Shown here: in pieces, positions 1-64,000 of the stretch
Layout of the letters: the number at the start of each line of letters is the position of its first letter
How positions within the stretch are numbered: the first letter of the stretch is position 1
Assembly: GCA_001769385.1 (NCBI GenBank)
Contig: MEPB01000069.1
Location: 1 to 64,000 of the forward strand
DNA: 64,000 nucleotides
Direction of reading: 5' to 3'
Origin: Bacteroidetes bacterium RIFCSPLOWO2_12_FULL_35_15
Lineage (GTDB): Bacteria > Bacteroidota > Bacteroidia > 2-12-FULL-35-15
Position numbers and translations under genes: made by a program
Notes under the pieces: model-generated
The model's input: the letters and a program-made list of their open reading frames with translations, nothing else
What the model was told of the DNA's origin: nothing
Databases searched by the model: none

Positions 1-58
1 ATATTGAAACCACTTTCAATATCCTTCCTTCAATCCTTTACCTATATTAGATTATAGG
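1..58. repeat. Two small inverted repeats downstream of the PAS gene
   Basis: A perfect 9-bp stem (ATATTGAAA, 1-9, with TTTCAATAT, 14-22; loop CCAC) and a second 6-bp stem (CCTATA, 41-46, with TATAGG, 53-58) lie downstream of the minus-strand PAS gene. The first could be a transcription terminator for that gene, but any T-run would lie outside the window, so this is only a possibility. Confidence 0.35.
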
Positions 59-134
59 TTGTTTTACCAACTATTTTTTGCTATTATACCAATTTTATAT
101 TAAAAGACAAACTGTTTTTTGTCGCATTACCCGA

Positions 135-2333
135 TCAGCATTTTTTGTTTAATTCCTCTATCTCACTTGTTTTTTGTATAATTTCTTTTATAACCACATC
201 GCACATTTCTGAAGTTTTTTTGAGGTGATAAAACACTTCACTGTTTTTTTCGTCTGCGGGATTTTCATAATTTATTAATTGTAATAAACCAAGTATGGAG
301 GCTATTGGCGCTCGTACATGGTGTGATTGAAGAAACGCGATTTCAGAAAGTCTTTTTATATGCATTTTTTGCTCTTCCTCGGCATTTTTCCGTTCAGTGA
401 TATCGCGGATTATTCCGCAATAAAATTTTTCGTTTTCATTTGTCCAATGACTTAGTGAAAGTTCTATTGGAAATTCTTTGCCATTTTTTTTGAGTCCGTA
501 AAATTCAACTGTTTTGTCAAACACCTGTTCTTGATTCGTTGAAACATGTTGTTCGAAACTATGGTGGTGGTCTGTTCTATATCGCTCAGGCATTATAAAA
601 GTGAGAAGTTTTCCTAACACTTCATTTTCTTTGTACCCAAATATTTTTTCTGCAAAATAATTCCAAAAAATAATTTCTCCTTTTCCATTTGCAAGAACAA
701 TTGAATCTTTAGCTGATTGTAATACCGACCTGAATTTTTTTTCTGAATCTATTATTTTTTGTTGTGTTTCTTTACGTTCAGTTATATCCTGAATTGTGCC
801 CACCATTTTTATAGGAACATTGTTGTGATCAAATTCCATTTCACCTATCCCGTTCACCCAAAGTTCCTTTTTCGTTTTTTGATTTATTATTTTGTATTCT
901 TTGTCAAATCGAGATTTTTTGCCAACCACTTCAAATTCAAAATAATCGATCATCATTTTTTGATGGTCAGGATGAATGAGAGCAACCCATTCTTCAAAAG
1001 AATACTCATCTTCAGCCGAAAGTCCGAATATCTTTCCTAACTCCTCCGTGCATTTCCATTTTCCAATTGAAATATCAAGCACATAACTTCCTATTTTGGA
1101 AACTTTTTGTGATTCCTTCAGAAAATGTTCACTTAGTAATAACTCCTTTTCCGCTCTTTTGCTTTCACTAATATTTTGTGCTGAAATATAAAGAATTTTT
1201 GAATTAATGTGATCTCCATGAGAAGCATTCACAAACATTTCAATCACTTCACCATCTTTTTTTTTCCATTGCCGTTCGCCAATATTTCGTTGTTTTGTTT
1301 GAATAACATGATTAACGAATTCATCAACGGATTCTTTGGCGTGATTTAAAAAATCATAAATTGTTATGGTATCAATTTCTTTGGGCGAATAACCAAGTAG
1401 TTTATAGAATGATGGATTTGCGTAGATAATATTTTTTGTTTCGGTATTAAAAAAATAGATACACAAGAGAGAATCATTAACAAATGCATTCATGCGTTGT
1501 TCGCTTCTGGTCAATGCTTCTTCTGTTTTTTTTCGCTCGGTAATATCCGTGAAAGTTACAACAGCACCAATTAGTTTCCCCATTTCATAAATGGGCATGC
1601 TTGCGAACTCCACAGGAAAGCACGATCCATCTTTTTTCCAAAATACTTCGCTGGATACACGATGCACCTTTCCATCCCTGAAGGCTTCATAGATCGGACA
1701 TTCTTCCTGAGGATATGAACTTCCGTCTGTTTTGGTATGGTGCCAAAGGCTATGACTAGGCAATCCGATAAGTTCTTTTGTTTCGTAGCCCAACATTTTT
1801 GCTGCGGCCGGATTAACGAACGTATGCTTACCCTGTATATCCAAGCCCAAAACGCCTTCTGCTACTGAGTTAAGAATAAGTTCTTTTTGCAGGTTGAGTC
1901 GTTCTAGTTTTTTTTCTGTTAGTTTACGCTCTGTAATGTCGAGCCCTTGAGCAATGGTTGCGACAATTGTTTTGCCATCGTCATCCAATACCAGAGCGGA
2001 GTTCCAGATAACTGTATTTACAAAGCCATTTTCGTGGATAATCTCAATTTCTGTTTCAGTACCTTCTAAACAGCAACCTGTCTCTGCATTTCTGATAAGT
2101 TGCATAGTAGAATGAACTTTCGATTCAGGAAAAAGAATTTCAATTGATTTTCCGAGCAGGGATTTTTCTTTTCTTCCTGTTAATTTTTCAAATGCAGGAT
2201 TAAAGTGAGTGATATTAAGGTCTTTATCCCAAATGATAATAAGACCATTTGAAAATTTAAAAAGATTTTCGAAGTATTGAATATTAAGATTGTTTTTCAT
2301 TACCATTGAAAAGCATTTTTTTAAAATTTGCAT
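135..2333 (-). CDS. Multi-PAS sensor protein with H-box helix but no ATPase domain
   Basis: A 732-residue soluble sensor with no signal peptide or membrane segment. Five PAS domains are visible, at about residues 18-139, 148-270, 280-392, 415-522 and 532-650; four are closed by the typical DITERK linker and the third by a variant, NISESK. The last 75 residues resemble a HisKA dimerisation helix with an H-box (SHHVRAP, 670-676, likely phospho-acceptor His671), but the protein stops at 732 with no HATPase_c domain (no N, G1 or G2 box) and none follows downstream. It therefore probably cannot phosphorylate itself. It may be phosphorylated by or dimerise with another kinase, or act through protein contacts only. 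The ligand of the PAS domains is unknown. An exact -7 box lies 75 bases upstream of the start. It stands alone, with the carA end behind it on the same strand. Confidence 0.85.
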   Translation of the reverse strand: MQILKKCFSMVMKNNLNIQYFENLFKFSNGLIIIWDKDLNITHFNPAFEKLTGRKEKSLLGKSIEILFPESKVHSTMQLIRNAETGCCLEGTETEIEIIHENGFVNTVIWNSALVLDDDGKTIVATIAQGLDITERKLTEKKLERLNLQKELILNSVAEGVLGLDIQGKHTFVNPAAAKMLGYETKELIGLPSHSLWHHTKTDGSSYPQEECPIYEAFRDGKVHRVSSEVFWKKDGSCFPVEFASMPIYEMGKLIGAVVTFTDITERKKTEEALTRSEQRMNAFVNDSLLCIYFFNTETKNIIYANPSFYKLLGYSPKEIDTITIYDFLNHAKESVDEFVNHVIQTKQRNIGERQWKKKDGEVIEMFVNASHGDHINSKILYISAQNISESKRAEKELLLSEHFLKESQKVSKIGSYVLDISIGKWKCTEELGKIFGLSAEDEYSFEEWVALIHPDHQKMMIDYFEFEVVGKKSRFDKEYKIINQKTKKELWVNGIGEMEFDHNNVPIKMVGTIQDITERKETQQKIIDSEKKFRSVLQSAKDSIVLANGKGEIIFWNYFAEKIFGYKENEVLGKLLTFIMPERYRTDHHHSFEQHVSTNQEQVFDKTVEFYGLKKNGKEFPIELSLSHWTNENEKFYCGIIRDITERKNAEEEQKMHIKRLSEIAFLQSHHVRAPIASILGLLQLINYENPADEKNSEVFYHLKKTSEMCDVVIKEIIQKTSEIEELNKKC

Positions 2334-2407
2334 TCAATTAGTAAATAGCACGATCACTCCTGTTCTCTCTCTTATTTTTTGAGGTAAATAAATTTTACTA
2401 ATCTTAA

Positions 2408-2415
2408 CAAAAGTA
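2408..2415 (-). promoter_or_regulatory. Candidate -7 box for the PAS gene
   Basis: On the minus strand this reads TACTTTTG, an exact match to the Bacteroidota -7 consensus TANNTTTG, 75 bases before the PAS start codon. No good -33 TTTG is seen 19-21 bases upstream, so this is a moderate call. Confidence 0.4.
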
Positions 2416-2450
2416 GGTAAGTGTTAGTAAAAAAATTATGATTGGTATCA

Positions 2451-3584
2451 TCAAGCGGTTATGCTTTTTTTTAGTGATTGTTTTACCGAAGAGACCATTG
2501 AAATGAAATCATCAAATAAATATCGGGCATCATATGGCCCCGGACAAGCTTCCGGATGGTATTGAACGGAAAACACATTTTTGTCGGTATAACGTAAACC
2601 TTCAATGGTATTATCATTTAGGTTGATATGTGTTACTTCTATATTTTTTATTTTCGCTACATCTTCTTCTTTCACACCAAATCCATGGTTTTGAGAAGTG
2701 ATTTCGCTTTTACCTGTGATTAAATTTTTTACAGGATGATTTATTCCGCGGTGTCCGATGAACATTTTAAAAGTCGATATTCCGGATGCTTCTGCAATTA
2801 ATTGATGCCCTAAACAAATACCAAAAGTTGGAATATCTGAATTTATTATTTTCCTGATTGTTTCTACTTCCTCTTTCATTACTGATGGATCACCTGGGCC
2901 ATTCGAGATCATAAATCCATCGGGGTTCCATTTCATCATTTCTTCGAATGATGTTTTCATTGGAAATACCTGAACGTAGCAATTGCGCTCAGCCAACGAA
3001 CGTAAAATATTTTTCTTTACTCCATAATCAGTTACGGCTATTTTATGTTCTGCATTTGAATCTCCAACAAAATAAGGCACTTTACATGTTACTTTTGAAG
3101 AAAGCTCTAATCCGGCCATAGAAGGCACTTTCGATAATTTTGTTTTTAACAGTTCAATATCCAATGTTTCAGATGAAATAATACAATTCATGGCACCCTT
3201 ATCACGAATGTAACGTACAATTGCTCGTGTATCAACTTCAGAGAGGGCTACAATATTATTATTTTGAAAATAATCCTTTAGTGAGCCATCGGAGCGTTTA
3301 CGGGAATGAAATTCATTGAATTGTTTACAGATCAAGCCCGCAATTTTTATGGATTCAGATTCTACTTCAACATTATTAACTCCATAATTTCCAATATGTA
3401 CATTCGTGGTAACGATTATCTGTCCGAAATAGGAGGGGTCTGTAAAAATTTCCTGATAACCTGTCATGCCTGTATTAAAGCATATTTCACCTGTTGCAGT
3501 ACCAATTTTTCCGGCAGCTTTACCATAAAACACTTTACCATCTTCAAGTAATAAAATTGCCGGAGCTTTTGGGGTATATTTCAT
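2451..3584 (-). CDS. carA: Carbamoyl-phosphate synthase small (glutaminase) subunit
   Basis: Hydrolyses glutamine and channels ammonia to the large subunit CarB for carbamoyl phosphate, the precursor of pyrimidines and arginine; cytoplasmic. The 377-residue length is normal for the family. The N-terminal half has the CPSase small-chain domain (FNTGMTGYQEIFTDPSY, about 36-52). The C-terminal half is a class I glutamine amidotransferase with the catalytic triad visible: Cys257 in GICLGHQ, and His343 and Glu345 in QYHPEACPGP. It follows rplQ on the same strand across a 156-base spacer that holds a strong terminator, so it is probably transcribed from its own promoter, although the rplQ-carA order itself is common in Bacteroidota. 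carB is not in the window. Confidence 0.97.
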   Translation of the reverse strand: MKYTPKAPAILLLEDGKVFYGKAAGKIGTATGEICFNTGMTGYQEIFTDPSYFGQIIVTTNVHIGNYGVNNVEVESESIKIAGLICKQFNEFHSRKRSDGSLKDYFQNNNIVALSEVDTRAIVRYIRDKGAMNCIISSETLDIELLKTKLSKVPSMAGLELSSKVTCKVPYFVGDSNAEHKIAVTDYGVKKNILRSLAERNCYVQVFPMKTSFEEMMKWNPDGFMISNGPGDPSVMKEEVETIRKIINSDIPTFGICLGHQLIAEASGISTFKMFIGHRGINHPVKNLITGKSEITSQNHGFGVKEEDVAKIKNIEVTHINLNDNTIEGLRYTDKNVFSVQYHPEACPGPYDARYLFDDFISMVSSVKQSLKKSITA

Positions 3585-3682
3585 ATTTTTTTAATTACAC
3601 ATAAATGAATATGTGGTAAAAACGTCTTTAATTGTTATATTCTTGTACTCAAATAATAAGAACCTCTTTATGCGCATAAAAA

Positions 3683-3712
3683 AAAGGATAAAGCAAAATT
3701 ACTTTATCCTTT
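3683..3712 (-). terminator. Terminator after rplQ, end of the ribosomal cluster
   Basis: An 11-bp perfect stem (AAAGGATAAAG, 3683-3693, with CTTTATCCTTT, 3702-3712; loop 8) followed on the minus strand by a run of eight or more T. It lies between rplQ and carA and would end the long ribosomal transcript. Confidence 0.85.
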
Positions 3713-3740
3713 CTATGTATTTTAATTTTTTTTTCAAAAA

Positions 3741-4235
3741 TTATTCAATTTTGTTATTTTCGTCAGTTGATTCTTCTTTTTTATCTTCAGTTTTAACTTT
3801 TGCTTCAGTAGCTTTCTTTTTACCTCCACGTCTTGATGTTTTTGCTTTTGCAGGAGCCTTAGCGCCTAACATACTTTCATTATAGTCAACTAACTCAATA
3901 AAACACATGTCAGCATTGTCACCTAAACGACCACCGGTTTTCAAAATTCTGGTATATCCACCCGGACGATCAGCAATTTTTGTTGCAACATCTTTGAATA
4001 ACATGTCAACCGCTTCTTTATTTCCTAAATAAGCAAATACTGTACGTCTTGAATGTGTAGAATCATCTTTTGATTTCGTTAAAAGTGGCTCAACATATAA
4101 TCTTAATGCTTTCGCTTTAGCAACAGTTGTACTAATGCGTTTATGCAGAATCAATGAACTTGCCATGTTAGCTAACATCGCTTTGCGGTGAGCTGTTTTT
4201 CTGCCTAAATTATTTAATTTATCTCCGTGTCTCAT
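3741..4235 (-). CDS. rplQ: 50S ribosomal protein L17
   Basis: Large-subunit protein near the exit tunnel. The first 120 residues are a canonical L17 ([20 protein letters not shown] start, then the GGYTRILK motif near residue 91). At 164 residues it is longer than the usual 115-130: the extra tail is Lys/Glu/Ala-rich and probably disordered, a common feature of Bacteroidota L17. Last gene of the alpha-operon part, behind rpoA. Confidence 0.97.
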
Positions 4236-4250
4236 TTTATTTTATAGTAT

Positions 4251-4309
4251 TGAGATTTGAGATAAGAGTATTGAGAATCTCACATCTCACATCTCAGATC
4301 TCAGATCTA
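4251..4309 (-). repeat. Phased 7-mer inverted repeat in the rpoA-rplQ spacer
   Basis: Both arms are built of 7-base units in phase. The left arm reads TGAGATT, TGAGATA, AGAGTAT, TGAGAAT (4251-4278); the right arm reads CTCACAT twice, then CTCAGAT twice (4279-4306). The arms are complementary, so the mRNA can form a long hairpin in several registers between the two genes. Confidence 0.8.
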
Positions 4310-4313
4310 ATTT

Positions 4314-5306
4314 TTACTCTTTATCTAATTTATATTTTGCCAGGTTCATTCCGAAAACCAATCCTTTGTTTGCAACTAAGTCTTCCAATTCTGTTAATGA
4401 TTTTTTACCAAAATTACGGAACTTCAAAAGGTCATGTTTTGCAAATGATACCAGATCAGCAAGCGTATCAACATCAGCAGCTTTTAAGCAATTTAAGGCA
4501 CGTACAGAAAGGTCCATGTCAACTAATTTAGTTTTCAATAACTGACGCATGTGTAATGATGTTTCATCAAACTCTTCAGTTGCCATTTTTTCTTCGGTAT
4601 CTAGAGTGATACGTTCGTCAGAAAACAACATGAAGTGATGAATAAGAATCTTTGCAGCTTCTTTTAATGCTTCTTTTGGATGAATTGAACCATCAGTAAC
4701 AATATTCATGATCAACTTTTCGTAGTCTGTTTTTTGCTCCACACGAAAGTTTTCAATGCTATATTGTACATTTTTGATAGGCGTGTAAATAGAATCGATT
4801 GGAATAACTCCGGCATGAGCATTTACAGGTTTGTTCTCTTCAGCAGGAACATAACCACGACCTTTATCAATCGTTAATTCAATTTTCAATTTCACATTTG
4901 ATTCCATATTACAGATAACCAGATCTGAATTTAATACCTGGAACCCTGAAGTAAATTTACCAATATCACCAGCAGTTAGCTGAGTTTTTCCGGTAACAGT
5001 AACTGTTACTTTTTCGAAATCAGTTGTTTCAATTTGCTTTTTAAAGCGAACCTGTTTTAGGTTAAGTATAATTTCAGTTACATCTTCAGTAACACCTTTA
5101 AGAGTTGAAAACTCGTGGTCAACACCTTCTATTCTTATAGTAGTAATAGCATGACCTTCAAGAGATGACAACAAAATTCTTCTTAAAGCATTACCTACAG
5201 TGATACCGTAGCCTGGCTCCAAAGGACGGAATTCGAATTGACCTTCTGTTTCATTGGAGTTTACCATTATTACCTTGTCAGGTTTTTGAAAAGCTAAAAT
5301 TGCCAT
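4314..5306 (-). CDS. rpoA: DNA-directed RNA polymerase subunit alpha
   Basis: Assembles RNA polymerase and contacts upstream promoter DNA and activators. The 330 residues show the N-terminal assembly domain ([20 protein letters not shown], residues 27-46) and, after a linker near residue 245, the alpha-CTD with its helix-hairpin-helix ([18 protein letters not shown], about 293-310). Full length. Located between rpsD and rplQ as in the standard alpha operon. Confidence 0.98.
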
Positions 5307-5386
5307 GTTTTATATAAATTTAATTGTTAATTTATTTAATTGTTCCCGATTGCTATCAGGATGCCTGCTGTAATACTGTTAATTCT
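5307..5386 (-). repeat. rpsD-rpoA spacer with 8-mer phased repeats
   Basis: The spacer holds TTTAATTG, TTAATTTA and TTTAATTG in 8-base phase, then a degenerate inverted repeat (TCCCGAT ... ATCAGGA). It is a weaker member of the phased-spacer set seen elsewhere in this cluster. Confidence 0.45.
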
Positions 5387-5992
5387 TTATTTAGAGTATA
5401 ACTCGACAATTAATTGTTCTTTAATATTTTCTGGAATTTGAACTCTTTCCGGAATAGAAATGAATTTGCCGGTCATCGTAGTTTTATCAAAATCCATCCA
5501 GGGGAATTGATTGGTTGCACCTGAAATGCAATTGCTTATCACTTCTAAAGATTTTGAACGCTCACGTACACCAACAGTATCGCCTGGTTTCAAAATATAA
5601 GATGCAATATTAACAACTTCACCATTTACAGTAATGTGGCAATGTCCAACTAATTGACGTGCACCACTACGGGTAGGAGCAATACCCATACGATAAACAA
5701 CATTATCAATACGGGATTCTATTAATTGTAACAATACTTCACCGGTAACACCGTGTGAACGTTGTGCTAAACTATAAATTTTTGCAAATTGACGCTCTAA
5801 AATACCATAAGTATATTTCGCTTTTTGTTTTTCTCTTAACTGAACAGCGTACTCAGATTGCTTTGAACGCTTTTTTGATAAGCCATGCATTCCCGGAGGG
5901 TAATTCTTTTTTTCTAAAGCTTTATCAGGACCAAAAATTGGTTCTTTAAATTTTCTTGCAATTTTTGATTTGGGGCCGATGTATCTTGCCAT
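5387..5992 (-). CDS. rpsD: 30S ribosomal protein S4
   Basis: Primary 16S rRNA binder that nucleates 30S assembly. The 201-residue length is typical of the family. It starts [18 protein letters not shown] and carries the S4 RNA-binding fold (about residues 92-150, with [20 protein letters not shown]). The N-terminal zinc-binding cysteines found in some S4 proteins are absent, so this is the zinc-free form. Between rpsK and rpoA. Confidence 0.97.
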
Positions 5993-6077
5993 TTTATTTT
6001 GTTATTTGTTTGCTGTTATAAATTTCTATCTCTAATTGGTACAAATTTGTAAATTCGAACCGTTTCGTAGTCGTTGA

Positions 6078-6488
6078 TTAAACTCTTCTGCGTTTTGGAG
6101 GACGACAACCATTGTGTGGAATAGGAGTGATGTCCATGATCTCAGTAACTTCAATTCCTGCTCCAACTAGTGTGCGGATAGCTGATTCGCGACCGGCACC
6201 AGGCCCTTTAACAAAAACTTTTACTTTTCTTAATCCTGCATCATGTGCAACTTTAGCACAATCTGTTGCAGCTAATTGTGCAGCATAAGGAGTGTTCTTT
6301 TTAGAACCACGGAATCCCATTTTACCGGCACTTGACCAGGAAATAACCTGACCAGCGGTATTAGTTAATGAAATAATAATGTTGTTGAAAGTAGCATTGA
6401 TATGAGCTTCGCCCACTGCCTCAACTTTTACAACTCTTTTTTTAGCTACTGCTTTTGCGGAAGTAGTTTGTTGGTTTGTTTTTGCCAT
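6078..6488 (-). CDS. rpsK: 30S ribosomal protein S11
   Basis: Platform protein of the small subunit that contacts the mRNA exit region with S7. 136 residues, with the family signature [13 protein letters not shown] (about 95-107) and the conserved basic end [11 protein letters not shown] short Lys/Ala-rich N-terminal extension precedes the domain. Between rpsM and rpsD. Confidence 0.97.
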
Positions 6489-6507
6489 TTTTATTAGTTA
6501 GTTGATC

Positions 6508-6530
6508 GTTAAAGTAACGTTGACTTTAAC
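6508..6530 (-). repeat. Inverted repeat in the rpsM-rpsK spacer
   Basis: Perfect 8-bp stem: GTTAAAGT (6508-6515) with ACTTTAAC (6523-6530), loop of 7. No phased short repeats here, unlike most spacers of the cluster. Confidence 0.6.
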
Positions 6531-6588
6531 CGTTTTTTAATTTATTTATTCCTTTTCTTCATTCAATTCCTGAAGGGTCAAGGCTTGA

Positions 6589-6966
6589 TTATTTAGTTAC
6601 TTTTTTCTTGTTAGCAACAGTTTTACGTTTACCTTTTCTGGTACGAGCATTGTTTTTTGTTGTTTGACCACGAACAGGTAAGCCCAAACGGTGACGGATA
6701 CCTCTGTAGCTTCCAATATCCATTAAACGCTTAATGTTTAACTGAACCTCAGAACGCAGAGAACCTTCTAATTTATACTTATCATTTAGAATGTTACGTA
6801 TTGTTGTCAATTGTTCATCATTCCAGTCCTGAACTTTGATGTTTTTGTCAATACCAGCCTCTGCTAATACCTTTTGAGCAGTACTACGACCAATTCCATA
6901 GATATAAGTTAAACCTATTTCTCCTCTTTTGTTGTTTGGTAAATCAATACCTGCAATTCTAGCCAT
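6589..6966 (-). CDS. rpsM: 30S ribosomal protein S13
   Basis: Head protein of the small subunit that contacts the P-site tRNA and bridges to the 50S subunit. 125 residues, beginning [20 protein letters not shown], with the helix-turn-helix region [12 protein letters not shown] and the basic [18 protein letters not shown] tail that reaches the tRNA. Start of the alpha-operon part, behind rpmJ. Confidence 0.97.
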
Positions 6967-6975
6967 TTTTTATTT

Positions 6976-7068
6976 AATTTGATAATTTGATAATGTATAA
7001 ATTTAAAAATTAAGTATGGGTGTTTTTTAATTAGCTAATTTTCAAATTAACCAATTCCCAAATTAATT
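6976..7068 (-). repeat. Phased 8-mer inverted repeat in the rpmJ-rpsM spacer
   Basis: AATTTGAT twice and a third variant (6976-6999) face AATTTTCA, AATTAACC, AATTCCCA, AATTAATT in exact 8-base phase (7037-7068). The arms are roughly complementary (AATTTGA against TCAAATT). The array runs right up to the rpmJ stop codon. Confidence 0.75.
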
Positions 7069-7185
7069 TTACCCTTGTCTTTGTTTAAACTTAGGGTTTT
7101 TTTTGTTGATAACATACAAAACGCCATTTCTACGAACGATTTTGCAATCAACACTTCTTTTTTTAACGGATGTTCTTACTTTCAT
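7069..7185 (-). CDS. rpmJ: 50S ribosomal protein L36
   Basis: 38-residue L36, found by reading the minus strand between infA and rpsM. It starts [20 protein letters not shown] and ends [10 protein letters not shown], the usual Bacteroidota form. Only one cysteine is present (Cys14), so the zinc-ribbon ligands are lost and this is the zinc-free type. The position infA-rpmJ-rpsM is the standard one. The start is fixed by the family N-terminus and by alignment of the stop with the spacer repeat. Confidence 0.95.
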
Positions 7186-7194
7186 TGTTGTTTA

Positions 7195-7257
7195 GATTTG
7201 AGACTTGAGACCAAAGATTTGAGATTCTAATATCTCATATCTATAATCTCCTATCTG
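7195..7257 (-). repeat. Phased 7-mer inverted repeat in the infA-rpmJ spacer
   Basis: Nine consecutive 7-base units fill this spacer: GATTTGA, GACTTGA, GACCAAA, GATTTGA, GATTCTA, then ATATCTC, ATATCTA, TAATCTC, CTATCTG. The first half is G-A rich and the second half is its approximate complement, so the RNA folds back on itself. This is one of the two clearest examples in the window. Confidence 0.85.
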
Positions 7258-7260
7258 TTT

Positions 7261-7479
7261 TTATTTGTACCTATATGTAATTCTTCCTTTTGTTAGATCG
7301 TATGGCGACATTTCAATTTTTACTTTATCACCAGGTAAGATCTTAATATAATGCATTCTCATTTTACCAGAAATATGGGCTGTTATCACGTGTCCGTTTT
7401 CAAGCTCAACGCGAAACATTGCATTCGACAATGCTTCAATAATAGTTCCGTCTTGCTCGATTGACGCTTGTTTTGCCAT
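7261..7479 (-). CDS. infA: Translation initiation factor IF-1
   Basis: Binds the A site of the 30S subunit during initiation. 72 residues, exactly the normal size, a single S1-like OB fold ([17 protein letters not shown], then [19 protein letters not shown]). Sits between map and rpmJ, the usual place in the spc-alpha junction. Confidence 0.98.
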
Positions 7480-7490
7480 ATATTTTTATA

Positions 7491-7546
7491 TTCTAAACTC
7501 TTATTTCTAAATTCTAATGTTTGTTAATTTTTTTAGAATTTAGTTT
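7491..7546 (-). repeat. Phased 7-mer inverted repeat in the map-infA spacer
   Basis: Units in 7-base phase: TTCTAAA, CTCTTAT, TTCTAAA, TTCTAAT, then TTAGAAT, TTAGTTT. CTAAATTCTAA and TTAGAATTTAG form a perfect 11-bp stem. Confidence 0.8.
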
Positions 7547-7560
7547 GTTGCATTTAATTT

Positions 7561-8349
7561 TTATCTTTTTATTCTTAATGCTTCTTCTATATATTCAAAG
7601 CTCGATAATATTTCAGCTTTGTTTTTTCCTATTGTAATCGTATGTTCAAAGTGTGCTGAAGGTAAGTTATCAGCAGTACGAATTGTCCATCCATCATTTT
7701 CCTGAATAATTGCTTTTTTTCCAAAATTGATCATTGGTTCGATCGCAATTACCAATCCTTCCTGAAGTTTCAATCCTGTTCCTTTTTTTCCATAATTTGG
7801 AACTTCCGGAGCTTCGTGAAGATTTAGTCCTATACCATGCCCTACTAATTCCCTGACTACTGAGTAGCCATTTGTTTCAGCATAGGTTTGAACTGCTTCT
7901 CCGATATCTCCAAGCCGTTTACCAACAACAGCCATTTCAATTCCTTTGTAAAGGCTCTCTTTTGTAACTTCAAGAAGATTTAAAACTTCCGGTTTCACCT
8001 CGCCAATTGCAAATGTATATGCTGAATCGCCAAAAAAATTATTTTTAACTACTCCGCAATCTACAGAAACAATATCACCATCTCTTAACTCGTAATTATT
8101 TGGAATCCCATGAACCACTTGTGAGTTTACTGAAATACACAGTGAATTCGGGAAACCGCTATAATTTAAAAAAGCTGGTATTGCTTTGTTATCATTAATA
8201 AACTCGTAGGCTACTTTATCTAATGAAAGTGTAGTAACTCCGGGTTTAATAACTTTTGCTACTTCGGCTAAAGTTTTTGCAACAAGTAAAGAACTTTCTC
8301 TAATTAATTCTATTTCTTCTTTGGTCTTATAATACAATCCTTTCGACAC
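7561..8349 (-). CDS. map: Methionine aminopeptidase, type I
   Basis: Removes the initiator methionine from nascent proteins. 262 residues, type I length without an N-terminal extension. The dinuclear metal ligands are visible: Asp97, Asp108, His171, Glu204 and Glu235, with His80 in the substrate pocket. The start codon is GTG at 8349, supported by a good Shine-Dalgarno sequence (AAGGAG) 9 bases upstream on the minus strand. Directly behind secY (21-base spacer), the common Bacteroidota arrangement secY-map-infA. Confidence 0.97.
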   Translation of the reverse strand: MSKGLYYKTKEEIELIRESSLLVAKTLAEVAKVIKPGVTTLSLDKVAYEFINDNKAIPAFLNYSGFPNSLCISVNSQVVHGIPNNYELRDGDIVSVDCGVVKNNFFGDSAYTFAIGEVKPEVLNLLEVTKESLYKGIEMAVVGKRLGDIGEAVQTYAETNGYSVVRELVGHGIGLNLHEAPEVPNYGKKGTGLKLQEGLVIAIEPMINFGKKAIIQENDGWTIRTADNLPSAHFEHTITIGKNKAEILSSFEYIEEALRIKR

Positions 8350-8370
8350 AATTTTTTCTCCTTCGTTGTA

Positions 8371-9711
8371 TTATGCATTTGTCATACTCATAGAAGAACG
8401 ACCTTTTATTCTTCCTGATTTCATTAATCCATCATAATGACGCATTAATAAATGACTTTCAATTTGTTGTAAGGTGTCTAACACAACACCAACCAATATT
8501 AATAAAGAAGTTCCTCCATAAAACTGAGCAAATTCTTGTGAAATATTTAATTTAACTGCAAATGCAGGTAATATTGCGACCAGAGCTAAGAAAATTGAAC
8601 CAGGCAATGTAATACGTGACATCACGCTATCAATGAACTCAGCAGTTTTTTTGCCCGGCTTTACACCTGGAACAAAACCTCCGTTTCGTTTCATATCCTC
8701 TGCCATTTGGTTCGGATTAACTGTGATCGCTGTATAGAAATAAGTAAATACGATGATCATTAGTCCAAATACAATATTATACCATAAACCGTAGTGGTTT
8801 GAGAACACACCAACAAAACCTGACATTGATTCAGAATTTACTGCCTGTGCAACGGTTAATGGAATAAACATGATTGCCTGTGCAAAAATGATTGGCATTA
8901 CACCTGCTGCGTTTACTTTTAATGGAATGTATTGACGAACCCCACCATATTGTTTAGTGCCAACAATTTTTTTCGCGAACTGAACAGGTATCTTACGGGT
9001 ACCCTGTACTAACATGATGGTGCCAATAATAACTAATAATAATAATACCAATTCAATTAATAACATAATTAATCCCCCACCTTCGCCACTTAATCGTGAT
9101 CCAAATTCAGATACAAAAGCAAATGGTAAACGTGCAATAATTCCGATCATAATGATCAATGAAATACCATTTCCAATTCCTTTATCAGTAATTTTTTCCC
9201 CTAACCACATTACAAACATTGTTCCTGTAACAAGGATCAATACTGACTGTGCCATCCAAAAGAAGCTCGGATCTGAAACAACCCCGGCTTTATTTGTAAT
9301 TTGTGTAGCAATATAACCTGGTGCTTGTAACAAAGTAATAATAACAGTTAAGAAACGAGTGATCTGGTTTATTTTTGTTCGTCCACTTTCGCCCTCCATT
9401 TGTAATTTTCTAAAATACGGCAATGCCATCCCTAAGAGCTGAATAACAATAGAGGCAGAGATATATGGCATAATACCTAAACCAAAAATAGATGCACGAG
9501 AAAATGCTCCGCCTGCAAAAAGATTAATTAATCCTATGATTCCTTCGTTGGAGTTTTGACTTGCATCAGCAAGGACTTCTGAATTCACGCCAGGAAGAAC
9601 AATGTATGAACCTAATCGGTAAATTAAAATAAATCCAAGTGTGTTTAGAATACGCACTCGTAAGTCTTCAATTTTCCAAATATTTCTTAACGTATTTATT
9701 AAGTTTTTCAT
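8371..9711 (-). CDS. secY: Preprotein translocase subunit SecY
   Basis: Pore-forming subunit of the Sec translocon in the inner membrane; all secreted proteins in this window with N-terminal signal peptides would depend on it. 446 residues with about ten membrane segments, the plug region (LFAGGAFSRASIFGLGIMPY, about 64-83) and the cytoplasmic loop motif EDMKRNGGFVPGVKPGK (about 338-354). Between rplO and map. Confidence 0.97.
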   Translation of the reverse strand: MKNLINTLRNIWKIEDLRVRILNTLGFILIYRLGSYIVLPGVNSEVLADASQNSNEGIIGLINLFAGGAFSRASIFGLGIMPYISASIVIQLLGMALPYFRKLQMEGESGRTKINQITRFLTVIITLLQAPGYIATQITNKAGVVSDPSFFWMAQSVLILVTGTMFVMWLGEKITDKGIGNGISLIIMIGIIARLPFAFVSEFGSRLSGEGGGLIMLLIELVLLLLVIIGTIMLVQGTRKIPVQFAKKIVGTKQYGGVRQYIPLKVNAAGVMPIIFAQAIMFIPLTVAQAVNSESMSGFVGVFSNHYGLWYNIVFGLMIIVFTYFYTAITVNPNQMAEDMKRNGGFVPGVKPGKKTAEFIDSVMSRITLPGSIFLALVAILPAFAVKLNISQEFAQFYGGTSLLILVGVVLDTLQQIESHLLMRHYDGLMKSGRIKGRSSMSMTNA

Positions 9712-9733
9712 AAAACAGTATTACTGTGTTTAA

Positions 9734-10195
9734 TTACGCTTTTTCGATTGAAACAGCTGCTCCACCTTTTGCTTCGATAGCAGATTTTGCAGTAGCTGAA
9801 AATGCGTGAACTTTTACATCAACTTTAGATTTTAACTCACCACGACCAAGTACTTTAACTTTGTCATTTTTGTGAGCTAACCCTTTTGAAATTAAAAAAT
9901 CCAGATCAATAGAACTTACTTTATTGTCGTCAACCAATGATTGAATAACATCTAAGTTAATTCCACGATATTCCACGCGGTTGATATTTTTGAAACCAAA
10001 TTTCGGAACACGTCTTTGTAATGGCATCTGACCACCTTCAAATCCTCTTTTTGCAGAGTAACCAGAACGTGATTGAGCACCCTTGTGTCCTTTTGTAGAT
10101 GTTCCGCCTTTACCTGATCCTTGACCTCTTCCTAAACGTTTTTTTGCGTTTTTTACAGAACCTTCTGCTGGTGTTAATTTACTTAAGTTCATCAC
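9734..10195 (-). CDS. rplO: 50S ribosomal protein L15
   Basis: Late-assembly large-subunit protein. 153 residues with the glycine/basic N-terminal arm (KKRLGRGQGSGKGGTSTKGH, 19-38) and the globular C-terminal half. Two adjacent Met codons begin the frame; either could be used. Behind rpmD, ahead of secY. Confidence 0.97.
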   Translation of the reverse strand: MMNLSKLTPAEGSVKNAKKRLGRGQGSGKGGTSTKGHKGAQSRSGYSAKRGFEGGQMPLQRRVPKFGFKNINRVEYRGINLDVIQSLVDDNKVSSIDLDFLISKGLAHKNDKVKVLGRGELKSKVDVKVHAFSATAKSAIEAKGGAAVSIEKA

Positions 10196-10215
10196 TTATT
10201 TATTATTTCTTGTTA

Positions 10216-10395
10216 TTAAATATTTTCTACAGTAACTAAATGTGCTACTTTTTTTACCATTCCAATGATCTGAGGTGTAGCCTCTTTTTCAATGGTTTGA
10301 TTCATTTTTATAAAGCCAAGAGCACGTAATGTGCGCTTTTGACGCTCAGGACGACCGATGCCGCTTTTTATTTGTTTGATCTTAATTTTTGTCAT
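10216..10395 (-). CDS. rpmD: 50S ribosomal protein L30
   Basis: 59-residue L30 found between rpsE and rplO. It starts MTKIKIKQIKSGIGRPERQK, followed by RTLRALGF, the conserved core of bacterial L30, and ends at the TAA at 10216. Normal length and position (rpsE-rpmD-rplO). Confidence 0.96.
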   Translation of the reverse strand: MTKIKIKQIKSGIGRPERQKRTLRALGFIKMNQTIEKEATPQIIGMVKKVAHLVTVENI

Positions 10396-10403
10396 TTTTT
10401 TTT

Positions 10404-10482
10404 AATTTGATAATTTGATAATTTGATAATTTGAAAAATTAATTAAATCATTTTCAAATTAGCACATTTTCAAATTGATTTT
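10404..10482 (-). repeat. Phased 8-mer inverted repeat in the rpsE-rpmD spacer
   Basis: AATTTGAT three times then AATTTGAA (10404-10435) faces TTTTCAAA, TTAGCACA, TTTTCAAA, TTGATTTT (10451-10482). The arms complement each other (TTTGAAAA with TTTTCAAA). It abuts the stop codon of rpsE. Confidence 0.8.
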
Positions 10483-10999
10483 ATCCATTAAATACTTTTT
10501 CCATTGATATTCCACGGTGTTGTGCAACAGTAGCAGCATCACGCATTTTCATCAAGGCATCCATTGTTGCTTTTACAACATTGTGAGGGTTTGATGAACC
10601 TTTTGACTTTGCCAATACATCGGTAACACCAACGCTTTCTAATACTGCGCGCATTGCACCACCTGCAATAACACCTGTTCCATGAGCAGCGGGTTTCAAG
10701 AACACATAAGAACCGCTATATTTTCCGTATTGTTCGTGTGGAACAGTACCTTTAACGATTGCAACTTTTATCAGGTTCTTTTTTGCATCTTCAATACCTT
10801 TGGTAATGGCATCAGTAACTTCTTTTGCTTTACCTAAGCCGTAACCAACGATTCCTTTTTCATTTCCAACTACAACAATAGCTGAAAATGTAAAGTTTCT
10901 ACCACCTTTGGTAACTTTGGTTACACGTTGAATGCTAACAAGCTTATCTTTTAGTTCGATGTCGCTTGATTTTACTCTTTTAATGTTTGCGTTTGACAT
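10481..10999 (-). CDS. rpsE: 30S ribosomal protein S5
   Basis: Small-subunit protein of the mRNA entry channel, involved in decoding accuracy. 172 residues: an N-terminal dsRNA-binding-like domain ([20 protein letters not shown], 22-41, near the classical ram site) and a C-terminal fold with [20 protein letters not shown] (about 108-127). Between rplR and rpmD. Confidence 0.97.
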
Positions 11000-11010
11000 T
11001 CTATTTATTT

Positions 11011-11066
11011 TTAGATTTAGGATTTAGGATTTAGGATTTTTCTTCCTCCTCTTCAATCTTTAATTT
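11011..11066 (-). repeat. Phased 7-mer repeat in the rplR-rpsE spacer
   Basis: TTAGATT followed by TAGGATT three times (11011-11038), then weaker 7-base units including TCAATCT and TTAATTT (11053-11066) that partly complement the first arm. Confidence 0.7.
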
Positions 11067-11074
11067 TTTAATTA

Positions 11075-11431
11075 TTAAAATTTTAGTCCTGCTTCACGAG
11101 CACCTTCTGCTAATGATTTTACACGGCCATGGTACAAATAACCATTTCTATCAAACCGTATTGATTCGATACCGGCTTTTGTAGCTTTTTCAGCAATTGC
11201 TTTTCCAACTAATTTAGCCTGATCAATTTTATTAACTTTTGCATCCGCAATACCTTTATCTGCTGACGAAGCTGCAAGAATTGTTTTTCCTGAAACATCA
11301 TCAATCAATTGAACATATATTCCTTTATTGCTTCTAAAAACAGAAAGTCTGGGACTTAGACTGTCACCATGAACCACTTTGCGGATTCTTTGCTTAATTC
11401 TGTTTCTTCTGAACTCTTTTGTAATAGCCAT
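11075..11431 (-). CDS. rplR: 50S ribosomal protein L18
   Basis: Binds 5S rRNA with L5 and L25. 118 residues, standard length, with RLSVFRSNKGIYVQLIDD in the first half and the conserved end FDRNGYLYHGRVKSLAEGAR. Between rplF and rpsE. Confidence 0.97.
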   Translation of the reverse strand: MAITKEFRRNRIKQRIRKVVHGDSLSPRLSVFRSNKGIYVQLIDDVSGKTILAASSADKGIADAKVNKIDQAKLVGKAIAEKATKAGIESIRFDRNGYLYHGRVKSLAEGAREAGLKF

Positions 11432-11448
11432 TTTATTTACCTTATTTC

Positions 11449-11467
11449 TATTCTACAAAGTAGAATA
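11449..11467 (-). repeat. Inverted repeat in the rplF-rplR spacer
   Basis: Perfect 8-bp stem TATTCTAC/GTAGAATA with a 3-base loop; the surrounding sequence also falls into 7-base units (TTCTATT, CTACAAA, GTAGAAT). Confidence 0.65.
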
Positions 11468-11486
11468 ATTGTGAATTCTATTGTTA

Positions 11487-12041
11487 TTATTTACCAGCTG
11501 ATTTACCAGCTTTTCTTCTAAGTGCTTCACCGGTAAACTTAATTCCTTTTCCTTTATATGGTTCCGGTTTACGTAATGAACGAATCTTTGCAGCAACCAT
11601 TCCTAACAATTGCTTGTCAGCACTTTCCATAATGATGGTAGGGTTTTTACCCTTTTCAGTTTGAGTGGTAACTTTGATTTCAACCGGCAAATCAAAAGAA
11701 ACGTTATGTGAATAACCTAGTGTTAATTCTAATAATTGACCTTTATTTGCAGCACGATAACCAACACCTACAAGTTCTTGTTCTGTTTTATATCCTTCGC
11801 TAACACCTTTTACCATTGAAGCTACAAGGGCACGATATAAGCCATGCATTGCTTTGTGTCTTTTTTGCTCAGTGGCACGTTCTACTATTAACTTACCTTC
11901 TTCATTTTTAAGGGTAATAGCAGCATCCATTTTTTGATTTAAAGTTCCTTTTGGACCTTTAACCGTAACAACGTTTTTATCAGAAACGTTAACTTCTACT
12001 CCTTTCGGAAGTGTAATTGGTAACTTACCTATTCTTGACAT
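11487..12041 (-). CDS. rplF: 50S ribosomal protein L6
   Basis: Large-subunit protein near the factor-binding site. 184 residues, two repeated L6 domains (about 10-82 and 90-165), with the signature PEPYKGKGIKF near residue 158. A strong Shine-Dalgarno sequence (AGGAGG) stands before the ATG, which is unusual because Bacteroidota genes often lack one. 19-base spacer to rpsH. Confidence 0.97.
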   Translation of the reverse strand: MSRIGKLPITLPKGVEVNVSDKNVVTVKGPKGTLNQKMDAAITLKNEEGKLIVERATEQKRHKAMHGLYRALVASMVKGVSEGYKTEQELVGVGYRAANKGQLLELTLGYSHNVSFDLPVEIKVTTQTEKGKNPTIIMESADKQLLGMVAAKIRSLRKPEPYKGKGIKFTGEALRRKAGKSAGK

Positions 12042-12060
12042 TTTTCTTTCCTCCTAAAGA

Positions 12061-12456
12061 TTAATAAACATAGCATAATACTTCACCACCCACTTTTTGT
12101 GTTTTCGCTTCTTTATCAGTCATTACACCTTTAGAAGTTGAAATGATGGCAATTCCTAAACCGTTTAAAACTCGAGGAAGTTCTGTTGAACCAGCATATT
12201 TTCTTAAACCCGGGGTAGAAATTCTTTCAATATTTTTTATTGCCGGTTGTTTATTTACCGGGTGATATTTCAATGCAATTTTTATGGTGCCTTGAACTGT
12301 TGAATCCTCAAATTTGTAACTTAGGATGTACCCTTTTTCAAAAAGAATTTTTGTAATTTCTTTTTTCAGGTTAGAAGCAGGAATTTCTACTATTCTGTGG
12401 TTTGCTTTGATAGCATTTCTCACTCTTGTGAGGTAATCTGCAATTGTATCAGTCAT
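12061..12456 (-). CDS. rpsH: 30S ribosomal protein S8
   Basis: Central-domain 16S rRNA binder; in E. coli it also regulates the spc operon by binding mRNA. 131 residues, beginning with [14 protein letters not shown] and containing the signature [19 protein letters not shown] near the end. Between rpsN and rplF. Confidence 0.97.
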
Positions 12457-12475
12457 TTTTCGTTGGTTTTATATC

Positions 12476-12495
12476 TTATCCCACACGTAGGATAA
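12476..12495 (-). repeat. Inverted repeat in the rpsN-rpsH spacer
   Basis: 6-bp stem TTATCC/GGATAA with an 8-base loop in a 78-base spacer. Confidence 0.45.
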
Positions 12496-12534
12496 TTATA
12501 CATTAATATTCTTTTTTTATCTTTTTGGTGATAA

Positions 12535-12804
12535 CTACCAGCTTGCTTTTGTCAGGCCCGGGATCAAACCGTCTAAAGCCATTTCACGGAAAGTGTTACG
12601 TGAAAGACCAAATTGACGCATATAACCTCTTGAACGACCAGTTAATTTGCAACGGTTACGTTGACGAGTAGGTGATGACGCTCTTGGTAATTTTTGTAAT
12701 CCTACAGAGTCACCGGCTGCTTTTAAAGCCGCTCTTCTTTCAGCGTATAGATCAGCAAGTTTTTTACGTTTAACTTCTCTTGCTTTCATTGATTCTTTTG
12801 CCAT
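12535..12804 (-). CDS. rpsN: 30S ribosomal protein S14 (zinc-free type)
   Basis: Head protein of the small subunit. 89 residues, the longer zinc-free form: the CXXC pairs of short S14 are missing and the core reads [20 protein letters not shown]. Between rplE and rpsH, as expected. Confidence 0.97.
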
Positions 12805-12820
12805 TCTTTTTCTTATTTAA

Positions 12821-12876
12821 GATTTAAGATTTAAGATTTAGGATTTTAAATATCCTTATTCCTCAATCCTTAATTT
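12821..12876 (-). repeat. Phased 7-mer inverted repeat in the rplE-rpsN spacer
   Basis: Eight 7-base units in phase: GATTTAA twice, GATTTAG, GATTTTA, then AATATCC, TTATTCC, TCAATCC, TTAATTT. The first four (purine-rich) are complementary in type to the last four. Together with the infA-rpmJ spacer this is the clearest example. Confidence 0.85.
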
Positions 12877-12877
12877 T

Positions 12878-13438
12878 TTATTTCTTTTGGTTCTTAAAAG
12901 GTAATCCAAATTCACTTAACAAAGCTAATGCTTCTGCATCGTTTGCTGTGGTGGTTACAAATGTAATATCCATACCCATGATCTTATTCACTTTGTCGAT
13001 ATCAATCTCAGGGAAAATGATTTGTTCTGTTACACCTAACGTGTAATTTCCTTTTCCATCAAAACCTTTATCATTGATACCTCTGAAATCGCGAATGCGG
13101 GGCAAAGCTACAGAAATTAATCGATCTAAAAACTCATACATCATATCTCCGCGTAAAGTTACTCTTACTCCAATAGGAACTCCTTTACGAAGTTTGAAGT
13201 TAGAAATATCTTTCTTTGAAGTAGTTGCAACAGCTTTCTGACCACTGATAGTCGTCATTTCCTTGATTGCTCCTTCAATAAGCTTTTTGTCAGATACAGC
13301 ATCACCAATTCCTTGGTTAAGGCAAATTTTCTCTAACTTAGGTACTTGCATTGAACTGCTGTAACCGAATTTTTTTTGCAAAGCTGGAATTACATCCGCT
13401 TTATACTTGTCTTTTAAACGTGGTGAATATGTTGCCAT
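12878..13438 (-). CDS. rplE: 50S ribosomal protein L5
   Basis: 5S rRNA-binding protein of the central protuberance. 186 residues with the signature [18 protein letters not shown] near residue 40 and [20 protein letters not shown] near 118. Its ATG shares one base with the rplX stop codon (TAATG), so the two are translationally coupled. Confidence 0.97.
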
Positions 13439-13764
13439 TATTTAATTACCTCCCCTGTCTTTTTTGAGTAGCGTACTAGTTTTTTACTTGTATCATCTAA
13501 TTTACGTCCTACACGGGTTGGTTTCCCTGTTCCCGCTTCGATTAACATTAAATTAGAAATATGAACTGAAGCTTCTTGCTTAACAATTCCTCCTTGTGGA
13601 CTTTTAGCGTTTGGTTTGGTATGTTTTGATACCAGGTTTACACCTTCCACAATTGCGCGATTTTTTACTCTATCAATAGATAGAACTTTTCCTTCCTGGT
13701 TTTTTGAATCACCAGCAATTACTTTTACTGAATCGCCTTTTTTAATATGTAATTTAGATTGCAT
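13438..13764 (-). CDS. rplX: 50S ribosomal protein L24
   Basis: Assembly-initiator protein of the 50S subunit. 108 residues with the KOW motif [20 protein letters not shown] (9-28). Overlaps rplE by one base and follows rplN by 25 bases. Confidence 0.97.
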
Positions 13765-13789
13765 TGTTGTATTTATTATTCACTACCAA

Positions 13790-14158
13790 TTATAAAACTT
13801 CTGGTGCTAGCGAAATGATTTTCATAAATTGTTTATCTCTTAATTCACGGGCAACAGGTCCAAAAATACGGGTTCCTCTTAATTCGTCTGTTGCATTTAA
13901 TAAAACTACAGCATTGTCATCGAAACGAATGTATGAACCATCAGCACGTCTGATCTCTTTTCTGGTTCTTACAACTACTGCTTTCGAAACAGCACCTTTT
14001 TTAATATTACCTGATGGTAATGCATGTTTAACGGTAACCACCACTTTATCCCCAATGGAAGCATATCTTTTCTTAGTTCCGCCAAGTACACGAATAACGA
14101 GCACTTCTTTTGCCCCGCTGTTATCTGCTACTAGTAATCTTGATTCCTGTTGTACCAT
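13790..14158 (-). CDS. rplN: 50S ribosomal protein L14
   Basis: Large-subunit protein that forms bridges to the 16S rRNA. 122 residues, the invariant family length, starting [20 protein letters not shown] and ending with the conserved [20 protein letters not shown]. Between rpsQ and rplX. Confidence 0.98.
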
Positions 14159-14170
14159 TTTTAATTTTAT

Positions 14171-14230
14171 TTCGGATTTCGTAAATTCGATTTCGGATTT
14201 TTTTAATCCTTTATCCTTTCCTTAATCCTA
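14171..14230 (-). repeat. Phased 7-mer inverted repeat in the rpsQ-rplN spacer
   Basis: TTCGGAT, TTCGTAA, ATTCGAT, TTCGGAT (14171-14198) are followed by less regular AATCCTT, TATCCTT and TCCTAT units; GGATT and AATCC arms complement each other. The rest of this 117-base spacer holds only CAATTGCAATCTGCAATC near 14251. Confidence 0.7.
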
Positions 14231-14275
14231 TTTTTATTTTTTTACTTCCGCAATTGCAATCTGCAATCAACCTTT

Positions 14276-14533
14276 TTATTTAGCTCTTTCAACCACTTCA
14301 ACTAATCTCCAGCATTTATTCTTGCTGATAGGACGAGTTTCCATTATTTTAACTGTATCGCCAATGTTACAAGTATTTGCTTCATCATGAGCAACAAATT
14401 TTGTTGTTCTGTTTACAAACTTCCCGTATTTTGGATGTTTCACTTTACGTTCAACTGAAACGACAATCGACTTTTCCATTTTGTTACTGGTTACTAAGCC
14501 AACTTTTTCTTTTCTTAAATTTCTTTCTTCCAT
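14276..14533 (-). CDS. rpsQ: 30S ribosomal protein S17
   Basis: Primary 16S rRNA binder with an OB fold. 85 residues; contains [20 protein letters not shown] and the family end [20 protein letters not shown]. Between rpmC and rplN. Confidence 0.97.
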
Positions 14534-14540
14534 TTTTTTT

Positions 14541-14617
14541 AGATTCAGGAATCAGGATTTGAGAATCAAGATTTTCAACATTGCTGTCTTACCTCTTGCT
14601 TCTTGCATCTTGCTTCT
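14541..14617 (-). repeat. Phased 7-mer array filling the rpmC-rpsQ spacer
   Basis: Eleven 7-base units in one phase: AGATTCA, GGAATCA, GGATTTG, AGAATCA, AGATTTT, three irregular ones, then TACCTCT, TGCTTCT, TGCATCT, TGCTTCT. The array fills nearly the whole spacer and runs into the rpmC stop codon. The two arms here are related more by period than by exact complementarity. Confidence 0.75.
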
Positions 14618-14819
14618 ACTTTTTAATTTCTGCTAATTCTCTACTGCGAAGTTCTGTTTGTAATCTTGCTACTGTTTTTCTGCTATCTGTAATTTTTGCA
14701 GGATTTTCAATAGGAGATACAGCGTGATTTAACTTTAATTTAGTTAAAGCACTTTTTCCTTCTTTTATTCTTTCACGAAGGTCGCTCGTTGAAAGTTGTT
14801 TAATATCTGCTTGTTTCAT
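14616..14819 (-). CDS. rpmC: 50S ribosomal protein L29
   Basis: Small helical protein at the exit-tunnel rim, near the signal recognition particle docking site. 67 residues, two helices, with LRERIKEGKSALTKLKLNHA and the ARLQTELRSREL end. Between rplP and rpsQ. Confidence 0.97.
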   Translation of the reverse strand: MKQADIKQLSTSDLRERIKEGKSALTKLKLNHAVSPIENPAKITDSRKTVARLQTELRSRELAEIKK

Positions 14820-14845
14820 TTTTTATTATATTCTTTCAATTAATT

Positions 14846-15280
14846 TTAAAGATTTGCTGTTTCAGCTGAATAATCTCTTCTAACAACAAATTTTGAGGTT
14901 ACAGGTAATTTTTGAGCAGCTAAGCGTAATGCTTCTTTTGCAATATCCATTGGAACACCTTCTGCTTCAAACATAATGCGGCCGGGCTTAACAACTGCTA
15001 CCCAATATTCAGGCGCACCTTTACCTTTACCCATACGAACCTCTGCAGGTTTTGATGTAATTGGTTTATCAGGAAAAACACGAATCCAGATTTGACCTTC
15101 ACGTTTCATGAAGCGGGTAACTGCAACACGGGCAGCTTCTAATTGACGTGCTGTAATCCAGCATCCTTCAGTTGCCTTGAGGCCAAATGAACCGAATGAA
15201 AGTTGGTCGCCACGCTTAGCGTTGCCTTTCATCTTCATTTTGTGCATCTTTCTATACTTGGTTCTTTTAGGCTGTAACAT
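14846..15280 (-). CDS. rplP: 50S ribosomal protein L16
   Basis: Large-subunit protein near the A-site tRNA and the peptidyl-transferase centre. 144 residues, beginning [20 protein letters not shown], with the signatures [20 protein letters not shown] and [20 protein letters not shown]. Between rpsC and rpmC. Confidence 0.98.
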
Positions 15281-15303
15281 TATATTTAATTTTTGATTTG
15301 TTG

Positions 15304-15396
15304 AATTTCAGATTTAATAATTTATTAATCTAAAAATTCTAATATTTATTTTATTTTTTTTGCTTCTAAAATTCAATAAATTTAAACTCTGAAATT
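15304..15396 (-). repeat. Inverted repeat in the rpsC-rplP spacer
   Basis: AATTTCAGATTTAA (15304-15317) faces TTTAAACTCTGAAATT (15381-15396), with an inner stem AGATTTAATAA/TTTATTAATCT near 15310-15331. The long pairing would bring the rpsC stop and rplP leader together in the mRNA. Confidence 0.6.
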
Positions 15397-16172
15397 TATT
15401 TTTCTCTTCTTCTGTTATCGTTTCCACCTTTTCTTGGTCCACCTGGTCCGCGTTTATCGAATTTTGGATTTCCTCCTTTTGGTGCTCCGCCTTTTCCATC
15501 TTTTGAACCTGCTGCTGCTGCACCTATGTTTGGCGATAAATCACGTTTCCCATAAACCTCACCTTTGCAGATCCAAACTTTTACCCCAATACGACCATAA
15601 GTAGTATGAGCTTCACCTAAAGCGTAATCAATATCAGCACGTAATGTATGCAATGGTGTACGACCTTCCTTATAACCTTCTGTACGAGCCATTTCAGCAC
15701 CAGCCAAACGACCAGAACATTTTACTTTGATTCCTTCTGCACCCATTCTCATTGTTGAGGCAACGGCCATTTTAACTGCTCTACGGAAAGAGATACGTCC
15801 TTCAATTTGACGAGCAATGCTATCAGCTACTAAACGTGCATCTAACTCCGGGCGTTTTATTTCAAAGATGTTGATTTGTATATCTTTTTTAGTGATCTTT
15901 TTTAATTCTTCTTTGATCTTATCAACCTCAGCACCACCTTTACCAATAATAATTCCAGGGCGAGATGTGTTTATTGTAACAGTAATAATTTTTACTGTTC
16001 TTTCAATCACAATTTTTGAAATGCTTGCTTTTGCTAAACGTGCCTTTAAATAAGTTCTGATCTTATGATCTTCCACTAATTTATCAGCGAAATTTTTTCC
16101 GCCATACCAGTTTGAATCCCATCCTTTAATGATGCCTAAACGTAAGCCTATTGGATTTGCTTTTTGTCCCAT
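15396..16172 (-). CDS. rpsC: 30S ribosomal protein S3, with C-terminal extension
   Basis: mRNA entry-channel protein with helicase function together with S4 and S5. The 258 residues hold an N-terminal KH domain ([16 protein letters not shown], about 71-86) and the C-terminal S3 domain ([20 protein letters not shown]). The last roughly 40 residues are a Gly/Lys/Pro/Arg-rich low-complexity tail, longer than in E. coli S3 (233 residues). 12-base spacer behind rplV. Confidence 0.97.
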
Positions 16173-16184
16173 TGAAAATTAGTA

Positions 16185-16607
16185 TTATTTAGTTTCTTCT
16201 TGCTTTTTGATTTCTACTTTTTTGCTGTCTACAACAATTGTAACATGGTTCGAGCGTTTTCTGATCCTGTTTGCACGTCCTTGTGGAGCAGTTCTTAAAC
16301 GCTTCATTTGAACGGCACTATCAACAAAAATTTCTTTCACAACCAAGTTACTATCTTCCGGACGTTGACCTGTTTTAGATTCGAAATTTGAAATTGCTGA
16401 AGACAGCAATTTTTCTAATCTTCCAGAGGCTTCTTTCGCATTGAATTTTAAAATGTTCAATGCCAAATAAACTTCTTTACCTCTAATCAGGTCAGCCAGC
16501 AATCTCATTTTACGGGGAGATGTAGGGCAATTTTTTAAGACAGCAAAATATCTGCTTTTGTTTGCCTCTTTGCGTGCATCTGCTGCGTTTTGTTTTCTAA
16601 CACCCAT
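16185..16607 (-). CDS. rplV: 50S ribosomal protein L22
   Basis: Lines the peptide exit tunnel; the beta-hairpin reaches the constriction. 140 residues with [20 protein letters not shown] near residue 98, the conserved hairpin. Longer than E. coli L22 (110) because of extra residues at both ends. Between rpsS and rpsC. Confidence 0.97.
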
Positions 16608-16638
16608 TTTTCTGTTATATTATAATCTTAAATATTTC

Positions 16639-16917
16639 TTATTTTGATGCTTTATCCTTGTTTCCGGAGTGACCTCTGAAAGTTCGTGTTGGCGCAAATT
16701 CACCGAATTTATGACCTACCATGTTTTCTGTAACATATACAGGAATAAATTTATTCCCATTGTGAACAGCAACTGTTAATCCTACAAATTCAGGAGAGAT
16801 CATTGATCTGCGTGACCAAGTTTTAATTACTGTTTTTTTACCTGATGCTTGTAAATCCAATAATTTTTTTTCAAGCTTCCAGTCGATAAAAGGACCTTTT
16901 TTTAATGAACGAGCCAT
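16639..16917 (-). CDS. rpsS: 30S ribosomal protein S19
   Basis: Head protein that contacts S13 and the 50S subunit. 92 residues, standard, beginning [20 protein letters not shown] and containing [16 protein letters not shown]. Between rplB and rplV. Confidence 0.98.
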
Positions 16918-16941
16918 TTCTATTGTTTTATAGTTATGAAA

Positions 16942-16956
16942 TTCTTCAGAGAAGAA
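16942..16956 (-). repeat. Small hairpin in the rplB-rpsS spacer
   Basis: TTCTTC/GAAGAA, 6-bp stem with a 3-base loop, in a 57-base spacer. Confidence 0.4.
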
Positions 16957-16974
16957 CCAGTAAACTAGGTTAAA

Positions 16975-17799
16975 TTATTTTTTTCTTCCTTCGATGATAT
17001 ATTTATTCGAAGCTTTCTTCGGATAACGTGTTTTGTAACCTTTAGATGGTAACCCTTTGCGTGAGCGAGGGTGGCCTCCAGAAGCTCTTCCTTCACCACC
17101 ACCCATTGGATGATCTACAGGATTCATAGCTACCGGACGAGTTCTCGGTCTGCGACCTTGCCAACGAGTTCTACCGGCTTTACCACTTATTTCTAAATTA
17201 TGATCAGCATTTGAAACAGAACCGATTGTTGCCATACAGGTGATCAATACCATACGTGTTTCGCCAGAAGGCATTTTCACAACAGCATATTTCCCATCTC
17301 TTGCACTTAATTGAGCTGAAGAACCAGCACTGCGTGCCATGATAGCACCTTGTCCCGGACGTAATTCAATATTGTGAATGGTTGTACCTAATGGAATATC
17401 CGATAAAAATAATGCATTTCCAATTTCAGGAATTGCATCTTTTCCGGACATGATCTTTTGTCCTACTTGTAATCCGCTTGGAGCAACGATATAACGTTTT
17501 TCACCATCAGCATATACAACTAAAGCTATACGTGCAGTACGGTTTGGATCATACTCTATGGTTTTTACAGTAGCAGGGATGCCACTTTTGTCTCTTTTGA
17601 AATCGATAATACGATATTGTTGTTTGTGACCGCCACCAATGTAGCGCATGGTCATTTTACCTGTATTATCGCGTCCTCCTGATTTTTTTACCGGAACCAA
17701 CAAACTTTTTTCAGGTTTGCCTGCAGTAATATCAGCGTTATCACTAACTAATTTAAAACGCTGCCCAGGTGTTAAGGGTCTTAATTTTTTTAAAGCCAT
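16975..17799 (-). CDS. rplB: 50S ribosomal protein L2
   Basis: Core 23S rRNA-binding protein needed for subunit association and peptidyl transfer. 274 residues when started at the ATG at 17799 ([14 protein letters not shown]), the family start. The frame is open for nine more codons to 17826, but that extension has no family match and runs through the spacer hairpin, so it is rejected. The signature [17 protein letters not shown] is near the C-terminus. Between rplW and rpsS. Confidence 0.97.
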
Positions 17800-17817
17800 T
17801 TTAGTTTTTTTATTTTC

Positions 17818-17834
17818 ACAGGTCACTAACCTGT
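17818..17834 (-). repeat. Small hairpin in the rplW-rplB spacer
   Basis: ACAGGT/ACCTGT, 6-bp stem with a 5-base loop. Confidence 0.45.
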
Positions 17835-17848
17835 ATAGTTACTTAAAA

Positions 17849-18139
17849 TTATATACTTGCGTAAAAATCAATTGATTCGCCTGATTTAAGCGTCACAAGA
17901 GCTTTTTTACTGCTATTTACTCTCCCGATTGCCATACCTTTTGTGGTATTACGGGTTTTAACTTTACCAACGTAATTTTGTGTATTTACTGACTCAACAG
18001 CAACACCGTAAAGTTTTTCAACAGCTGATTTTATTTGCACTTTGTTTGCAGATTTTTCTACAATAAATGCATAGCGATTAAATTTCTCGCCTTGTGCTGT
18101 CATTTTTTCGGTAATAACCGGTTTTACTATTATGCTCAT
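17849..18139 (-). CDS. rplW: 50S ribosomal protein L23
   Basis: Exit-tunnel protein, docking site for trigger factor and SRP. 96 residues with PVITEKMTAQGEKFNRYAF and the arm NKVQIKSAVEKLYGVAV. Between rplD and rplB, 4 bases behind rplD. Confidence 0.97.
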   Translation of the reverse strand: MSIIVKPVITEKMTAQGEKFNRYAFIVEKSANKVQIKSAVEKLYGVAVESVNTQNYVGKVKTRNTTKGMAIGRVNSSKKALVTLKSGESIDFYASI

Positions 18140-18143
18140 CTTA

Positions 18144-18773
18144 TTAATTGCTTAATAAATTTTCAATTTCTTTTACTGAGCTCTCTACAAGCAACAGATT
18201 ATTCGCGTTCAATATATCGTAAGTGTTTAAATCCGAAGCAGTTACGACCTTTGCGTTGTTTAAATTTCGGGACGACAAATATATATTTTTATTTGATTCC
18301 CCCAACACTAATAAGGTTTTTTTATCAGAAAGCTTCAAATTATTTATCAGATCAACATATTTCTGTGTTTTTGGAGCGTCAAAATTGAAGTCTTCCAAAA
18401 TAGTAATATTGCTTTCTTTTGCTTTATAAGCCAAAGCTGACATACGAGCCAAACGCTTTAGTTTTTTATTTAACTTAAAAGAGTAGTCTCTTGGACGTGG
18501 ACCGAATGCTCTTCCTCCACCAACACGGGTTGGAGATTTGTCGTTTCCTACACGAGCACCACCAGTACCTTTTTGTTTCTTTAGTTTTTTTGATGATCCT
18601 GATACTTCAGCTCTTTCTTTCGATTTGTGAGTACCTTGACGTTTATTTGCTAAATGTTGTTTAACATCCAAATAAATGGCGTGGTCATTTGGGTCGATGC
18701 CAAAGATTGCATCGTTTAGGCTTACTTTCTTTGAAGTAGCTTTTCCGCTAATATTTACTACTGATACTTCCAT
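18144..18773 (-). CDS. rplD: 50S ribosomal protein L4
   Basis: Exit-tunnel protein; in E. coli it also controls the S10 operon by attenuation. 209 residues from the ATG at 18773 ([20 protein letters not shown]), the family start, which lies one base beyond the rplC stop codon. A longer frame reaching 18809 lies inside rplC and is rejected. The tunnel loop [20 protein letters not shown] is visible. Confidence 0.96.
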
Positions 18774-18774
18774 T

Positions 18775-19392
18775 TTATTTTTCAATTGTAACGTATGAAC
18801 CTTTTGCACCTGCGATAGAACCTTTAATAATTAAAAGATTTTTTTCAGCGATTACTTTAATTACTTCCAAGTTTTGGATTTTAACACGATCTCCACCCAT
18901 TCTTCCGCCCATTCTCATTCCTTTGAATACGCGTGAAGGCCAAGATGATGCTCCTAATGAACCCGGTGCACGCAAACGATCATGCTGACCATGCGTAGTT
19001 CCACCAACTCCACCAAAACCATGGCGTTTTACAACCCCTTGAAAACCTTTACCTTTTGAAGTGCCTGCAATATCAACGAAGTCTCCTTCTGCAAATAATT
19101 CTACAGTAACTGCTTCACCAAGAGTTTTCTCAGTTTCGAAGTATTTGAATTCAACAATTTTACGTTTAGGAGTTGTGGCTGCTTTTGCAAAGTGACCTTT
19201 CATTGCAGAAGAAGTATGTTTTTCTTTCTTCTCATCAAAAGCCAATTGTACTGATGCATATCCGTCTTTCTCCAAGGTTTTTACTTGCGTAACCACGCAA
19301 GGACCGGCTTCAATAACTGTGCATGGTATATATTTACCATTGGCACTGAAAACACTGGTCATTCCAACTTTTTTACCTATTATTCCAGACAT
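18775..19392 (-). CDS. rplC: 50S ribosomal protein L3
   Basis: Early-assembly protein close to the peptidyl-transferase centre. 205 residues, starting [20 protein letters not shown], with the central extension [20 protein letters not shown] (about 135-154). Between rpsJ and rplD. Confidence 0.97.
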
Positions 19393-19409
19393 TGTTTATT
19401 AATTAATTA

Positions 19410-19489
19410 TTGATTTATTGATTTGGAGATCTGGTGAATTTTGATTCTTTATGTAAATCTCTAATTTCCTAATCTCTATTTCTCTATTT
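19410..19489 (-). repeat. Phased 8-mer repeat in the rpsJ-rplC spacer
   Basis: Ten 8-base units in phase: TTGATTTA, TTGATTTG, GAGATCTG and others on the left; TCTCTAAT, TTCCTAAT, CTCTATTT, CTCTATTT on the right. GATTTGGAGAT-type and AATCTCTAATTTCC-type arms are roughly complementary. Confidence 0.7.
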
Positions 19490-19491
19490 TT

Positions 19492-19800
19492 TTAAGATGC
19501 TTTGATCTCTACTTCAACACCACTTGGCAATTCAAGTTTCATAAGTGCATCAACAGTTTTTGAAGTGGAGTTATATATATCCAACAATCTTTTGTATGAA
19601 CACAGTTGAAATTGCTCACGTGCTTTTTTGTTTACATGGGGCGAACGTAAAACGGTGTATATCTTTTTGTGTGTAGGCAATGGAATAGGTCCACTAACAA
19701 CAGCACCAGTCATTTTCACAGTTTTAACGATTTTCTCAGCCGACTTGTCAACTAAGTTGAAGTCGTATGATTTTAATTTGATTCTGATTTTTTGGCTCAT
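19492..19800 (-). CDS. rpsJ: 30S ribosomal protein S10
   Basis: Head protein; in E. coli also the antitermination factor NusE. 102 residues with [20 protein letters not shown] and [20 protein letters not shown]. Between fusA and rplC; no tuf gene lies between fusA and rpsJ, as in other Bacteroidota. Confidence 0.98.
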
Positions 19801-19827
19801 AGTTTTATATAAAGAACGATTTTAATA

Positions 19828-21948
19828 TTATACTTTTTCAGCTTTTCCTTTTGCTTTGGCAATTACTTCATCAGATGTACTACGTGGAGCTTCAGCATAG
19901 TGTGAAAATTCCATTGTAGAAGTTGCACGTCCAGAAGTGATTGTACGTAATGTTGTTACATATCCAAACATTTCTGACAATGGAACTTTCGCTTTGATTA
20001 CCTGGGAACCAGCTCTGGTATCCATTCCTTCTATCATTCCTCTGCGTTTGTTCAAATCACCTACAACATCACCCATGTTTTGTTCGGGTGTAAGAACTTC
20101 CACTTTCATAATAGGCTCTAATAATACAGGTTTTGCTTTTGGCAATGCTTCACGGAATGCAGAACGTGCACAGATCTCAAAAGATAAAGCATCGGAATCG
20201 ACATTGTGGTAAGAACCATCTAATAAACGAACTTTTAATGTGTCAACCGGATAACCAGCTAATACACCATTTACCATGGCCGCTTTAAATCCTTTTTCTA
20301 CGGCAGGAATAAATTCGCGAGGAATGTTACCGCCTGATATTTCATTAATAAATTGTAATCCACCTGATTTTGTAGTTGCATCGAAATCCGCATCTACCGG
20401 AGAAATAACAACCTGGATATCTGCAAATTTACCACGTCCACCTGATTGTTTCTTATATACTTCTCGATGCGAAACGGTTCCATTGATAGTTTCTTTGTAT
20501 GAAACTTGAGGAGGACCTTGGTTACATTCTACTTTAAATTCACGCTTTAATCGATCTAAGATAATCTCCAAGTGTAACTCACCCATACCACTGATAATGG
20601 TTTGCCCGCTATCTTCGTCAGTTTTTACACGGAAAGTAGGATCTTCTTCAGCTAATTTTGCTAAGGAAACACCTAATTTATCCAAGTCAGCTTGTGTTTT
20701 TGGTTCGATTGCAACCCCAATAACCGGTTCAGGGAAATTCATCGCCTCCAGAACAATCGGGTGTTTTTCATCGCACAAGGTATCACCGGTTTTAATATCT
20801 TTAAAACCTACTGCTGCACCGATATCACCGGCTTCAATAAATTCAATTGCATTTTGTTTATTAGCGTGCATTTGGAAGATACGTGAAATACGTTCCTTGT
20901 TTCCACTACGCGTATTTAACACATAGGATCCTGCATCCAAACGTCCTGAATAAGCACGGAAGAAACACAAGCGACCAACAAAAGGGTCTGTTGCAATTTT
21001 AAATGCTAATGCGGTAAATGGTTCTTTCACGTCAGGATGACGAATAACTTCTTCTTCTGTATCAGGATGAATTCCTTTGATACTTTCTTTATCCATTGGA
21101 CTTGGCATCAATTCCATTACCAAATCTAACATTGTTTGAACACCTTTGTTTTTAAAAGCAGAACCGCAAACCATTGGAACAACTTTGTTAGCTATGCAAG
21201 CTTGGCGCAAAGCTGTCAAAATCTCTTTTTCGGAAATTGAGTTTGGATCTTCAAAAAATTTCTCCATCAACTTATCGTCAAATTCAGCAATTGCTTCTAA
21301 TAATTTCCCTCTCCACTCAGTTGCTTCTTCTAACATTTCAGCAGGAATAGGAACTTCAGTAAAAGTCATTCCCTGATCTGCATCATTCCAAACGATACCG
21401 CGGAAGTTGATTAAATCAACTACCCCAACAAAAGTTTCTTCAGCACCTATTGGTAATTGAAGAGGTAGAGGATTTCCACCTAAAACTTCTTTAACTTGTT
21501 TTACAACAGCTAAAAAGTCAGCACCGGCACGGTCCATTTTATTAACAAATCCGATACGGGTTACATTATAATTATTTGCTAAGCGCCAGTTTGTTTCTGA
21601 TTGAGGCTCAACACCATCAACAGCAGAAAATAAAAAGACTAAGCCATCAAGAATACGTAATGAACGATTTACCTCAACAGTAAAGTCAACGTGTCCCGGA
21701 GTATCGATAATATTTACTTTATATTGTTCACCTTTATATTTCCAGAAACATGTAGTTGCTGCTGAAGTAATTGTTATCCCACGCTCTTGCTCCTGAACCA
21801 TCCAGTCCATAGTAGCTGCTCCATCATGCACTTCACCAATTTTGTGGTTAACACCTGTGTAATAAAGGATACGCTCTGTACAGGTAGTTTTACCTGCATC
21901 AATATGAGCTGCGATCCCAATGTTTCTTGTATATCTTAAATCTGCCAT
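19828..21948 (-). CDS. fusA: Elongation factor G
   Basis: GTPase that drives translocation and, with RRF, ribosome recycling. 706 residues, all five domains: P-loop AHIDAGKT (14-21), DTPGH (G3 box), NKMD (G4 box), then domain IV and V to the C-terminus. A Shine-Dalgarno sequence AGGAGA precedes the ATG. Between rpsG and rpsJ, str operon order. Confidence 0.98.
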
Positions 21949-21968
21949 TCTTATCTTTCTCCTAAATA

Positions 21969-22436
21969 TTAAAATCTGAAATGAGAGAAAGCTTTGTTAG
22001 CTTCTGCCATTTTATGAACATCTTCTTTCTTTTTGAAAGCAGCACCTTCTTCTTTAGCAGCAGCAATAATTTCACCAGCTAATTTCTGACCCATTGATTT
22101 TTCGTTTCTTTTACGAGCATATAAGATCATCCATTTAATTCCCATGGAAGTTCTTCTTTCAGGACGAATTTCACTTGGAATTTGGAATGTAGCACCTCCA
22201 ACTCTACGACTTCTTACTTCAACAGCAGGAGTAATATTGCTTAATGCTTTCTTGAATGTTTCCAAACCATCTAATTCTGTTCTTTTTTGAACTAGTTCAA
22301 TTGCTTCGTAGAATACATCATAAGATGTACTTTTTTTACCATCGTACATTAAGTTGTTTACAAAACGTGTAACGAGGATATCGTTAAATTTTGGATCAGG
22401 TAAAAGAATTCTCTTTTTTGCTTTGGTCTTTCTCAT
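21969..22436 (-). CDS. rpsG: 30S ribosomal protein S7
   Basis: Head-assembly initiator that binds 16S rRNA. 155 residues, starting [20 protein letters not shown], with the family motif [20 protein letters not shown] (73-92). Between rpsL and fusA. Confidence 0.98.
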
Positions 22437-22483
22437 TGTTACTGCGAATTACTAATATTTTCGAATTACGAATTTATCTTTAA

Positions 22484-22888
22484 TTATTTTTTCTTTGCCG
22501 GAGCTGCTTTTGCGCCTGCTTTTGGTTTTTTTGTTCCGTATTTTGAACGTCTTTGATTACGTCCGTCAACTCCTGATGTATCTAATGCCCCACGTACAAT
22601 ATGATAACGAACCCCCGGTAAATCTTTTACTCTTCCACCACGAATTAATACAATGGAGTGCTCCTGTAAATTATGTCCTTCCCCCGGAATATAAGCATTC
22701 ACTTCTTTTTTGTTGGTTAAACGCACACGGGCAACTTTTCTCATTGCCGAGTTTGGTTTTTTAGGAGTTGTGGTGTAAACACGAGTACATACTCCACGTT
22801 TTTGAGGACAAGAATCAAGTGCTGCAGACTTACTTTTGTTAGTTGCTTTTACTCTTCCTTTACGTACTAATTGCGATATAGTAGGCAT
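22484..22888 (-). CDS. rpsL: 30S ribosomal protein S12
   Basis: Decoding-centre protein, target of streptomycin-resistance mutations. 134 residues with the Lys-containing loop [20 protein letters not shown] (40-59) and [20 protein letters not shown]. Lys43 and Lys88, the classical streptomycin positions, appear wild type. It has a C-terminal Lys/Ala-rich tail. First gene of the whole cluster, with a good promoter upstream. Confidence 0.98.
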
Positions 22889-22956
22889 TTTTTTTGTGTT
22901 AAATTTCTATCGTTTTTTTTATAAAAAAATTTTTTCCCCCGCTTTTTTGGGGACGG

Positions 22957-22987
22957 CAAAGGTAATAATTAGTTTGTTATAAACAAT
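22957..22987 (-). promoter_or_regulatory. Promoter of the ribosomal cluster
   Basis: On the minus strand the -33 element is ATTG (22987-22984, three of four matches to TTTG), then a 19-base spacer, then the -7 element TACCTTTG (22964-22957, exact TANNTTTG). The leader between it and rpsL holds CCCC/GGGG arms (near 22936-22953) that could form a small hairpin followed by A- and T-runs. Confidence 0.65.
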
Positions 22988-23042
22988 AGGGAGTTAAAAA
23001 AAATAATAAAATTCAATAGAAATACTTGTTTTTTGAGATAAA

Positions 23043-23081
23043 AAAAGCGGGAAGGCCGATTTTATCGGCCTTCCCGCTTTT
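23043..23081 (-). terminator. Terminator of the giant repeat-protein gene
   Basis: 18-bp perfect stem (left arm 23043-23060, right arm 23064-23081) with a TTT loop, GC-rich core, ending in a T-run on the minus strand. It lies 17 bases past the stop codon of the 3235-residue gene. Confidence 0.92.
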
Positions 23082-23097
23082 AAAAAAAATTGTTTTT

Positions 23098-26000
23098 TTA
23101 CCTCATTAAAGTGAATCCTCCTTTTTCAAAATATTCCTTCCCATCAATTCCTGTTGCTTTGATGATATAATAATAGGTTCCTTCAGGAGCTAAAATGCCA
23201 CTTGTTGTTCGACCATCCCATCCGCCATTTGTTGTATGCCATTCAAACATTTTTTCTCCCCAACGGTTAAAAATTTCAGCATCCATAGTCTTCAAACCTT
23301 TGTTTTGTACAGCAAAGACATCATTTACATTATCATCATTAGGTGTAAATACATTTGGAATAACAAAAGTTGAATTAATATAAACATCTATTGTAGCACA
23401 ACTTGTATCAACACAACCTGCACCATTATCAGCAATCAAACAAACGGTGAAGTTACCCAAAGGGATATAAACGTAAGTTGGGTTTACTGCAGTAGAAGTA
23501 GCCCCTGTTCCAAATTGCCACACATAATTTGTTGCACCTGTGCTAGTATTTGTAAAGTCAACTGATAAAGGTGTTTCTCCTGTTATAGGATTTGCAGAAA
23601 AATCGGAGACCACGCCCAAAGAGGAGGTAACTGTAATTGGACCCACTGTGGCAGAACAACCATTCCCATCGGTAATTGTTAATGTATATAATCCGGCTCC
23701 AACATTTGTTAAATCTGACCCGTTTCCAACATTATTTAAACCCGCATCCTGCCATAAATAGGTAAATGGGGGTTGGCCGGAAGTCATAGTTATTCCGGAA
23801 ATGGTTCCTGTTGTACTACCACAATTTGCCGGTGTAACAATAACTGCAGTAGTATCAGCTACCGGTAAAGGATTTATGGTGATGTCAATTTGTGTTGCAT
23901 TGCTTTGGCAAACTCCTAAGGTTTCTGTAACCCAATAGGAGGTGGAGCCTGCTAATACTCCGGGTGTATAAGAGTTTCCTGTTCCGATAACATTGAACAA
24001 GGCTGCATCAGAATACCAGGTAATAATACCTCCGGTACCCGTGGCAATAATTGCTGAAACGGAAACACCGGAACATGCAGTAATGTTATTGTTTGATACT
24101 GTTGGAGGAGGTGGTGTAGTATTAATGGTTAATACTAAATTGTCGGTTACGGCACCACAAACACCGGAAGGGTCATCCGTTGCGATTGTTAACGTGACAC
24201 TACCAGCCGCAATATCAGTAGCAGATGGTGTATATGTGGCACCTAATATAGCTGAATTGTCAAATGTTCCTGAACCACTTGTAGTCCAGGTTGAACTTAA
24301 AGCACTTCCGCCAATTGTAGCTCCTGAAATAGAATATGTTTGTCCCGAGCAAATTGTTCCGTCTGACCCCGCATTTGTTGTAGCAGGAAGGTTTATTGAA
24401 ATTACTAATGAATCTATACTTGTGGCACATCCATTTGCAGCTGCAATGGTGTTTGTAACGGTATAAGTTCCAGGAGCAGAATTGAGTAAATCAATTTCAC
24501 CAGTTAATGTGCTAATGAAAATTAAACCAACCGGAGTTGAACTGAAAGTGCCGGCAAAAGCTCCTGATCCAAATAGAGGCGATGGATTGGGATCGCTTTG
24601 ACAGAATGATGTTGCATTGGATGTAAAGCTAAATGTTGAGATTGGCGTAGGTGAGATGGTAAGATTCGCTGTATCTGTTTTCGGACAAGTTCCATTTGTT
24701 GTGTAATAAACACTATAAGACCCTGCAGTACTTGCTGATAAATTTATTTCTCCGGTAGAAGTACTAACAAAAGTTAAACCTACAGATGAACTGAATAATC
24801 CACCAGCTAATCCTGTAATAGTCGGAATAGGATTTACACCGGATTGACAGAAAGTAGTATCAGAATAATTAAATGTTGCATTGTCTAACGGAGTAATTGT
24901 CAAATTTAAATTGTCAACTGCTGCATTACATACTCCTGTTGGGTCGTTTGTGGTAATTGTTAATGTTACGATTCCATTTGAAATGTCAGCAAGGGAGGGT
25001 GTATAGTTTGCGCTTAAATTTGTCGGGTCATCGAATGTTCCACTTCCATTAGTACTCCAAACAATTGAAGATGCGGAACCACTTATTGTACCGGCAAGTG
25101 AGTAATTTGTTCCTTGGCATATTGAAGTGTCTGCACCTGCATTCACTATAGCGGAAGAGTCTATCACAAGGGTTGTTGAATATGTTGCTGGGGCGCAACC
25201 ACCACTTGCTGCAATAAAATTAGTAATACTGTAATTTCCTGGTAAGCTATTGGCCAAATCAATTTGGCCGGTGCCTGTATTCACAAATGTTAACCCAACA
25301 GGTGTGGCACTGAATAGTCCTGCACTGGAATTTGGAAGAAAAACAGGAAACGCCATTCCTAGTTGACAAAAAGGAGTAGCATAGCTAAATGTAGCATCCG
25401 GTGCAATTGTTATATTAATGTTTACAGTACTATTATTAGGGCATAATCCATTAGTAGTAAATGTAATTGAATAGTTTCCCAGTGAACTTGCGCTAACATC
25501 AATTTGCCCGGTTGTTGTATCAACAAATACTAAACCTGAAGGATTGGAAGAGAAATTTCCACTAGAGCCACCAGTGATTGTTGGAGAAGGATCGGATCCT
25601 GTTTGACAAAACGTGGAGCCAGCATATGAAAATGATGGGTCATCTATAGGATTAACAGTAATTGTAACATCGGTTGAAATTCCAGAACAACCATTTGCTG
25701 TTGGAGTTATTGTATAAATCACATTCCCGGCAACTGTTCCTGTTAAGCTTAACGATTGAATAATTGAATTTCCGCTTCCCGGAAATGCACCTGTTGTACC
25801 GGATGAGTTTTCTGTCCAATTAAGTGTAGCTCCCGAAACGTCACTAGATAAGTTTATTGAAGTGGAGCTTCCATTACAAATACTTTGAGCGGTTGGTGTA
25901 GCCGTAACTGTTGGAATAGGGTTTACAATAATTGCAATTATTTCAGTATTGCCTGTGCAACCATTGGCTAAAGAAGTTATTGTATAGGTTGCCGTACCTG

Positions 26001-29000
26001 GGGTAGATAATGATGCTGTCAAAATTTGAGAGATTGAAGATCCACTACCTGCCGATGCACCGGTTACATCAGTTTGGGCTACAGTCCATGAAAATACAGT
26101 TCCTGTAACATTGCTCGACATTGTAATAGCAGTAGTTGCTCCGGAACATATGGTAGAAGGTGTTGCAACAGCCGAAATCACAGGTATTGGGTTTACGGTT
26201 ATTACAAGAGGAGATAAAGTTGATGAACAACCTGCAGGTGTAGTAGCAGTAATATTATATGTAACTGTTCCAGCTGTTGTGCCTGTTGCAGAAAGTGTTT
26301 GAGCTATATCAGTACCAGATCCTCCGGACTCTCCTGAAGCTCCGGAAGAAGTTGCGGTCCAGGTGAATGTAGTTCCGGCGACATTGCTTGAAAGAGGAAT
26401 TGAAGTTGTTGTTCCGGAACAAATCGATGAAGAAACAGGAACAGCAGTAGCGCTGGGGTTCGGGTTTACTGTAATAGTAATAGCAACAGGTATTCCAGCA
26501 CAAGAGTTTGCAGTAGGAGTAACATTATAGGTTACTGTTCCTGAAGTAGCACCTGTTGCTGTTAAGATTTGCGTTATGGAAGATCCGCTGCCTGCAGTTC
26601 CTCCTGTAGCTCCCGTTTGTGAAGGAGCAGGCCAGGTAAACGTTGTTCCGGTAACAGAAGCTGAAAGTGAAATGCTCGTTGTTGCTCCTGAGCATATCGA
26701 TTGAGCATCAGGATTCATCGTAGGGATTGGATTCACGTTCACGTTAACGATAGTGGTAAGTCCTGGGCAGCCTGCAGCTATTGGTGTTATTGAATATGTG
26801 GCTACATCAGTTGTTGTAAGAGAGTTTGTTAAGATTTGACTTATTGTAGATCCCGTTCCAGATGCTGCACCACTAATACCTGCCCCGTTGCTTGCTGTCC
26901 AGCTAAAGGTTGTTCCTGCAGTAAAGCTTGTTAAATTAATTGAAGTGGTGGTGCCAGAACAAATTGTTTGAGGTGATGGTGTTGCAGAAACAAATGGTAT
27001 TGGATTTACTGTTACTGTTACTGAAACTGGAGTGCCAGAACATCCATTTGCAGAAGGAATTACAGAATAAATTACAGTTCCTGAAGATGATCCGGTAACA
27101 TTTAGAGTTTGGGTAATAGTAGAACCACTGCCGGCAGTGGCTCCTGTTGCTCCTACCTGGGAAGCCACAGTCCATGAAAATGCAGTCCCTGTTATGCTGC
27201 TTGTTAAACCAATAGAGGTTGGAGTTCCTGAACATATTGTTTGAGGGGATGGTGTAGCTATTACATCCGGATTAGGATTTACAGTTACAGTAAAGGTTAT
27301 TGGAAATCCGGAACATCCATTTGCTGTAGGAGTAATTGTATATGCAGCTGTTCCTGAAGCCGTTCCAGTTGCATTTAAAGTTTGTGTAATTGAAGAACCT
27401 CCTCCAGCTGTTGCTCCAGATACGCCTGTTTGAATAACTGTCCAGGCGAATGTTGTTCCCGTTACAGTGCTTGATAAAATTGATGAAGCTACTCCACCAG
27501 AACAAATTGTTTGCGTGGAAGGTGTTGCGGTAGCTGTTGGGATCGAATTAATTGTAATTGTAACACTAATTGGAGAACCCTGACATCCATTGGCTGTTGG
27601 TGTAATTAGGTATATAACGGTTCCACTAACGTTGCCCGTTGTAGTTAAAGCCTGTGCAATAGAACTGCCTGTACCATTTGCCGCACCGGTTACACCTGTC
27701 TGCGTTACCGTCCATGAAAAAGTTGTCCCTGTAACATTACTTGTTAAAGCTATACCACTTATGCTACCGGAACAAATTGTCTGTGATGCCGGAGTTGCTG
27801 TAGCAACAGGGCTCGGGTTCACGGTGATCGTAACAGTAATTGGTGTACCTGCACAACCGGCAGCTGTAGGAGTAATTGTATATACAGCCGTTCCTGCAAC
27901 AGCTGAAGTAGCAGTAAGTGTTTGTGCAATATTAGCACCGCTGGCCGCTGAGGCTCCTGACACGTTGGTCTGAACAACAGTCCATGCAAAAGTTGTCCCT
28001 GCTATATTGCTTGTCAATGCTATTGAAGGAGCAGTTCCTGAACAAATAGTCTGGATTGCAGGAGTTGCAGTCGCAACAGGATTAGGATTTACTGTGATGG
28101 TCACATTAATGGGTAGTCCAACACAACCACCGGAGGTTGGAGTAACACTATATACTGCAGTTCCTGCAATAATACCTGTTGCAGTTAATGTTTGCGTGAT
28201 GGAAGAGCCGCTTCCGGCAGATGCCCCTGTAACCCCTGTTTGTGCTATTGTCCATGAATATGTTGTTCCTCCGAGAGAACTTGTTAACACGATACCTGCA
28301 GCACTTCCGGAACATATTGTTTGAGAAGCAGGAGTTGCCGTAGCAACCGGAGCAGGAGCAATTGTAACAGAGAAAGTTGCAGAAGCAGCAGAGCAGCCTC
28401 CACTTGCAACAATAGAATTAGTAATAGTATAAGTGTTGGGAGTACTTGTTGATAAATCGATCTGACCGGTATTAACATTTACAAAGTTCAATCCTGCAGG
28501 TGTTGCTGTAAAAGTTCCTGAACTGGCACCTGCACCGAAAATAGGGAATGGATTTGAACCATACTGACAGAATGGTGAACCGGAATAAGTGAAATTTGCA
28601 GAAGGGGCACTGGAAATAGTAATGCTTAAAGAACTTGTGTTTGGACATATACCAATTGTTGTATAGGTTACAGTGTATGTTGCCAATGCACTTGCAGCTA
28701 GATTTATCAAGCCGGTAGAACTATTAATTGATAAGCCCGCAGGAACTGAGGTAAACGAACCTCCTCCTAAACCAGTAATGGTTGGAGTAGGATTTGTTCC
28801 TGTTTGACAATAAGTAGAAGATCCATATGTGAAAGAAGCGTTATCTCTTGGATTAACATTTATTGTCACAGAAATAGGAGTTCCTGTACAGCTTCCTGCT
28901 GTTGGAGTAATTGTATATACTGCAGTTCCGGCAGAAGCACCTGTAGTAGAAAGTGTTTGAGTAATATTTGAACCAGAACCTGCAGATGCGCCACTGACAC

Positions 29001-32000
29001 CAGTTTGCACAACAGTCCAGGAGAATGTAGTTCCTCCAACCCCACTTGATAAGGCAATTCCGGTTATGCCACCTGTACAGAATGTTTGCGATGCGGGAGT
29101 TGCTATTGCTATAGGTCTAGGGCTCACCGTAATAGTAACTGTTATAGGTGATCCAGGACAACTATTGGCAGTTGGAGTAATAGTATATACAGCTGTTCCG
29201 GCAACCGTGGATGTAGCGTTTAATGTCTGAGCAATTGTTGATCCGCTTCCGGCTGAAGCACCACTTACATTTGTTTGCACAACAGTCCAGGTAAAAGTAG
29301 TGCCGACAACAGAGCCGGAAAGAGCTATTCCTGTAATATTACCAGAACAAATTGTTTGAGAGGCTGGTGTTGCGGTTGCAATTGTTGTAGGATTTACGGT
29401 AATTGTAACAGAAATAGGAATTCCAGAGCAACCGTTTGCCAAAGGAGTAATTGTATATGTCGCTGAACCCGCTGTTGTTCCTGTTGCGGTTAATATTTGT
29501 GCTATTGTAGATCCACTACCTGCAGAAGCACCCGAAACATTGGTTTGAACTACTGTCCATGAAAATGTTGTGCCGCCTATATTACTTGTTAATGCTATGG
29601 AAGGGGCAGTTCCGGAACAAATCGTTTGAGAAGCCGGAGTTGCTGTTACTATAGGTTTAGGGTTCACTGTAATCGTAACCGAGATTGGTGCTCCCGGACA
29701 ACCACTGGCTGTTGGAGTGATCGTATATACGGCAGTTCCCGCCACAGTTGAAGTAGCTGTTAATGTTTGAGCAATTGACGTCCCGCTTCCGGCAGAAGCT
29801 CCAGAGACATTGGTCTGAACAACTGTCCATGCAAATGTGGTTGAACCTAAACTGCTTGTTAAGGATATTCCGGTTATACTTCCCGAGCATATTGTTTGAG
29901 ATGCAGGAGTTGCAGTAGCTACCGGAGGAGGATTTACGGTAATAGTAACATTGACAGGCAATCCTGCACAACCACCGGCTGTTGGAGTAATTGTATAAAC
30001 CGCTGTTCCGGCAACCGTTGAAGTAGCCGTTAATGTCTGTGCAATAGGGGTTCCGCTTCCTGCGCTTGCTCCGGAAACGTTTGTTTGAACTACAGTCCAG
30101 GCAAATGTTGTTCCACCGACATTGCTTGTTAAAGCTATTGAAGGGGCGGTTCCAGAACAAATAATTTGGGAACCCGGAGTTGCTGTTACAATAGGTTTAG
30201 GGTTCACGGTGATAGTCACATTAATTGGTGTACCCGGGCAACCGCCAGCCGTTGGAGTAATAGTATATACAGCAGTGCCTGCAGCAGCAGCAGTGGCAGT
30301 TAATGTTTGGGCAATTGAAGTTCCGCTTCCGGCAGATGCGCCAGAAACATTTGTTTGAACAACCGTCCAGGCAAATGTTGTTCCCCCTAGATTACTTGTT
30401 AAACCAATGCCGGTTATATTTCCCGAACATATTGTTTGTAATGAAGGGGTTGCTGTTGCAATAGGAGGAGGGTTTACGGTAATAGTAACATTTATAGGTA
30501 ATCCTGAACAACCACCAGCTGTTGGAGTAATAGTATATACCGCAGTTCCTGCAGCAGCAGTAGTTGCAGTTAATGTTTGCGCAATAGCAGCTCCGCTGCC
30601 TGCAGAAGCACCTGAAACATTTGTTTGAACTACTGTCCATGAAAATGTGGTACTGCCTATATTGCTAGTCAAAGCTATTGAAGGGGCGGTTCCGGAACAA
30701 ATTGTTTGAGCAGCCGGAGTTGCAGTTACAATAGGCTTTGGATTTACAGTAATCGTCACAGTAATCGGTAAGCCTGCACAACCTCCGGAAGTTGGAGTAA
30801 TCGTATATACAGCAGTTCCCGCCACCGTGGAGGTTGCTGTTAATGTTTGAGCAATTGCCGCACCGCTGCTTGCGGAAGCACCTGAAACATTCGTTTGAAC
30901 AACTGTCCAAGCAAACGTTGTTCCGCCCATATTGCTTGTTAAAGCGATTCCTGTAACATTACCCGAACAAATAGTCTGACTGGTTGGGGTTGCTGTTGCA
31001 ACAGGTGAAGGATTTACTGTTATGGTATAGGGTGCTGTACCCGAACAACCTGCATAATTAGTTGCAGTGACCGTATATGTTGTAGTGCCAGCCGGATTGG
31101 CTGTAACCGTAGTTCCTGTTGTTGGGGAAAGTCCGGTAGTTGGAGCCCAGGTATAAGTTAAATTATTTGAAAATGTTAAGGTCCAATTCAACAGTGTACC
31201 TACGTCTGAAGCAGCGTTATCCTTAACAATTAAACTCCATGTTCCATTTACTGTACATCCACTAAGTAAAGAAAGAGCTTGCTCCGGGGTAAAAGTGCCT
31301 GTAAATGCAGCTGTTCCTGCTGTAATTGCAGTTCCTGCAGTTGAAAAACAGGTGTTTGTATAATTATCCCCGGATCCACCATTATTTGAGGATAAATCTA
31401 TAATTGTTCCGCTAGGGCATCTCAAAGAAATAGACACATCACCATCCCAGCCATGAGTAATATTTAAACAAACGCTTAGCAATTGGGTTCCTACAGTACC
31501 GGGTATTCCGGAAACACTAATGTTGGAAGTGACTCCGGTAGCATTATTATCAGGAATATTATAGTTGGTATAGTTGGAAAAAGATAAGGTTGGAGTGGTG
31601 TTTGTGCCGGTTGCAGTTAAAACGGTACCTGCACCACTGGCACAAATCGTATTTGTTCCGGAAACAGAAACTGTTGGAGGAGCACTAACTGTCTGGAAGT
31701 AAGTGGTTGTTAGAGTTGCTCCGCATGCACCTGTTATGGTAACAGAATAAGTAGTGGAAGCTGATGCAGTATAAGTCGCACTCACTGTGCCCTGTCCGCT
31801 TACAGGCGCAGGTGACCAGGAGTAGGTGAAAGGGCCGGTACCTGAAGCATTGGCATTTAGTGTAAACGATTGACCTGTACATAAAGTTGAACTGGCTGAG
31901 GAGGTGACATTCACAGTTTGAACTCCTGCAGTTGCCTGGACGGTATAATTACAATCATTCCCGTCCACACCATCAACCATGATATAATAAGTTTGGCCAA

Positions 32001-32805
32001 TCGTTAACGCGGTAGCATTTAAAGCAAAAGTTCCTATACCATTTCCAACACAGGTAGATTTTGCGGTAAACGAATTACAATCAGGGCTGGATAATACAAT
32101 TGCCTGAATTCCAATGGAAGGGTCGGAGCATTGACTGGAAGTAATATTAAAAGATGCTGTAGTGGCACTTGCCACAAACGAAATCCAGGAATTATTTTGA
32201 ATTGAACCACATGAAAAAACATCTGAACCACCCCAGGCAGCCCCTTCAATATTTCCATGATCCCGAGTGTACCAACCGCTGGTAGAGCCACAATACCCAT
32301 TTAAATTACAAATTATTGGAGCTGAGGTACAAACATCTGTAGCAACAGCATTTGCTCCGCAGGCTTGAGGGGTGCATCCTAAAAGCGCATTCCAACCACT
32401 CCAGCGGGTGCTTCCATCAGAAACAAATCTAAAAGTCAGACACGTGCCGGTAGAGGTATAAACACCCGGGTACATTGTAGAACCATTTAATGTAGCAATT
32501 AGTGGACTCGCGGTACTTGGACCATCGTAAATATATAAATAATCATACCCGGTTTCAAGGTCAAGCCAGTAAAAATTTGCCCTGATTTGGGTTCCGGCTG
32601 AGGAACAGAATGTTACCGAATAATTTTCATTATTACCATAGCCATTTACGCCTCCAAGGAAATCTCCGGCAACAAAACCAGAAGCAACAAATTGTCCTTT
32701 GCAAGTGCTAACTGTTTGTCCGTTATAGGCTCCGATTCGATAAAATTGAGAATAGGTTTTTGAACAAAAAAATAATATAAAAAGGAGGAGTAAAACTTTT
32801 TTCAT
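23098..32805 (-). CDS. Giant secreted repeat protein, T9SS type B sorting domain
   Basis: 3235 residues, likely a surface adhesin or matrix protein. Signal peptide at 1-19 (KKVLLLLFILFFCSKTYS). Next come a CUB-like domain (about 33-145, with YDYLYIYDGPS) and a proprotein-convertase P-like domain (about 408-540, GWDGDVSISLRCPSG). From about 598 there are 18 PKD-like repeats of about 90 residues (TICSG ... TVVQTNVSGASAGSG ... TAVYTITPTAGGC), interrupted and followed by a different family starting FxYxxxxFCQxG. Then come an Ig-like domain, a SprB-like repeat, a PKD domain (about 3060-3140) and a type B CTD (VFTPNDDNVNDVFAV ... IFNRWGEKMFEW, about 3150-3235). No catalytic domain was recognised. 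It lies 15 bases behind a small secreted-protein gene and has a strong terminator. Confidence 0.93.
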   Translation of the reverse strand: MKKVLLLLFILFFCSKTYSQFYRIGAYNGQTVSTCKGQFVASGFVAGDFLGGVNGYGNNENYSVTFCSSAGTQIRANFYWLDLETGYDYLYIYDGPSTASPLIATLNGSTMYPGVYTSTGTCLTFRFVSDGSTRWSGWNALLGCTPQACGANAVATDVCTSAPIICNLNGYCGSTSGWYTRDHGNIEGAAWGGSDVFSCGSIQNNSWISFVASATTASFNITSSQCSDPSIGIQAIVLSSPDCNSFTAKSTCVGNGIGTFALNATALTIGQTYYIMVDGVDGNDCNYTVQATAGVQTVNVTSSASSTLCTGQSFTLNANASGTGPFTYSWSPAPVSGQGTVSATYTASASTTYSVTITGACGATLTTTYFQTVSAPPTVSVSGTNTICASGAGTVLTATGTNTTPTLSFSNYTNYNIPDNNATGVTSNISVSGIPGTVGTQLLSVCLNITHGWDGDVSISLRCPSGTIIDLSSNNGGSGDNYTNTCFSTAGTAITAGTAAFTGTFTPEQALSLLSGCTVNGTWSLIVKDNAASDVGTLLNWTLTFSNNLTYTWAPTTGLSPTTGTTVTANPAGTTTYTVTATNYAGCSGTAPYTITVNPSPVATATPTSQTICSGNVTGIALTSNMGGTTFAWTVVQTNVSGASASSGAAIAQTLTATSTVAGTAVYTITPTSGGCAGLPITVTITVNPKPIVTATPAAQTICSGTAPSIALTSNIGSTTFSWTVVQTNVSGASAGSGAAIAQTLTATTAAAGTAVYTITPTAGGCSGLPINVTITVNPPPIATATPSLQTICSGNITGIGLTSNLGGTTFAWTVVQTNVSGASAGSGTSIAQTLTATAAAAGTAVYTITPTAGGCPGTPINVTITVNPKPIVTATPGSQIICSGTAPSIALTSNVGGTTFAWTVVQTNVSGASAGSGTPIAQTLTATSTVAGTAVYTITPTAGGCAGLPVNVTITVNPPPVATATPASQTICSGSITGISLTSSLGSTTFAWTVVQTNVSGASAGSGTSIAQTLTATSTVAGTAVYTITPTASGCPGAPISVTITVNPKPIVTATPASQTICSGTAPSIALTSNIGGTTFSWTVVQTNVSGASAGSGSTIAQILTATGTTAGSATYTITPLANGCSGIPISVTITVNPTTIATATPASQTICSGNITGIALSGSVVGTTFTWTVVQTNVSGASAGSGSTIAQTLNATSTVAGTAVYTITPTANSCPGSPITVTITVSPRPIAIATPASQTFCTGGITGIALSSGVGGTTFSWTVVQTGVSGASAGSGSNITQTLSTTGASAGTAVYTITPTAGSCTGTPISVTINVNPRDNASFTYGSSTYCQTGTNPTPTITGLGGGSFTSVPAGLSINSSTGLINLAASALATYTVTYTTIGICPNTSSLSITISSAPSANFTYSGSPFCQYGSNPFPIFGAGASSGTFTATPAGLNFVNVNTGQIDLSTSTPNTYTITNSIVASGGCSAASATFSVTIAPAPVATATPASQTICSGSAAGIVLTSSLGGTTYSWTIAQTGVTGASAGSGSSITQTLTATGIIAGTAVYSVTPTSGGCVGLPINVTITVNPNPVATATPAIQTICSGTAPSIALTSNIAGTTFAWTVVQTNVSGASAASGANIAQTLTATSAVAGTAVYTITPTAAGCAGTPITVTITVNPSPVATATPASQTICSGSISGIALTSNVTGTTFSWTVTQTGVTGAANGTGSSIAQALTTTGNVSGTVIYLITPTANGCQGSPISVTITINSIPTATATPSTQTICSGGVASSILSSTVTGTTFAWTVIQTGVSGATAGGGSSITQTLNATGTASGTAAYTITPTANGCSGFPITFTVTVNPNPDVIATPSPQTICSGTPTSIGLTSSITGTAFSWTVASQVGATGATAGSGSTITQTLNVTGSSSGTVIYSVIPSANGCSGTPVSVTVTVNPIPFVSATPSPQTICSGTTTSINLTSFTAGTTFSWTASNGAGISGAASGTGSTISQILTNSLTTTDVATYSITPIAAGCPGLTTIVNVNVNPIPTMNPDAQSICSGATTSISLSASVTGTTFTWPAPSQTGATGGTAGSGSSITQILTATGATSGTVTYNVTPTANSCAGIPVAITITVNPNPSATAVPVSSSICSGTTTSIPLSSNVAGTTFTWTATSSGASGESGGSGTDIAQTLSATGTTAGTVTYNITATTPAGCSSTLSPLVITVNPIPVISAVATPSTICSGATTAITMSSNVTGTVFSWTVAQTDVTGASAGSGSSISQILTASLSTPGTATYTITSLANGCTGNTEIIAIIVNPIPTVTATPTAQSICNGSSTSINLSSDVSGATLNWTENSSGTTGAFPGSGNSIIQSLSLTGTVAGNVIYTITPTANGCSGISTDVTITVNPIDDPSFSYAGSTFCQTGSDPSPTITGGSSGNFSSNPSGLVFVDTTTGQIDVSASSLGNYSITFTTNGLCPNNSTVNINITIAPDATFSYATPFCQLGMAFPVFLPNSSAGLFSATPVGLTFVNTGTGQIDLANSLPGNYSITNFIAASGGCAPATYSTTLVIDSSAIVNAGADTSICQGTNYSLAGTISGSASSIVWSTNGSGTFDDPTNLSANYTPSLADISNGIVTLTITTNDPTGVCNAAVDNLNLTITPLDNATFNYSDTTFCQSGVNPIPTITGLAGGLFSSSVGLTFVSTSTGEINLSASTAGSYSVYYTTNGTCPKTDTANLTISPTPISTFSFTSNATSFCQSDPNPSPLFGSGAFAGTFSSTPVGLIFISTLTGEIDLLNSAPGTYTVTNTIAAANGCATSIDSLVISINLPATTNAGSDGTICSGQTYSISGATIGGSALSSTWTTSGSGTFDNSAILGATYTPSATDIAAGSVTLTIATDDPSGVCGAVTDNLVLTINTTPPPPTVSNNNITACSGVSVSAIIATGTGGIITWYSDAALFNVIGTGNSYTPGVLAGSTSYWVTETLGVCQSNATQIDITINPLPVADTTAVIVTPANCGSTTGTISGITMTSGQPPFTYLWQDAGLNNVGNGSDLTNVGAGLYTLTITDGNGCSATVGPITVTSSLGVVSDFSANPITGETPLSVDFTNTSTGATNYVWQFGTGATSTAVNPTYVYIPLGNFTVCLIADNGAGCVDTSCATIDVYINSTFVIPNVFTPNDDNVNDVFAVQNKGLKTMDAEIFNRWGEKMFEWHTTNGGWDGRTTSGILAPEGTYYYIIKATGIDGKEYFEKGGFTLMR
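25655..28363 (-). repeat. Ten tandem ~270-bp repeats (second block)
   Basis: Ten PKD-like units, about 271 bases each, more divergent than the first block. The TAPSIALTSN variant occurs only once here (tenth unit overall), flanked by AGIVLTS and SGIALTS variants. Confidence 0.85.
28855..31015 (-). repeat. Eight tandem 270-bp repeats (first block)
   Basis: Eight units of about 270 bases, highly alike at the DNA level. Units alternate between an ICSG-N/S-ITGI variant and an ICSGTAPSIALTSN variant, so the true repeat is partly a 540-base dimer. Confidence 0.9.
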
Positions 32806-32820
32806 GTTTTTAAATTTTAA

Positions 32821-33300
32821 TTATTTTAATTGATCAATTTCATCCCAGGAAAATAAAGAAATAGTAAAAGAGCATCCTTTAAAATTAACAGGTACAGTTA
32901 CTCTGGAGTCTTTTTTTCTCAAGTGGTTGTAAGGGCCTAAATCAAATTCCAATTTGATTGATTCCTGACAATTTACTGAAAGATTTTTTTTGTCAGTAAT
33001 TTGGAAGGAATCGACATATATATGATTCATTCTAATGGCTTTTTCTGTTGAAATGTTTTTCAGATCTTCCTCTGTGTAATAAGCAGTGGCTCTTTTGTCG
33101 ATGGTTATTCCATTAACAATTATCGCAGTACTGTTTTCGTTTTTTGTTCGAAGAACAAATTGTTTTTCAGTAGAAGGAGAAACCACTTCCTTTGTCCCAA
33201 CCTGATCTTTTTGGGAAGGCTTATTCGTTTCCGTCTTTTGTTGGGAAAATAAATTCAGGCATAATAAAAGAAGGGGGAGAGTGTAAAAAAAATGTTTCAT
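32821..33300 (-). CDS. Small secreted protein upstream of the giant gene
   Basis: 159 residues, family not recognised. Residues 1-20 form a signal peptide (MKHFFYTLPLLLLCLNLFSQ, Sec type, no lipobox). A Lys/Ser/Thr-rich linker follows (about 21-45), then a compact domain of about 110 residues with two cysteines (in SVNCQES and FKGCSF) that could pair. It has no T9SS sorting domain, so it is probably periplasmic. The stop codon lies only 15 bases before the ATG of the 3235-residue protein, with no terminator between, so the two are most likely one operon. It may assist folding, anchoring or secretion of the giant protein, but that is inference from position only. Confidence 0.8.
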   Translation of the reverse strand: MKHFFYTLPLLLLCLNLFSQQKTETNKPSQKDQVGTKEVVSPSTEKQFVLRTKNENSTAIIVNGITIDKRATAYYTEEDLKNISTEKAIRMNHIYVDSFQITDKKNLSVNCQESIKLEFDLGPYNHLRKKDSRVTVPVNFKGCSFTISLFSWDEIDQLK

Positions 33301-33554
33301 GTTCGATAATGTTTAGGTTTTCGATTACAAAGTCAAAAGATTTAACGATAAAAATAATAAAAAATCAGGAGTTATAAAAAAAAAGTTTTATTATTAGATG
33401 CGTTCATATACGAAAAAGTTGCATTTATGTTATTTTTTTTGCCATTTATTTTACGTAATTATTTTTTTTATTTTTTATCAGCTTCGAAACCATAGCCCGG
33501 CATAAACTTTTAATAAATAAAGCAAAAAAAAGAAATAGACTAAAGGGATTATAA
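33301..33554. other. AT-rich spacer, nothing recognised
   Basis: 254 bases between two minus-strand genes. A near-consensus -7 box, TGACTTTG on the minus strand, stands about 30 bases before the small secreted-protein gene. No ORF, RNA gene or clear terminator was found. Confidence 0.5.
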
Positions 33555-35537
33555 TTATTTAGCAGATTTTGACATCAGATCGTAATAAAAAGATGCTTTT
33601 TTGAAATCACCATTTTTTTGGTAAAATTGGGCAAGAAATGAATTTAACTTTCTGTTGTTGGGGGTTAATTCAATTCCTTTTTCAAATAAAGGAACGGCAT
33701 TTAATGTGTCGCCTTTTATAAAATATGCATTTCCCATATTAATATACAAGATATCTGATTTTAATCCCAGGTCGATTGCATTTTGATTCAAATTTAAAAT
33801 TTTATCATATTGTTTCTTCTCCAGATATAAATTACTCAAAGGATAGTATGAATTCAGAAATTTAGGATTAAGCTCAAGACTTTTTAAGTACATTTTTTCT
33901 GCTTCTTCATTTTGTTTTAATGTTATTTGACAAGTAGCAAGATTAAAATAAGCTTCCACATAATCCGGTTTCAATAAAATAGCTTTTTTTAAATATGGAA
34001 TAGCTTCTTCTGGTTTATTGTAATATGAATAATAAACCATTCCCAAATTATTTAAGCAGCTAATATAATTCGGAATAATCCTAAGTGCTTCTTTGTAATG
34101 TTTTACGGCATTGGAAACATGGGTTCGTTTCTCTTCGTTTGACATTTTTGGATTTTCACGAATTTTTTGAATGGATGCTGCAGCAAATAAAGAATGCATA
34201 TGAGCAGATTCAGAAGCGTTTTCAACATCGGTTTTATACAAGGAATATGTATCTTTCCAGGCACTATTTCTGGCAAATGTCTTTCCGCCATAAACCAATA
34301 TAATTATTGAAATAGTGAAAAAGAACATGACATTGAATGATGAAATTTTTGCTTTAACATTTTCTACAGGGACTTTAAATAACTTCAATAATCCCCAAGC
34401 GGCAAGAATACACAAGCCTAATGATGGGATATATGCAAATCGTTCTCCAACAATACCAACAACAGGTTTCATCACATTGGTGAACATAGAAATTGCTATA
34501 AAAAAATAAAGTATGCCATACACTATTATTTTGTTCGTTTTAATGTTTTTAATTACATAATAAACAACAGGTATCAGGCCGATGATTACTAACCACACAA
34601 TAGGGTTTGTCCATGTTGCAATAGGGACTTGATTATATCCATAATAAGAAAGAAGCGGATGTGGGATTAAATACATTTTCAAATAAAAGTAAATCGTATA
34701 AAAGCCGGTAGGAATTCGCTGTAAAATACCAGTATGTTGAAATAAAGGATTCTCCCATTCTAAAACAAAACGAGATGTATCATTTACAACACTTCGTTTC
34801 CCAATTTGATAAACAATAATCGGCAATATAAAAGAGAGAAAAATTAATCTGTATTTTTTCCAGGGTAAGCGGGTAAAAAACCAGATGGTTAAAGGAATGA
34901 TAGCATAAAATGTCATAGCATCTCTTTTTGAAAGCATCGCAACGAGCATGAAAATGGCACCCCACAAAATTTGAATTTTTTTACCTGTTTCAGCGTATTT
35001 GAGATAAAAATAAAGTGATAACAGGCAGGCAAAGAAACTAAGTATTTCATCTCTGTTTTTTATGCTCATGACTACTTCAGAATGTAGCGGATGAATCAAA
35101 AAAATAGTTGCAACACTAAATGAGAAAATATAATGATAGTTTGGGAATAATTTTAATAATAAAAAAAATAAAAATGAAACACTTATAGCATACAAAATGA
35201 TATTTAAAAAATGGCTAATACTGGGCTTTTCGCCAAAAAACTGATATTCTATTGCGTAAAGGGCTTTTACTAAAGGGCGGTATTCATAACTCGATTTTTG
35301 ATCATCAACAACATAAGTTGATCTGAAAATTTCAGGAATTGCTTTTATGCCTTTATGTACTTGGGCATTATTATGAATAACATATTCATCATCCATCGAA
35401 TATTTATTGCCAATGCTTTTTCCATAAACAATAAAACTTAAAATAAAAAAGAAAATAATGATCCTTCTGTGAATCTGTTTTTCAGTTAATGCAGGAATGA
35501 TTATTTTTTTTATTTCTTTTTTACTTTTAGAACTCAT
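33555..35537 (-). CDS. GT-C type membrane protein with C-terminal TPR repeats
   Basis: 660 residues. The N-terminal 440 residues hold about ten membrane helices and a first extracytoplasmic loop with an acidic motif (YSMDDEYVIHNN, about 47-58), the pattern of GT-C glycosyltransferases. The C-terminal part (about 450-655) holds about five TPR repeats (for example AYFNLATCQITLKQNEEAEK). This combination resembles the TMTC family of O-mannosyltransferases and the many Bacteroidota relatives annotated only as TPR proteins; the substrate is unknown and may be a secreted protein or glycan. It is divergent from the KAS III cassette and has its own exact -7 box (35558-35565). Confidence 0.8.
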   Translation of the reverse strand: MSSKSKKEIKKIIIPALTEKQIHRRIIIFFFILSFIVYGKSIGNKYSMDDEYVIHNNAQVHKGIKAIPEIFRSTYVVDDQKSSYEYRPLVKALYAIEYQFFGEKPSISHFLNIILYAISVSFLFFLLLKLFPNYHYIFSFSVATIFLIHPLHSEVVMSIKNRDEILSFFACLLSLYFYLKYAETGKKIQILWGAIFMLVAMLSKRDAMTFYAIIPLTIWFFTRLPWKKYRLIFLSFILPIIVYQIGKRSVVNDTSRFVLEWENPLFQHTGILQRIPTGFYTIYFYLKMYLIPHPLLSYYGYNQVPIATWTNPIVWLVIIGLIPVVYYVIKNIKTNKIIVYGILYFFIAISMFTNVMKPVVGIVGERFAYIPSLGLCILAAWGLLKLFKVPVENVKAKISSFNVMFFFTISIIILVYGGKTFARNSAWKDTYSLYKTDVENASESAHMHSLFAAASIQKIRENPKMSNEEKRTHVSNAVKHYKEALRIIPNYISCLNNLGMVYYSYYNKPEEAIPYLKKAILLKPDYVEAYFNLATCQITLKQNEEAEKMYLKSLELNPKFLNSYYPLSNLYLEKKQYDKILNLNQNAIDLGLKSDILYINMGNAYFIKGDTLNAVPLFEKGIELTPNNRKLNSFLAQFYQKNGDFKKASFYYDLMSKSAK

Positions 35538-35557
35538 TGAATAGTTTTATAACATTC

Positions 35558-35565
35558 CAAAGATA
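35558..35565 (-). promoter_or_regulatory. Candidate -7 box for the GT-C/TPR gene
   Basis: TATCTTTG on the minus strand, exact TANNTTTG, 20 bases before the start codon. TTTC stands 19 bases further upstream as a weak -33 box. Confidence 0.5.
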
Positions 35566-35646
35566 TACTTTTTCATTGTGCGGTGAAAAGAGAATCACAT
35601 TTCAATAATTTCAAAACAATTTAAAATAACCGTTAATTTATTTTGC

Positions 35647-35654
35647 TATTTTTG
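35647..35654 (+). promoter_or_regulatory. Candidate -7 box for the KAS III cassette
   Basis: TATTTTTG, exact TANNTTTG, 17 bases before the GTG start of the first KAS III gene. No clear -33 TTTG is seen. Confidence 0.45.
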
Positions 35655-35671
35655 TTTAAACCCTCAATGGC

Positions 35672-36685
35672 GTGAAAGCAAGCATAAAAGCTATTAGTTA
35701 TTATTTACCTGAAAAAATATTCAGCAACGAGGAGTATTTTCAATTATTTCCGGAAGCTATTGTCAATAAAGAAAATTTATTAAAAATTGGTGTTCAGGAA
35801 AGACACATCATTGACCCAACTGAAACAGCCTCTGATATTGCAGTTAAAGCTGCGAAGGTATTGTTTTCGGAACACAAAATTAAGCCTGAGGAAATTGATT
35901 TTTTGATTTTTTGTGCTCAGGAGTTTGATTATTATACACCCACATCTGCTTGTGTTATTCATGAAAAATTGAATCTTCCCAAAAATTGTGGCGCACTGGA
36001 TTTTAATTTAGGTTGCAGTGGATACGTATATGGATTGAGCCTGGCTAAAGGGTTAATAGAAAGTGTAGGAGTAAAAAATGTTTTGTTTCTTACTTCCTCA
36101 ACTCTTACAAAAACGTTTCACAAAAAAGATAAAAGTTCATTGTTTATTTTTGGAGATGGAGCAACAGCAACCTTAATTTCTGCAAATAATACAACGTCAG
36201 GAATTGGTGAATTTATATTTGGTACCGATGGTAAGGGAGCAAACAAAATTATAGTGAAAGATGGAGGAGCAAGAAATTCCTTATCCGAAAGTTCGTACAT
36301 TGATAAAACAGATGATTACGGCAATACTACAAATGATTCCTCCTTTTACATGAATGGTGTTGGAGTTTTTGTTTTTGGATTAAATACTGTTCCAAAAATG
36401 GTGACAGAATTATTACTAAAAGAAAGTAAAGAGATCAAGGATATTGATCTGTTTATTTTTCACCAGGCTAATTTGTTTTTAATTGATAAGATAAGGGCAA
36501 AATTGGAAATACCGGAAGAAAAAATATTCAATTATATGAAAAATACCGGAAATACTGTATCTTCATCTATTCCGATAGTTTTGAGCGAGGCAATAAAAAG
36601 TGGTGTGGCAAAAAAAGGGGACACTATTTTATTGGCAGGGTTTGGGGTTGGTTTATCATGGGCCGCAACTATTGTTACGCTTTGA
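35672..36685 (+). CDS. 3-oxoacyl-ACP synthase III family protein (first copy)
   Basis: 337 residues, thiolase fold of the FabH/KAS III family, which condenses an acyl-CoA with malonyl-ACP. The full catalytic triad is present: Cys115 in LGCSGYVYG, His264 in FHQAN and Asn294 in TGNT. The start is GTG. First gene of a tight run: the ACP frame begins 36 bases after its stop, and the following genes mostly overlap by a base or so. Housekeeping fabH normally sits with plsX and rpmF, which are absent here, so this copy is probably dedicated to a special acyl chain. Substrate unknown. Confidence 0.92.
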   Translation: MKASIKAISYYLPEKIFSNEEYFQLFPEAIVNKENLLKIGVQERHIIDPTETASDIAVKAAKVLFSEHKIKPEEIDFLIFCAQEFDYYTPTSACVIHEKLNLPKNCGALDFNLGCSGYVYGLSLAKGLIESVGVKNVLFLTSSTLTKTFHKKDKSSLFIFGDGATATLISANNTTSGIGEFIFGTDGKGANKIIVKDGGARNSLSESSYIDKTDDYGNTTNDSSFYMNGVGVFVFGLNTVPKMVTELLLKESKEIKDIDLFIFHQANLFLIDKIRAKLEIPEEKIFNYMKNTGNTVSSSIPIVLSEAIKSGVAKKGDTILLAGFGVGLSWAATIVTL

Positions 36686-36721
36686 TTGTCAAAAAAACTA
36701 CATTTACATAAAATTTATTTT

Positions 36722-36958
36722 ATGAATATCACAGATTTTATAAAGAAAATTGAAACTGAAATTGACGAGTTTGAAGCGGGTACTTTAAACCCTGATACAG
36801 ACTTACGAAAAACAACTGCATGGACCTCCATGCATGCCTTGATAATAATTGCACTTATCGATACAGAATACAATGTCACCATTACGGGTGAGGATTTGAG
36901 AACTATTACCAGTATCGAAGACCTATACAATATAATCCAAAGTAGAATTGCAGTATAA
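36722..36958 (+). CDS. Acyl carrier protein, dedicated
   Basis: 78 residues from the ATG at 36722; a longer TTG-started frame from 36686 adds 12 residues without family match. It has the four-helix ACP outline: acidic helix I, the NPDTDLRK loop, then WTSMHALIIIALID, where Ser36 is the expected phosphopantetheine site. The usual DSL motif is replaced by TSM: the Asp before the serine is Thr and Leu is Met. Its stop overlaps the next ATG (TAATG). It sits between two KAS III genes, so it probably carries the chain they build. Confidence 0.85.
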   Translation: MNITDFIKKIETEIDEFEAGTLNPDTDLRKTTAWTSMHALIIIALIDTEYNVTITGEDLRTITSIEDLYNIIQSRIAV

Positions 36959-38016
36959 TGGCCTATCTCACAATTGAAAATATACAACTATCTGCAATAG
37001 CTGCTTGTGTTCCTAAAAACAGAGAAAGCAATGCCCATTATGATTGGATATCTGAAAAGGAAAGGGATCTTTTAATTAAAACAACCGGCATTGAATACAG
37101 ACGCATTGCGCCAAAACAGATCACAACCTCAGATATGTGTTTTGCTTCTGCTGAAGCATTGATCAATGAATTAAATATTGATCGTAAGGAGATCGAAGTA
37201 GTAATATTTGTATCTCAATCACCTGATTTTTTTTTACCGGCAACAAGTATAATTCTTCAAGATAAATTACAGTTGAGCAAAACAACAATGGCTTTTGATA
37301 TTCAATTAGGTTGTTCGGGTTATGTTTACGGACTTTCAGTAATATCCAGCTTAATGAATAACGGGAAATTTAAGAAAGGACTTTTATTAGTGGGTGACAA
37401 ATCAAGTTTTTCGCCATCAAAAAAAGATAAAAGTACGTATCCTATTTTTGGTGATGCCGGTACTGCAACATTATTAGAATATGATCCGTTTGCACAAAAA
37501 ATGGATTTCAATTTACAAAGCGATGGTTCAGGTTACAAAGCAATAATAATTCCTGATGGAGGTATGAGAAACCCTTACTCAGATGAGTCGGATAAAATGA
37601 TAGAAACCAGTCCGGGAATTATTCGGAACAGAAAAAATTTAATGCTTGATGGAATTGAAGTGTTTAATTTTTCACTGAGAGAAGCTGCCCCTAATATTTT
37701 TAATCTTTTGAAATATAATAAAACTGAAATAAATGAGTATGATTTTTTTGTGTTTCATCAGGCAAATAAATTAATGAATGAAAGTATTCGAAAAAAATTA
37801 AAAGTTGAACCCGACAAAGTTCCATACTCTTTACAAAAATATGGAAATACAAGTTCTGCATCCATTCCACTTACCATTGTTACAGAGTTGGCAGATAAAT
37901 TAAAAAATAGTAAAGCGGAAGTTATTCTTTCTGCATTTGGAGTTGGATTATCATGGGCATCAGCTGCTTTAACATTAAATAAATTAAAATGTTTACCACT
38001 AATTGAAATTGAATAA
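36958..38016 (+). CDS. 3-oxoacyl-ACP synthase III family protein (second copy)
   Basis: 352 residues, a paralogue of the gene two positions upstream. The triad is intact: Cys119 in LGCSGYVYG, His267 in FHQAN, Asn297 in YGNTSSAS. Both KAS III proteins share the stretch GCSGYVYGLS and a SPSKKDKST or FHKKDKSS segment. The ATG overlaps the ACP stop by one base and its own stop overlaps the SDR start in the same way, so translation is coupled. Two active KAS III enzymes with one ACP suggest two successive condensations or different starter units. Confidence 0.92.
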   Translation: MAYLTIENIQLSAIAACVPKNRESNAHYDWISEKERDLLIKTTGIEYRRIAPKQITTSDMCFASAEALINELNIDRKEIEVVIFVSQSPDFFLPATSIILQDKLQLSKTTMAFDIQLGCSGYVYGLSVISSLMNNGKFKKGLLLVGDKSSFSPSKKDKSTYPIFGDAGTATLLEYDPFAQKMDFNLQSDGSGYKAIIIPDGGMRNPYSDESDKMIETSPGIIRNRKNLMLDGIEVFNFSLREAAPNIFNLLKYNKTEINEYDFFVFHQANKLMNESIRKKLKVEPDKVPYSLQKYGNTSSASIPLTIVTELADKLKNSKAEVILSAFGVGLSWASAALTLNKLKCLPLIEIE

Positions 38017-38765
38017 TGACACCTTTCCATTTACATAATAAAACTATTTTGGTAACCGGAGCTTCTTCGGGAATTGGAAGGCAGATAGCCTTAAGTATTT
38101 GCGAAATGGGCGGAAATGTTGTTATTACAGCGCGGGATAAAAAGCGATTGGAAGAAACGTTTAAAAATTTAAAAGGGAAAAACAATAGTAGCATTACTGC
38201 GGACTTGCTAAATCAGAATGATTTGAGCGCTTTGGTAAACCATATTCCGATGCTTGATGGAATTGTTCATTGTGCCGGTATTGTAAAACCATTTCCAGTA
38301 AAATTTTTATCAGAAGAAAAAATACAAGAAACGTTTCAAACAAATTATAATATTCAGGTGATTTTAATGGCTCAGATAACACGTCAAAAAAAAATAAATA
38401 AAAACGCTTCCATTGTTTTTCTTTCATCTATTTCAGCTACCCATCCCCATAAAGGAGGAGCCCTTTACTCCGCTTCTAAAGCTGCCATTGAATCACTAAG
38501 TAAAGTAATAGCCTTGGAGTTTTATCCGCAAGGAATCCGGTCAAATTGCTTATCACCTGCAATGGTTAAAACACCTATGTATGATTATGCAGAAAAAGGT
38601 GCCTCCAAAGAAACCTTGGATGAACATGTAAATAAATATCCTTTAGGAATAGGCTCACCGGCAGATGTTGCCAATGCAGCAGTGTTCTTATTGTCAGATG
38701 CTTCAAAATGGATCACTGGAATAACAATTACTCTTGATGGAGGGTTTTTATTGGGAGGAATATAA
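38016..38765 (+). CDS. SDR-family reductase, FabG-like
   Basis: 249 residues, a classical short-chain dehydrogenase. The nucleotide-binding motif TGASSGIG is at 14-21, the catalytic Ser near 138 (FLSSIS), and Tyr151 and Lys155 in YSASK. An Arg at 40 after the second strand (TARDKKR) suggests NADPH. In this context it most likely reduces a 3-oxoacyl-ACP made by the neighbouring KAS III enzymes to the 3-hydroxyacyl form; a sugar substrate cannot be excluded. Its start overlaps the preceding stop and it ends one base before the glycosyltransferase. Confidence 0.92.
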   Translation: MTPFHLHNKTILVTGASSGIGRQIALSICEMGGNVVITARDKKRLEETFKNLKGKNNSSITADLLNQNDLSALVNHIPMLDGIVHCAGIVKPFPVKFLSEEKIQETFQTNYNIQVILMAQITRQKKINKNASIVFLSSISATHPHKGGALYSASKAAIESLSKVIALEFYPQGIRSNCLSPAMVKTPMYDYAEKGASKETLDEHVNKYPLGIGSPADVANAAVFLLSDASKWITGITITLDGGFLLGGI

Positions 38766-38766
38766 A

Positions 38767-39693
38767 ATGAAGGAACAATATATATCCATAGTAATACCTG
38801 TTTATAACAGCGAAATAACACTAAGAGAATTGTACTCGCGTATTGATGCCATCTTCTTTGACCTTCAAAAAAAATTTCAATTAATACTGATTGATGATGG
38901 TAGTAGTGACACTAGCTGGAACATAATTGAGGAATTACAAAAACAATATCCAGAGAAGATACTGGCTGTTAGATTTGCCAAAAATTATGGACAACATAAT
39001 GCAATTTTGTGCGGGTTTAATTATTGCATCGGGGATATCATTATTACTATGGATGATGATTTGCAGCACCCTCCGGAGGAAATGAAAAAGCTCTTGAAGA
39101 AACATGAAGAAACAGGTGCAGATGTTGTTTACGGAATGCCAATCGATAAAAAACATTCTGTTTTACGGAATGCAGGAAGTAATTTCTTAAAAAAAACTTC
39201 TGAGTTTGCGTCCGAAAAAAATGTCGGAGGGTCTTCATTTCGACTTCTAAAAAAAGATATTGTACTTGAAATAAAAAGTAACCACAATTATAACTTTTTA
39301 TATTTAGATGCGACCATTAATCACTATACTTTTAATATCGAACATGTTGATGTTGAACATCATTATCGGAAATCCGGGAAATCAGGATACACAATTGGAA
39401 AATTGATTTCGATGTACTTTAATATTCTTATAAATTATTCTGCTACACCTTTAAAATTAATGACCTATGGAGGCTTGCTATCTGCTCTACTCGCATTTTT
39501 ATTCGGGCTTCATTTTATATACAGAAAAATAATGTATAATGTCCCACTTGGCTATACCTCTTTAATAGTGAGTATTTTGTTTAGCACCGGGTTGATTTTA
39601 TTCTGCCTCGGAATTATTGGGCAGTATCTCTATAAACTTTATCAAATGCAAAATCAAAAACCGTCTTATTTTATTAAAAGTATTTTAAAATGA
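38767..39693 (+). CDS. Polyprenyl-phosphate-type glycosyltransferase, GT2
   Basis: 308 residues from the ATG at 38767; an earlier in-frame start at 38734 lies inside the SDR gene. GT-A domain with IVIPVYNSE near the N-terminus, LIDDGSSD and the metal-binding MDDDLQHPPEEM. Two membrane helices at the C-terminus (roughly 228-250 and 257-285) place it with the DPM1/ArnC/GtrB-like enzymes that make polyprenyl-phosphate sugars on the cytoplasmic face. Overlaps the GNAT gene by four bases (ATGA). It probably loads the sugar to be acylated, or one already acylated, onto undecaprenyl phosphate. Confidence 0.9.
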   Translation: MKEQYISIVIPVYNSEITLRELYSRIDAIFFDLQKKFQLILIDDGSSDTSWNIIEELQKQYPEKILAVRFAKNYGQHNAILCGFNYCIGDIIITMDDDLQHPPEEMKKLLKKHEETGADVVYGMPIDKKHSVLRNAGSNFLKKTSEFASEKNVGGSSFRLLKKDIVLEIKSNHNYNFLYLDATINHYTFNIEHVDVEHHYRKSGKSGYTIGKLISMYFNILINYSATPLKLMTYGGLLSALLAFLFGLHFIYRKIMYNVPLGYTSLIVSILFSTGLILFCLGIIGQYLYKLYQMQNQKPSYFIKSILK

Positions 39694-40370
39694 TAATAAG
39701 AAAGTATGGTATTACTCTTACAAGATTAAAGGAAAATGATATTGACTTAGTAAGAATTAAACGTAACTCAACGGATGTTAATAATCTTATGCATTTTCGA
39801 CAATCAATTACACCCCAAATGCAAAAGGAATGGTTTAAAAGCATCAATAATATAAATAATAATTATTTTATTGTGGAGTACGATAACCGGAAAATTGGAC
39901 TTGTGAATGGGAAAAACAGTGATTACAAAAAACGTCATTCAGAAGGAGGAATGTTTCTTTGGGAAAAAAAATATTGGGGTACGGTAATTCCTGCAATGTG
40001 TTCGGTAATGATGACAGATTTTACTTTTTTAGTAAATAATTTTAAAAAAAATTATATTAAAATTTTAAGATCAAATGAAAATGCAATAAATTATAACAAG
40101 CAATTAGGGTATGTTCTAACAAATGATTATCCTTCTGATCCCGAAACCCAATGGTATGTTCTTACAAAAGAAAATTATCTTTCTAATATCCCAAAAATAA
40201 GAAAAGGAATAAAAATTATTACTGCAGATAGCGAAGCTTTATCAATTAAAAATATAAGTTTTAGGGATGATACAGAGCAGGAACTAAATTTATTATACAA
40301 ACCTTTGCCGGTTTTCGTCAAGAAAAATGTTAATCTAATATTAAAAAGGGAAAACCGTAACACGTTATAA
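39690..40370 (+). CDS. GNAT-family N-acyltransferase, PseH/FlmH-like
   Basis: 226 residues. The first 145 residues look like a GNAT domain of the PseH/WecD type that acylates amino sugars (YFIVEYDNRKIGLVNGKNSD and the later NENAINYNKQLGYVLT). The last 70 residues are an extra region without recognised family. No membrane segment. Overlaps the glycosyltransferase by four bases, so co-translation is likely. In context it could transfer the acyl chain from the ACP to a nucleotide-activated amino sugar; the usual donor for the family is acetyl-CoA, so this is inference. Confidence 0.75.
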   Translation: MIIRKYGITLTRLKENDIDLVRIKRNSTDVNNLMHFRQSITPQMQKEWFKSINNINNNYFIVEYDNRKIGLVNGKNSDYKKRHSEGGMFLWEKKYWGTVIPAMCSVMMTDFTFLVNNFKKNYIKILRSNENAINYNKQLGYVLTNDYPSDPETQWYVLTKENYLSNIPKIRKGIKIITADSEALSIKNISFRDDTEQELNLLYKPLPVFVKKNVNLILKRENRNTL

Positions 40371-40443
40371 AATTGTGCATTTTAATTTTTATTTATAATC
40401 CTTTATTGTTTCTTCTTTTAAAATTTCTGAAAAACCCGATACA

Positions 40444-41568
40444 ATGACTCCGTTAAAAAGTGCTTTTCATTTTAAAGGATTAGACGGACTAAGATGCATT
40501 GGAACGTTTATCGTTTTATTTCATCATATTGAATTAGGGAAAAATGTATTTGATATTCCATCAATTTCAAAGTACTATATGGAAACGGGAACAGGTCAGG
40601 CTTTCATGACAATGTTCTTTGTGTTGAGTGGTTTTTTAATTTTTTATTTGCTAATAAATGAAAGAAAAAAAACCGGAATTGTTGAGGTGAAAAAATTCTA
40701 TCGAAAACGGATCTCGCGTATATGGCCGGTTTATTACATACTTGTGTTGACTGTCATTTTTTTGTTTTCAAACAACAATTGGTTTTCATCCCCAACGCCT
40801 TCTGTTCATGCCGGGGACTATTATAATGTAGTCTCTCTTTATCTTTTCCACTTACCAAATTTCCGAATATTTTTTACGAGCTCTTTCGTATTATTAATTC
40901 ATTTATGGAGCTTAGGGGCAGAAGAACAATTTTATGCATTATCCCCATGGCTAATTAAAAAATCCACTAATTATTTAAAAACATTTATTTTTATTATAGT
41001 TCTTAAAGTGAGTATTAAATTAATGGTAGCTCTTGCTTACAGGACACTTCCAATCTCCTCTGAATCAATAATGTTTTTAAAGCATTTAGAGACATTTTTA
41101 TTTAAATTCCCAATAGAGGCTTTCGCTATTGGAGGAATAATTGCTTATTTATTTATTGAAAAAAAGGAAAACGTTTTAAACTATTTGTATAAACCCTATA
41201 TTCAATGGGTCAATCTATTGTTGATGCTGGCAATTGTTCCACTAAGTCATAGGTCAGAAAGCTTACAGCTTTTGGTCGCCATAAATTTTGCAATCATTAT
41301 CATAAATCTGACAGGTAACACCAAGCCATTGTTTATGCTTGACAATAAATACTCAAATTATATTGGTCAAATATCTTATGGAATATACATGTATCAAATT
41401 CCTTTGGTATATTTAATATTAAATATATTTAAACCTTATTATTCGGCAGATCATATGGTTTTATGGAACATTTTATATTACAGTACTTGCACTCTATTGT
41501 CAATGGTTACTGCAATTATTTCTTATGAATTGATTGAACGTAAATTTATTAATTGGGCAAGGAGTTAA
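40444..41568 (+). CDS. Membrane O-acyltransferase, acyltransferase_3 family (copy 1)
   Basis: 374 residues, about ten membrane helices, related to OafA. Conserved features: LDGLRCIGTFIVLFHH (motif with the catalytic His at the end of helix 1), FFVLSGFLI, and RKRISRIWPVYY. It likely moves acetyl or another acyl group across the membrane to a surface glycan. 73 bases behind the GNAT gene with no terminator, so it could belong to the same transcript. A close paralogue lies at 42921-44030 on the same strand. Confidence 0.9.
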   Translation: MTPLKSAFHFKGLDGLRCIGTFIVLFHHIELGKNVFDIPSISKYYMETGTGQAFMTMFFVLSGFLIFYLLINERKKTGIVEVKKFYRKRISRIWPVYYILVLTVIFLFSNNNWFSSPTPSVHAGDYYNVVSLYLFHLPNFRIFFTSSFVLLIHLWSLGAEEQFYALSPWLIKKSTNYLKTFIFIIVLKVSIKLMVALAYRTLPISSESIMFLKHLETFLFKFPIEAFAIGGIIAYLFIEKKENVLNYLYKPYIQWVNLLLMLAIVPLSHRSESLQLLVAINFAIIIINLTGNTKPLFMLDNKYSNYIGQISYGIYMYQIPLVYLILNIFKPYYSADHMVLWNILYYSTCTLLSMVTAIISYELIERKFINWARS

Positions 41569-42019
41569 ATCCTATTTAATAGCTGAATTGAATTTCAGTA
41601 CATCAATATCAATTGTTTCCCATACAGAATGAGGATGGGGTAAATTTCAAGAATGGCTCGAATATGTTTTATCGCTAATCTTGATTCACAATAAGGAAGA
41701 CCTGTTTTTTAGTTTTTTTTAATCAGTTTATACCAATTACAAATATATTTTGTCCAACAAATTATCTGCGCACCGTCTTCGACAAACTCTGACGGACTTC
41801 ACACATTGGATCATTTTATAAATATGGGAGGTATTACTCATTTGTAAAAAACAAAAAAATTAGCACTACTGAAACGAACCCTTATCAATAAAAAATATTA
41901 GTTTTACTGATGATGTAATTTATTGTAAACGCTTTTGTTGAGTTTGAAAATAACCTTGAATAAAAATTCTGTGATGGAACAGACAGACCGTTGTAATTTT
42001 TAATAAAAACTTTTATATT
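41569..42019. other. 451-base spacer, possible remnant region
   Basis: No ORF of useful length on either strand. Near 41776 is CCGTCTTCGACAAACTCTGACGG, a 5-bp inverted repeat that resembles the CTTCGACTACGCTCAGG sequence near 63193. Its length in an otherwise compact island suggests decayed sequence, but nothing can be identified. Confidence 0.4.
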
Positions 42020-42844
42020 TTGCTTACCCGAATTTTATTCATTTTAAAACAGAAGGCACGAAAAATTATTGTTCAATTAGGATATTTTTCAAAACCCAAT
42101 TTCCTTGTTGTTGGTGCACAAAAATCAGGAACAAGTGCTTTGTTTAATATTTTGAAACAACATTCAAAAATTTCGGGTGCTATTCGAAAAGAAATTCATT
42201 TTTTTGATAATGATAAAAATTTTCCTTGTACTGATTTTAGTACCTATCATTTGTATTTCCCATTTTCTTACGAAGTTCCTAAAGGAAATTTAATTTTTGA
42301 AGCTACACCATCGTATTTATTTAAACCTAAAGTTGCTCTAAGAATATTTGAATATAATCAGGACATGAAAATTATTATATGTCTTAGGAACCCTGTTGAA
42401 AGAGCTTTGTCGGCATGGACGATGTTTCATTACGGATTTCGGAATCATAAAAAATATTCTCATTTGTACGATGAAAGGTCATTTCCCGTGGCCATCGAAG
42501 AGGAGTTAAAAGATTTAAATAATTGCCCATTTAATTCTCCTAAACCACCTTACCTGCAAACAGGAATTTATCATACACAGATCAAAAAATATTTTGAACT
42601 TTTTCCAAGAAAAAACATTTTAATACTTGAACATAGTGACCTAAATAATAAACATGATCAGACAATAAAAGAGATATGTGATTTTTTGAATGTGCCGGAT
42701 GAAAAATTGCCTCAGTTGCGTCTGAACACAAGTTTAAAGGATAACAAAAAGGAGTATGATGAACAAGTAGAGATTTTGAGAAAATTTTACAAACCGCATA
42801 ATGAATTATTATATAAATTAATTGGCAAAAATTATAATTGGTAA
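42020..42844 (+). CDS. Sulfotransferase (heparan N-sulfotransferase-like)
   Basis: 274 residues, cytoplasmic PAPS-dependent sulfotransferase fold. The 5'-phosphosulfate loop is GAQKSGTSALF (about 31-41) and the 3'-phosphate site is IICLRNPVERALSAW (about 117-131). The order and spacing resemble the sulfotransferase_1 group that includes heparan sulfate N-sulfotransferases, so a sugar hydroxyl or amine is the likely acceptor. The start is probably TTG at 42020, because no ATG precedes the P-loop. It lies between two paralogous acyltransferases on the same strand. PAPS synthesis genes are not in the window. Confidence 0.88.
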   Translation: MLTRILFILKQKARKIIVQLGYFSKPNFLVVGAQKSGTSALFNILKQHSKISGAIRKEIHFFDNDKNFPCTDFSTYHLYFPFSYEVPKGNLIFEATPSYLFKPKVALRIFEYNQDMKIIICLRNPVERALSAWTMFHYGFRNHKKYSHLYDERSFPVAIEEELKDLNNCPFNSPKPPYLQTGIYHTQIKKYFELFPRKNILILEHSDLNNKHDQTIKEICDFLNVPDEKLPQLRLNTSLKDNKKEYDEQVEILRKFYKPHNELLYKLIGKNYNW

Positions 42845-42920
42845 TTATTTTTCGATTTCAGGATCTTTATTTTCCAAAATGACAATGAACTAATTTTCTC
42901 AATTTTGAAAAAATAATAAT

Positions 42921-44030
42921 GTGAGAAAAACATTTTACATACGAGGATTAGATGGCTTAAGATTTCTGGGATCCTTTTTGGTATTATTTCATCATACCGA
43001 ACGGGGAAAAACACTATTCGGATATCCTGCCGGATTGTCTTTTACCAAAGGAATTGGCGATGCTTCAATGACTTTATTTTTTACTCTGAGTGGTTTTTTG
43101 ATCACTTATATTTTGTTAAATGAAAAAAAGAAAACAGGAACCATCAGCCTCCCCAATTTTTATAAAAAACGTATCTCACGGATCTGGCCATTGTACTACC
43201 TCCTTGTTTTTTCTTCCATCTTCTTTTTTGAAAAGAGTGATTTGTTTGCTTTGCCCGGGCCTCAGGAGCCCACAGATTATCGTATAGCAATACCGCTTTA
43301 TCTATTTCAAATGCCAAATTTTCATGTTTTTTTTTCTGCTGCAATGCTGGCCGCTCTTGGCCATTTGTGGACAATTGGGGTGGAAGAACAGTTTTATGCA
43401 ATTTCACCTCTAATAATTAAGAGAACCAAAAATTTCGTAAAAGCATTTGTAATTATTATTAGCATAAAAATTTTTATAACAATTGCTTTCGCATTTTCTT
43501 TCAGGTTTTTAGCACTAACAATTGATCAGCTAAAGGATCTGAAGACTTTAAGCCGTTTTTTATATAATCTGCGATTTGAAGCTTTTGCTGTAGGTGGAAT
43601 TGCGGCATTTGTGTTTCTTGAAAAAAAGGAAAAAATATTGGACTTCATCAACAGACCTATTATTAAATATACAAATCTTGTAATTTTACTGCTGGCGATG
43701 CCTTTCGGACATTGGTCGGATACGTTGCACGTTGTTTATGCAGTATGCTTTAGTATAATCATCATTAATCTGGCAACTAAAACGACACCCGTTTTCTTTT
43801 TAGACAATAAATATATCAGGTACCTGGGTCAGATATCATACGGAATATATATGTATCAGGCACCGGTAATCTATTTGGTATCTAACTCACTTCGCCCTTA
43901 TTATTCAAGTGAGCATCTGATCTTATGGAATATTACTTATTCTGTGGCATGCTTTGCTTTATCAATAGGTATTGCAATTGTTTCATATGAACTTGTTGAA
44001 AGAAAGATCATTGCTTTGGCAAGAAAATAA
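42921..44030 (+). CDS. Membrane O-acyltransferase, acyltransferase_3 family (copy 2)
   Basis: 369 residues, about ten membrane helices. Motifs as in copy 1: LDGLRFLGSFLVLFHH, FFTLSGFLITY and KRISRIWPLYY. It can be aligned with copy 1 along its whole length, including QISYGIYMYQ near the C-terminus, so one arose from the other by local duplication with a sulfotransferase gene between them. The start is GTG at 42921. It is convergent with the glycosyltransferase at 44139-44996. Confidence 0.9.
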   Translation: MRKTFYIRGLDGLRFLGSFLVLFHHTERGKTLFGYPAGLSFTKGIGDASMTLFFTLSGFLITYILLNEKKKTGTISLPNFYKKRISRIWPLYYLLVFSSIFFFEKSDLFALPGPQEPTDYRIAIPLYLFQMPNFHVFFSAAMLAALGHLWTIGVEEQFYAISPLIIKRTKNFVKAFVIIISIKIFITIAFAFSFRFLALTIDQLKDLKTLSRFLYNLRFEAFAVGGIAAFVFLEKKEKILDFINRPIIKYTNLVILLLAMPFGHWSDTLHVVYAVCFSIIIINLATKTTPVFFLDNKYIRYLGQISYGIYMYQAPVIYLVSNSLRPYYSSEHLILWNITYSVACFALSIGIAIVSYELVERKIIALARK

Positions 44031-44138
44031 TTTGAAGAGAAAAAGCCGAAAAACATTTTATTCAGGATTTTTTTTTAATGATGTTGGTATTTTTTAAAAT
44101 TTCTTTAATAAGCAATCTTACTAGTGATAAAATTTGGT

Positions 44139-44996
44139 TTAAGTTGAAACATCTTTCAATAAAGCAATACACATTGCTTCTATGTCTTTATCAAAAAAAG
44201 CCTCTCTGGTTGAAGGATGTGTAATAGGGAATTTCATTTCCAGTGCCGTTAGCTCCGAAAATTTATTTTTTTTCTTTGTGTATGTAGCTTGCTCATCAAA
44301 GCCAATATTTTCTACCAAATTAACGGAAGGAATAATACCAATCCCTCTGTTCGCCCAGATATCCACATTCCAAGGGATATCCCATCCGATCTTATGTATG
44401 CGCAAATATTCAAAAGTATCGGTCCATGTTTTAAAATGTTCCTGACTAATATTATGAAATATTTCTTTTTTGTGAATTTGCCAGGAATCCATATCCGGAT
44501 TGTATTTTTTCCAAGCCCTTCGCCAGGTTGCCCAACCCCATGGAGGCAAAATATGGTTTGAAAAAAAATAGCTGGGATCACCTTTAGGTATTTGCTGCAG
44601 TATATTAAATCCCGAAATATGCATCACTTCAGTATCGTTAGCATAATAATCAAGTAATGTTCCGCAAAATTGAAAAAAAGAAAGATGCGGTACGCAGTCA
44701 TCTTCAAGTATTATTGCACTATCTACATTTTCAAATACCCAATTTAATCCGGTAATTGTACGTGGCACATTTCCCATGTTGTAATCAGACAGATTAGTTT
44801 TGAGATCTACATTCCAATCAATCTTATCGATAACAGTTCTGGCCTGATCGCATAATTCCTTATCAGAACTATCTTTAGGTCCATCTGCAATTATAAATAG
44901 TTGTGAAGGTTTAATTTTTTTTATCACAGAAAAGACTTTTTCTGTCTTTTCCGGACGGTTATAAATGATTAAAACAACCGGGAAATTAAAATTCAT
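44139..44996 (-). CDS. Glycosyltransferase, GT-A type
   Basis: 285 residues, no membrane segment. Starts FPVVLIIYNRPEKTEKVF, then LFIIADGPKD and a metal-binding AIILEDDCVPH (about 94-104), followed by WGWATWRRAW, a pattern seen in GNT-I-like glycosyltransferases of bacterial glycan loci. Donor and acceptor unknown. It follows two sulfotransferase genes on the same strand with a 26-base gap, so the three probably form an operon. Confidence 0.8.
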   Translation of the reverse strand: MNFNFPVVLIIYNRPEKTEKVFSVIKKIKPSQLFIIADGPKDSSDKELCDQARTVIDKIDWNVDLKTNLSDYNMGNVPRTITGLNWVFENVDSAIILEDDCVPHLSFFQFCGTLLDYYANDTEVMHISGFNILQQIPKGDPSYFFSNHILPPWGWATWRRAWKKYNPDMDSWQIHKKEIFHNISQEHFKTWTDTFEYLRIHKIGWDIPWNVDIWANRGIGIIPSVNLVENIGFDEQATYTKKKNKFSELTALEMKFPITHPSTREAFFDKDIEAMCIALLKDVST

Positions 44997-45022
44997 TTCT
45001 AGAAGAATTATTGTAACTCAAA

Positions 45023-46132
45023 TTAATCTTTTCTGTATTTGGCACCTATTTCGTTGTACTTATTAAAGTACCCGAATTTAGTATATAGTTTTTTCGAAAC
45101 AGCTCTTGAAATGTCACGCACCTTCATTGGAAGCCTATAATAAAGTTTATTGATCAGGTAATTTGTAAAAAGGATCAAGTTGCTTTTATTTGCAGAAAAA
45201 AAATAAGATAATCTCTGCACATTTGATGATGGAAAATAGTTGTATTTTTTAGCATAATCCCCTGTAATATAATCTATAACTTCAATTTCTGAAATAGTCA
45301 ATTCATTTTTCCATTTATCAATTCGTTCGGTATTGATCGGATTTAACAAATTTACGTGAATTTTATCAACGATACCAGTCATTACGTCATTATTAGTGCG
45401 TTCATCATTAAAAATTCTGCGAGTAGTTTTATGAAAATTAAGTACGTTGGAATCAAATGAAATAGTTAAAAACTCAAAGAGTTCAGATAGATATTTTTCA
45501 GGATTGGTTACCAGATCTTCATAACGCAAAGTGTAAAAAAGGGTAGGGTGTTTAATTTTGTAATAATCAATATACCTGTTATGTCTTTTCCAGCTTTGCG
45601 CCAGTCGGGCAACATTTTTAATCTTAAATGCTTTTCTGGTAGAAATTACATTATCTCTGTAATCACGTATTATATGTATGAATTTTGCATTTGGAAACAG
45701 TTCAGTTAATTCATTGATAAAAAAGCTGTAGATTGGGTTTTTATCCGCAAGCAAGGATGTTTTTTCTTTTGGAAAAGGAGAAGAAACAGACAAATAGACA
45801 AGCTTACAAAGTATTGAAAAATCAAGTTGTCTTAATGGGTATGAATTAAAAAGTTTTTTTAAATTATCGGCATTTATTTTCCATAAAAATGAAAATCGTA
45901 CATCCGTATAAAGATCAATAATAAATTCATCTAATTTTTCAGTGGTCCATTTATTTACCGTTGAATATTTCTGTTTTAAATGGATTACAAAGGGGGATTC
46001 ATTTGCCGTTAGTACTTCCGGATTAGCATCTAAAATAGTTTGCAATAAGGATGTCCCAGACCGACCTTTCCCAACTATAAAAACGATGGGCAAATTTTTT
46101 ATTTCTTCAATGGTCAGCAATTTATCAGACAT
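45023..46132 (-). CDS. Sulfotransferase (second in tandem)
   Basis: 369 residues. PAPS-binding elements: FIVGKGRSGTSLLQTIL (about 18-34) and FIHIIRDYRDNVISTRKAF (about 152-170). Related to the protein encoded by the gene directly before it on the strand, with which it abuts exactly: its ATG starts on the base after the upstream stop codon. The C-terminal 60 residues are basic and may dock on membrane. Substrate is probably a glycan, given the neighbours. Confidence 0.87.
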   Translation of the reverse strand: MSDKLLTIEEIKNLPIVFIVGKGRSGTSLLQTILDANPEVLTANESPFVIHLKQKYSTVNKWTTEKLDEFIIDLYTDVRFSFLWKINADNLKKLFNSYPLRQLDFSILCKLVYLSVSSPFPKEKTSLLADKNPIYSFFINELTELFPNAKFIHIIRDYRDNVISTRKAFKIKNVARLAQSWKRHNRYIDYYKIKHPTLFYTLRYEDLVTNPEKYLSELFEFLTISFDSNVLNFHKTTRRIFNDERTNNDVMTGIVDKIHVNLLNPINTERIDKWKNELTISEIEVIDYITGDYAKKYNYFPSSNVQRLSYFFSANKSNLILFTNYLINKLYYRLPMKVRDISRAVSKKLYTKFGYFNKYNEIGAKYRKD

Positions 46133-47176
46133 TTAAAAATGTTCTTTTATCGAAAAGTATATTTCCGCAAATGTTATTCTTTTATGTTTAAAAGCATTTG
46201 GTCTGATCTTACAATATGAAGAATTCAGAAAAAGCCATGTTAAACAATATAGTTGTATTGGAATTTGCAAAATAGAAAACAGTATGTTTTTGCTGCGGTA
46301 TTTTCTTTCGTAACCTGCCTGTTCTGCGTATTTACCAATAATCGAGTCAGCAATGTAAACATCTTTATCATCAAGTTTTTCTCTCCAGCCATACACATTA
46401 TTCTTATTGATGGGTTTCAATAAACTACTGTGTAATTTCATGACCTCCTCTTCAGGGTAGGTAGCTAAAAACTTATCTTTGATTTTATAATAGTGAATCA
46501 TATCATCGTGATACTCCATATTAAGAAATAGGCATAATTTTTTAGTTTCTTCCATTGGGTTGCTGACCAGGTCTTCATATTTCAAATAATAATAGTTAGG
46601 GCTCTTACCTAATAAATCTGAAATTAATTTAAAAGAATATTTCCATCTGAAACAAACAAGAGATAAATTATTACCCTCGAATTTCACTTTTCTCATAGAA
46701 AGATAATGGTCCCGGTAATCGCGGTTTATATGAATAAATTTAGCATCAGGAAAAACTTCCAATAAAATTCGCATTGAAGTTGCATCATATGAATAAAAGG
46801 GGTTCTTATCTCCAATCAAAATAATATTATTTTTTTCAAAGAAAGAGTCGTAGCATAAATAAATTAATTTTATCAGCTCTTGAAATGTCACTGTTTCTTC
46901 AGCATTCAATAGCAGATCTTTTAAGCGTTTTTTATTTAGTGTCCAAAACTCAACCTGAGGCACAAGAAATACATCATCAAAAAACTCCTGCAACTTTTCC
47001 CGGCTCCAGATTTTTATATAATAGTATTTACGAAAAAGTGAAGTAATAACTTTGCCTTCTAATGGTATTGAAACATTGGGGTGTGCATCGAAAATGAAGC
47101 GGAGCATTGTGTTCCCGGATCTTGGTCTTCCAATGATGAAAAATACAGGAATATTTTTAATCTCTTTATAATCCAT
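46133..47176 (-). CDS. Sulfotransferase (first in tandem)
   Basis: 347 residues. PAPS-binding elements: FFIIGRPRSGNTMLRFIF and FIHINRDYRDHYLSMRKV. The same overall plan as the downstream paralogue, with similar pieces such as ISEWRK-like and KPINK segments, so the pair is a tandem duplication that has diverged. First gene of a three-gene minus-strand operon with a second sulfotransferase and a glycosyltransferase. Confidence 0.87.
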   Translation of the reverse strand: MDYKEIKNIPVFFIIGRPRSGNTMLRFIFDAHPNVSIPLEGKVITSLFRKYYYIKIWSREKLQEFFDDVFLVPQVEFWTLNKKRLKDLLLNAEETVTFQELIKLIYLCYDSFFEKNNIILIGDKNPFYSYDATSMRILLEVFPDAKFIHINRDYRDHYLSMRKVKFEGNNLSLVCFRWKYSFKLISDLLGKSPNYYYLKYEDLVSNPMEETKKLCLFLNMEYHDDMIHYYKIKDKFLATYPEEEVMKLHSSLLKPINKNNVYGWREKLDDKDVYIADSIIGKYAEQAGYERKYRSKNILFSILQIPIQLYCLTWLFLNSSYCKIRPNAFKHKRITFAEIYFSIKEHF

Positions 47177-47214
47177 ACGGCACTAAATTTTTCAAGTGTC
47201 AAGATATAAAAAAA

Positions 47215-47242
47215 AAGCGACCCGCATTAATGCGGGTCGCTT
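47215..47242 (-). terminator. Terminator of the 2038-residue gene
   Basis: Perfect palindrome with a GC-rich 11-bp arm (AAGCGACCCGC/GCGGGTCGCTT) and ATTAAT centre, followed by a T-run on the minus strand. It separates the giant gene from the sulfotransferase operon. Confidence 0.92.
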
Positions 47243-47262
47243 AAAAAAAACAGTTAAACCAA

Positions 47263-50200
47263 TTAGTTTCTTATTAGTTGAAGATATCCATTGTGTACTT
47301 CTTCCTCTTTAGCAGGATCTAATGGTTTGACTTTAATTAGGTAATAGTAGGTTCCGGATGGTGAAGCAATCCCGGCATTTGTCCTGCCGTTCCATCCACC
47401 ATTAACAGCATTCCATTCATATAATTTCAATCCCCAACGGTCATAAATTGATGCTTCGATATTTTCTACTCCGGTAGAGGTAACAAAAAATAAATCATTT
47501 GTTCCATCTCCATCAGGTGTAAATATATTTGGAATCATTAAAAAATAATCATCAAAAATAGTGATCACAAATTCAGCTGTGTCGGGACATTGATTGTTGT
47601 AGGATGCGATCAAAACAACAGTATATGTTCCTGGCGCAGTATAAATATCGCTCGGGTCGGTTAATGTGGAGGATTGATTATTACCAAATGTCCAGGAGTA
47701 AGTATTTGCATTTTGACTACCATTTGTAAAATTGACAGTTAAGGGAGGAACCCCTGTTAATGGGTTTGCTGTGAATGATGCGATTGGAAATGGAGTATTC
47801 GTTACAGAAATATTATCAGTAGCAGTACAACCATTGGATGGATCTGTAATTGTCAAGGTGTACAAGCCCGCTGAATTTATTGTGGGAGTAGAAGTTGTAC
47901 TTCCCGAAACAATCCCTGGTCCGCTCCAACTATAATTTACACCTGCAGTGGTAGAAGAACCATTAAGATTCAAGGAAGTTATCACACAATTTAGTGTAGT
48001 ATCCAAGCCTGCATTTACATCAGGAGGTGTCGTATTACTTGTTACAATAACAGTAGCTGTATTTGTACAACCATTTACAGCATCAGTAGCCGTTACAACA
48101 TATGTACCGCCTGTAGTAACTGTTGCAGGATCGGCAGCATTTACCAAAGTACCTCCATTCCAAACCATTGCATTTCCTGCACTGGTACCGGTCAGGGTTG
48201 CTATTGGTGTTGTGCAGCTAATGTTGTTATTACTTGTTGCTGTAACTGTAGGAAGAGTTGTATTGGCGGTGATAGTAACCGAATCTGTCGAAGTACATCC
48301 ATTTGCACCATCCGTAGCAGTTACGGTATATGTTCCTGCAGCAGTAACTGTAGCCGGGTCAGGGGCGTTTGTCAATGCTCCGCCATTCCATACCATCGTA
48401 CTTCCTGCACTGTTACCCGTCAGAGTGGAGCTTGGTGTTGAACAGGTAATGTTATTATTGCCGGATGCTGTTAGAGTGGGTGGTGTGGTATTTCCTGTAA
48501 TTGTTATCGAATCGGTATTTATACATCCATTTACAGCATCAGTAACTGTAAGCGTATAAGTTCCGGCTGTAGTAACTGTTGCAGGATTTGGTTCATTTAT
48601 CAATACTCCCCCATTCCATACAATTGTATTTCCGGTACTGGTGCCTGTTAATATTGCACTAGGCGTGATACAGGAGATATTATTATTACTGGATGTGCTG
48701 ACAGTTGGTGGGGTTGTGTTTCCTGTAATTGTAACCGAATCAATAGTTGTACATCCATTTGCGGAATCTGTAACAGTAACTGTATAGGTGCCAGCTGCAC
48801 TTACTGTAGCTGGGTTTGCGGCATTAACCAAAATGCCTCCATTCCAAACAATGGTATTTCCTGAACTGTTTCCGGTTAATATGGCACTTGTTGTAATACA
48901 AGAAATATTATTGTTACCAGACGCAGTTACGACAGGAGGGACATTGTTCGAATTCACAGTAACGCTATCAATTGATGAACAGCCGGAACTATTATCTGTA
49001 ACTGTTAAGGTATAAGTACCAGCTGCATCCGCAGTAGCAATATTAGAATTGATACCGGATGTTATATTACCTCCCGATGTGCTCCATGCATAAGAAATAT
49101 CCGGACCAGCATCAGAACTCGAACCGTCAAGTGTAATTGTTAATGCAGTACAGGTAAGACCTGATGTGGGAGCGATTGAATCAAATGGGTAGGGTTTTAC
49201 AATAATAGGCAAATTAAATAGTTTGGAACATCCATCACTACTTATGGTCACATAATATGCTGTGGAAGCAGTTAAGGTTTGTGTAATTGTATTACTTGAA
49301 GAAACGATAGGAGACCAACTATATGTATATGTTCCATCTCCTCCACTTGGTGTTAAAGTTACCGTTACAGGGGTATTAATACAAACGGTATCATTAGGTA
49401 AAAAACTTTGACTAAGAGTTATTGGGTTTGCAGAAACATTTCCCGTTAATGCAACCAAACTACTTGGAGTACACCCGGCTACATCCGATTGAACATAAAT
49501 GGTGTAAGTACCTCCTAATGATCCTATGTTTTGTCCATAAGATAAACTGCTTCCGGATTGCATCAAAATGGTTCCGGCAATGTCAGAATACCAATTGTAA
49601 TTTGTAACACCGGCAACCGGATTAATATTTACAAATACAATACCTGTATCACAGGAGGTAACTGAAACAGGAGCAGGAGCTTGTATTGCAGTTGGTGTGA
49701 CAGAAACAGGTGTGATTGTGCTGGAACAACCATCGCTATTAGTAGCTTGTAAATACACGGTATAAGCACTTGTAGTTAATAAATTTGCTGTTGTGTAAGT
49801 AGTTCCTGACCCCAGCAGTGTACCGCTGACTGCCGCATCATACCATGAAAAAGATGACCCGGAAGGAGCCGTAGCTGTAAAAGTAGCTGCTCCACCTAAA
49901 CAAACAGGTGTTACAGTAGCTGTTGGTGCAGCAGGTATAGGATTTACAGTTACGGTTTGAGTAATAGGAGCTAATGGTCCACAACACGTTGATGAAATTG
50001 TTAATGTAACAGTATATGTAATAGCTGTAGAACCAGTATTTGAAAACGTGATGGAAGTATTATCTAATGTTGGTGTAGCTATGGTTGCAACTGGTAAAAC
50101 GGACCATAAATAACTAAAGCCGGGTGTTCCTACAGCTGATGCCGCAAATTGAGCAGCACCGGGACATAAAGAAGTTGTAGAGGCCAGTATTGTCCCGGTA

Positions 50201-53200
50201 CTGGGTGGGTTAACAATGATATTGTTAAATCCGGAATAAGGATTTGCATTCATTACAATATCTTTTCTACCTAAAGAAGAATATTGAGTTGCAGCAGGGG
50301 AGCCTGCACCACTTGCAGGTGATGCTCCGGAACCAAAATCAGTCCATGATGGAGCACCTGCGGTTGTATTATGATTGATTGAAATATTTGTACATGCAAT
50401 GTTATCAACTGTAATTACAGGCTGAGTAAGCATATTTAATGAAGTGTTTTGAACCAATGCTACACCGCCAACCAGTTTTACCTGAACTGCAAGTCCTGCA
50501 CTTCCGGTTCCTCCGGTTCCTCCGGTTCCTCCTTTTCCACCTGCTCCTCCGGTTCCTCCATTTCCTTCACCTGATCCTGTACATGCATCAGCACATCCTC
50601 TGGCTCCTCCGTTTCCTCCGTTTCCACCGGTACCACCTACACCGCCGGTACCACCGGCACCTGCAAGTCCATTTAGTATTTGACAATCGGTAACGTTACT
50701 ATTTGCGCCATTATTAAAAATAAATATCCCATAAGTTGAACCACCACCTGTTCCACCTGTTCCACCTGTTCCACCTTGGCCACCGCCACCACCGCCACCG
50801 CCACCGCCACCTGTTCCGTTGGAGTTAAAGCAAAAACCTCCGCCATCGCCACCTCCACCGCCTGCGCCTGAACCGCCTCCTCCGCCATATCCATTTCCAC
50901 CATTTCCTCCTTGAGAACCAGTAAACCAATATCCTGTTGCATCCGAACCGGCAGGCCCCACAGCACCTATTGTTCCAATTCCTCCTACTGCTCCGGGATT
51001 ACCATTAAATCCTTCCATACTGGAATACCATCCGCAATCCCACCAACCGCCAGAATTCGCTGGAGGAATCCCACCTGCTGCTCCATTACCACCTGCACCT
51101 CCGGAACTTCCATTGCCACCATCCTCATCGTAGTAGCCACCAGAACCACCGGCTCCGCCTTCTCCTCCATTTCTTGTACCTCCGTTAGCAGCTTCTGCGG
51201 CAATTGTTGATGTTCCGTTTGATGCTCCACCCGCAAAATCCCAAAACATAGAAGCATGTGTTGAACCTGCTCCGCCTCCTTCATAACCACCGTCTCCCAT
51301 TGTTCCTGACCATCCATTTCCTCCAGCTCCACCAGGGCCACCGGTTGATCCGATCGCTCCAACTGTTCCGGCTGCTCCGGAAGTTCCTGATCCGGCATTT
51401 CCACTATAAATATAACATCTTACAATATTATATTCGGAACAGCCATTGCCCAGATAGATGCCATAATTTGAAATAGCCGAACCTGCTGCGTTATCGGGCA
51501 TATCTATTCTAAGGTCCTGAAAACGAAAATATGATGAACCAGCAGTTATATTAAATGCAGTGAGTCGTAAATTTCCGGCAGATCCTTCGACATTGGAAGT
51601 GTTTCTGATGATGCGTGTTCCTTGCACAGGAAATCCGCCTGCAGTTGCTTTTGCGCTTGTTTTTAAAGTAAATCCAACATTATAACCTCCTTCGATGGTG
51701 ATAAAACTAGTTGCACTTAATGGATTGCTGATCGTATAGTCTCCTATTTGCATTTTTATTACAATAGAATTACAGGCAGCCATTGTTAATGCTGTTTGTA
51801 TAGTTGTTGGTGCTGTTGGAATTAATCCGCTACCTCCACCTGCAGGACTAACATAAATAATATCACAGGAAGGTGGTGAAGTTGGGGATAATATTGAAAC
51901 AGTTGATGTAGCAGTATTCCCCAGGCAACCGGTATTTGAAGAAACAGTTACATTATAGGTTCCTGCTCCTGCACCTGCAATCGTTGAACTAGGAACACCG
52001 TTATCAGTTTGAGTAGAAGATCCTGACCAAACATAATCACAATTAGTGCAAGGGGATCCATTCATTGTTGCAGAGGCAACAAGATTGGTTGTTCCGCTAC
52101 ATAAGGATACATTACCGGGATTCACAAATACTACAGGAGGCTGGCTAACCGTAATAGCTAATGAAACAGACTGAGAACAGCCTCCATATGTTGCTGTTGC
52201 AACATACGTATTTGTTGAAGCAGGATTAACATTTAAGCTGTCATAGGTTCCTGCAATTGGTGCCCAGGAATAAGTTACACCTGAAAGACCACTAACTCCG
52301 GAAATAGTTAAGGTAGATGCTCCACCGGTACAAACAATAGAATCACTTGCTGATATCGAAATAGGAGCGAATAGTATGAAAGTCGCAGATTGGGATGTGG
52401 ACATGGAATTCCCGCATTTATCCAAAATTGTATTTCCATCTGTTCCAGTATTTAATGAAACAGTATAGGTGCCTGATGGTAATCCGGTCGAATTAAAATT
52501 TAGTGTTGCAAAACTGGTAAATGAAGCACCGGTTGAACAAAGATTACCGCTTGCACTAATAACAGGAACATTTAATGCTCCCGGACCAGTAATTGTAAAA
52601 TCGGAACCATTAGTTGCTATTGAACTACACTGCACCGGTTCAGAAAAGGTGAGGTTTAAACTATTGCTATTACAAGCATGAGTTAGGGTTCCAAAAGTGG
52701 GAGGAACATTATCGAATATTTGAGCTGTGCCGCCAAAGGTCAAGGTATATCCATTACTGTTTGCAGAATAATTATCAATAATTAATGCAAAAGTTTGTCC
52801 TGCTGTTACATTTAAGCCGGCCATAGTAGGGGGCCCACTTGCACTTTCACTTATAGGTATTGTTGCGGAAGCTGGTAATGTAAGACCTGTATTTCCATAA
52901 GTTGCAGAGAAATTACATCGAACAGGAGTGGCCGATGGAACACCTGCGCATCCAATGGTGGTGATATCATACAAAGCAAAATCGTAATCATTTGCTGTAT
53001 TCAGCATAAAAGTAAATGTTCCGGAATTTTGAACTGTGAATGTGTACCATACAGAATTTGTTTCCTGCGAAGACAAACAGGTCCCGGAAACTTCTTGTGT
53101 TGAACCATTTCCAGTATAGGAATTTGATTGAGAATAGGATTGTTGACAAACAGGAATGGAATTGTCACAATCCTGCTCTGGACCTGTTACCATTAAATGA

Positions 53201-53379
53201 TTGGCAGGGTTACTAAGAGCTTTATTCGGAGAACTTCTATAGATATTCTCCAGGTTTTTTTTAATTGCGATTTCCTCTTTTGTTGGAATTCTTCCTACTT
53301 GTGCATTAGAAGTATTGAAGCATGCAAATAATATGAAAATTATTCCCGCTAATTTTTTTAATAAGTAGTTGTTATTCAT
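47263..53379 (-). CDS. Giant secreted protein with glycine-rich block, T9SS type B
   Basis: 2038 residues. Signal peptide about 1-26 (LAGIIFILFACFNTSNA). Next come a pre-peptidase-C-like beta domain (about 70-215, with SVWYTFTVQNSGTFTFML), Ig-like and PKD-like domains, and a region resembling a parallel beta-helix (NYGIYLGNGCSEYNIVRCYI, about 640) that is interrupted by a glycine-rich stretch (about 655-970). After more Ig-like domains come four nearly identical 76-residue repeats (NISCTTP ... VWNGG ... DPATV ... GTYTVTVTD), a divergent fifth and sixth, a PKD domain, and a type B CTD (IFTPDGDGTNDLFFV ... YDRWGLKLYEW). Probably surface-exposed; function unknown. No other recognised gene shares its transcript. 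Confidence 0.93.
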   Translation of the reverse strand: MNNNYLLKKLAGIIFILFACFNTSNAQVGRIPTKEEIAIKKNLENIYRSSPNKALSNPANHLMVTGPEQDCDNSIPVCQQSYSQSNSYTGNGSTQEVSGTCLSSQETNSVWYTFTVQNSGTFTFMLNTANDYDFALYDITTIGCAGVPSATPVRCNFSATYGNTGLTLPASATIPISESASGPPTMAGLNVTAGQTFALIIDNYSANSNGYTLTFGGTAQIFDNVPPTFGTLTHACNSNSLNLTFSEPVQCSSIATNGSDFTITGPGALNVPVISASGNLCSTGASFTSFATLNFNSTGLPSGTYTVSLNTGTDGNTILDKCGNSMSTSQSATFILFAPISISASDSIVCTGGASTLTISGVSGLSGVTYSWAPIAGTYDSLNVNPASTNTYVATATYGGCSQSVSLAITVSQPPVVFVNPGNVSLCSGTTNLVASATMNGSPCTNCDYVWSGSSTQTDNGVPSSTIAGAGAGTYNVTVSSNTGCLGNTATSTVSILSPTSPPSCDIIYVSPAGGGSGLIPTAPTTIQTALTMAACNSIVIKMQIGDYTISNPLSATSFITIEGGYNVGFTLKTSAKATAGGFPVQGTRIIRNTSNVEGSAGNLRLTAFNITAGSSYFRFQDLRIDMPDNAAGSAISNYGIYLGNGCSEYNIVRCYIYSGNAGSGTSGAAGTVGAIGSTGGPGGAGGNGWSGTMGDGGYEGGGAGSTHASMFWDFAGGASNGTSTIAAEAANGGTRNGGEGGAGGSGGYYDEDGGNGSSGGAGGNGAAGGIPPANSGGWWDCGWYSSMEGFNGNPGAVGGIGTIGAVGPAGSDATGYWFTGSQGGNGGNGYGGGGGSGAGGGGGDGGGFCFNSNGTGGGGGGGGGGGQGGTGGTGGTGGGSTYGIFIFNNGANSNVTDCQILNGLAGAGGTGGVGGTGGNGGNGGARGCADACTGSGEGNGGTGGAGGKGGTGGTGGTGSAGLAVQVKLVGGVALVQNTSLNMLTQPVITVDNIACTNISINHNTTAGAPSWTDFGSGASPASGAGSPAATQYSSLGRKDIVMNANPYSGFNNIIVNPPSTGTILASTTSLCPGAAQFAASAVGTPGFSYLWSVLPVATIATPTLDNTSITFSNTGSTAITYTVTLTISSTCCGPLAPITQTVTVNPIPAAPTATVTPVCLGGAATFTATAPSGSSFSWYDAAVSGTLLGSGTTYTTANLLTTSAYTVYLQATNSDGCSSTITPVSVTPTAIQAPAPVSVTSCDTGIVFVNINPVAGVTNYNWYSDIAGTILMQSGSSLSYGQNIGSLGGTYTIYVQSDVAGCTPSSLVALTGNVSANPITLSQSFLPNDTVCINTPVTVTLTPSGGDGTYTYSWSPIVSSSNTITQTLTASTAYYVTISSDGCSKLFNLPIIVKPYPFDSIAPTSGLTCTALTITLDGSSSDAGPDISYAWSTSGGNITSGINSNIATADAAGTYTLTVTDNSSGCSSIDSVTVNSNNVPPVVTASGNNNISCITTSAILTGNSSGNTIVWNGGILVNAANPATVSAAGTYTVTVTDSANGCTTIDSVTITGNTTPPTVSTSSNNNISCITPSAILTGTSTGNTIVWNGGVLINEPNPATVTTAGTYTLTVTDAVNGCINTDSITITGNTTPPTLTASGNNNITCSTPSSTLTGNSAGSTMVWNGGALTNAPDPATVTAAGTYTVTATDGANGCTSTDSVTITANTTLPTVTATSNNNISCTTPIATLTGTSAGNAMVWNGGTLVNAADPATVTTGGTYVVTATDAVNGCTNTATVIVTSNTTPPDVNAGLDTTLNCVITSLNLNGSSTTAGVNYSWSGPGIVSGSTTSTPTINSAGLYTLTITDPSNGCTATDNISVTNTPFPIASFTANPLTGVPPLTVNFTNGSQNANTYSWTFGNNQSSTLTDPSDIYTAPGTYTVVLIASYNNQCPDTAEFVITIFDDYFLMIPNIFTPDGDGTNDLFFVTSTGVENIEASIYDRWGLKLYEWNAVNGGWNGRTNAGIASPSGTYYYLIKVKPLDPAKEEEVHNGYLQLIRN
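48020..48945 (-). repeat. Four tandem 228-bp repeats
   Basis: Four in-frame units of 228 bases (76 residues) with the core VWNGG, highly alike; flanked by diverged copies on both sides. Confidence 0.85.
50480..51400 (-). repeat. Glycine-rich low-complexity coding block
   Basis: About 300 codons dominated by GG-X and GGAGG patterns, including a run of 11 glycines near 50795. It is flanked on both sides by beta-helix-like sequence (YGIYLGNG and YGIFIFNNG), so it looks like an insertion within a helix rung. Confidence 0.85.
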
Positions 53380-53817
53380 GGAGATTTTTTTTGATATAAA
53401 ACTTAGAAAAAACTAATATATATATTGAAAATAGTAAGATGCAAGTTCAAAACTTAAAGTAATTATCACGAAAATACTGATTCTGTTATGAAATTAATTT
53501 TTTTTTAACCTTTTTTTTATCCTGATTGTTGTATTAAAATTAGATACAAAAAATACTAAATGGCAAAAATTTCAATATGAACTATTTCAAAAATAGTTAC
53601 GGATATAAAAACAAAGCCTCTATTCTCTAAAATACATGCTGGATTTAAACAAAATCGAAAAAATAATAAAAAAATAAAATGTGTTTTTGAAAGTATTAAA
53701 ATTTCATGTTATTCAAATGTAAAAAAATATCTTGATAATCAAAATTTTATGCAAAAAAAAACATAAAAAAAACCCCACAAAATGCGGAGTTTCTTTAGAT
53801 GAAAGGTGAATTTACAA
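53380..53817. other. 438-base AT-rich spacer
   Basis: Holds the start region of the 2038-residue gene (5' end near 53380) and, on the far side, the terminator of the cold-shock gene at 53770-53792. No ORF, RNA gene or clear promoter was identified in the rest, which is very AT-rich. Confidence 0.5.
53770..53792 (-). terminator. Terminator of the cold-shock gene
   Basis: AAACTCCGCA/TGTGGGGTTT stem with two G-U pairs on the minus strand, followed by eight T. Located 25 bases past the stop codon. Confidence 0.8.
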
Positions 53818-54009
53818 TTATGCTTTTTTCACATTAACTGCATTTAACCCTTTTTTACCTTCTTGAATTTCGAAAGTGACTTTGTCGCCATCGCGAATTT
53901 GATCAACTAATCCTGTTACGTGAACAAATAGTTCTTGATTAGTACCATCTACTGTGATAAATCCAAACCCTTTTGAAGAATTAAAAAATTTTACTGTTCC
54001 TGTTTTCAT
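53818..54009 (-). CDS. Cold-shock protein
   Basis: 63-residue nucleic-acid-binding OB-fold protein of the CspA family. RNP1 is KGFGFI (13-18) and RNP2 is LFVHV (27-31; commonly VFVHF). It binds single-stranded RNA and DNA and acts as an RNA chaperone. Transcribed alone: an exact -7 box upstream and a terminator downstream. Divergent from the lipoprotein gene at 54085. Confidence 0.95.
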   Translation of the reverse strand: MKTGTVKFFNSSKGFGFITVDGTNQELFVHVTGLVDQIRDGDKVTFEIQEGKKGLNAVNVKKA

Positions 54010-54038
54010 TAAATTAAAAATTAAAGTGAATATTGGGG

Positions 54039-54046
54039 CAAAGATA
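54039..54046 (-). promoter_or_regulatory. -7 box of the cold-shock gene
   Basis: TATCTTTG on the minus strand, exact TANNTTTG, 29 bases before the ATG. The -33 box is not clear. Confidence 0.5.
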
Positions 54047-54084
54047 CAAAAGTTATAACAGAAATTACTTTATATTTACATTGT

Positions 54085-54909
54085 ATGAAATTTCTTTACT
54101 TGAAATATTTGTTTGCCCTTCTTATATCCTTTGTTATTGCATCATGTAGCACCTCCTCGTTTTTTTATGCGCCATCAAAAAAATTAGCTTATTATCCGGA
54201 TACTTCCATATTTAACGTAGAAGAAATTAATTTTAAGGCAACAAACGGAAAAGTTCTCAACGGTTGGTTTTTAAAGCCCAAACAGAAGTTAATTGTTGCT
54301 ACAGTTTTACAATTTCATGGGAATGGCGGAAATATCTCCTATCAATTTCAATTTGCTGAGCCATTAGTAAAAGCAGGTTTTCAAGTGATGGTTTTTGATT
54401 ATGAAGGTTATGGTAATTCTGATGGAACACCTTCTCAGGAAAAAGTGCTGGATGATGGAATAAAAGCGTTGGAATATATCAAACAACGAAATGAGGTAAA
54501 AAATACAAAATTAATATTGTTCGGGCAATCGCTTGGTGGGCATTTGGCTTGTGTAGTTGCTGCAAAAAAACAAAATTTAATTGATGCATTAATTATTGAA
54601 GGCGCATTTACCGGGCATAAACTAATGGCGGTTTATGTTGCTCATAAATATTATGGTGCCCCCAAATGGCTCGCAAGGTCAATTGTTCCAACTCGATACG
54701 ATGCGATTAATGATATAGATAAAGTAACCATTCCTAAATTAATTATTCATAGTACGGAAGATGCCACCTGTCCGTTTTTTATGGGAAAGGAGTTGTATGA
54801 TAAAGCTGGCGGATCTAAACAGTTTTGGGAAATAAAAGGCGGACATATTCAAGCAAGTCACTTATACCCGGATGAATTTGTAAAGCACTTCGTAGAAATA
54901 ATAAAATGA
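54085..54909 (+). CDS. Lipoprotein alpha/beta hydrolase
   Basis: 274 residues. Signal peptide with lipobox IASC (Cys21), so a membrane-anchored lipoprotein. Alpha/beta-hydrolase fold with oxyanion motif HGNGGN (78-83), nucleophile Ser149 in GQSLGG, acid Asp226 in STEDATCP and His254 in KGGHI. It resembles the BEM46/ABHD family of serine hydrolases; substrate unknown (thioesters or lipids are likely). Convergent with the endonuclease gene, with two bases between the stops. Confidence 0.9.
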   Translation: MKFLYLKYLFALLISFVIASCSTSSFFYAPSKKLAYYPDTSIFNVEEINFKATNGKVLNGWFLKPKQKLIVATVLQFHGNGGNISYQFQFAEPLVKAGFQVMVFDYEGYGNSDGTPSQEKVLDDGIKALEYIKQRNEVKNTKLILFGQSLGGHLACVVAAKKQNLIDALIIEGAFTGHKLMAVYVAHKYYGAPKWLARSIVPTRYDAINDIDKVTIPKLIIHSTEDATCPFFMGKELYDKAGGSKQFWEIKGGHIQASHLYPDEFVKHFVEIIK

Positions 54910-54911
54910 GC

Positions 54912-55997
54912 TTAATCTTTAATGAATCGCACAACTTTTATTTTATCATCCTGTGTAATTGAAATAAAATACAATCCTGCATTCCATTTTTCACAATCAA
55001 TTGAAAATTGCGACCTATTGTTTCTAACTAATTTTATATTTTCAAAGTTCTTTATTTGTTGTCCCAAAGTGTTATAAACACTAATAGAAGCAACATAATC
55101 TATGTTTCCGGTGTTTGCTATATAAAATTTATCCTTTGCCGGATTTGGAAAAAGCAGGGTGTTTGTTTCGAATAAAATTTCTTCGGTAATACCTATGGAA
55201 ATGATTGTCCAGATACTATCGGCCCAATGAGGATTATCTATATATGGATTTCGGTTATTTTGAATTTGGTAGATGGCGTTATTTCTTGCGATTTCTTTTG
55301 CGCTTACTGTATCCAGATGGCTCCATTGTAAAAGTACAGATGCCAGCCAGGGTAAAATAACAGATTTATTGGTTCCTCCGGAAGTGCTCCATCCTGTATC
55401 TTCACTCTCATAGCGAGTACTCATATAAAAATATCCTCTTGCCACATCGCCTTTATACTCATCAATTGGCTCAAAAACGGCTCCTGTATATCCAAGGTCC
55501 TTACAAAAACCAAATTTACTTCCATTCAATGAGGTCCAAGCCGCGGAATCAACATCTCCGTAAGGATAATTGCTTCGAACCCCATTTACTTTGCCATCAG
55601 TTGGGTAGATATGAAACATATCAGAACTTGGAGTTGTTGCCGAATTAAACCAGCTCTGGGGCCAGGAATGTTCCCTGTTGTAACAATCGCCCTCTACGGC
55701 ATAGCTGCCACATTGATCGGTAGAAAAAGTAAATACATAAGGAGGTGTTCCACCAGGGATATCGCTGTATATATCCCAAACTTTTCCATTCGTTTTTTTA
55801 TCGGTAGTTTGAAAATGTGTCCACAAACTGGTATAGCTAACTGAAGTGTGATTCTTAATAATATTATGAAGTGCTGTTTTAAGTGGAGCACCTGTTAAGC
55901 CTTGTGCTGAATTGTAATATCCCGGAGGAATCTGGGCGCATAAATTTAAAATGGATAGTGTAAATACAAAGAATATTAATTGTGATTTAGCTTTCAT
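54912..55997 (-). CDS. Secreted endonuclease I family nuclease, T9SS type A
   Basis: 361 residues from the ATG at 55997 (MKAKSQLIFFVFTLSILNLC, signal peptide). A longer frame to 56102 would run through the dnaK terminator, so it is rejected. The central domain is an endonuclease I (EndA/Bsn-like) fold with the hallmark NREHSWPQSW and PTDGKVNGVRSNYPYGDV. The C-terminal 80 residues are a type A sorting domain (LLFPNPAKDKFYI ... SVYNTLGQQIKNF). It probably degrades extracellular DNA or RNA for nutrients. A candidate promoter is TAACTTTA (56039-56046, 7/8 match) with TTTT 19 bases upstream. Confidence 0.92.
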   Translation of the reverse strand: MKAKSQLIFFVFTLSILNLCAQIPPGYYNSAQGLTGAPLKTALHNIIKNHTSVSYTSLWTHFQTTDKKTNGKVWDIYSDIPGGTPPYVFTFSTDQCGSYAVEGDCYNREHSWPQSWFNSATTPSSDMFHIYPTDGKVNGVRSNYPYGDVDSAAWTSLNGSKFGFCKDLGYTGAVFEPIDEYKGDVARGYFYMSTRYESEDTGWSTSGGTNKSVILPWLASVLLQWSHLDTVSAKEIARNNAIYQIQNNRNPYIDNPHWADSIWTIISIGITEEILFETNTLLFPNPAKDKFYIANTGNIDYVASISVYNTLGQQIKNFENIKLVRNNRSQFSIDCEKWNAGLYFISITQDDKIKVVRFIKD

Positions 55998-56070
55998 TAA
56001 AAAATAAATTAGAGAGATTTGGAGTAAAATAATTAAGATAAAGTTACTATTAATTGGGGGATAAAAAAAC

Positions 56071-56092
56071 GTCCCGCAATTTTGCGGGACGC
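56071..56092 (-). terminator. Terminator of dnaK
   Basis: 9-bp perfect stem CGTCCCGCA/TGCGGGACG, AATT-type loop of four, then a T-run on the minus strand, 25 bases past the dnaK stop. Confidence 0.9.
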
Positions 56093-56117
56093 CATAAAAC
56101 ACAAACTAAAACAAAAA

Positions 56118-58028
56118 CTATTTTTTATCTTCTTTAACTTCCTCAAAATCAACATCGGTTACTTCGCTGTCAGCTTTTGCTTCTGCTCCGGCATTTCCTT
56201 GAGGATTTGCATTCGCATCAGCACCTTGGGTTGCATTGTACATGTCTTGAGAAGCGGCTTGCCATCCGGCATTTAGTTTTTCTAAAGCAGCATCTATACC
56301 TGGCAGATCTCTTGATCCATGTGCTGTTTTTAATTCTACTAAAGCACTTTCGATAACTGATTTTTTTTCTGCCGGAATTTTTTCTCCATATTCTTTTAAT
56401 TGTTTTTCAGTTTGAAAAATCATTGAATCTGCAGTATTGATCTTTTCAGTTTCTTCTTTTGCTTTTTTATCTGATTCAGCATTTGCTTCCGCATCAGCTT
56501 TCATGCGTTTGATCTCATCATCACTCAATCCTGATTTTGCTTCAATACGGATGTTATGTGATTTTCCTGTTGCTTTATCTTTTGCAGATACTTGTAAGAT
56601 ACCATTCGCATCAATGTCAAATGTCACTTCTACTTGAGGCACACCGCGTGGTGCAGGAGGAATTCCATCTAAATTAAATTCACCAAGTTTACGATTGTCG
56701 CGAGCCATAGCGCGTTCACCTTGATATACTACAATTTGTACGGAAGGTTGATTATCACTTGCTGTTGAGAATGTTTCTGATTTTTTAGTTGGAATGGTTG
56801 TATTCGATTCAATTAATTTTGTGAATACGCCTCCCATTGTTTCGATACCTAATGAAAGCGGAGTAACATCTAAAAGTAATACATCTTTTACTTCACCTGT
56901 TAATACCCCACCTTGTATTGCAGCACCGATAGCAACTACTTCATCAGGATTAACTCCTTTTGAAGGGGCTTTCCCAAAGAATTTTTGTACCGCATCTACA
57001 ATTGCAGGAATACGTGTTGAGCCACCTACTAAAATAATTTCATCAATATCTGTAGTACTCAAACCGGCATTTTTTAAAGCTGTTTTGCAGGGTTCGATGG
57101 TTCTTTTAATTAGATCATCAACCAATTGCTCAAATTTCGCTTTTGTTAAGGAACGTACCAAGTGTTTTGGAATGCCATCAACAGGCATAATGTAAGGCAG
57201 ATTGATTTCCGTTGTAGCTGAGCTGGATAATTCTATTTTCGCTTTTTCAGCAGCTTCTTTCAAACGCTGTAACGCCATTGGGTCTTTTGATAAGTCAATA
57301 CCATTTTCAGATTTGAATTCAGCAACTAACCAATCGATAATTTTATGGTCAAAGTCATCGCCACCTAAATGGGTGTCACCATCAGTTGATTTAACTTCAA
57401 ATACACCATCACCAAGTTCAAGAACAGATACGTCATGAGTTCCACCACCACAATCAAACACTACAATTTTCATTTCCTTCCCTCTTTTATCAAGACCGTA
57501 AGCTAAAGCAGCAGCAGTAGGTTCGTTAATGATACGCTTCACTTTTAAACCTGCAATTTCACCTGCTTCTTTTGTAGCCTGACGTTGTGCATCATTAAAA
57601 TAGGCAGGAACAGTAATAACCGCTTCTGATACTTCATGTCCCAGATAATCTTCAGCAGTTTTTTTCATTTTCTGAAGAATGATTGCCGAAATTTCCTGAG
57701 GAGTATATTTTCTGTCATCAATTTGAACACGAGGGGTGTTGTTGTCACCTTTCACTACTTTATAAGGAACACGGGTAGCTTCTTTTGTAATTTCATCAAA
57801 TGTATGTCCCATAAAACGTTTAATAGAATATACCGTTTTTGTAGGGTTAGTTATTGCCTGACGTTTTGCAGGATCACCAACTTTACGTTCACCATTCTCT
57901 ACAAATGCTACAATCGAAGGAGTTGTTCTTTTTCCTTCACTGTTCGGAATTACAACCGGCTCATTACCTTCCATTACTGAAACACAAGAGTTAGTTGTTC
58001 CTAAGTCAATACCAATTATTTTACTCAT
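56118..58028 (-). CDS. dnaK: Chaperone protein DnaK (Hsp70)
   Basis: ATP-dependent chaperone that binds unfolded chains, with DnaJ and GrpE. 636 residues: ATPase domain ([20 protein letters not shown] at 4-23, and [17 protein letters not shown]), the interdomain linker [13 protein letters not shown], substrate domain and the acidic EEVKEDKK tail. It stands alone; dnaJ and grpE are not adjacent. No CIRCE operator is seen; the leader instead holds three inverted repeats (58047-58066, 58096-58116, 58106-58137). Confidence 0.98.
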
Positions 58029-58046
58029 AATATTTAGATTTATTTG

Positions 58047-58066
58047 CCTGCCTGACAGTAGGCAGG
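58047..58066 (-). repeat. CCTGCCT inverted repeat in the dnaK leader
   Basis: CCTGCCT (58047-58053) and AGGCAGG (58060-58066), loop of six. This GC-rich unit is unlike its AT-rich surroundings, and partial copies (CTGCCTG) occur near 59470. Such a sequence could be a genome-wide small repeat. Confidence 0.6.
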
Positions 58067-58095
58067 TTACAATTTTTTTTTAACGATTTGACTTT

Positions 58096-58137
58096 TTCAA
58101 TGATTATGCCATTGAATATTAGCCGAAATATTGGCAT
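58096..58137 (-). promoter_or_regulatory. Overlapping inverted repeats upstream of dnaK
   Basis: Two overlapping structures: TTCAATG/CATTGAA (58096-58116, loop of 7) and ATGCC...AATATT/AATATTGGCAT (58106-58137). They compete for the same bases. They may be an operator or an RNA thermosensor for heat-shock control, but no known motif matches. Confidence 0.4.
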
Positions 58138-58145
58138 AAAAAAAG

Positions 58146-58167
58146 CGCCACAATCAAATGTGGCGCA
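58146..58167 (-). terminator. Terminator of the DUF4249-like lipoprotein gene
   Basis: 8-bp GC-rich stem GCGCCACA/TGTGGCGC, loop of six, T-run on the minus strand, 30 bases past the stop codon. Confidence 0.9.
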
Positions 58168-58196
58168 ATATTTTATGACAAAGCGACAGAAGAAAA

Positions 58197-59255
58197 TTAG
58201 TGACAGCCCGTCCAAACTCCTGCACCATTAATGTTATCTAAGAACCTGAGAGTACATGTATATTGCCCACCCGAAATTGAATCAAGAGTGGCAGAACTAT
58301 TAGTAGTATTTGGTTTTAATGGTTTTGATAACGGTGCTTTATTTAAACGTGCCGAAAATATTCCTAACCCATTCGTAATATTTGTGAATACAGGTTTTTC
58401 CTGAATGATTCCGGTAGAAGGTTTATTCACTTCCATATAAGTGTGTAATTCTTCTCCTGCTGAAATCAGCAAAAAATCAACTTTCCCGGGGATTCGTCTT
58501 AAAACATTTGGGTCATCAACAATATGGGTTCCGATAAAATGTAAAAATTCTTGTCCCCGAAATTCTACTGCCATTTGTTCTCCACCTTTAATATCGTTAG
58601 TTGTTTGTTCAGGAAAGAACCAATCCAGAGAATTTGCAATGTTACCTGTTGATGTTGAATCAATATAGTTAAATCGGATAATTAACTGATAAATTTTTGC
58701 GTTTTTACCTGTTGTCCAGTTGACATGAAAATTATAATTATTATTAGTTGGAATAACAAAACCAACCGGAGAAAGATTATTAGGAGGGCTGGTAATAATG
58801 GCATCAGTTACTAATGATGTTTTTGAACTTACTTCAGTTCCTGTTTCGTTATTCTTTATTATTAATTGATAATCACTACTAGTGTTTATCATACCGGGGG
58901 CTGATGCGAAAGAATAAATTGCATTGCTCTGGTCAGGTCCATAAAATGTTCCTGGATCTTTTGGAACCGTATTGTCGGGCGATAAATTATATTCAGACCC
59001 ATCGGAAAGCCTTTTGATCCTGACACTTAAAGAATTTATAAACTGAACAGAATCTTTTATTTGTGCATAGGCAAAAGCGTTTCCTTCACCTAAAAATGCT
59101 TTGTTGATCTTTATATATTGTTTGGGTTGCGACTGGTCCAATAGTCCGTAAACAACTAATGTTTCTTTGTAATTCCCGATTACTTCCAGGTCTGTACTGC
59201 AAGCGGAGAGTATTGAGATACCTGCAATTAAAAAATAATTTATTCTTTTTTTCAC
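58197..59255 (-). CDS. DUF4249-family lipoprotein
   Basis: 352 residues if started at GTG 59255; this gives a signal peptide with lipobox SILSAC (Cys about residue 19). A longer ATG frame from 59336 adds 27 basic residues that do not look like a signal peptide. The body has the pattern of DUF4249 lipoproteins, which are usually partners of a TonB-dependent receptor in Bacteroidota (LVVYGLLDQSQPKQYIKINK after the signal). No receptor gene is nearby, so this copy is an orphan. Function not known. Divergent from panB. Confidence 0.75.
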   Translation of the reverse strand: MKKRINYFLIAGISILSACSTDLEVIGNYKETLVVYGLLDQSQPKQYIKINKAFLGEGNAFAYAQIKDSVQFINSLSVRIKRLSDGSEYNLSPDNTVPKDPGTFYGPDQSNAIYSFASAPGMINTSSDYQLIIKNNETGTEVSSKTSLVTDAIITSPPNNLSPVGFVIPTNNNYNFHVNWTTGKNAKIYQLIIRFNYIDSTSTGNIANSLDWFFPEQTTNDIKGGEQMAVEFRGQEFLHFIGTHIVDDPNVLRRIPGKVDFLLISAGEELHTYMEVNKPSTGIIQEKPVFTNITNGLGIFSARLNKAPLSKPLKPNTTNSSATLDSISGGQYTCTLRFLDNINGAGVWTGCH

Positions 59256-59396
59256 GCGTAAAATTCTTTTAATTAGGGGATGATCGAATAACAAATGTAA
59301 GGATTTATTTAATTTTTTTTTATTTAAAATTTGCACGGTAAAATTTTGAGGATAAACGGTTCCGTTTCGAATAAAATAGAATCAAAAAACAATTTG

Positions 59397-59404
59397 TAGT
59401 TTTG
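59397..59404 (+). promoter_or_regulatory. Candidate -7 box for panB
   Basis: TAGTTTTG, exact TANNTTTG, about 145 bases before panB; the -33 box is not clear. The phased repeat region lies between it and the gene. Confidence 0.45.
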
Positions 59405-59408
59405 TGGG

Positions 59409-59548
59409 TCGGTTAATTAAGTTGATTAAATAAAATAAGTTAATTAAGGAATTACGTTAACTAATTAATCTGCCTGTCAATTAACCAATAACCTAAATTA
59501 ACCAACAACCTAATTAACCTTTAACTAATTAACAAATCAACCAAAATA
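59409..59548 (+). repeat. Phased 8-mer inverted repeat upstream of panB
   Basis: Units such as TTAATTAA, CTAATTAA, TCAATTAA and CTAATTAA recur in 8-base phase over about 140 bases. GGTTAATTAA on the left is answered by TTAATTAACC types on the right, so the leader of panB mRNA could fold into a long hairpin. Confidence 0.75.
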
Positions 59549-59549
59549 A

Positions 59550-60365
59550 ATGTCAGTCCATAAAGAAATAAAAAAGGTTACTACGCATGTGTTACTAGAG
59601 ATGAAGCACAAAGGAGAAAAAATATCAATGCTTACTGCCTATGATTATACGATGGCAAAAATTGTTGATCATGCCGGAATAGATGTTATTTTAGTTGGCG
59701 ATTCTGCATCAAATGTAATGGCAGGACATGAAACAACGTTGCCAATTACCTTGGATCAAATGATCTATCATGCCTCATCTGTTGTTCGTGCGGTTGACAG
59801 AGCATTGATAGTTGTAGATCTACCATTCGGAACTTATCAGGGAAACTCAAAAGAAGCTTTGAACTCTGCAATTCGGATCATGAAAGAAAGCGGAGCTCAT
59901 GCCGTGAAATTAGAAGGAGGTAAAGAAATCACTGAATCGATTCAACGTATTCTAACTGCCGGGATTCCGGTGATGGGGCATTTAGGTTTAACTCCACAAA
60001 GCATTTATAAATTTGGAACCTATAATGTAAGAGCGAAAGAAGAAGCAGAAGCACAAAAGTTAATTGAAGATGCTCATGCACTTGAAAAAGCAGGTTGTTT
60101 CGCATTGGTATTGGAAAAAATTCCGGCAAAATTAGCAGAAGAAGTTGCAAAAGAATTGACAATTCCTGTAATTGGAATAGGTGCCGGTGGAGGTGTAGAT
60201 GGACAAGTATTGGTTTTTCATGATATGGTGGGTTTAACTCATGAATTCAGTCCCCGGTTTTTAAGACGCTATCTGAATTTATATGATGATATAAAAGGTG
60301 CTGTTGGTGAATATATAAAGGATGTGAAATCGAAAGACTTTCCTAATAAGGAGGAGCAGTACTAG
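59550..60365 (+). CDS. panB: 3-methyl-2-oxobutanoate hydroxymethyltransferase
   Basis: First committed enzyme of pantothenate synthesis: transfers a hydroxymethyl group from 5,10-methylene-THF to ketoisovalerate. 271 residues, TIM-barrel family with [20 protein letters not shown] near the N-terminus, the metal site [12 protein letters not shown], and [14 protein letters not shown]. Full length. Pantothenate is the source of phosphopantetheine, so this gene is only loosely connected to the ACP cassette. It precedes an rluA-family gene on the same strand. Confidence 0.97.
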
Positions 60366-60377
60366 TTTTCAGTGATC

Positions 60378-60440
60378 AGTTAATTGAGTTAATTAGGGTT
60401 ATTGGGCTCACCTAAATTAAATGAATTAACTAAATAAACC
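60378..60440 (+). repeat. Phased 9-mer inverted repeat between panB and rluA-family gene
   Basis: Seven 9-base units: AGTTAATTG, AGTTAATTA, GGGTTATTG, GGCTCACCT, AAATTAAAT, GAATTAACT, AAATAAACC. The first and sixth are complementary, as are the third and seventh in part. Same design as the ribosomal spacers, with a longer unit. Confidence 0.7.
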
Positions 60441-60447
60441 ATTTACT

Positions 60448-61134
60448 TTGACACAACTAGAAATATTATACGAAGACAATCATATCATTGCTGTTAACAA
60501 ACGTCCATCAGACATTGTGCAAGGTGATAAAACCGGTGATACTCCTTTAAGTGATTTCGTAAAACAATACGTAAAAGAAAAATACGATAAACCAGGTGAC
60601 GTATTTATCGGAACGGTTCATCGTATCGATCGACCGGTAAGTGGCATCGTGCTTTTTGCTCGTACCAGCAAGGCTTTGGCCAGGTTAAATGCAATGTTTC
60701 AAAGCAAAGAAATTCAAAAAACATATTGGGCAGTTGTAAAAAATCGACCTGAAAAAGAAAGCGGGAAACTTATTCATTATTTAATAAAAAATGAAGCAAA
60801 AAATATGTCGCGTGCTTTTGAAAAAGAAACACCCGGTGCATTACGTTCGGAGTTAGATTATGAATTAATTTGCAGTTTAGATAATTATCATTTGCTGGAA
60901 GTGAAACCTCAAACAGGTCGTCATCACCAAATACGAGTTCAGCTTTCAAAAATTGGTTGCCCGATAAAAGGCGATCTGAAATATGGATTTGACAGAAGTA
61001 ATAAAGATAAATCCATCCATTTACATGCCCGCAAAATAGAATTCATTCATCCTATAAAAAAGGAAAATATTGTGATTGTTGCTCCACCACCGAATGATGT
61101 TTTGTGGAATGAGTTTGTGAAAAAGGTCGGGTGA
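60448..61134 (+). CDS. RluA-family pseudouridine synthase
   Basis: 228 residues; makes pseudouridine in rRNA or tRNA. Catalytic Asp61 in the family motif HRIDRPVSGIVLF, followed by KPQTGRHHQIRVQL and LHARKIEFIHP. The start is TTG at 60448. It lacks an N-terminal S4 domain, so it is like RluA/RluC-related short members; the target base cannot be told from sequence. It follows panB by 82 bases across a phased repeat. Confidence 0.93.
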   Translation: MTQLEILYEDNHIIAVNKRPSDIVQGDKTGDTPLSDFVKQYVKEKYDKPGDVFIGTVHRIDRPVSGIVLFARTSKALARLNAMFQSKEIQKTYWAVVKNRPEKESGKLIHYLIKNEAKNMSRAFEKETPGALRSELDYELICSLDNYHLLEVKPQTGRHHQIRVQLSKIGCPIKGDLKYGFDRSNKDKSIHLHARKIEFIHPIKKENIVIVAPPPNDVLWNEFVKKVG

Positions 61135-61176
61135 TTTTTTTAGACAAAATCTTTATCCTAGAGTTTTTTCTTGCAA

Positions 61177-61323
61177 ATGCACAACACCTCTAAATTATGG
61201 AAGGGCGTTTTTTTTGCATTTACAGAACATACAAAACAATATAAGTTTGCAAATGATTCTGCACATTTTCTTTCATCTTCTATTATTACTCAGACAAATC
61301 TATTTCCAAAAGATCTGAAATGA
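61177..61323 (+). CDS. Possible 48-residue protein, uncertain
   Basis: An open frame of 48 codons (MHNTSKLWKGVFFAFTEHTK ...) in the gap between the RluA-family gene and a convergent secreted-protein gene. Not recognised, no clear promoter or ribosome-binding site. It could be chance, a remnant, or a small protein. Confidence 0.2.
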   Translation: MHNTSKLWKGVFFAFTEHTKQYKFANDSAHFLSSSIITQTNLFPKDLK

Positions 61324-61325
61324 TC

Positions 61326-62345
61326 TTACTCCTTTATTATTTTTTTAGTCATTACAATTTCATTTTGATCATTTGATAATTGAACGAAATAAAATCCTTT
61401 CATCAATCCTGAAATATCAAGATCATTTGTAAGTTTTGCTTTTAATACAACCTGGCCAAATGTATTAAAGATAGTTACCGAACCTGTTGTGGAGCAATTA
61501 ATGTTTAAGACGTTTTTAGCAGGATTAGGATAAATAACAGTTGATTCTAATGGGTTGTAAATGGGTTGAATTTCTGTTGGTAAAATAAGTGGTGGATTAG
61601 TAACGTAATGAACTGATTTAGCTTGTTGAACTCCATTTTTCTTTTTTAAAGGATTAGCATAAAGCAGATATGCTCTGTGTCCGGCATCAACCCAAATGTA
61701 TTCTTCGATATTCCAGACACTTTTTGAAATAAAATTTGTTCCTGAAAAAAGCGAGTCAACCTCATAGTGTATGATCTTGTAGCGTAAAACATTCGTGTAT
61801 GTTGCATTGGGTAATATAAGCGTTCCGGATCCATCTGCAGTAGTTGTTCTGGAATGATAGGAGTGATTTTTTATACCACTGGTATTGTAATATGCAAATG
61901 AAATGGAAGAGTCGTAAAACGTATTCAGATAAGTAAATGGAAAAATCATTGCTTTATCGGTATTGGAATATATTGTTGAATCAATCACTCCTCCAGATGT
62001 TCCAACTATAGTAGTCGAATCGTTTTGGGTGTTGTAAAATTGATAGTTTGTTGAAGTCCCTGAAATAGTTTTTTCCGCCCTGTTTGAAGAAGGATATAAA
62101 GTTGGGTAGGGTGTGCTGGATGGATCCATGGTGTACCGGTAAACGGTCCCAATGTTATTAAGAGTTGAAAAATCCCAGGTTACTCCTACGCCAGAAGCTC
62201 CCTGATATAATCCTAAAGTATCCGATCTGTAAACAATGATACTGTCACCAATTATTTGTGAATTAGCTAAAGTAATGGTTTGAGCTTTTGTGGTTATCAT
62301 TAATGAGAAAATGAATCCACATATTAAGAGTAGTTTTGTTTTCAT
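61326..62345 (-). CDS. Secreted protein with T9SS type A sorting domain
   Basis: 339 residues from ATG 62345 (MKTKLLLICGFIFSLMITTK, signal peptide); a frame starting 7 codons earlier is less likely. The central region of about 230 residues is not recognised; it begins with ITLANSQIIGDSIIVYRSD and looks like beta structure. The C-terminal 75 residues are a type A CTD (VIYPNPAKNVLNI ... VTIFNTFGQVV). Probably exported and anchored on the cell surface. It faces the RluA-family gene (convergent). Confidence 0.85.
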   Translation of the reverse strand: MKTKLLLICGFIFSLMITTKAQTITLANSQIIGDSIIVYRSDTLGLYQGASGVGVTWDFSTLNNIGTVYRYTMDPSSTPYPTLYPSSNRAEKTISGTSTNYQFYNTQNDSTTIVGTSGGVIDSTIYSNTDKAMIFPFTYLNTFYDSSISFAYYNTSGIKNHSYHSRTTTADGSGTLILPNATYTNVLRYKIIHYEVDSLFSGTNFISKSVWNIEEYIWVDAGHRAYLLYANPLKKKNGVQQAKSVHYVTNPPLILPTEIQPIYNPLESTVIYPNPAKNVLNINCSTTGSVTIFNTFGQVVLKAKLTNDLDISGLMKGFYFVQLSNDQNEIVMTKKIIKE

Positions 62346-62509
62346 TTTTTTTGTATAAAGTTTCATTTTTATTTAAAGATCCAATTAGTATTTTTTTGCA
62401 TTATGTAATAATGTGAAGGTTTGTTTCTTTATTCAAATGTATAATAATTTACAACAATCCCTAATTTTTTTAAAAATAAAGTATAATTCTGATTTTATAA
62501 GTCAGATTC

Positions 62510-62707
62510 CTAATTAGAGTCTGTCCATAATGTAAAAATTAGCCGCAGATTCGCAGATTAAAATTGAACTACTACGCACTTTTTTGCCACAGATCATGCT
62601 GATTTTCGCGGATTATCCGCCAAGCGGATTCCTTTTTAATCTGCGAATCTGCGGCTTCTATTTTTTTGTTTTAATTTAATCCCACTCTATGGACAGACAC
62701 TAATTAG
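62510..62707. repeat. 198-bp nested inverted-repeat element, MITE-like
   Basis: Outer arms CTAATTAGAGTCTGTCCATA (62510-62529) and TATGGACAGACACTAATTAG (62688-62707) match in 19 of 20 positions as inverted repeats. A perfect 23-bp inner pair is at 62541-62563 and 62634-62656 (core CCGCAGATTCGCAGATT). The centre holds two alternative small hairpins (GCGGAT/ATCCGC, 62608-62620 and 62615-62629). No transposase is present. Its GC-rich arms differ from the flanking AT-rich DNA. Between the T9SS type A gene and arfB. Confidence 0.7.
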
Positions 62708-62741
62708 TATTCCGATAGCTAAGGGAATCGTTATTCGTAAC

Positions 62742-63146
62742 CTACCAATCCTTCTTCCTTAATTTTTTAATTCCCGAATCCCGTTTCTTACTTTCTAAAC
62801 GTCTTTCTTTGGAGCCTTTCGATGGTTTTGTTGCTCTTCGTTTTTTCTGTACCAAAAAAGCTTTAGTCATTAATTCATAAAACTTTTTGATTACAATTTC
62901 TTTATTTCCTAATTGATTTCTCTCTGTTTGAGAAATAATTTGCAACACACCTTCTTTCGAAATTTTATTTTGGAGTTTTGATAAAATGATCTGTTTTTGT
63001 TCTTCGGTAAGCAATGAAGAATTAATAACATCAAAATCAAGTTCCACTTTTGTGGAAACTTTATTTACGTTTTGTCCTCCGGCACCGCCACTTCTGGAGG
63101 TTTTAAAAGTGAATTCCGAATCGAACTGTATTCCTTTGATGTTCAT
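62742..63146 (-). CDS. arfB: Alternative ribosome-rescue factor ArfB (peptidyl-tRNA hydrolase)
   Basis: 134 residues. Rescues ribosomes stalled on non-stop mRNA by hydrolysing peptidyl-tRNA, in place of a release factor. The catalytic GGQ is at 23-25, in SRSGGAGGQNVNKV, and the C-terminal tail is a basic KKRRATKPSKGSKERR segment that enters the mRNA channel. The length fits ArfB (YaeJ) and excludes full-length release factors. Confidence 0.95.
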   Translation of the reverse strand: MNIKGIQFDSEFTFKTSRSGGAGGQNVNKVSTKVELDFDVINSSLLTEEQKQIILSKLQNKISKEGVLQIISQTERNQLGNKEIVIKKFYELMTKAFLVQKKRRATKPSKGSKERRLESKKRDSGIKKLRKKDW

Positions 63147-63177
63147 TGAACAAATTTAAGGATAAATATTTTGTTCT

Positions 63178-63240
63178 AGTTTTTTGCCGTCCTTCGACTA
63201 CGCTCAGGATAAACTCCAACATGACTAAGCGAAGTTTAAC
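63178..63240. repeat. CTTCGACTACGCTCAGG-type sequence
   Basis: CCTTCGACTACGCTCAGGA near 63192, with CTTCG/CGAAG arms enclosing about 33 bases. Similar sequences are scattered through many Bacteroidota genomes, from general familiarity; a related degenerate copy lies near 41776. The rest of this 231-base spacer holds nothing recognised. Confidence 0.45.
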
Positions 63241-63377
63241 ATTTGCTTTTCTTTGTGTCTGTGCCTCTTTAGGGCTTTTTTAGCCTTCGTAAATTAGTTA
63301 ATCGTGAAATTGCAAGCATTAATTGTTAACTTTATATTCTCTTTTTAGAACAACAAAATTTAGCATTCTGTATCACA

Positions 63378-64000
63378 ATGAAATACTTTATAAATCTATT
63401 TTTTTTCTTTTTTCTTAGCACTTTTTGTTTTGCGCAAGACACAACAGTTCAATCGAAAATAAAATACTATTCAGAAAAAACCGATAAATATCTGGATAAA
63501 CAAAAAATGCTTTCCTCCTATTATTCCATAGATAAAAGAGGTGTGTCGGTTTATGCATCAGCACAGGATAAATTAAAAAATAATTCTGAATATTTTGTTC
63601 CATGGCATCAACATCAAGAGTTTTGTAAATATTCAAAGGAATATGATTCCCGGTCATTACTTAAAATTGTTCGTGACAAAAAACTCGACTCTCTTATTTC
63701 TACAACAATAAAAAATGAAAAAGTTGAACCATCGAAAAATAAATTAAAAGGATTTAAAATTGCCATTGATGCCGGTCATATAGCAGGTGATATTGCTATG
63801 GGCGAACTTGAAAAAAAATATTTAGATTTCAAAAAAGATTCAATAAAAGGCTTACCGGATTCTATTCAAATTGCAGAGGGAATGTTAACATTTGCAACTG
63901 CAAAATTATTAAAAGAGAAATTAGAAGCGGAAGGAGCAGAAGTTTTTTTGACCCGAAAATGCAATGGCTGCTCAGCCTTCGGAAAAACCTTTGAGCAGTG
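63378..64000 (+). CDS. N-acetylmuramoyl-L-alanine amidase, partial (cut by window end)
   Basis: First 207 codons; the frame runs off the window. Signal peptide at about 1-20 (YFINLFFFFFLSTFCFAQ). Then a region of about 110 residues not recognised, followed by a domain start FKIAIDAGHIAGD with the zinc-ligand His in DAGH, a likely Glu ligand in QIAEGMLTFATAKLL, and AEVFLTRKC. These are the first elements of the amidase_3 family, which cleaves peptide stems from peptidoglycan. The rest of the catalytic domain lies beyond 64000. The start is the ATG at 63378. Confidence 0.85.
   Translation, partial: MKYFINLFFFFFLSTFCFAQDTTVQSKIKYYSEKTDKYLDKQKMLSSYYSIDKRGVSVYASAQDKLKNNSEYFVPWHQHQEFCKYSKEYDSRSLLKIVRDKKLDSLISTTIKNEKVEPSKNKLKGFKIAIDAGHIAGDIAMGELEKKYLDFKKDSIKGLPDSIQIAEGMLTFATAKLLKEKLEAEGAEVFLTRKCNGCSAFGKTFEQ

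Follow-up and report, generated by a model that had tools for sequence, protein, structure and literature searches.

The S10-spc-alpha ribosomal operon lies on the minus strand of the window, i.e., the first 64 kb of contig C69 in the 5.39-Mb genome G000, in an AT-rich region (window GC 36%). In this operon infA (7261-7479, minus strand) and rpmJ (7069-7185, minus strand) flank a spacer of 75 nt (7186-7260, minus strand), which reads AAACAGATAGGAGATTATAGATATGAGATATTAGAATCTCAAATCTTTGGTCTCAAGTCTCAAATCTAAACAACA in the sense direction. The identities of infA, rpmJ, rpoA, and rplE were assigned via NCBIfam, and the remaining gene names of the operon were read from translations.

Positions 7195-7257 were described in an earlier, sequence-only reading as nine exact 7-base units, and the division into nine holds: GATTTGA GACTTGA GACCAAA GATTTGA GATTCTA ATATCTC ATATCTA TAATCTC CTATCTG. 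The word exact applies to their length only, as a single unit is present twice in identical form. The phased, two-armed design proposed there is real, far above chance, and recurrent. Lag-7 matches in the spacer amount to 40/68, compared with 19.9 ± 3.7 in 2000 dinucleotide shuffles, none of which reached as high, and lag 14 gives 31/61 (p 0.0005); apart from these two, no lag from 4 to 15 is significant at p 0.05. The 7-nt periodicity holds for each arm separately (18/29, p 0.006, and 17/26, p 0.0002). Folded as RNA, the spacer forms one hairpin of 21 pairs with imperfect inverted arms (-22.5 kcal/mol, z -4.5), and none of 200 shuffles is equally stable; folded as DNA it gives -8.0 (z -2.0). 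In the sense direction the 5' arm consists of GATNTGA-like units (7232-7256, minus strand; spacer positions 5-29 on the paired side of the minimum free energy, MFE, structure) and the 3' arm of TCTCAAA-like units (7201-7225, minus strand; spacer positions 36-60), the latter ending 15 nt before the rpmJ start codon. Rfam returned no match at gathering score in window positions 1-24000.

Phased spacers in the operon, the genome, and the genus

The infA-rpmJ spacer belongs to a class of quasi-palindromes, phased at 7 or 8 nt, that fill co-directional operon gaps. Within the operon (all on the minus strand), spacers phased at 7 nt are rpoA-rplQ (4236-4313; a hairpin of GAGATCT and TCTCAAA, lag 7 20/21, MFE -23, z -3.9), map-infA (7480-7560; arms ATTCTAA and TTAGAAT, TRF period 7, two-arm score 22), rplE-rpsN (12805-12877; AAGGATT and ATCTTAA, lag 7 20/21, z -1.4), rpsQ-rplN (14159-14275; imperfect, TRF period 7, two-arm score 21), rpmC-rpsQ (14534-14615; AGCAAGA and TCTTGAT, lag 7 17/21, z -0.9), and rplR-rpsE (11000-11074), an (ATCCTAA)3 array with a degenerate 5' arm (lag 7 19/21) that folds no better than its shuffles (z 0.03). 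Those phased at 8 nt are rpmJ-rpsM (6967-7068; TAATTTGA and TCAAATTA, by TRF period 8 and by sequence), rpsE-rpmD (10396-10480; a hairpin of AATTTGAA and ATCAAATT, lag 8 21/21, z -2.9), and rpsJ-rplC (19393-19491; AATTAGAG and CTCCAAAT, lag 8 17/21). The six of these with at least 17/21 lag matches each have a word of their own: GAGATCT, ATCCTAA, ATCTTAA, AGCAAGA, and the 8-mers AATTTGAA and AATTAGAG. The infA-rpmJ spacer is not the cleanest example, as had been supposed: its best 21-nt window reaches 15/21, compared with 17-21/21 in six other spacers of the same operon.

Two further kinds of sequence were observed in passing. The genus spacers of rpsQ-rplN, rplB-rpsS, rpsN-rpsH, rpsM-rpsK, and rpsL-rpsG (L159-L178) include non-phased ones in which both sequence and hairpins are conserved genus-wide, with motifs such as GCGCTGACT, GTTTAATGG..TTCACAAC, and GTTAACGTTAC..GTTAACGATCA; these are possibly ribosomal-protein leader motifs, to which the absence of Rfam matches in window 1-24000 also applies. 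Window positions 29083-31017 and 48059-48918 contain long tandem repeats (about 270 and 228 nt, respectively), which are probably coding repeats of large secreted or adhesin-like proteins.

In the G000 genome, windows with at least 17/21 matches at lag 7 or lag 8 occur in 6 of 23 co-directional operon spacers versus 8 of 436 elsewhere (odds ratio 19, p 2e-5). The 436 are the co-directional spacers found outside the operon in a genome sample of 1.18 Mb; several sampled contigs had been picked for holding matches, which works against the operon contrast, and one of the eight is a plain GA run. At the strong threshold, the lag-7 and lag-8 runs of this sample number 14 in tandem spacers and none in 78 convergent or 105 divergent spacers. 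A BLAST search of the infA-rpmJ spacer against its own genome found 29 places at E up to 10, and 22 of the 27 classified loci are co-directional spacers, the other five being coding according to a simple gene finder; the matches include the atpF-atpH, atpA-atpG, atpD-atpC, and rpsB-tsf spacers (gene names read from translations). Over three BLAST match sets, 64 of 68 intergenic places are co-directional, in sets that are biased by their queries and with orientation classing limited to loci longer than 2900 nt (27/28, 26/30, and 24/30). Please note that the gene finder overlooks very small genes; rpmJ is missed in much of the survey, so 6967-7260 counts there as one joined spacer. Two unusual forms were seen among the repeats of this genome. 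Locus L123:513-691 is an outlier, a short spacer that contains a long GA dinucleotide run with short inverted CAGCTG-like ends on either side. Arrays of GATGTGG- or GATGTGA-like units up to about 150 nt long, at C105:15453, C69:69910, and C77:6411 (L138, L146, and L141), are one-armed, and no matching opposite arm was found nearby.

The class extends across the genus. The ribosomal operons of 21 genus genomes gave 267 spacers with a length of 60-200 nt (shorter and longer ones were dropped). Of these, 39 have runs of at least 17/21 at lag 7 and 42 have them at lag 8, with 0.4 expected each from dinucleotide shuffles. In the same set, lag 14 occurs in 20, lag 15 in 9, and lag 4 in 3, and there are no such runs at lags 5, 6, or 9-13. 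For the comparisons of phased with non-phased spacers below, 21 of the 267 with intermediate lag scores were excluded. A generic two-arm detector was also tried and set aside in favor of lag runs, as at lower thresholds it was flooded by AT-rich chance matches (156 spacers at a score of at least 20). The ribosomal loci of 80 named Bacteroidota records contain 2135 spacers, 199 of them at least 60 nt long; among the latter, 20 have lag-7 runs and 21 have lag-8 runs, with 0.3 expected; at least five of these records (L032-L036) appear to repeat genus genomes already counted, and the runs are also found in other Bacteroidota records, e.g., L038, L073, L087, L094, L097, and L108. Exact lag-7 or lag-8 arrays in the genus and 80-record sets together are all intergenic (36/36), and lags 5, 6, and 9-12 together gave one.

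Hairpin anatomy and arrays inside reading frames

In 133 hairpins with arms of at least 18 nt, the median distances are 5 nt from stop codon to hairpin and 13 nt from hairpin to start codon, with a median loop of 11 nt. Where the arms are at least 20 nt long (119 hairpins), their best periods are 8/8 in 57, 7/7 in 52, and other in 10, i.e., the arms agree in 109 of 119, an agreement partly forced by complementarity. Regularity is higher in the 3' arm in 76 cases and in the 5' arm in 35, with eight ties. C is scarce in the 5' arm and G in the 3' arm, and the G content of 3' halves is 0.044 in phased versus 0.124 in non-phased spacers. The commonest mismatch between arms is A opposite A (297 versus 218 expected), which fits selection for an A-rich stretch ahead of start codons. 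There is no wobble preference on the transcribed strand, with GU 91 (96 expected) versus AC 122 (108 expected).

Neither 7 nor 8 is divisible by 3, so such arrays put stops in every frame. All-frame stop punctuation was rejected as a specific property, however, since the fraction of spacers with a stop in each frame inside the first 40 nt is 0.40 for phased versus 0.38 for non-phased ones (shuffled controls, 0.27 and 0.28, respectively). The idea that folding out the hairpin restores the spacing of hairpin-less relatives was likewise dropped, with no correlation over 19 loci (Spearman 0.11, p 0.67).

The same arrays are also found inside genes. An exact 24-nt TCTCAAA array is present in 15 of 295 class genomes, and a reversed control pattern in one. 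From 20 array loci taken (three overlap others), six distinct places are in co-directional spacers, including rplE-rpsN twice and atpA-atpG (names read from translations). In 11 unrelated open frames of 229-887 residues (L286-L292, L297, L298, L301, and L303) the array is in frame and encodes LKSQISNLKSQ-like peptide. On its coding strand a TCTCAAA array is free of stop codons in all three frames and so can live in genes. Three array-bearing fragments were submitted to a solved-structure search, which supports the identification of one as a valyl-tRNA synthetase and of another as a BioA aminotransferase, with the match starting where the array ends; the third gave no match. No description of the peptide ISNLKSQISNLK was found in the open-licence literature, which is weak evidence of absence.

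Change between relatives

At infA-rpmJ the same hairpin is present in G000, G014, G016, and G017 (75, 75, 75, and 78 nt) and is degenerate in G012 and G009. Other types occupy the site in G029 and G007 (AGTTCAA) and in G006 and G013 (GGAGTTA), and in 15 of 27 readable relatives the spacer is shorter than 45 nt; G020 and G011 were left out, as no rpmJ was found adjoining infA. The sequence-only reading had expected whole 7-base units to be gained or lost by the two arms together. The four alignable orthologues differ by substitutions, and in 51 pairs that share period 7 the differences in length are not enriched at multiples of 7 (under a permissive alignment). It had also counted single-base change with loss of the phase as evidence against the design; single-base changes do dominate, but the phase is kept because the indels, which are few and lie in the loop or flanks, avoid the arms. 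A more striking mode of change was not foreseen: the whole hairpin is swapped for another unit family or is absent. Close relatives differ by presence versus absence of a phased spacer, at 75 versus 11 nt, 81 versus 3, and 73 versus 9.

This turnover is uneven. The sisters G013 and G014 (94.1% identical over ten core genes) use unrelated words at three loci (infA-rpmJ, rpoA-rplQ, and rpsE-rpmD); map-infA also differs between them, while the majority of their other spacers are almost identical. The infA-rpmJ hairpin is conserved at 87-93% between some distant species. The rpsE-rpmD spacer is 95% identical between G002 and G016, whose core genes are 82% identical and whose eight adjacent 60-nt coding blocks are 70-88% identical; rpoA-rplQ is 89% identical between G008 and G013 (core 80%), and map-infA 91% between G013 and G016 (core 86%). 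When spacers at the same locus are compared in 581 pairs, their similarity shows almost no dependence on gene identity (Spearman 0.10). Near-identity in distant species together with unrelated words in sisters points to the exchange of very short tracts. Part of the near-identity could stem from an ancient hairpin being under strong constraint, but this would not account for the unrelated words of the sisters as well.

Words are also shared within genomes. Word similarity between different loci of one genome is 0.194 versus 0.138 ± 0.005 in permutations (0/1000 as high), and dinucleotide-shuffled spacers give 0.180 versus 0.165, so roughly one quarter of this excess (0.015 of 0.056) is explained by composition. 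Non-phased spacers show no excess of within-genome word sharing. In two cases, picked by eye, the phased spacer of G000 looks like local growth, resembling repeats of the pre-start sequence at a site where a relative's spacer is short: at rplE-rpsN the spacer of G035 ends in AAAATCTTAAATAAGAAAAAGA, where G000 has more ATCTTAA units, and rplR-rpsE is similar in G031 compared with G000.

The arms covary. In 74 orthologue pairs at 15 loci there are 42 double changes, 29 of them from one Watson-Crick pair to another, compared with 22.3 and 11.4 when permuted within comparisons (maxima of 34 and 20 in 500 permutations). Repeats make alignments ambiguous, so the covariation is perhaps inflated, and the pairs share history, so the effect size is soft. 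Covariation is predicted equally by RNA selection and by templated copying. Against strand-specific shuffles, phased spacers are better structured in sense (z -3.07) than in antisense (z -2.55; 88 to 51, p 6.5e-5), an advantage that is clearer in non-phased spacers (-1.90 versus -0.96). Raw fold energies are lower for antisense in 83 of 136 and for sense in 53, which at face value would argue against an RNA function; we attribute this bias to composition. The sign reverses with strand-specific shuffles, and neither result is decisive. The strand data leave room for an RNA role.

Origin and possible role of the phased hairpins

The strict 7- or 8-nt step, the word sharing within genomes, the patchiness, and the in-gene arrays together argue for a writing process at the DNA level, and the co-directional preference, the covariation, and the G-poor 3' arms for a filter, possibly a benefit, at the transcript level. 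The phased hairpins thus probably reflect a DNA copying process and not special control of one gene. The account we tentatively prefer, at somewhat less than an even chance, combines DNA-level slippage with hairpin-templated copying, whose products are kept in the gaps of operons as RNA hairpins that are harmless or useful. Short local sequences would be amplified in DNA by 7- or 8-nt steps through replication slippage, and hairpin-templated copying (template switching) would write or correct the opposite arm, giving the two arms the same period and word. Words would be copied between loci of one genome and may be exchanged between species over very short tracts. Arrays would persist mainly where an insert between stop and start codon is tolerated, a presumed translational filter; with the spacer folded as an RNA hairpin, little G in its 3' arm, and A-rich sequence ahead of the start, both genes would stay translatable. 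Mutational origin alone leaves the co-directional restriction (64/68) and the operon enrichment (6/23 versus 8/436) unexplained, and unit-step indels, the classic mark of slippage, show no excess between orthologues. The ribosomal operon is normally strongly expressed.

The next reading, possible but less probable, is that these are selected intercistronic RNA hairpins, which insulate or couple the translation of neighbors or protect the polycistronic mRNA, the 7- or 8-nt phase being a by-product of how the hairpins arose. It would account for strong-threshold runs in co-directional spacers only (14 tandem, 0 convergent or divergent), for the ribosomal-operon enrichment, the arm covariation, the sense strand being better structured once composition is controlled, and the 87-93% conservation of the infA-rpmJ hairpin in some distant species. 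It fits poorly, however, with presence or absence between close relatives (75 versus 11 nt, 81 versus 3, 73 versus 9), with the lack of a wobble preference (GU 91 versus AC 122), with window arrays that barely fold (z 0.03 and -0.9), with the same arrays within reading frames, and with spacings that do not track between folded-out and hairpin-less forms (Spearman 0.11, 19 loci).

A mobile or REP-like palindromic element copied into spacers, e.g., by a REP-associated Y1 transposase, is unlikely. Family members are dispersed over many operons among the matches listed, near-identity between species is patchy, and Y1_Tnp is found in 29 of 36 genus genomes. Yet the own genome holds no near-identical full-length copy (the next best is 86% over 41 of 75 nt), there are many words and two periods, fixed termini were not seen, and G006 and G015 have phased spacers in assemblies (89-90% complete) where Y1_Tnp was not found. 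We regard as similarly improbable a self-propagating 7/8-nt repeat system, in which dedicated templated DNA synthesis would draw on a small set of words, placing them in operon gaps as pairs of inverted arrays and in protein-coding genes as arrays in frame, and in which the repeats would spread between loci and species without transposon ends; the writer, an equally unlikely part of the same reading, could be a reverse transcriptase or a polymerase that carries a short template of its own, comparable in principle to telomerase.

The sequence-only reading had suggested that the spacer might serve separate control of the tiny rpmJ gene. A translational control element specific to rpmJ would agree with a hairpin end 15 nt before the rpmJ start codon, but the design recurs in many spacers and operons (other spacers of this operon as well as atpF-H, atpA-G, atpD-C, and rpsB-tsf), 15 of 27 readable relatives have less than 45 nt before rpmJ, and the closest relative, G023 (91% core-gene identity), has an infA-rpmJ spacer of 11 nt and no hairpin; the distribution largely refutes such an element, which we consider very improbable. 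Intrinsic terminators or attenuators between genes are slightly less probable still: stable hairpins are present in operon spacers, but the sense sequence after them is A-rich, not T-rich, the phased spacers contain no sense-strand terminator-like site, and the region as a whole has 9 such sites versus 7.6 expected, no excess. Chance periodicity, for which the AT-rich region (GC 36%) might speak, is already refuted by 0.4 of 267 in shuffles versus the 39 and 42 observed, with other lags at chance.

Relation to known repeats and significance

In PMC4679880 (citing Mrazek et al. 2007), 7 nt is given as the most abundant unit class of tandem repeats termed LSSRs, and the cause proposed is polymerase slippage, 7 nt being perhaps the stretch that contacts the polymerase. 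Like heptanucleotide LSSRs, the infA-rpmJ class has tandem 7-nt units beyond chance; it differs from them in its two inverted arms that share a period, in 8 nt being as common as 7, in its imperfect units, and in its location in operon spacers. It is not a plain member of the LSSRs, since whole-unit length variation was not found (51 pairs, permissive alignment). The same source reports heptamer repeats of TAACTGA, sporadic in marine Beggiatoaceae, cyanobacteria, and a few Bacteroidetes, mostly intergenic and just upstream of start codons, those of ribosomal protein genes included. Both are sporadic 7-nt tandem units in intergenic positions before starts, ribosomal protein genes among them; TAACTGA, however, is one word in direct repeats (with one inverted case) and shows 7-nt indels between strains, whereas our class has many words, two-armed hairpins, and change by substitution and whole-hairpin replacement. 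Quasipalindrome template switching is named in PMC4060949 as a possible cause of excess inverted repeats. Mutation templated in this way would perfect imperfect inverted repeats and couple both arms, but alone does not predict tandem units of 7 or 8 nt. REP/BIME sequences are likewise dispersed intergenic palindromes in operons; our class differs in having two fixed periods and neither a fixed consensus nor near-identical copies. The cyanobacterial STRR heptanucleotide repeats are short tandem 7-nt repeats between genes, in direct arrays, and we know of no description of them as phased palindromes. No description of two-armed hairpins phased at 7 or 8 nt was found for operons of Bacteroidota in the open-licence literature, which is weak evidence of absence. 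Heptanucleotide arrays as such are already known, and the two-armed, phase-locked, many-worded operon-spacer form appears to be a variation on them.

The finding touches the open question of why heptanucleotide repeats dominate among the tandem repeats of bacteria. The genus offers a natural experiment for it, with orthologous slots, fast turnover, and an empty-slot state, in which sisters at 94% identity already differ in word, and the same arrays surface within enzymes as the peptide KSQISNL. Translation initiation in Bacteroidota proceeds largely without Shine-Dalgarno pairing, and the phased spacers, usually ignored, may set the geometry from stop codon to start codon.

Follow-up and report, generated by a model that had tools for sequence, protein, structure and literature searches.

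We identified a near-contiguous cassette of six genes at 35672-40370 of the window, which is the whole 64,000 nt stretch of DNA analysed (MEPB01000069.1, positions 1-64,000, from Bacteroidetes bacterium RIFCSPLOWO2_12_FULL_35_15, GCA_001769385.1). These genes encode, in order, a KAS III, an ACP, a second KAS III, an SDR, a GT2 and a GNAT protein, with catalytic residues intact. The cassette is probably a self-contained pathway to a lipid-linked N-acylated amino sugar, which a neighbouring GT-C glycosyltransferase would pass to a periplasmic or surface acceptor; as to its kind, an acyl-sugar pathway is well supported. The six-gene cassette was described in no paper found by our paper searches, and what is new in it is the joining of a known acyl-making module to a GNAT protein, a lipid-sugar synthase of its own and a TMTC-like transferase.

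Gene content and catalytic residues of the cassette

The original prediction had placed six genes at 35672-40370, and all six open reading frames were found there, with better starts than those of the longest reading frames chosen for the ACP gene (ATG 36722) and the GT2 gene (ATG 38767). All six lie on the plus strand. The genes for the first KAS III (KS1, 35672..36685) and the ACP (36722..36958) are separated by about 36 nt, and those for the SDR (38016..38765) and the GT2 (38767..39693) by 1 nt; the gene for the second KAS III (KS2, 36958..38016) overlaps both the ACP and the SDR genes by 1 nt, and the GT2 and GNAT (39690..40370) genes overlap by 4 nt. These overlaps and gaps suggest that the six genes form one transcript. 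The sequence TATTTTTG at 35647-35654 (plus strand), just 5' of KS1, presumably fits the Bacteroidota -7 promoter element and is a possible, if weak, promoter candidate in this AT-rich region. Rfam recognized no RNA family anywhere in the window.

Profile searches matched both KAS III proteins to PF08545/PF08541 and to FabH models. KS1, a member of the FabH subfamily and the probable enzyme of the priming condensation, scored 256.7 bits against PRK09352, which is over the cut-off. The Cys-His-Asn residues predicted for both enzymes were seen in alignments (C115, H264 and N294 in KS1; C119, H267 and N297 in KS2) and were kept in 25/25 KS1 relatives and in all KS2 relatives but one, a paralogue with a Cys-to-Ser change at a locus of a different kind. 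KS2, recognized by profiles, homologue search and active site, was conserved more strongly than any other cassette marker. At the position of FabH Phe87, which we take to be a substrate gate, the alignment contained G, T, F, L or A in KS1 proteins and mostly Leu in KS2 proteins. A recent duplication as the origin of the KAS III pair was not favoured, since KS1 and KS2 are 34% identical and belong to different solved subfamilies (nearest solved relatives 3gwa and 4efi, respectively).

The ACP had no Pfam match at 1e-3 and a weak match to an NCBIfam ACP model; its predicted phosphopantetheine serine lies in W-T-S-M, and this site (W-S/T-S-M/L) was conserved in all aligned orthologues. The SDR resembles the 3-oxoacyl-ACP reductase FabG, with 161.6 bits against PF13561 and FabG-type NCBIfam matches, and by eye it contains TGxxxGIG, SS and YxxxK, as expected from the Ser-Tyr-Lys residues that had been predicted.

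The GT2 protein is a predicted polyprenyl-phosphate glycosyltransferase of the ArnC/GtrB type. It matched ArnC structures with an E value of 1.9e-42 over 303 residues and the GtrB protein sll0501 with 6.5e-34, its GT2 domain and C-terminal membrane part aligning full length with this type, and it scored 176 bits against PRK10714. These family assignments agree with the expected make-up of the cassette: a chain-making set (dedicated ACP, two KAS III enzymes, ketoreductase) and, after it, a GNAT protein and a polyprenyl-phosphate glycosyltransferase.

The GNAT protein scored 46.8 bits against the PseH model TIGR03585, under its cut-off of 93.1, and its AlphaFold model (pLDDT 96.8) had a GNAT fold whose best PDB match was Helicobacter pylori PseH (4ri1, E 3.7e-13), with SpeG polyamine acetyltransferases next. 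A CoA P-loop is common, although not universal, across the GNAT superfamily. The consensus form of this loop, Q/R-x-x-G-x-G/A (PMC4964394), was present in 0/41 GNAT orthologues, and all three defining residues were missing in 37. For other GNAT proteins, carrier-protein acyl donors have been shown (SbzI/SbzC) or cited (FeeM) (PMC6331615), and the absence of the P-loop is compatible with the ACP as acyl donor to the cassette GNAT. It is no proof of such a donor, because PseH has an atypical P-loop and yet uses acetyl-CoA (PMC4964394).

Conservation of the cassette among relatives

Close KS2 homologues were found in 36 of the 148 relatives searched. The order KS1-KS2-SDR-GT2-GNAT was kept in 22/35 related loci, usually with a recognizable ACP between KS1 and KS2, and a reduced ACP-KS2-GT2-GNAT core, without KS1 and SDR, was present in 9/35. 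Because gene order is conserved across many families, the cassette is not a chance grouping. Among the 80 named GTDB loci that we kept, GT2 and GNAT accompanied KS2 in 41, which belong to Bacteroidales, Flavobacteriales, Chitinophagales and Sphingobacteriales. The GNAT gene is almost confined to cassette genomes, being present, outside the genus, in 19/20 KS2-positive genomes compared to 3/92 others. Related loci also occurred on two MAGs labelled Gammaproteobacteria.

Several further features of these loci were observed. Cassette-like loci L152 and L136 lie on contigs labelled as Moraxellaceae and Alcanivoracaceae MAGs, and GC content drops from 64% to 46% along L152, as in a transferred island. 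In five loci from several families (L043, L048, L049, L056 and L061), the cassette or the GT-C gene abuts rpsL-rpsG-fusA, suggesting an old insertion site beside this ribosomal operon. Tandem genes of about 450 aa stand divergent to ACP-KS2-SDR-GT2-GNAT in Bacteroidales loci such as L096, L106 and L123; those read in L096 looked by eye like B12-binding radical SAM enzymes. Another Bacteroidales locus has, after the GT-C gene and near the cassette, a gene of about 560 aa that looks by eye like an AMP-dependent ligase (L110:3501-5192), and L107, L126 and L133 have similar-sized genes in that place.

The KAS III, ACP and SDR proteins might instead make a small polyketide, a pigment or a free lipid, with GT2 and GNAT as accidental or accessory neighbours, as two KAS III enzymes and an ACP can initiate polyketides and weak matches to DarB and chalcone-type models were obtained. 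However, the best matches were FabH-like, not DarB, GT2 and GNAT were retained even where KS1 and SDR had been lost, and no aromatase, cyclase or polyene genes lie alongside. A place for the KAS III homologues in pigment or lipid pathways, which the original prediction had named as evidence that would count against it, was checked, and the closest homologues share the cassette's neighbours. Neighbouring genes and model scores thus led us to reject such a role for the KAS pair, which we regard as very improbable.

Evolutionary distances of KS2, SDR, GT2 and GNAT were correlated with one another (r 0.69-0.84), and those of KS1 were not (r about 0.3). With strong support, trees grouped L039-L041 with the window for KS2 and not for KS1, and L052, L057, L059 and L060 with the window for KS1 and not for KS2. 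This discordance of KS1 distances and trees, together with the variable residue at the Phe87 position, suggests that the priming enzyme may have been exchanged between loci, so that the acyl group would vary.

Related acyl-making genes also occur in other settings. Nine Flavobacterium loci (e.g., L145, F. johnsoniae CI04) have a KS2 relative with an SDR, KS1 homologues, a Rieske oxygenase and PglD, beside DegT; gene order was read in all nine and domains were tested on L145 only. In L147, KAS/ACP/SDR-type genes are coupled to GNAT and a NeuB family synthase. Because its relatives join PglD in Flavobacterium and GNAT plus NeuB in L147, the KAS/ACP/KAS/SDR set appears from these sequences to be a mobile acyl-making module that is paired with different N-acyltransferases. 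The Rieske-type oxygenase lies in or beside the acyl module (L145:10053-11153, PF00848/PF00355, with the same placement in other Flavobacterium loci), and a similar oxygenase was judged by eye to be encoded at L152:8876-9913, suggesting oxidised acyl chains at such loci.

The GT-C partner and its candidate acceptor

The six-gene unit of the original prediction is real, but it stopped short of a co-occurring GT-C gene (33555..35537, minus strand) and of variable tailoring genes downstream. The GT-C gene is divergently transcribed from the cassette and encodes a 660-aa TMTC-like protein with a membrane part followed by C-terminal TPRs, which we propose, from its TPRs, motifs and co-occurrence, to be the periplasmic transferase. 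In alignment, its orthologues keep DD, YRP, RD, K and ER motifs, and DD, YRP, R-D, K and R motifs have been described for human TMTCs (PMC7801869). Pfam searches on 20 GT-C orthologues gave matches to the TMTC model PF08409 in 12 (E up to 1) and to PMT_2 in seven; these were in relatives only, the window protein itself having no Pfam GT-C match (PF08409/DUF1736 or PMT/ArnT), and the top 50 results of a structural search with its model were all TPR proteins.

Within the genus, a close GT-C orthologue (at least 50% identity) was present in 16/17 cassette-positive and 0/19 cassette-negative genomes (Fisher p 2e-9, kinship ignored). This count includes as positive one genome, G007, with GNAT and GT-C on separate small contigs; leaving it out gives a 15/1/1/19 table. 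Among genomes from outside the genus, 7/20 with the cassette had GT-C matches of >350 bits, compared to 1/92 others. Because GT-C/TPR paralogues are common, including in cassette-negative genomes, only the close orthologue is informative. The GT-C gene is not adjacent to the cassette in every family.

It is also conceivable that the acyl-sugar is added to lipid A, or to a different lipid of the envelope, in the manner of ArnC/ArnT, as GT2 is nearest to ArnC and the GT-C superfamily includes ArnT. However, the cassette is without Arn pathway genes, the TPR domain at its GT-C partner's C-terminus points to interaction with a protein, and the window GT-C lacks a PMT/ArnT-specific match, and we consider this role improbable.

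Possible tailoring enzymes are encoded on the plus strand beyond the cassette: an acyltransferase_3 (40444..41568; PF01757, 90.8 bits), a sulfotransferase (42020..42844; PF00685, 69.6 bits) and another acyltransferase_3 (42921..44030; PF01757, 101.3 bits). A sulfotransferase family protein (PF13469, 100.6 bits) is encoded on the minus strand at 45023..46132. The tailoring genes near the cassette vary among relatives and include PF05118 hydroxylases, which in the genus were found in 10/17 cassette genomes compared to 0/19 others and mostly adjoin the cassette.

On the other side of the GT-C gene, also on the minus strand, lie a gene for a 159-aa protein with a signal-peptide-like N-terminus (32821..33300), a possible partner, and then a gene for a 3235-aa repetitive surface protein (23098..32805) with a T9SS gliding C-terminal domain (TIGR04131 match, 23101-23361). 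In 12/14 genus loci with an adjacent GT-C gene, the next same-strand genes likewise encoded a signal-like small protein and a giant repetitive protein, and the giant proteins of genus loci carry the T9SS gliding C-terminal domain where their end is in view. In four other loci (L055, L094, L120 and L160), a giant T9SS-type protein is encoded directly upstream of KS1. A second giant repetitive protein with a gliding-type T9SS C-terminal sequence is encoded at 47263-53379 (minus strand), on the other flank of the cassette region. We do not claim adjacency to a T9SS adhesin as a general rule: it holds in the genus, whose loci share ancestry, and in a few other lineages, and the C-terminal-domain pattern was seen in only 12/77 cassette loci, in which the locus ends truncated many adhesins. 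The source 5.4-Mb genome encodes 61 giant T9SS-type proteins, and many loci are without one.

We hypothesize that the giant surface adhesin is the acceptor of the GT-C enzyme, and it is the most interesting candidate. A dedicated surface-protein glycosylation, in which the cassette would make an N-hydroxyacyl amino sugar linked to polyprenyl phosphate and GT-C would put it on the giant repeat adhesin before T9SS export, is a possibility that we hold tentatively. Human TMTC-type enzymes put mannose on cadherins, and this reading, if true, would make the system the bacterial equivalent of O-mannosylation of cadherins, using a custom acyl-sugar.

Proposed pathway and comparison with known systems

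In the pathway that we propose, priming of the dedicated ACP would be the task of KS1, through condensation of a short acyl-CoA with malonyl-ACP. The SDR would reduce the keto group, and KS2 would add a second two-carbon unit, after which the SDR may reduce again. By analogy, the product would be a short hydroxyacyl-ACP, from 3-hydroxybutyryl to 3,5-dihydroxyhexanoyl. The GNAT protein would take this acyl group from the ACP and place it on the amine of an amino sugar whose synthesis is encoded elsewhere in the genome, and the ArnC-type GT2 would, probably in that order, link the sugar to polyprenyl phosphate. The lipid-linked sugar would then be flipped, and the TMTC-like GT-C/TPR enzyme would move it onto an acceptor in the periplasm or at the surface; sulfation or O-acylation would be optional. 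No flippase was identified.

The analogy is with Flavobacterium psychrophilum, in which wfpC (KAS), wfpD (ACP), wfpE (KAS), wfpF (ketoreductase) and wfpG (acyltransferase, PglD homologue) were predicted by the authors to make a 3,5-dihydroxyhexanoyl group and attach it to the 4-amine of O-antigen Qui2NAc4N, a residue whose amide structure was solved by NMR (PMC6519341). The parallel with these R-group genes that had been drawn for the window stands for the KAS/ACP/KAS/reductase set and fails for the surroundings, as no O-antigen cluster with amino-sugar genes was found at 30000-48000 and the transferase is by profile and model a GNAT, not PglD-type (LbH). Likewise, the predicted acylation of an amino sugar is supported by the GNAT protein and the polyprenyl-phosphate glycosyltransferase, and not by amino-sugar genes, of which the cassette has none. 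DegT aminotransferases, present in 30/30 cassette genomes tested with three or more in each, are near-universal and not decisive as a pointer to the sugar.

The known example in F. psychrophilum concerns an O-antigen, and the acyl-aminosugar could likewise belong to LPS O-antigen or capsule, as a residue or as a side group, with GT2 and GT-C as a GtrB/GtrC-style branch-adding system. Flavobacterium relatives adjoin PglD and DegT, GT2 resembles GtrB, and acyltransferase_3 proteins and sulfotransferases are common glycan decorators. However, none of the DegT-rich glycan clusters of the source genome (contigs 68, 74, 76 and 78) contains the cassette, relatives' cassettes are beside ribosomal or unrelated genes, and the GT-C protein has a TMTC-type TPR domain, which goes with protein acceptors; we judge an O-antigen or capsule role to be unlikely.

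The proposed pathway brings together three elements previously seen apart: a private ACP on which a chain is built in fatty-acid style, a sugar donor linked to a lipid, and a transferase of TMTC-like type. The wide distribution of the set in Bacteroidota makes it a direct way into the function of bacterial TMTC-like enzymes and into a class of acylated surface sugars that is probably diverse. The enzymes that carry out the transfer in protein O-glycosylation of Bacteroidota are reported to be still undiscovered (PMC12871550).

Compared by description and gene letter only, as F. psychrophilum was not among the 80 GTDB loci kept, the first four cassette genes are of the same kinds as wfpC-wfpF and apparently in the same order. 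The wfpC-G set ends in a PglD homologue and belongs to a Wzx/Wzy O-antigen cluster that also contains pglE/pglF, whereas the cassette has a GNAT instead, carries its own ArnC-type GT2 and is tied to a TMTC-like GT-C outside such a cluster. The GNAT protein shares its fold, and in our proposal its chemistry on a sugar amine, with the UDP-4-amino-sugar N-acetyltransferase PseH, and differs from it in a C-terminal extension, a different P-loop and a proposed carrier-protein donor. Similarity of GT2 to ArnC and GtrB includes the C-terminal membrane part; however, GT2 is far under the ArnC equivalog cut-off (176 vs 529), it is not accompanied by an ArnA/B/D/T set, and its sugar is presumably different from theirs. 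With the TMTC O-mannosyltransferases, the GT-C protein has in common a membrane part with DD, YRP, RD, K and ER motifs followed by TPRs, but it is bacterial, and its proposed donor is not Dol-P-Man but polyprenyl phosphate carrying an acylated amino sugar.
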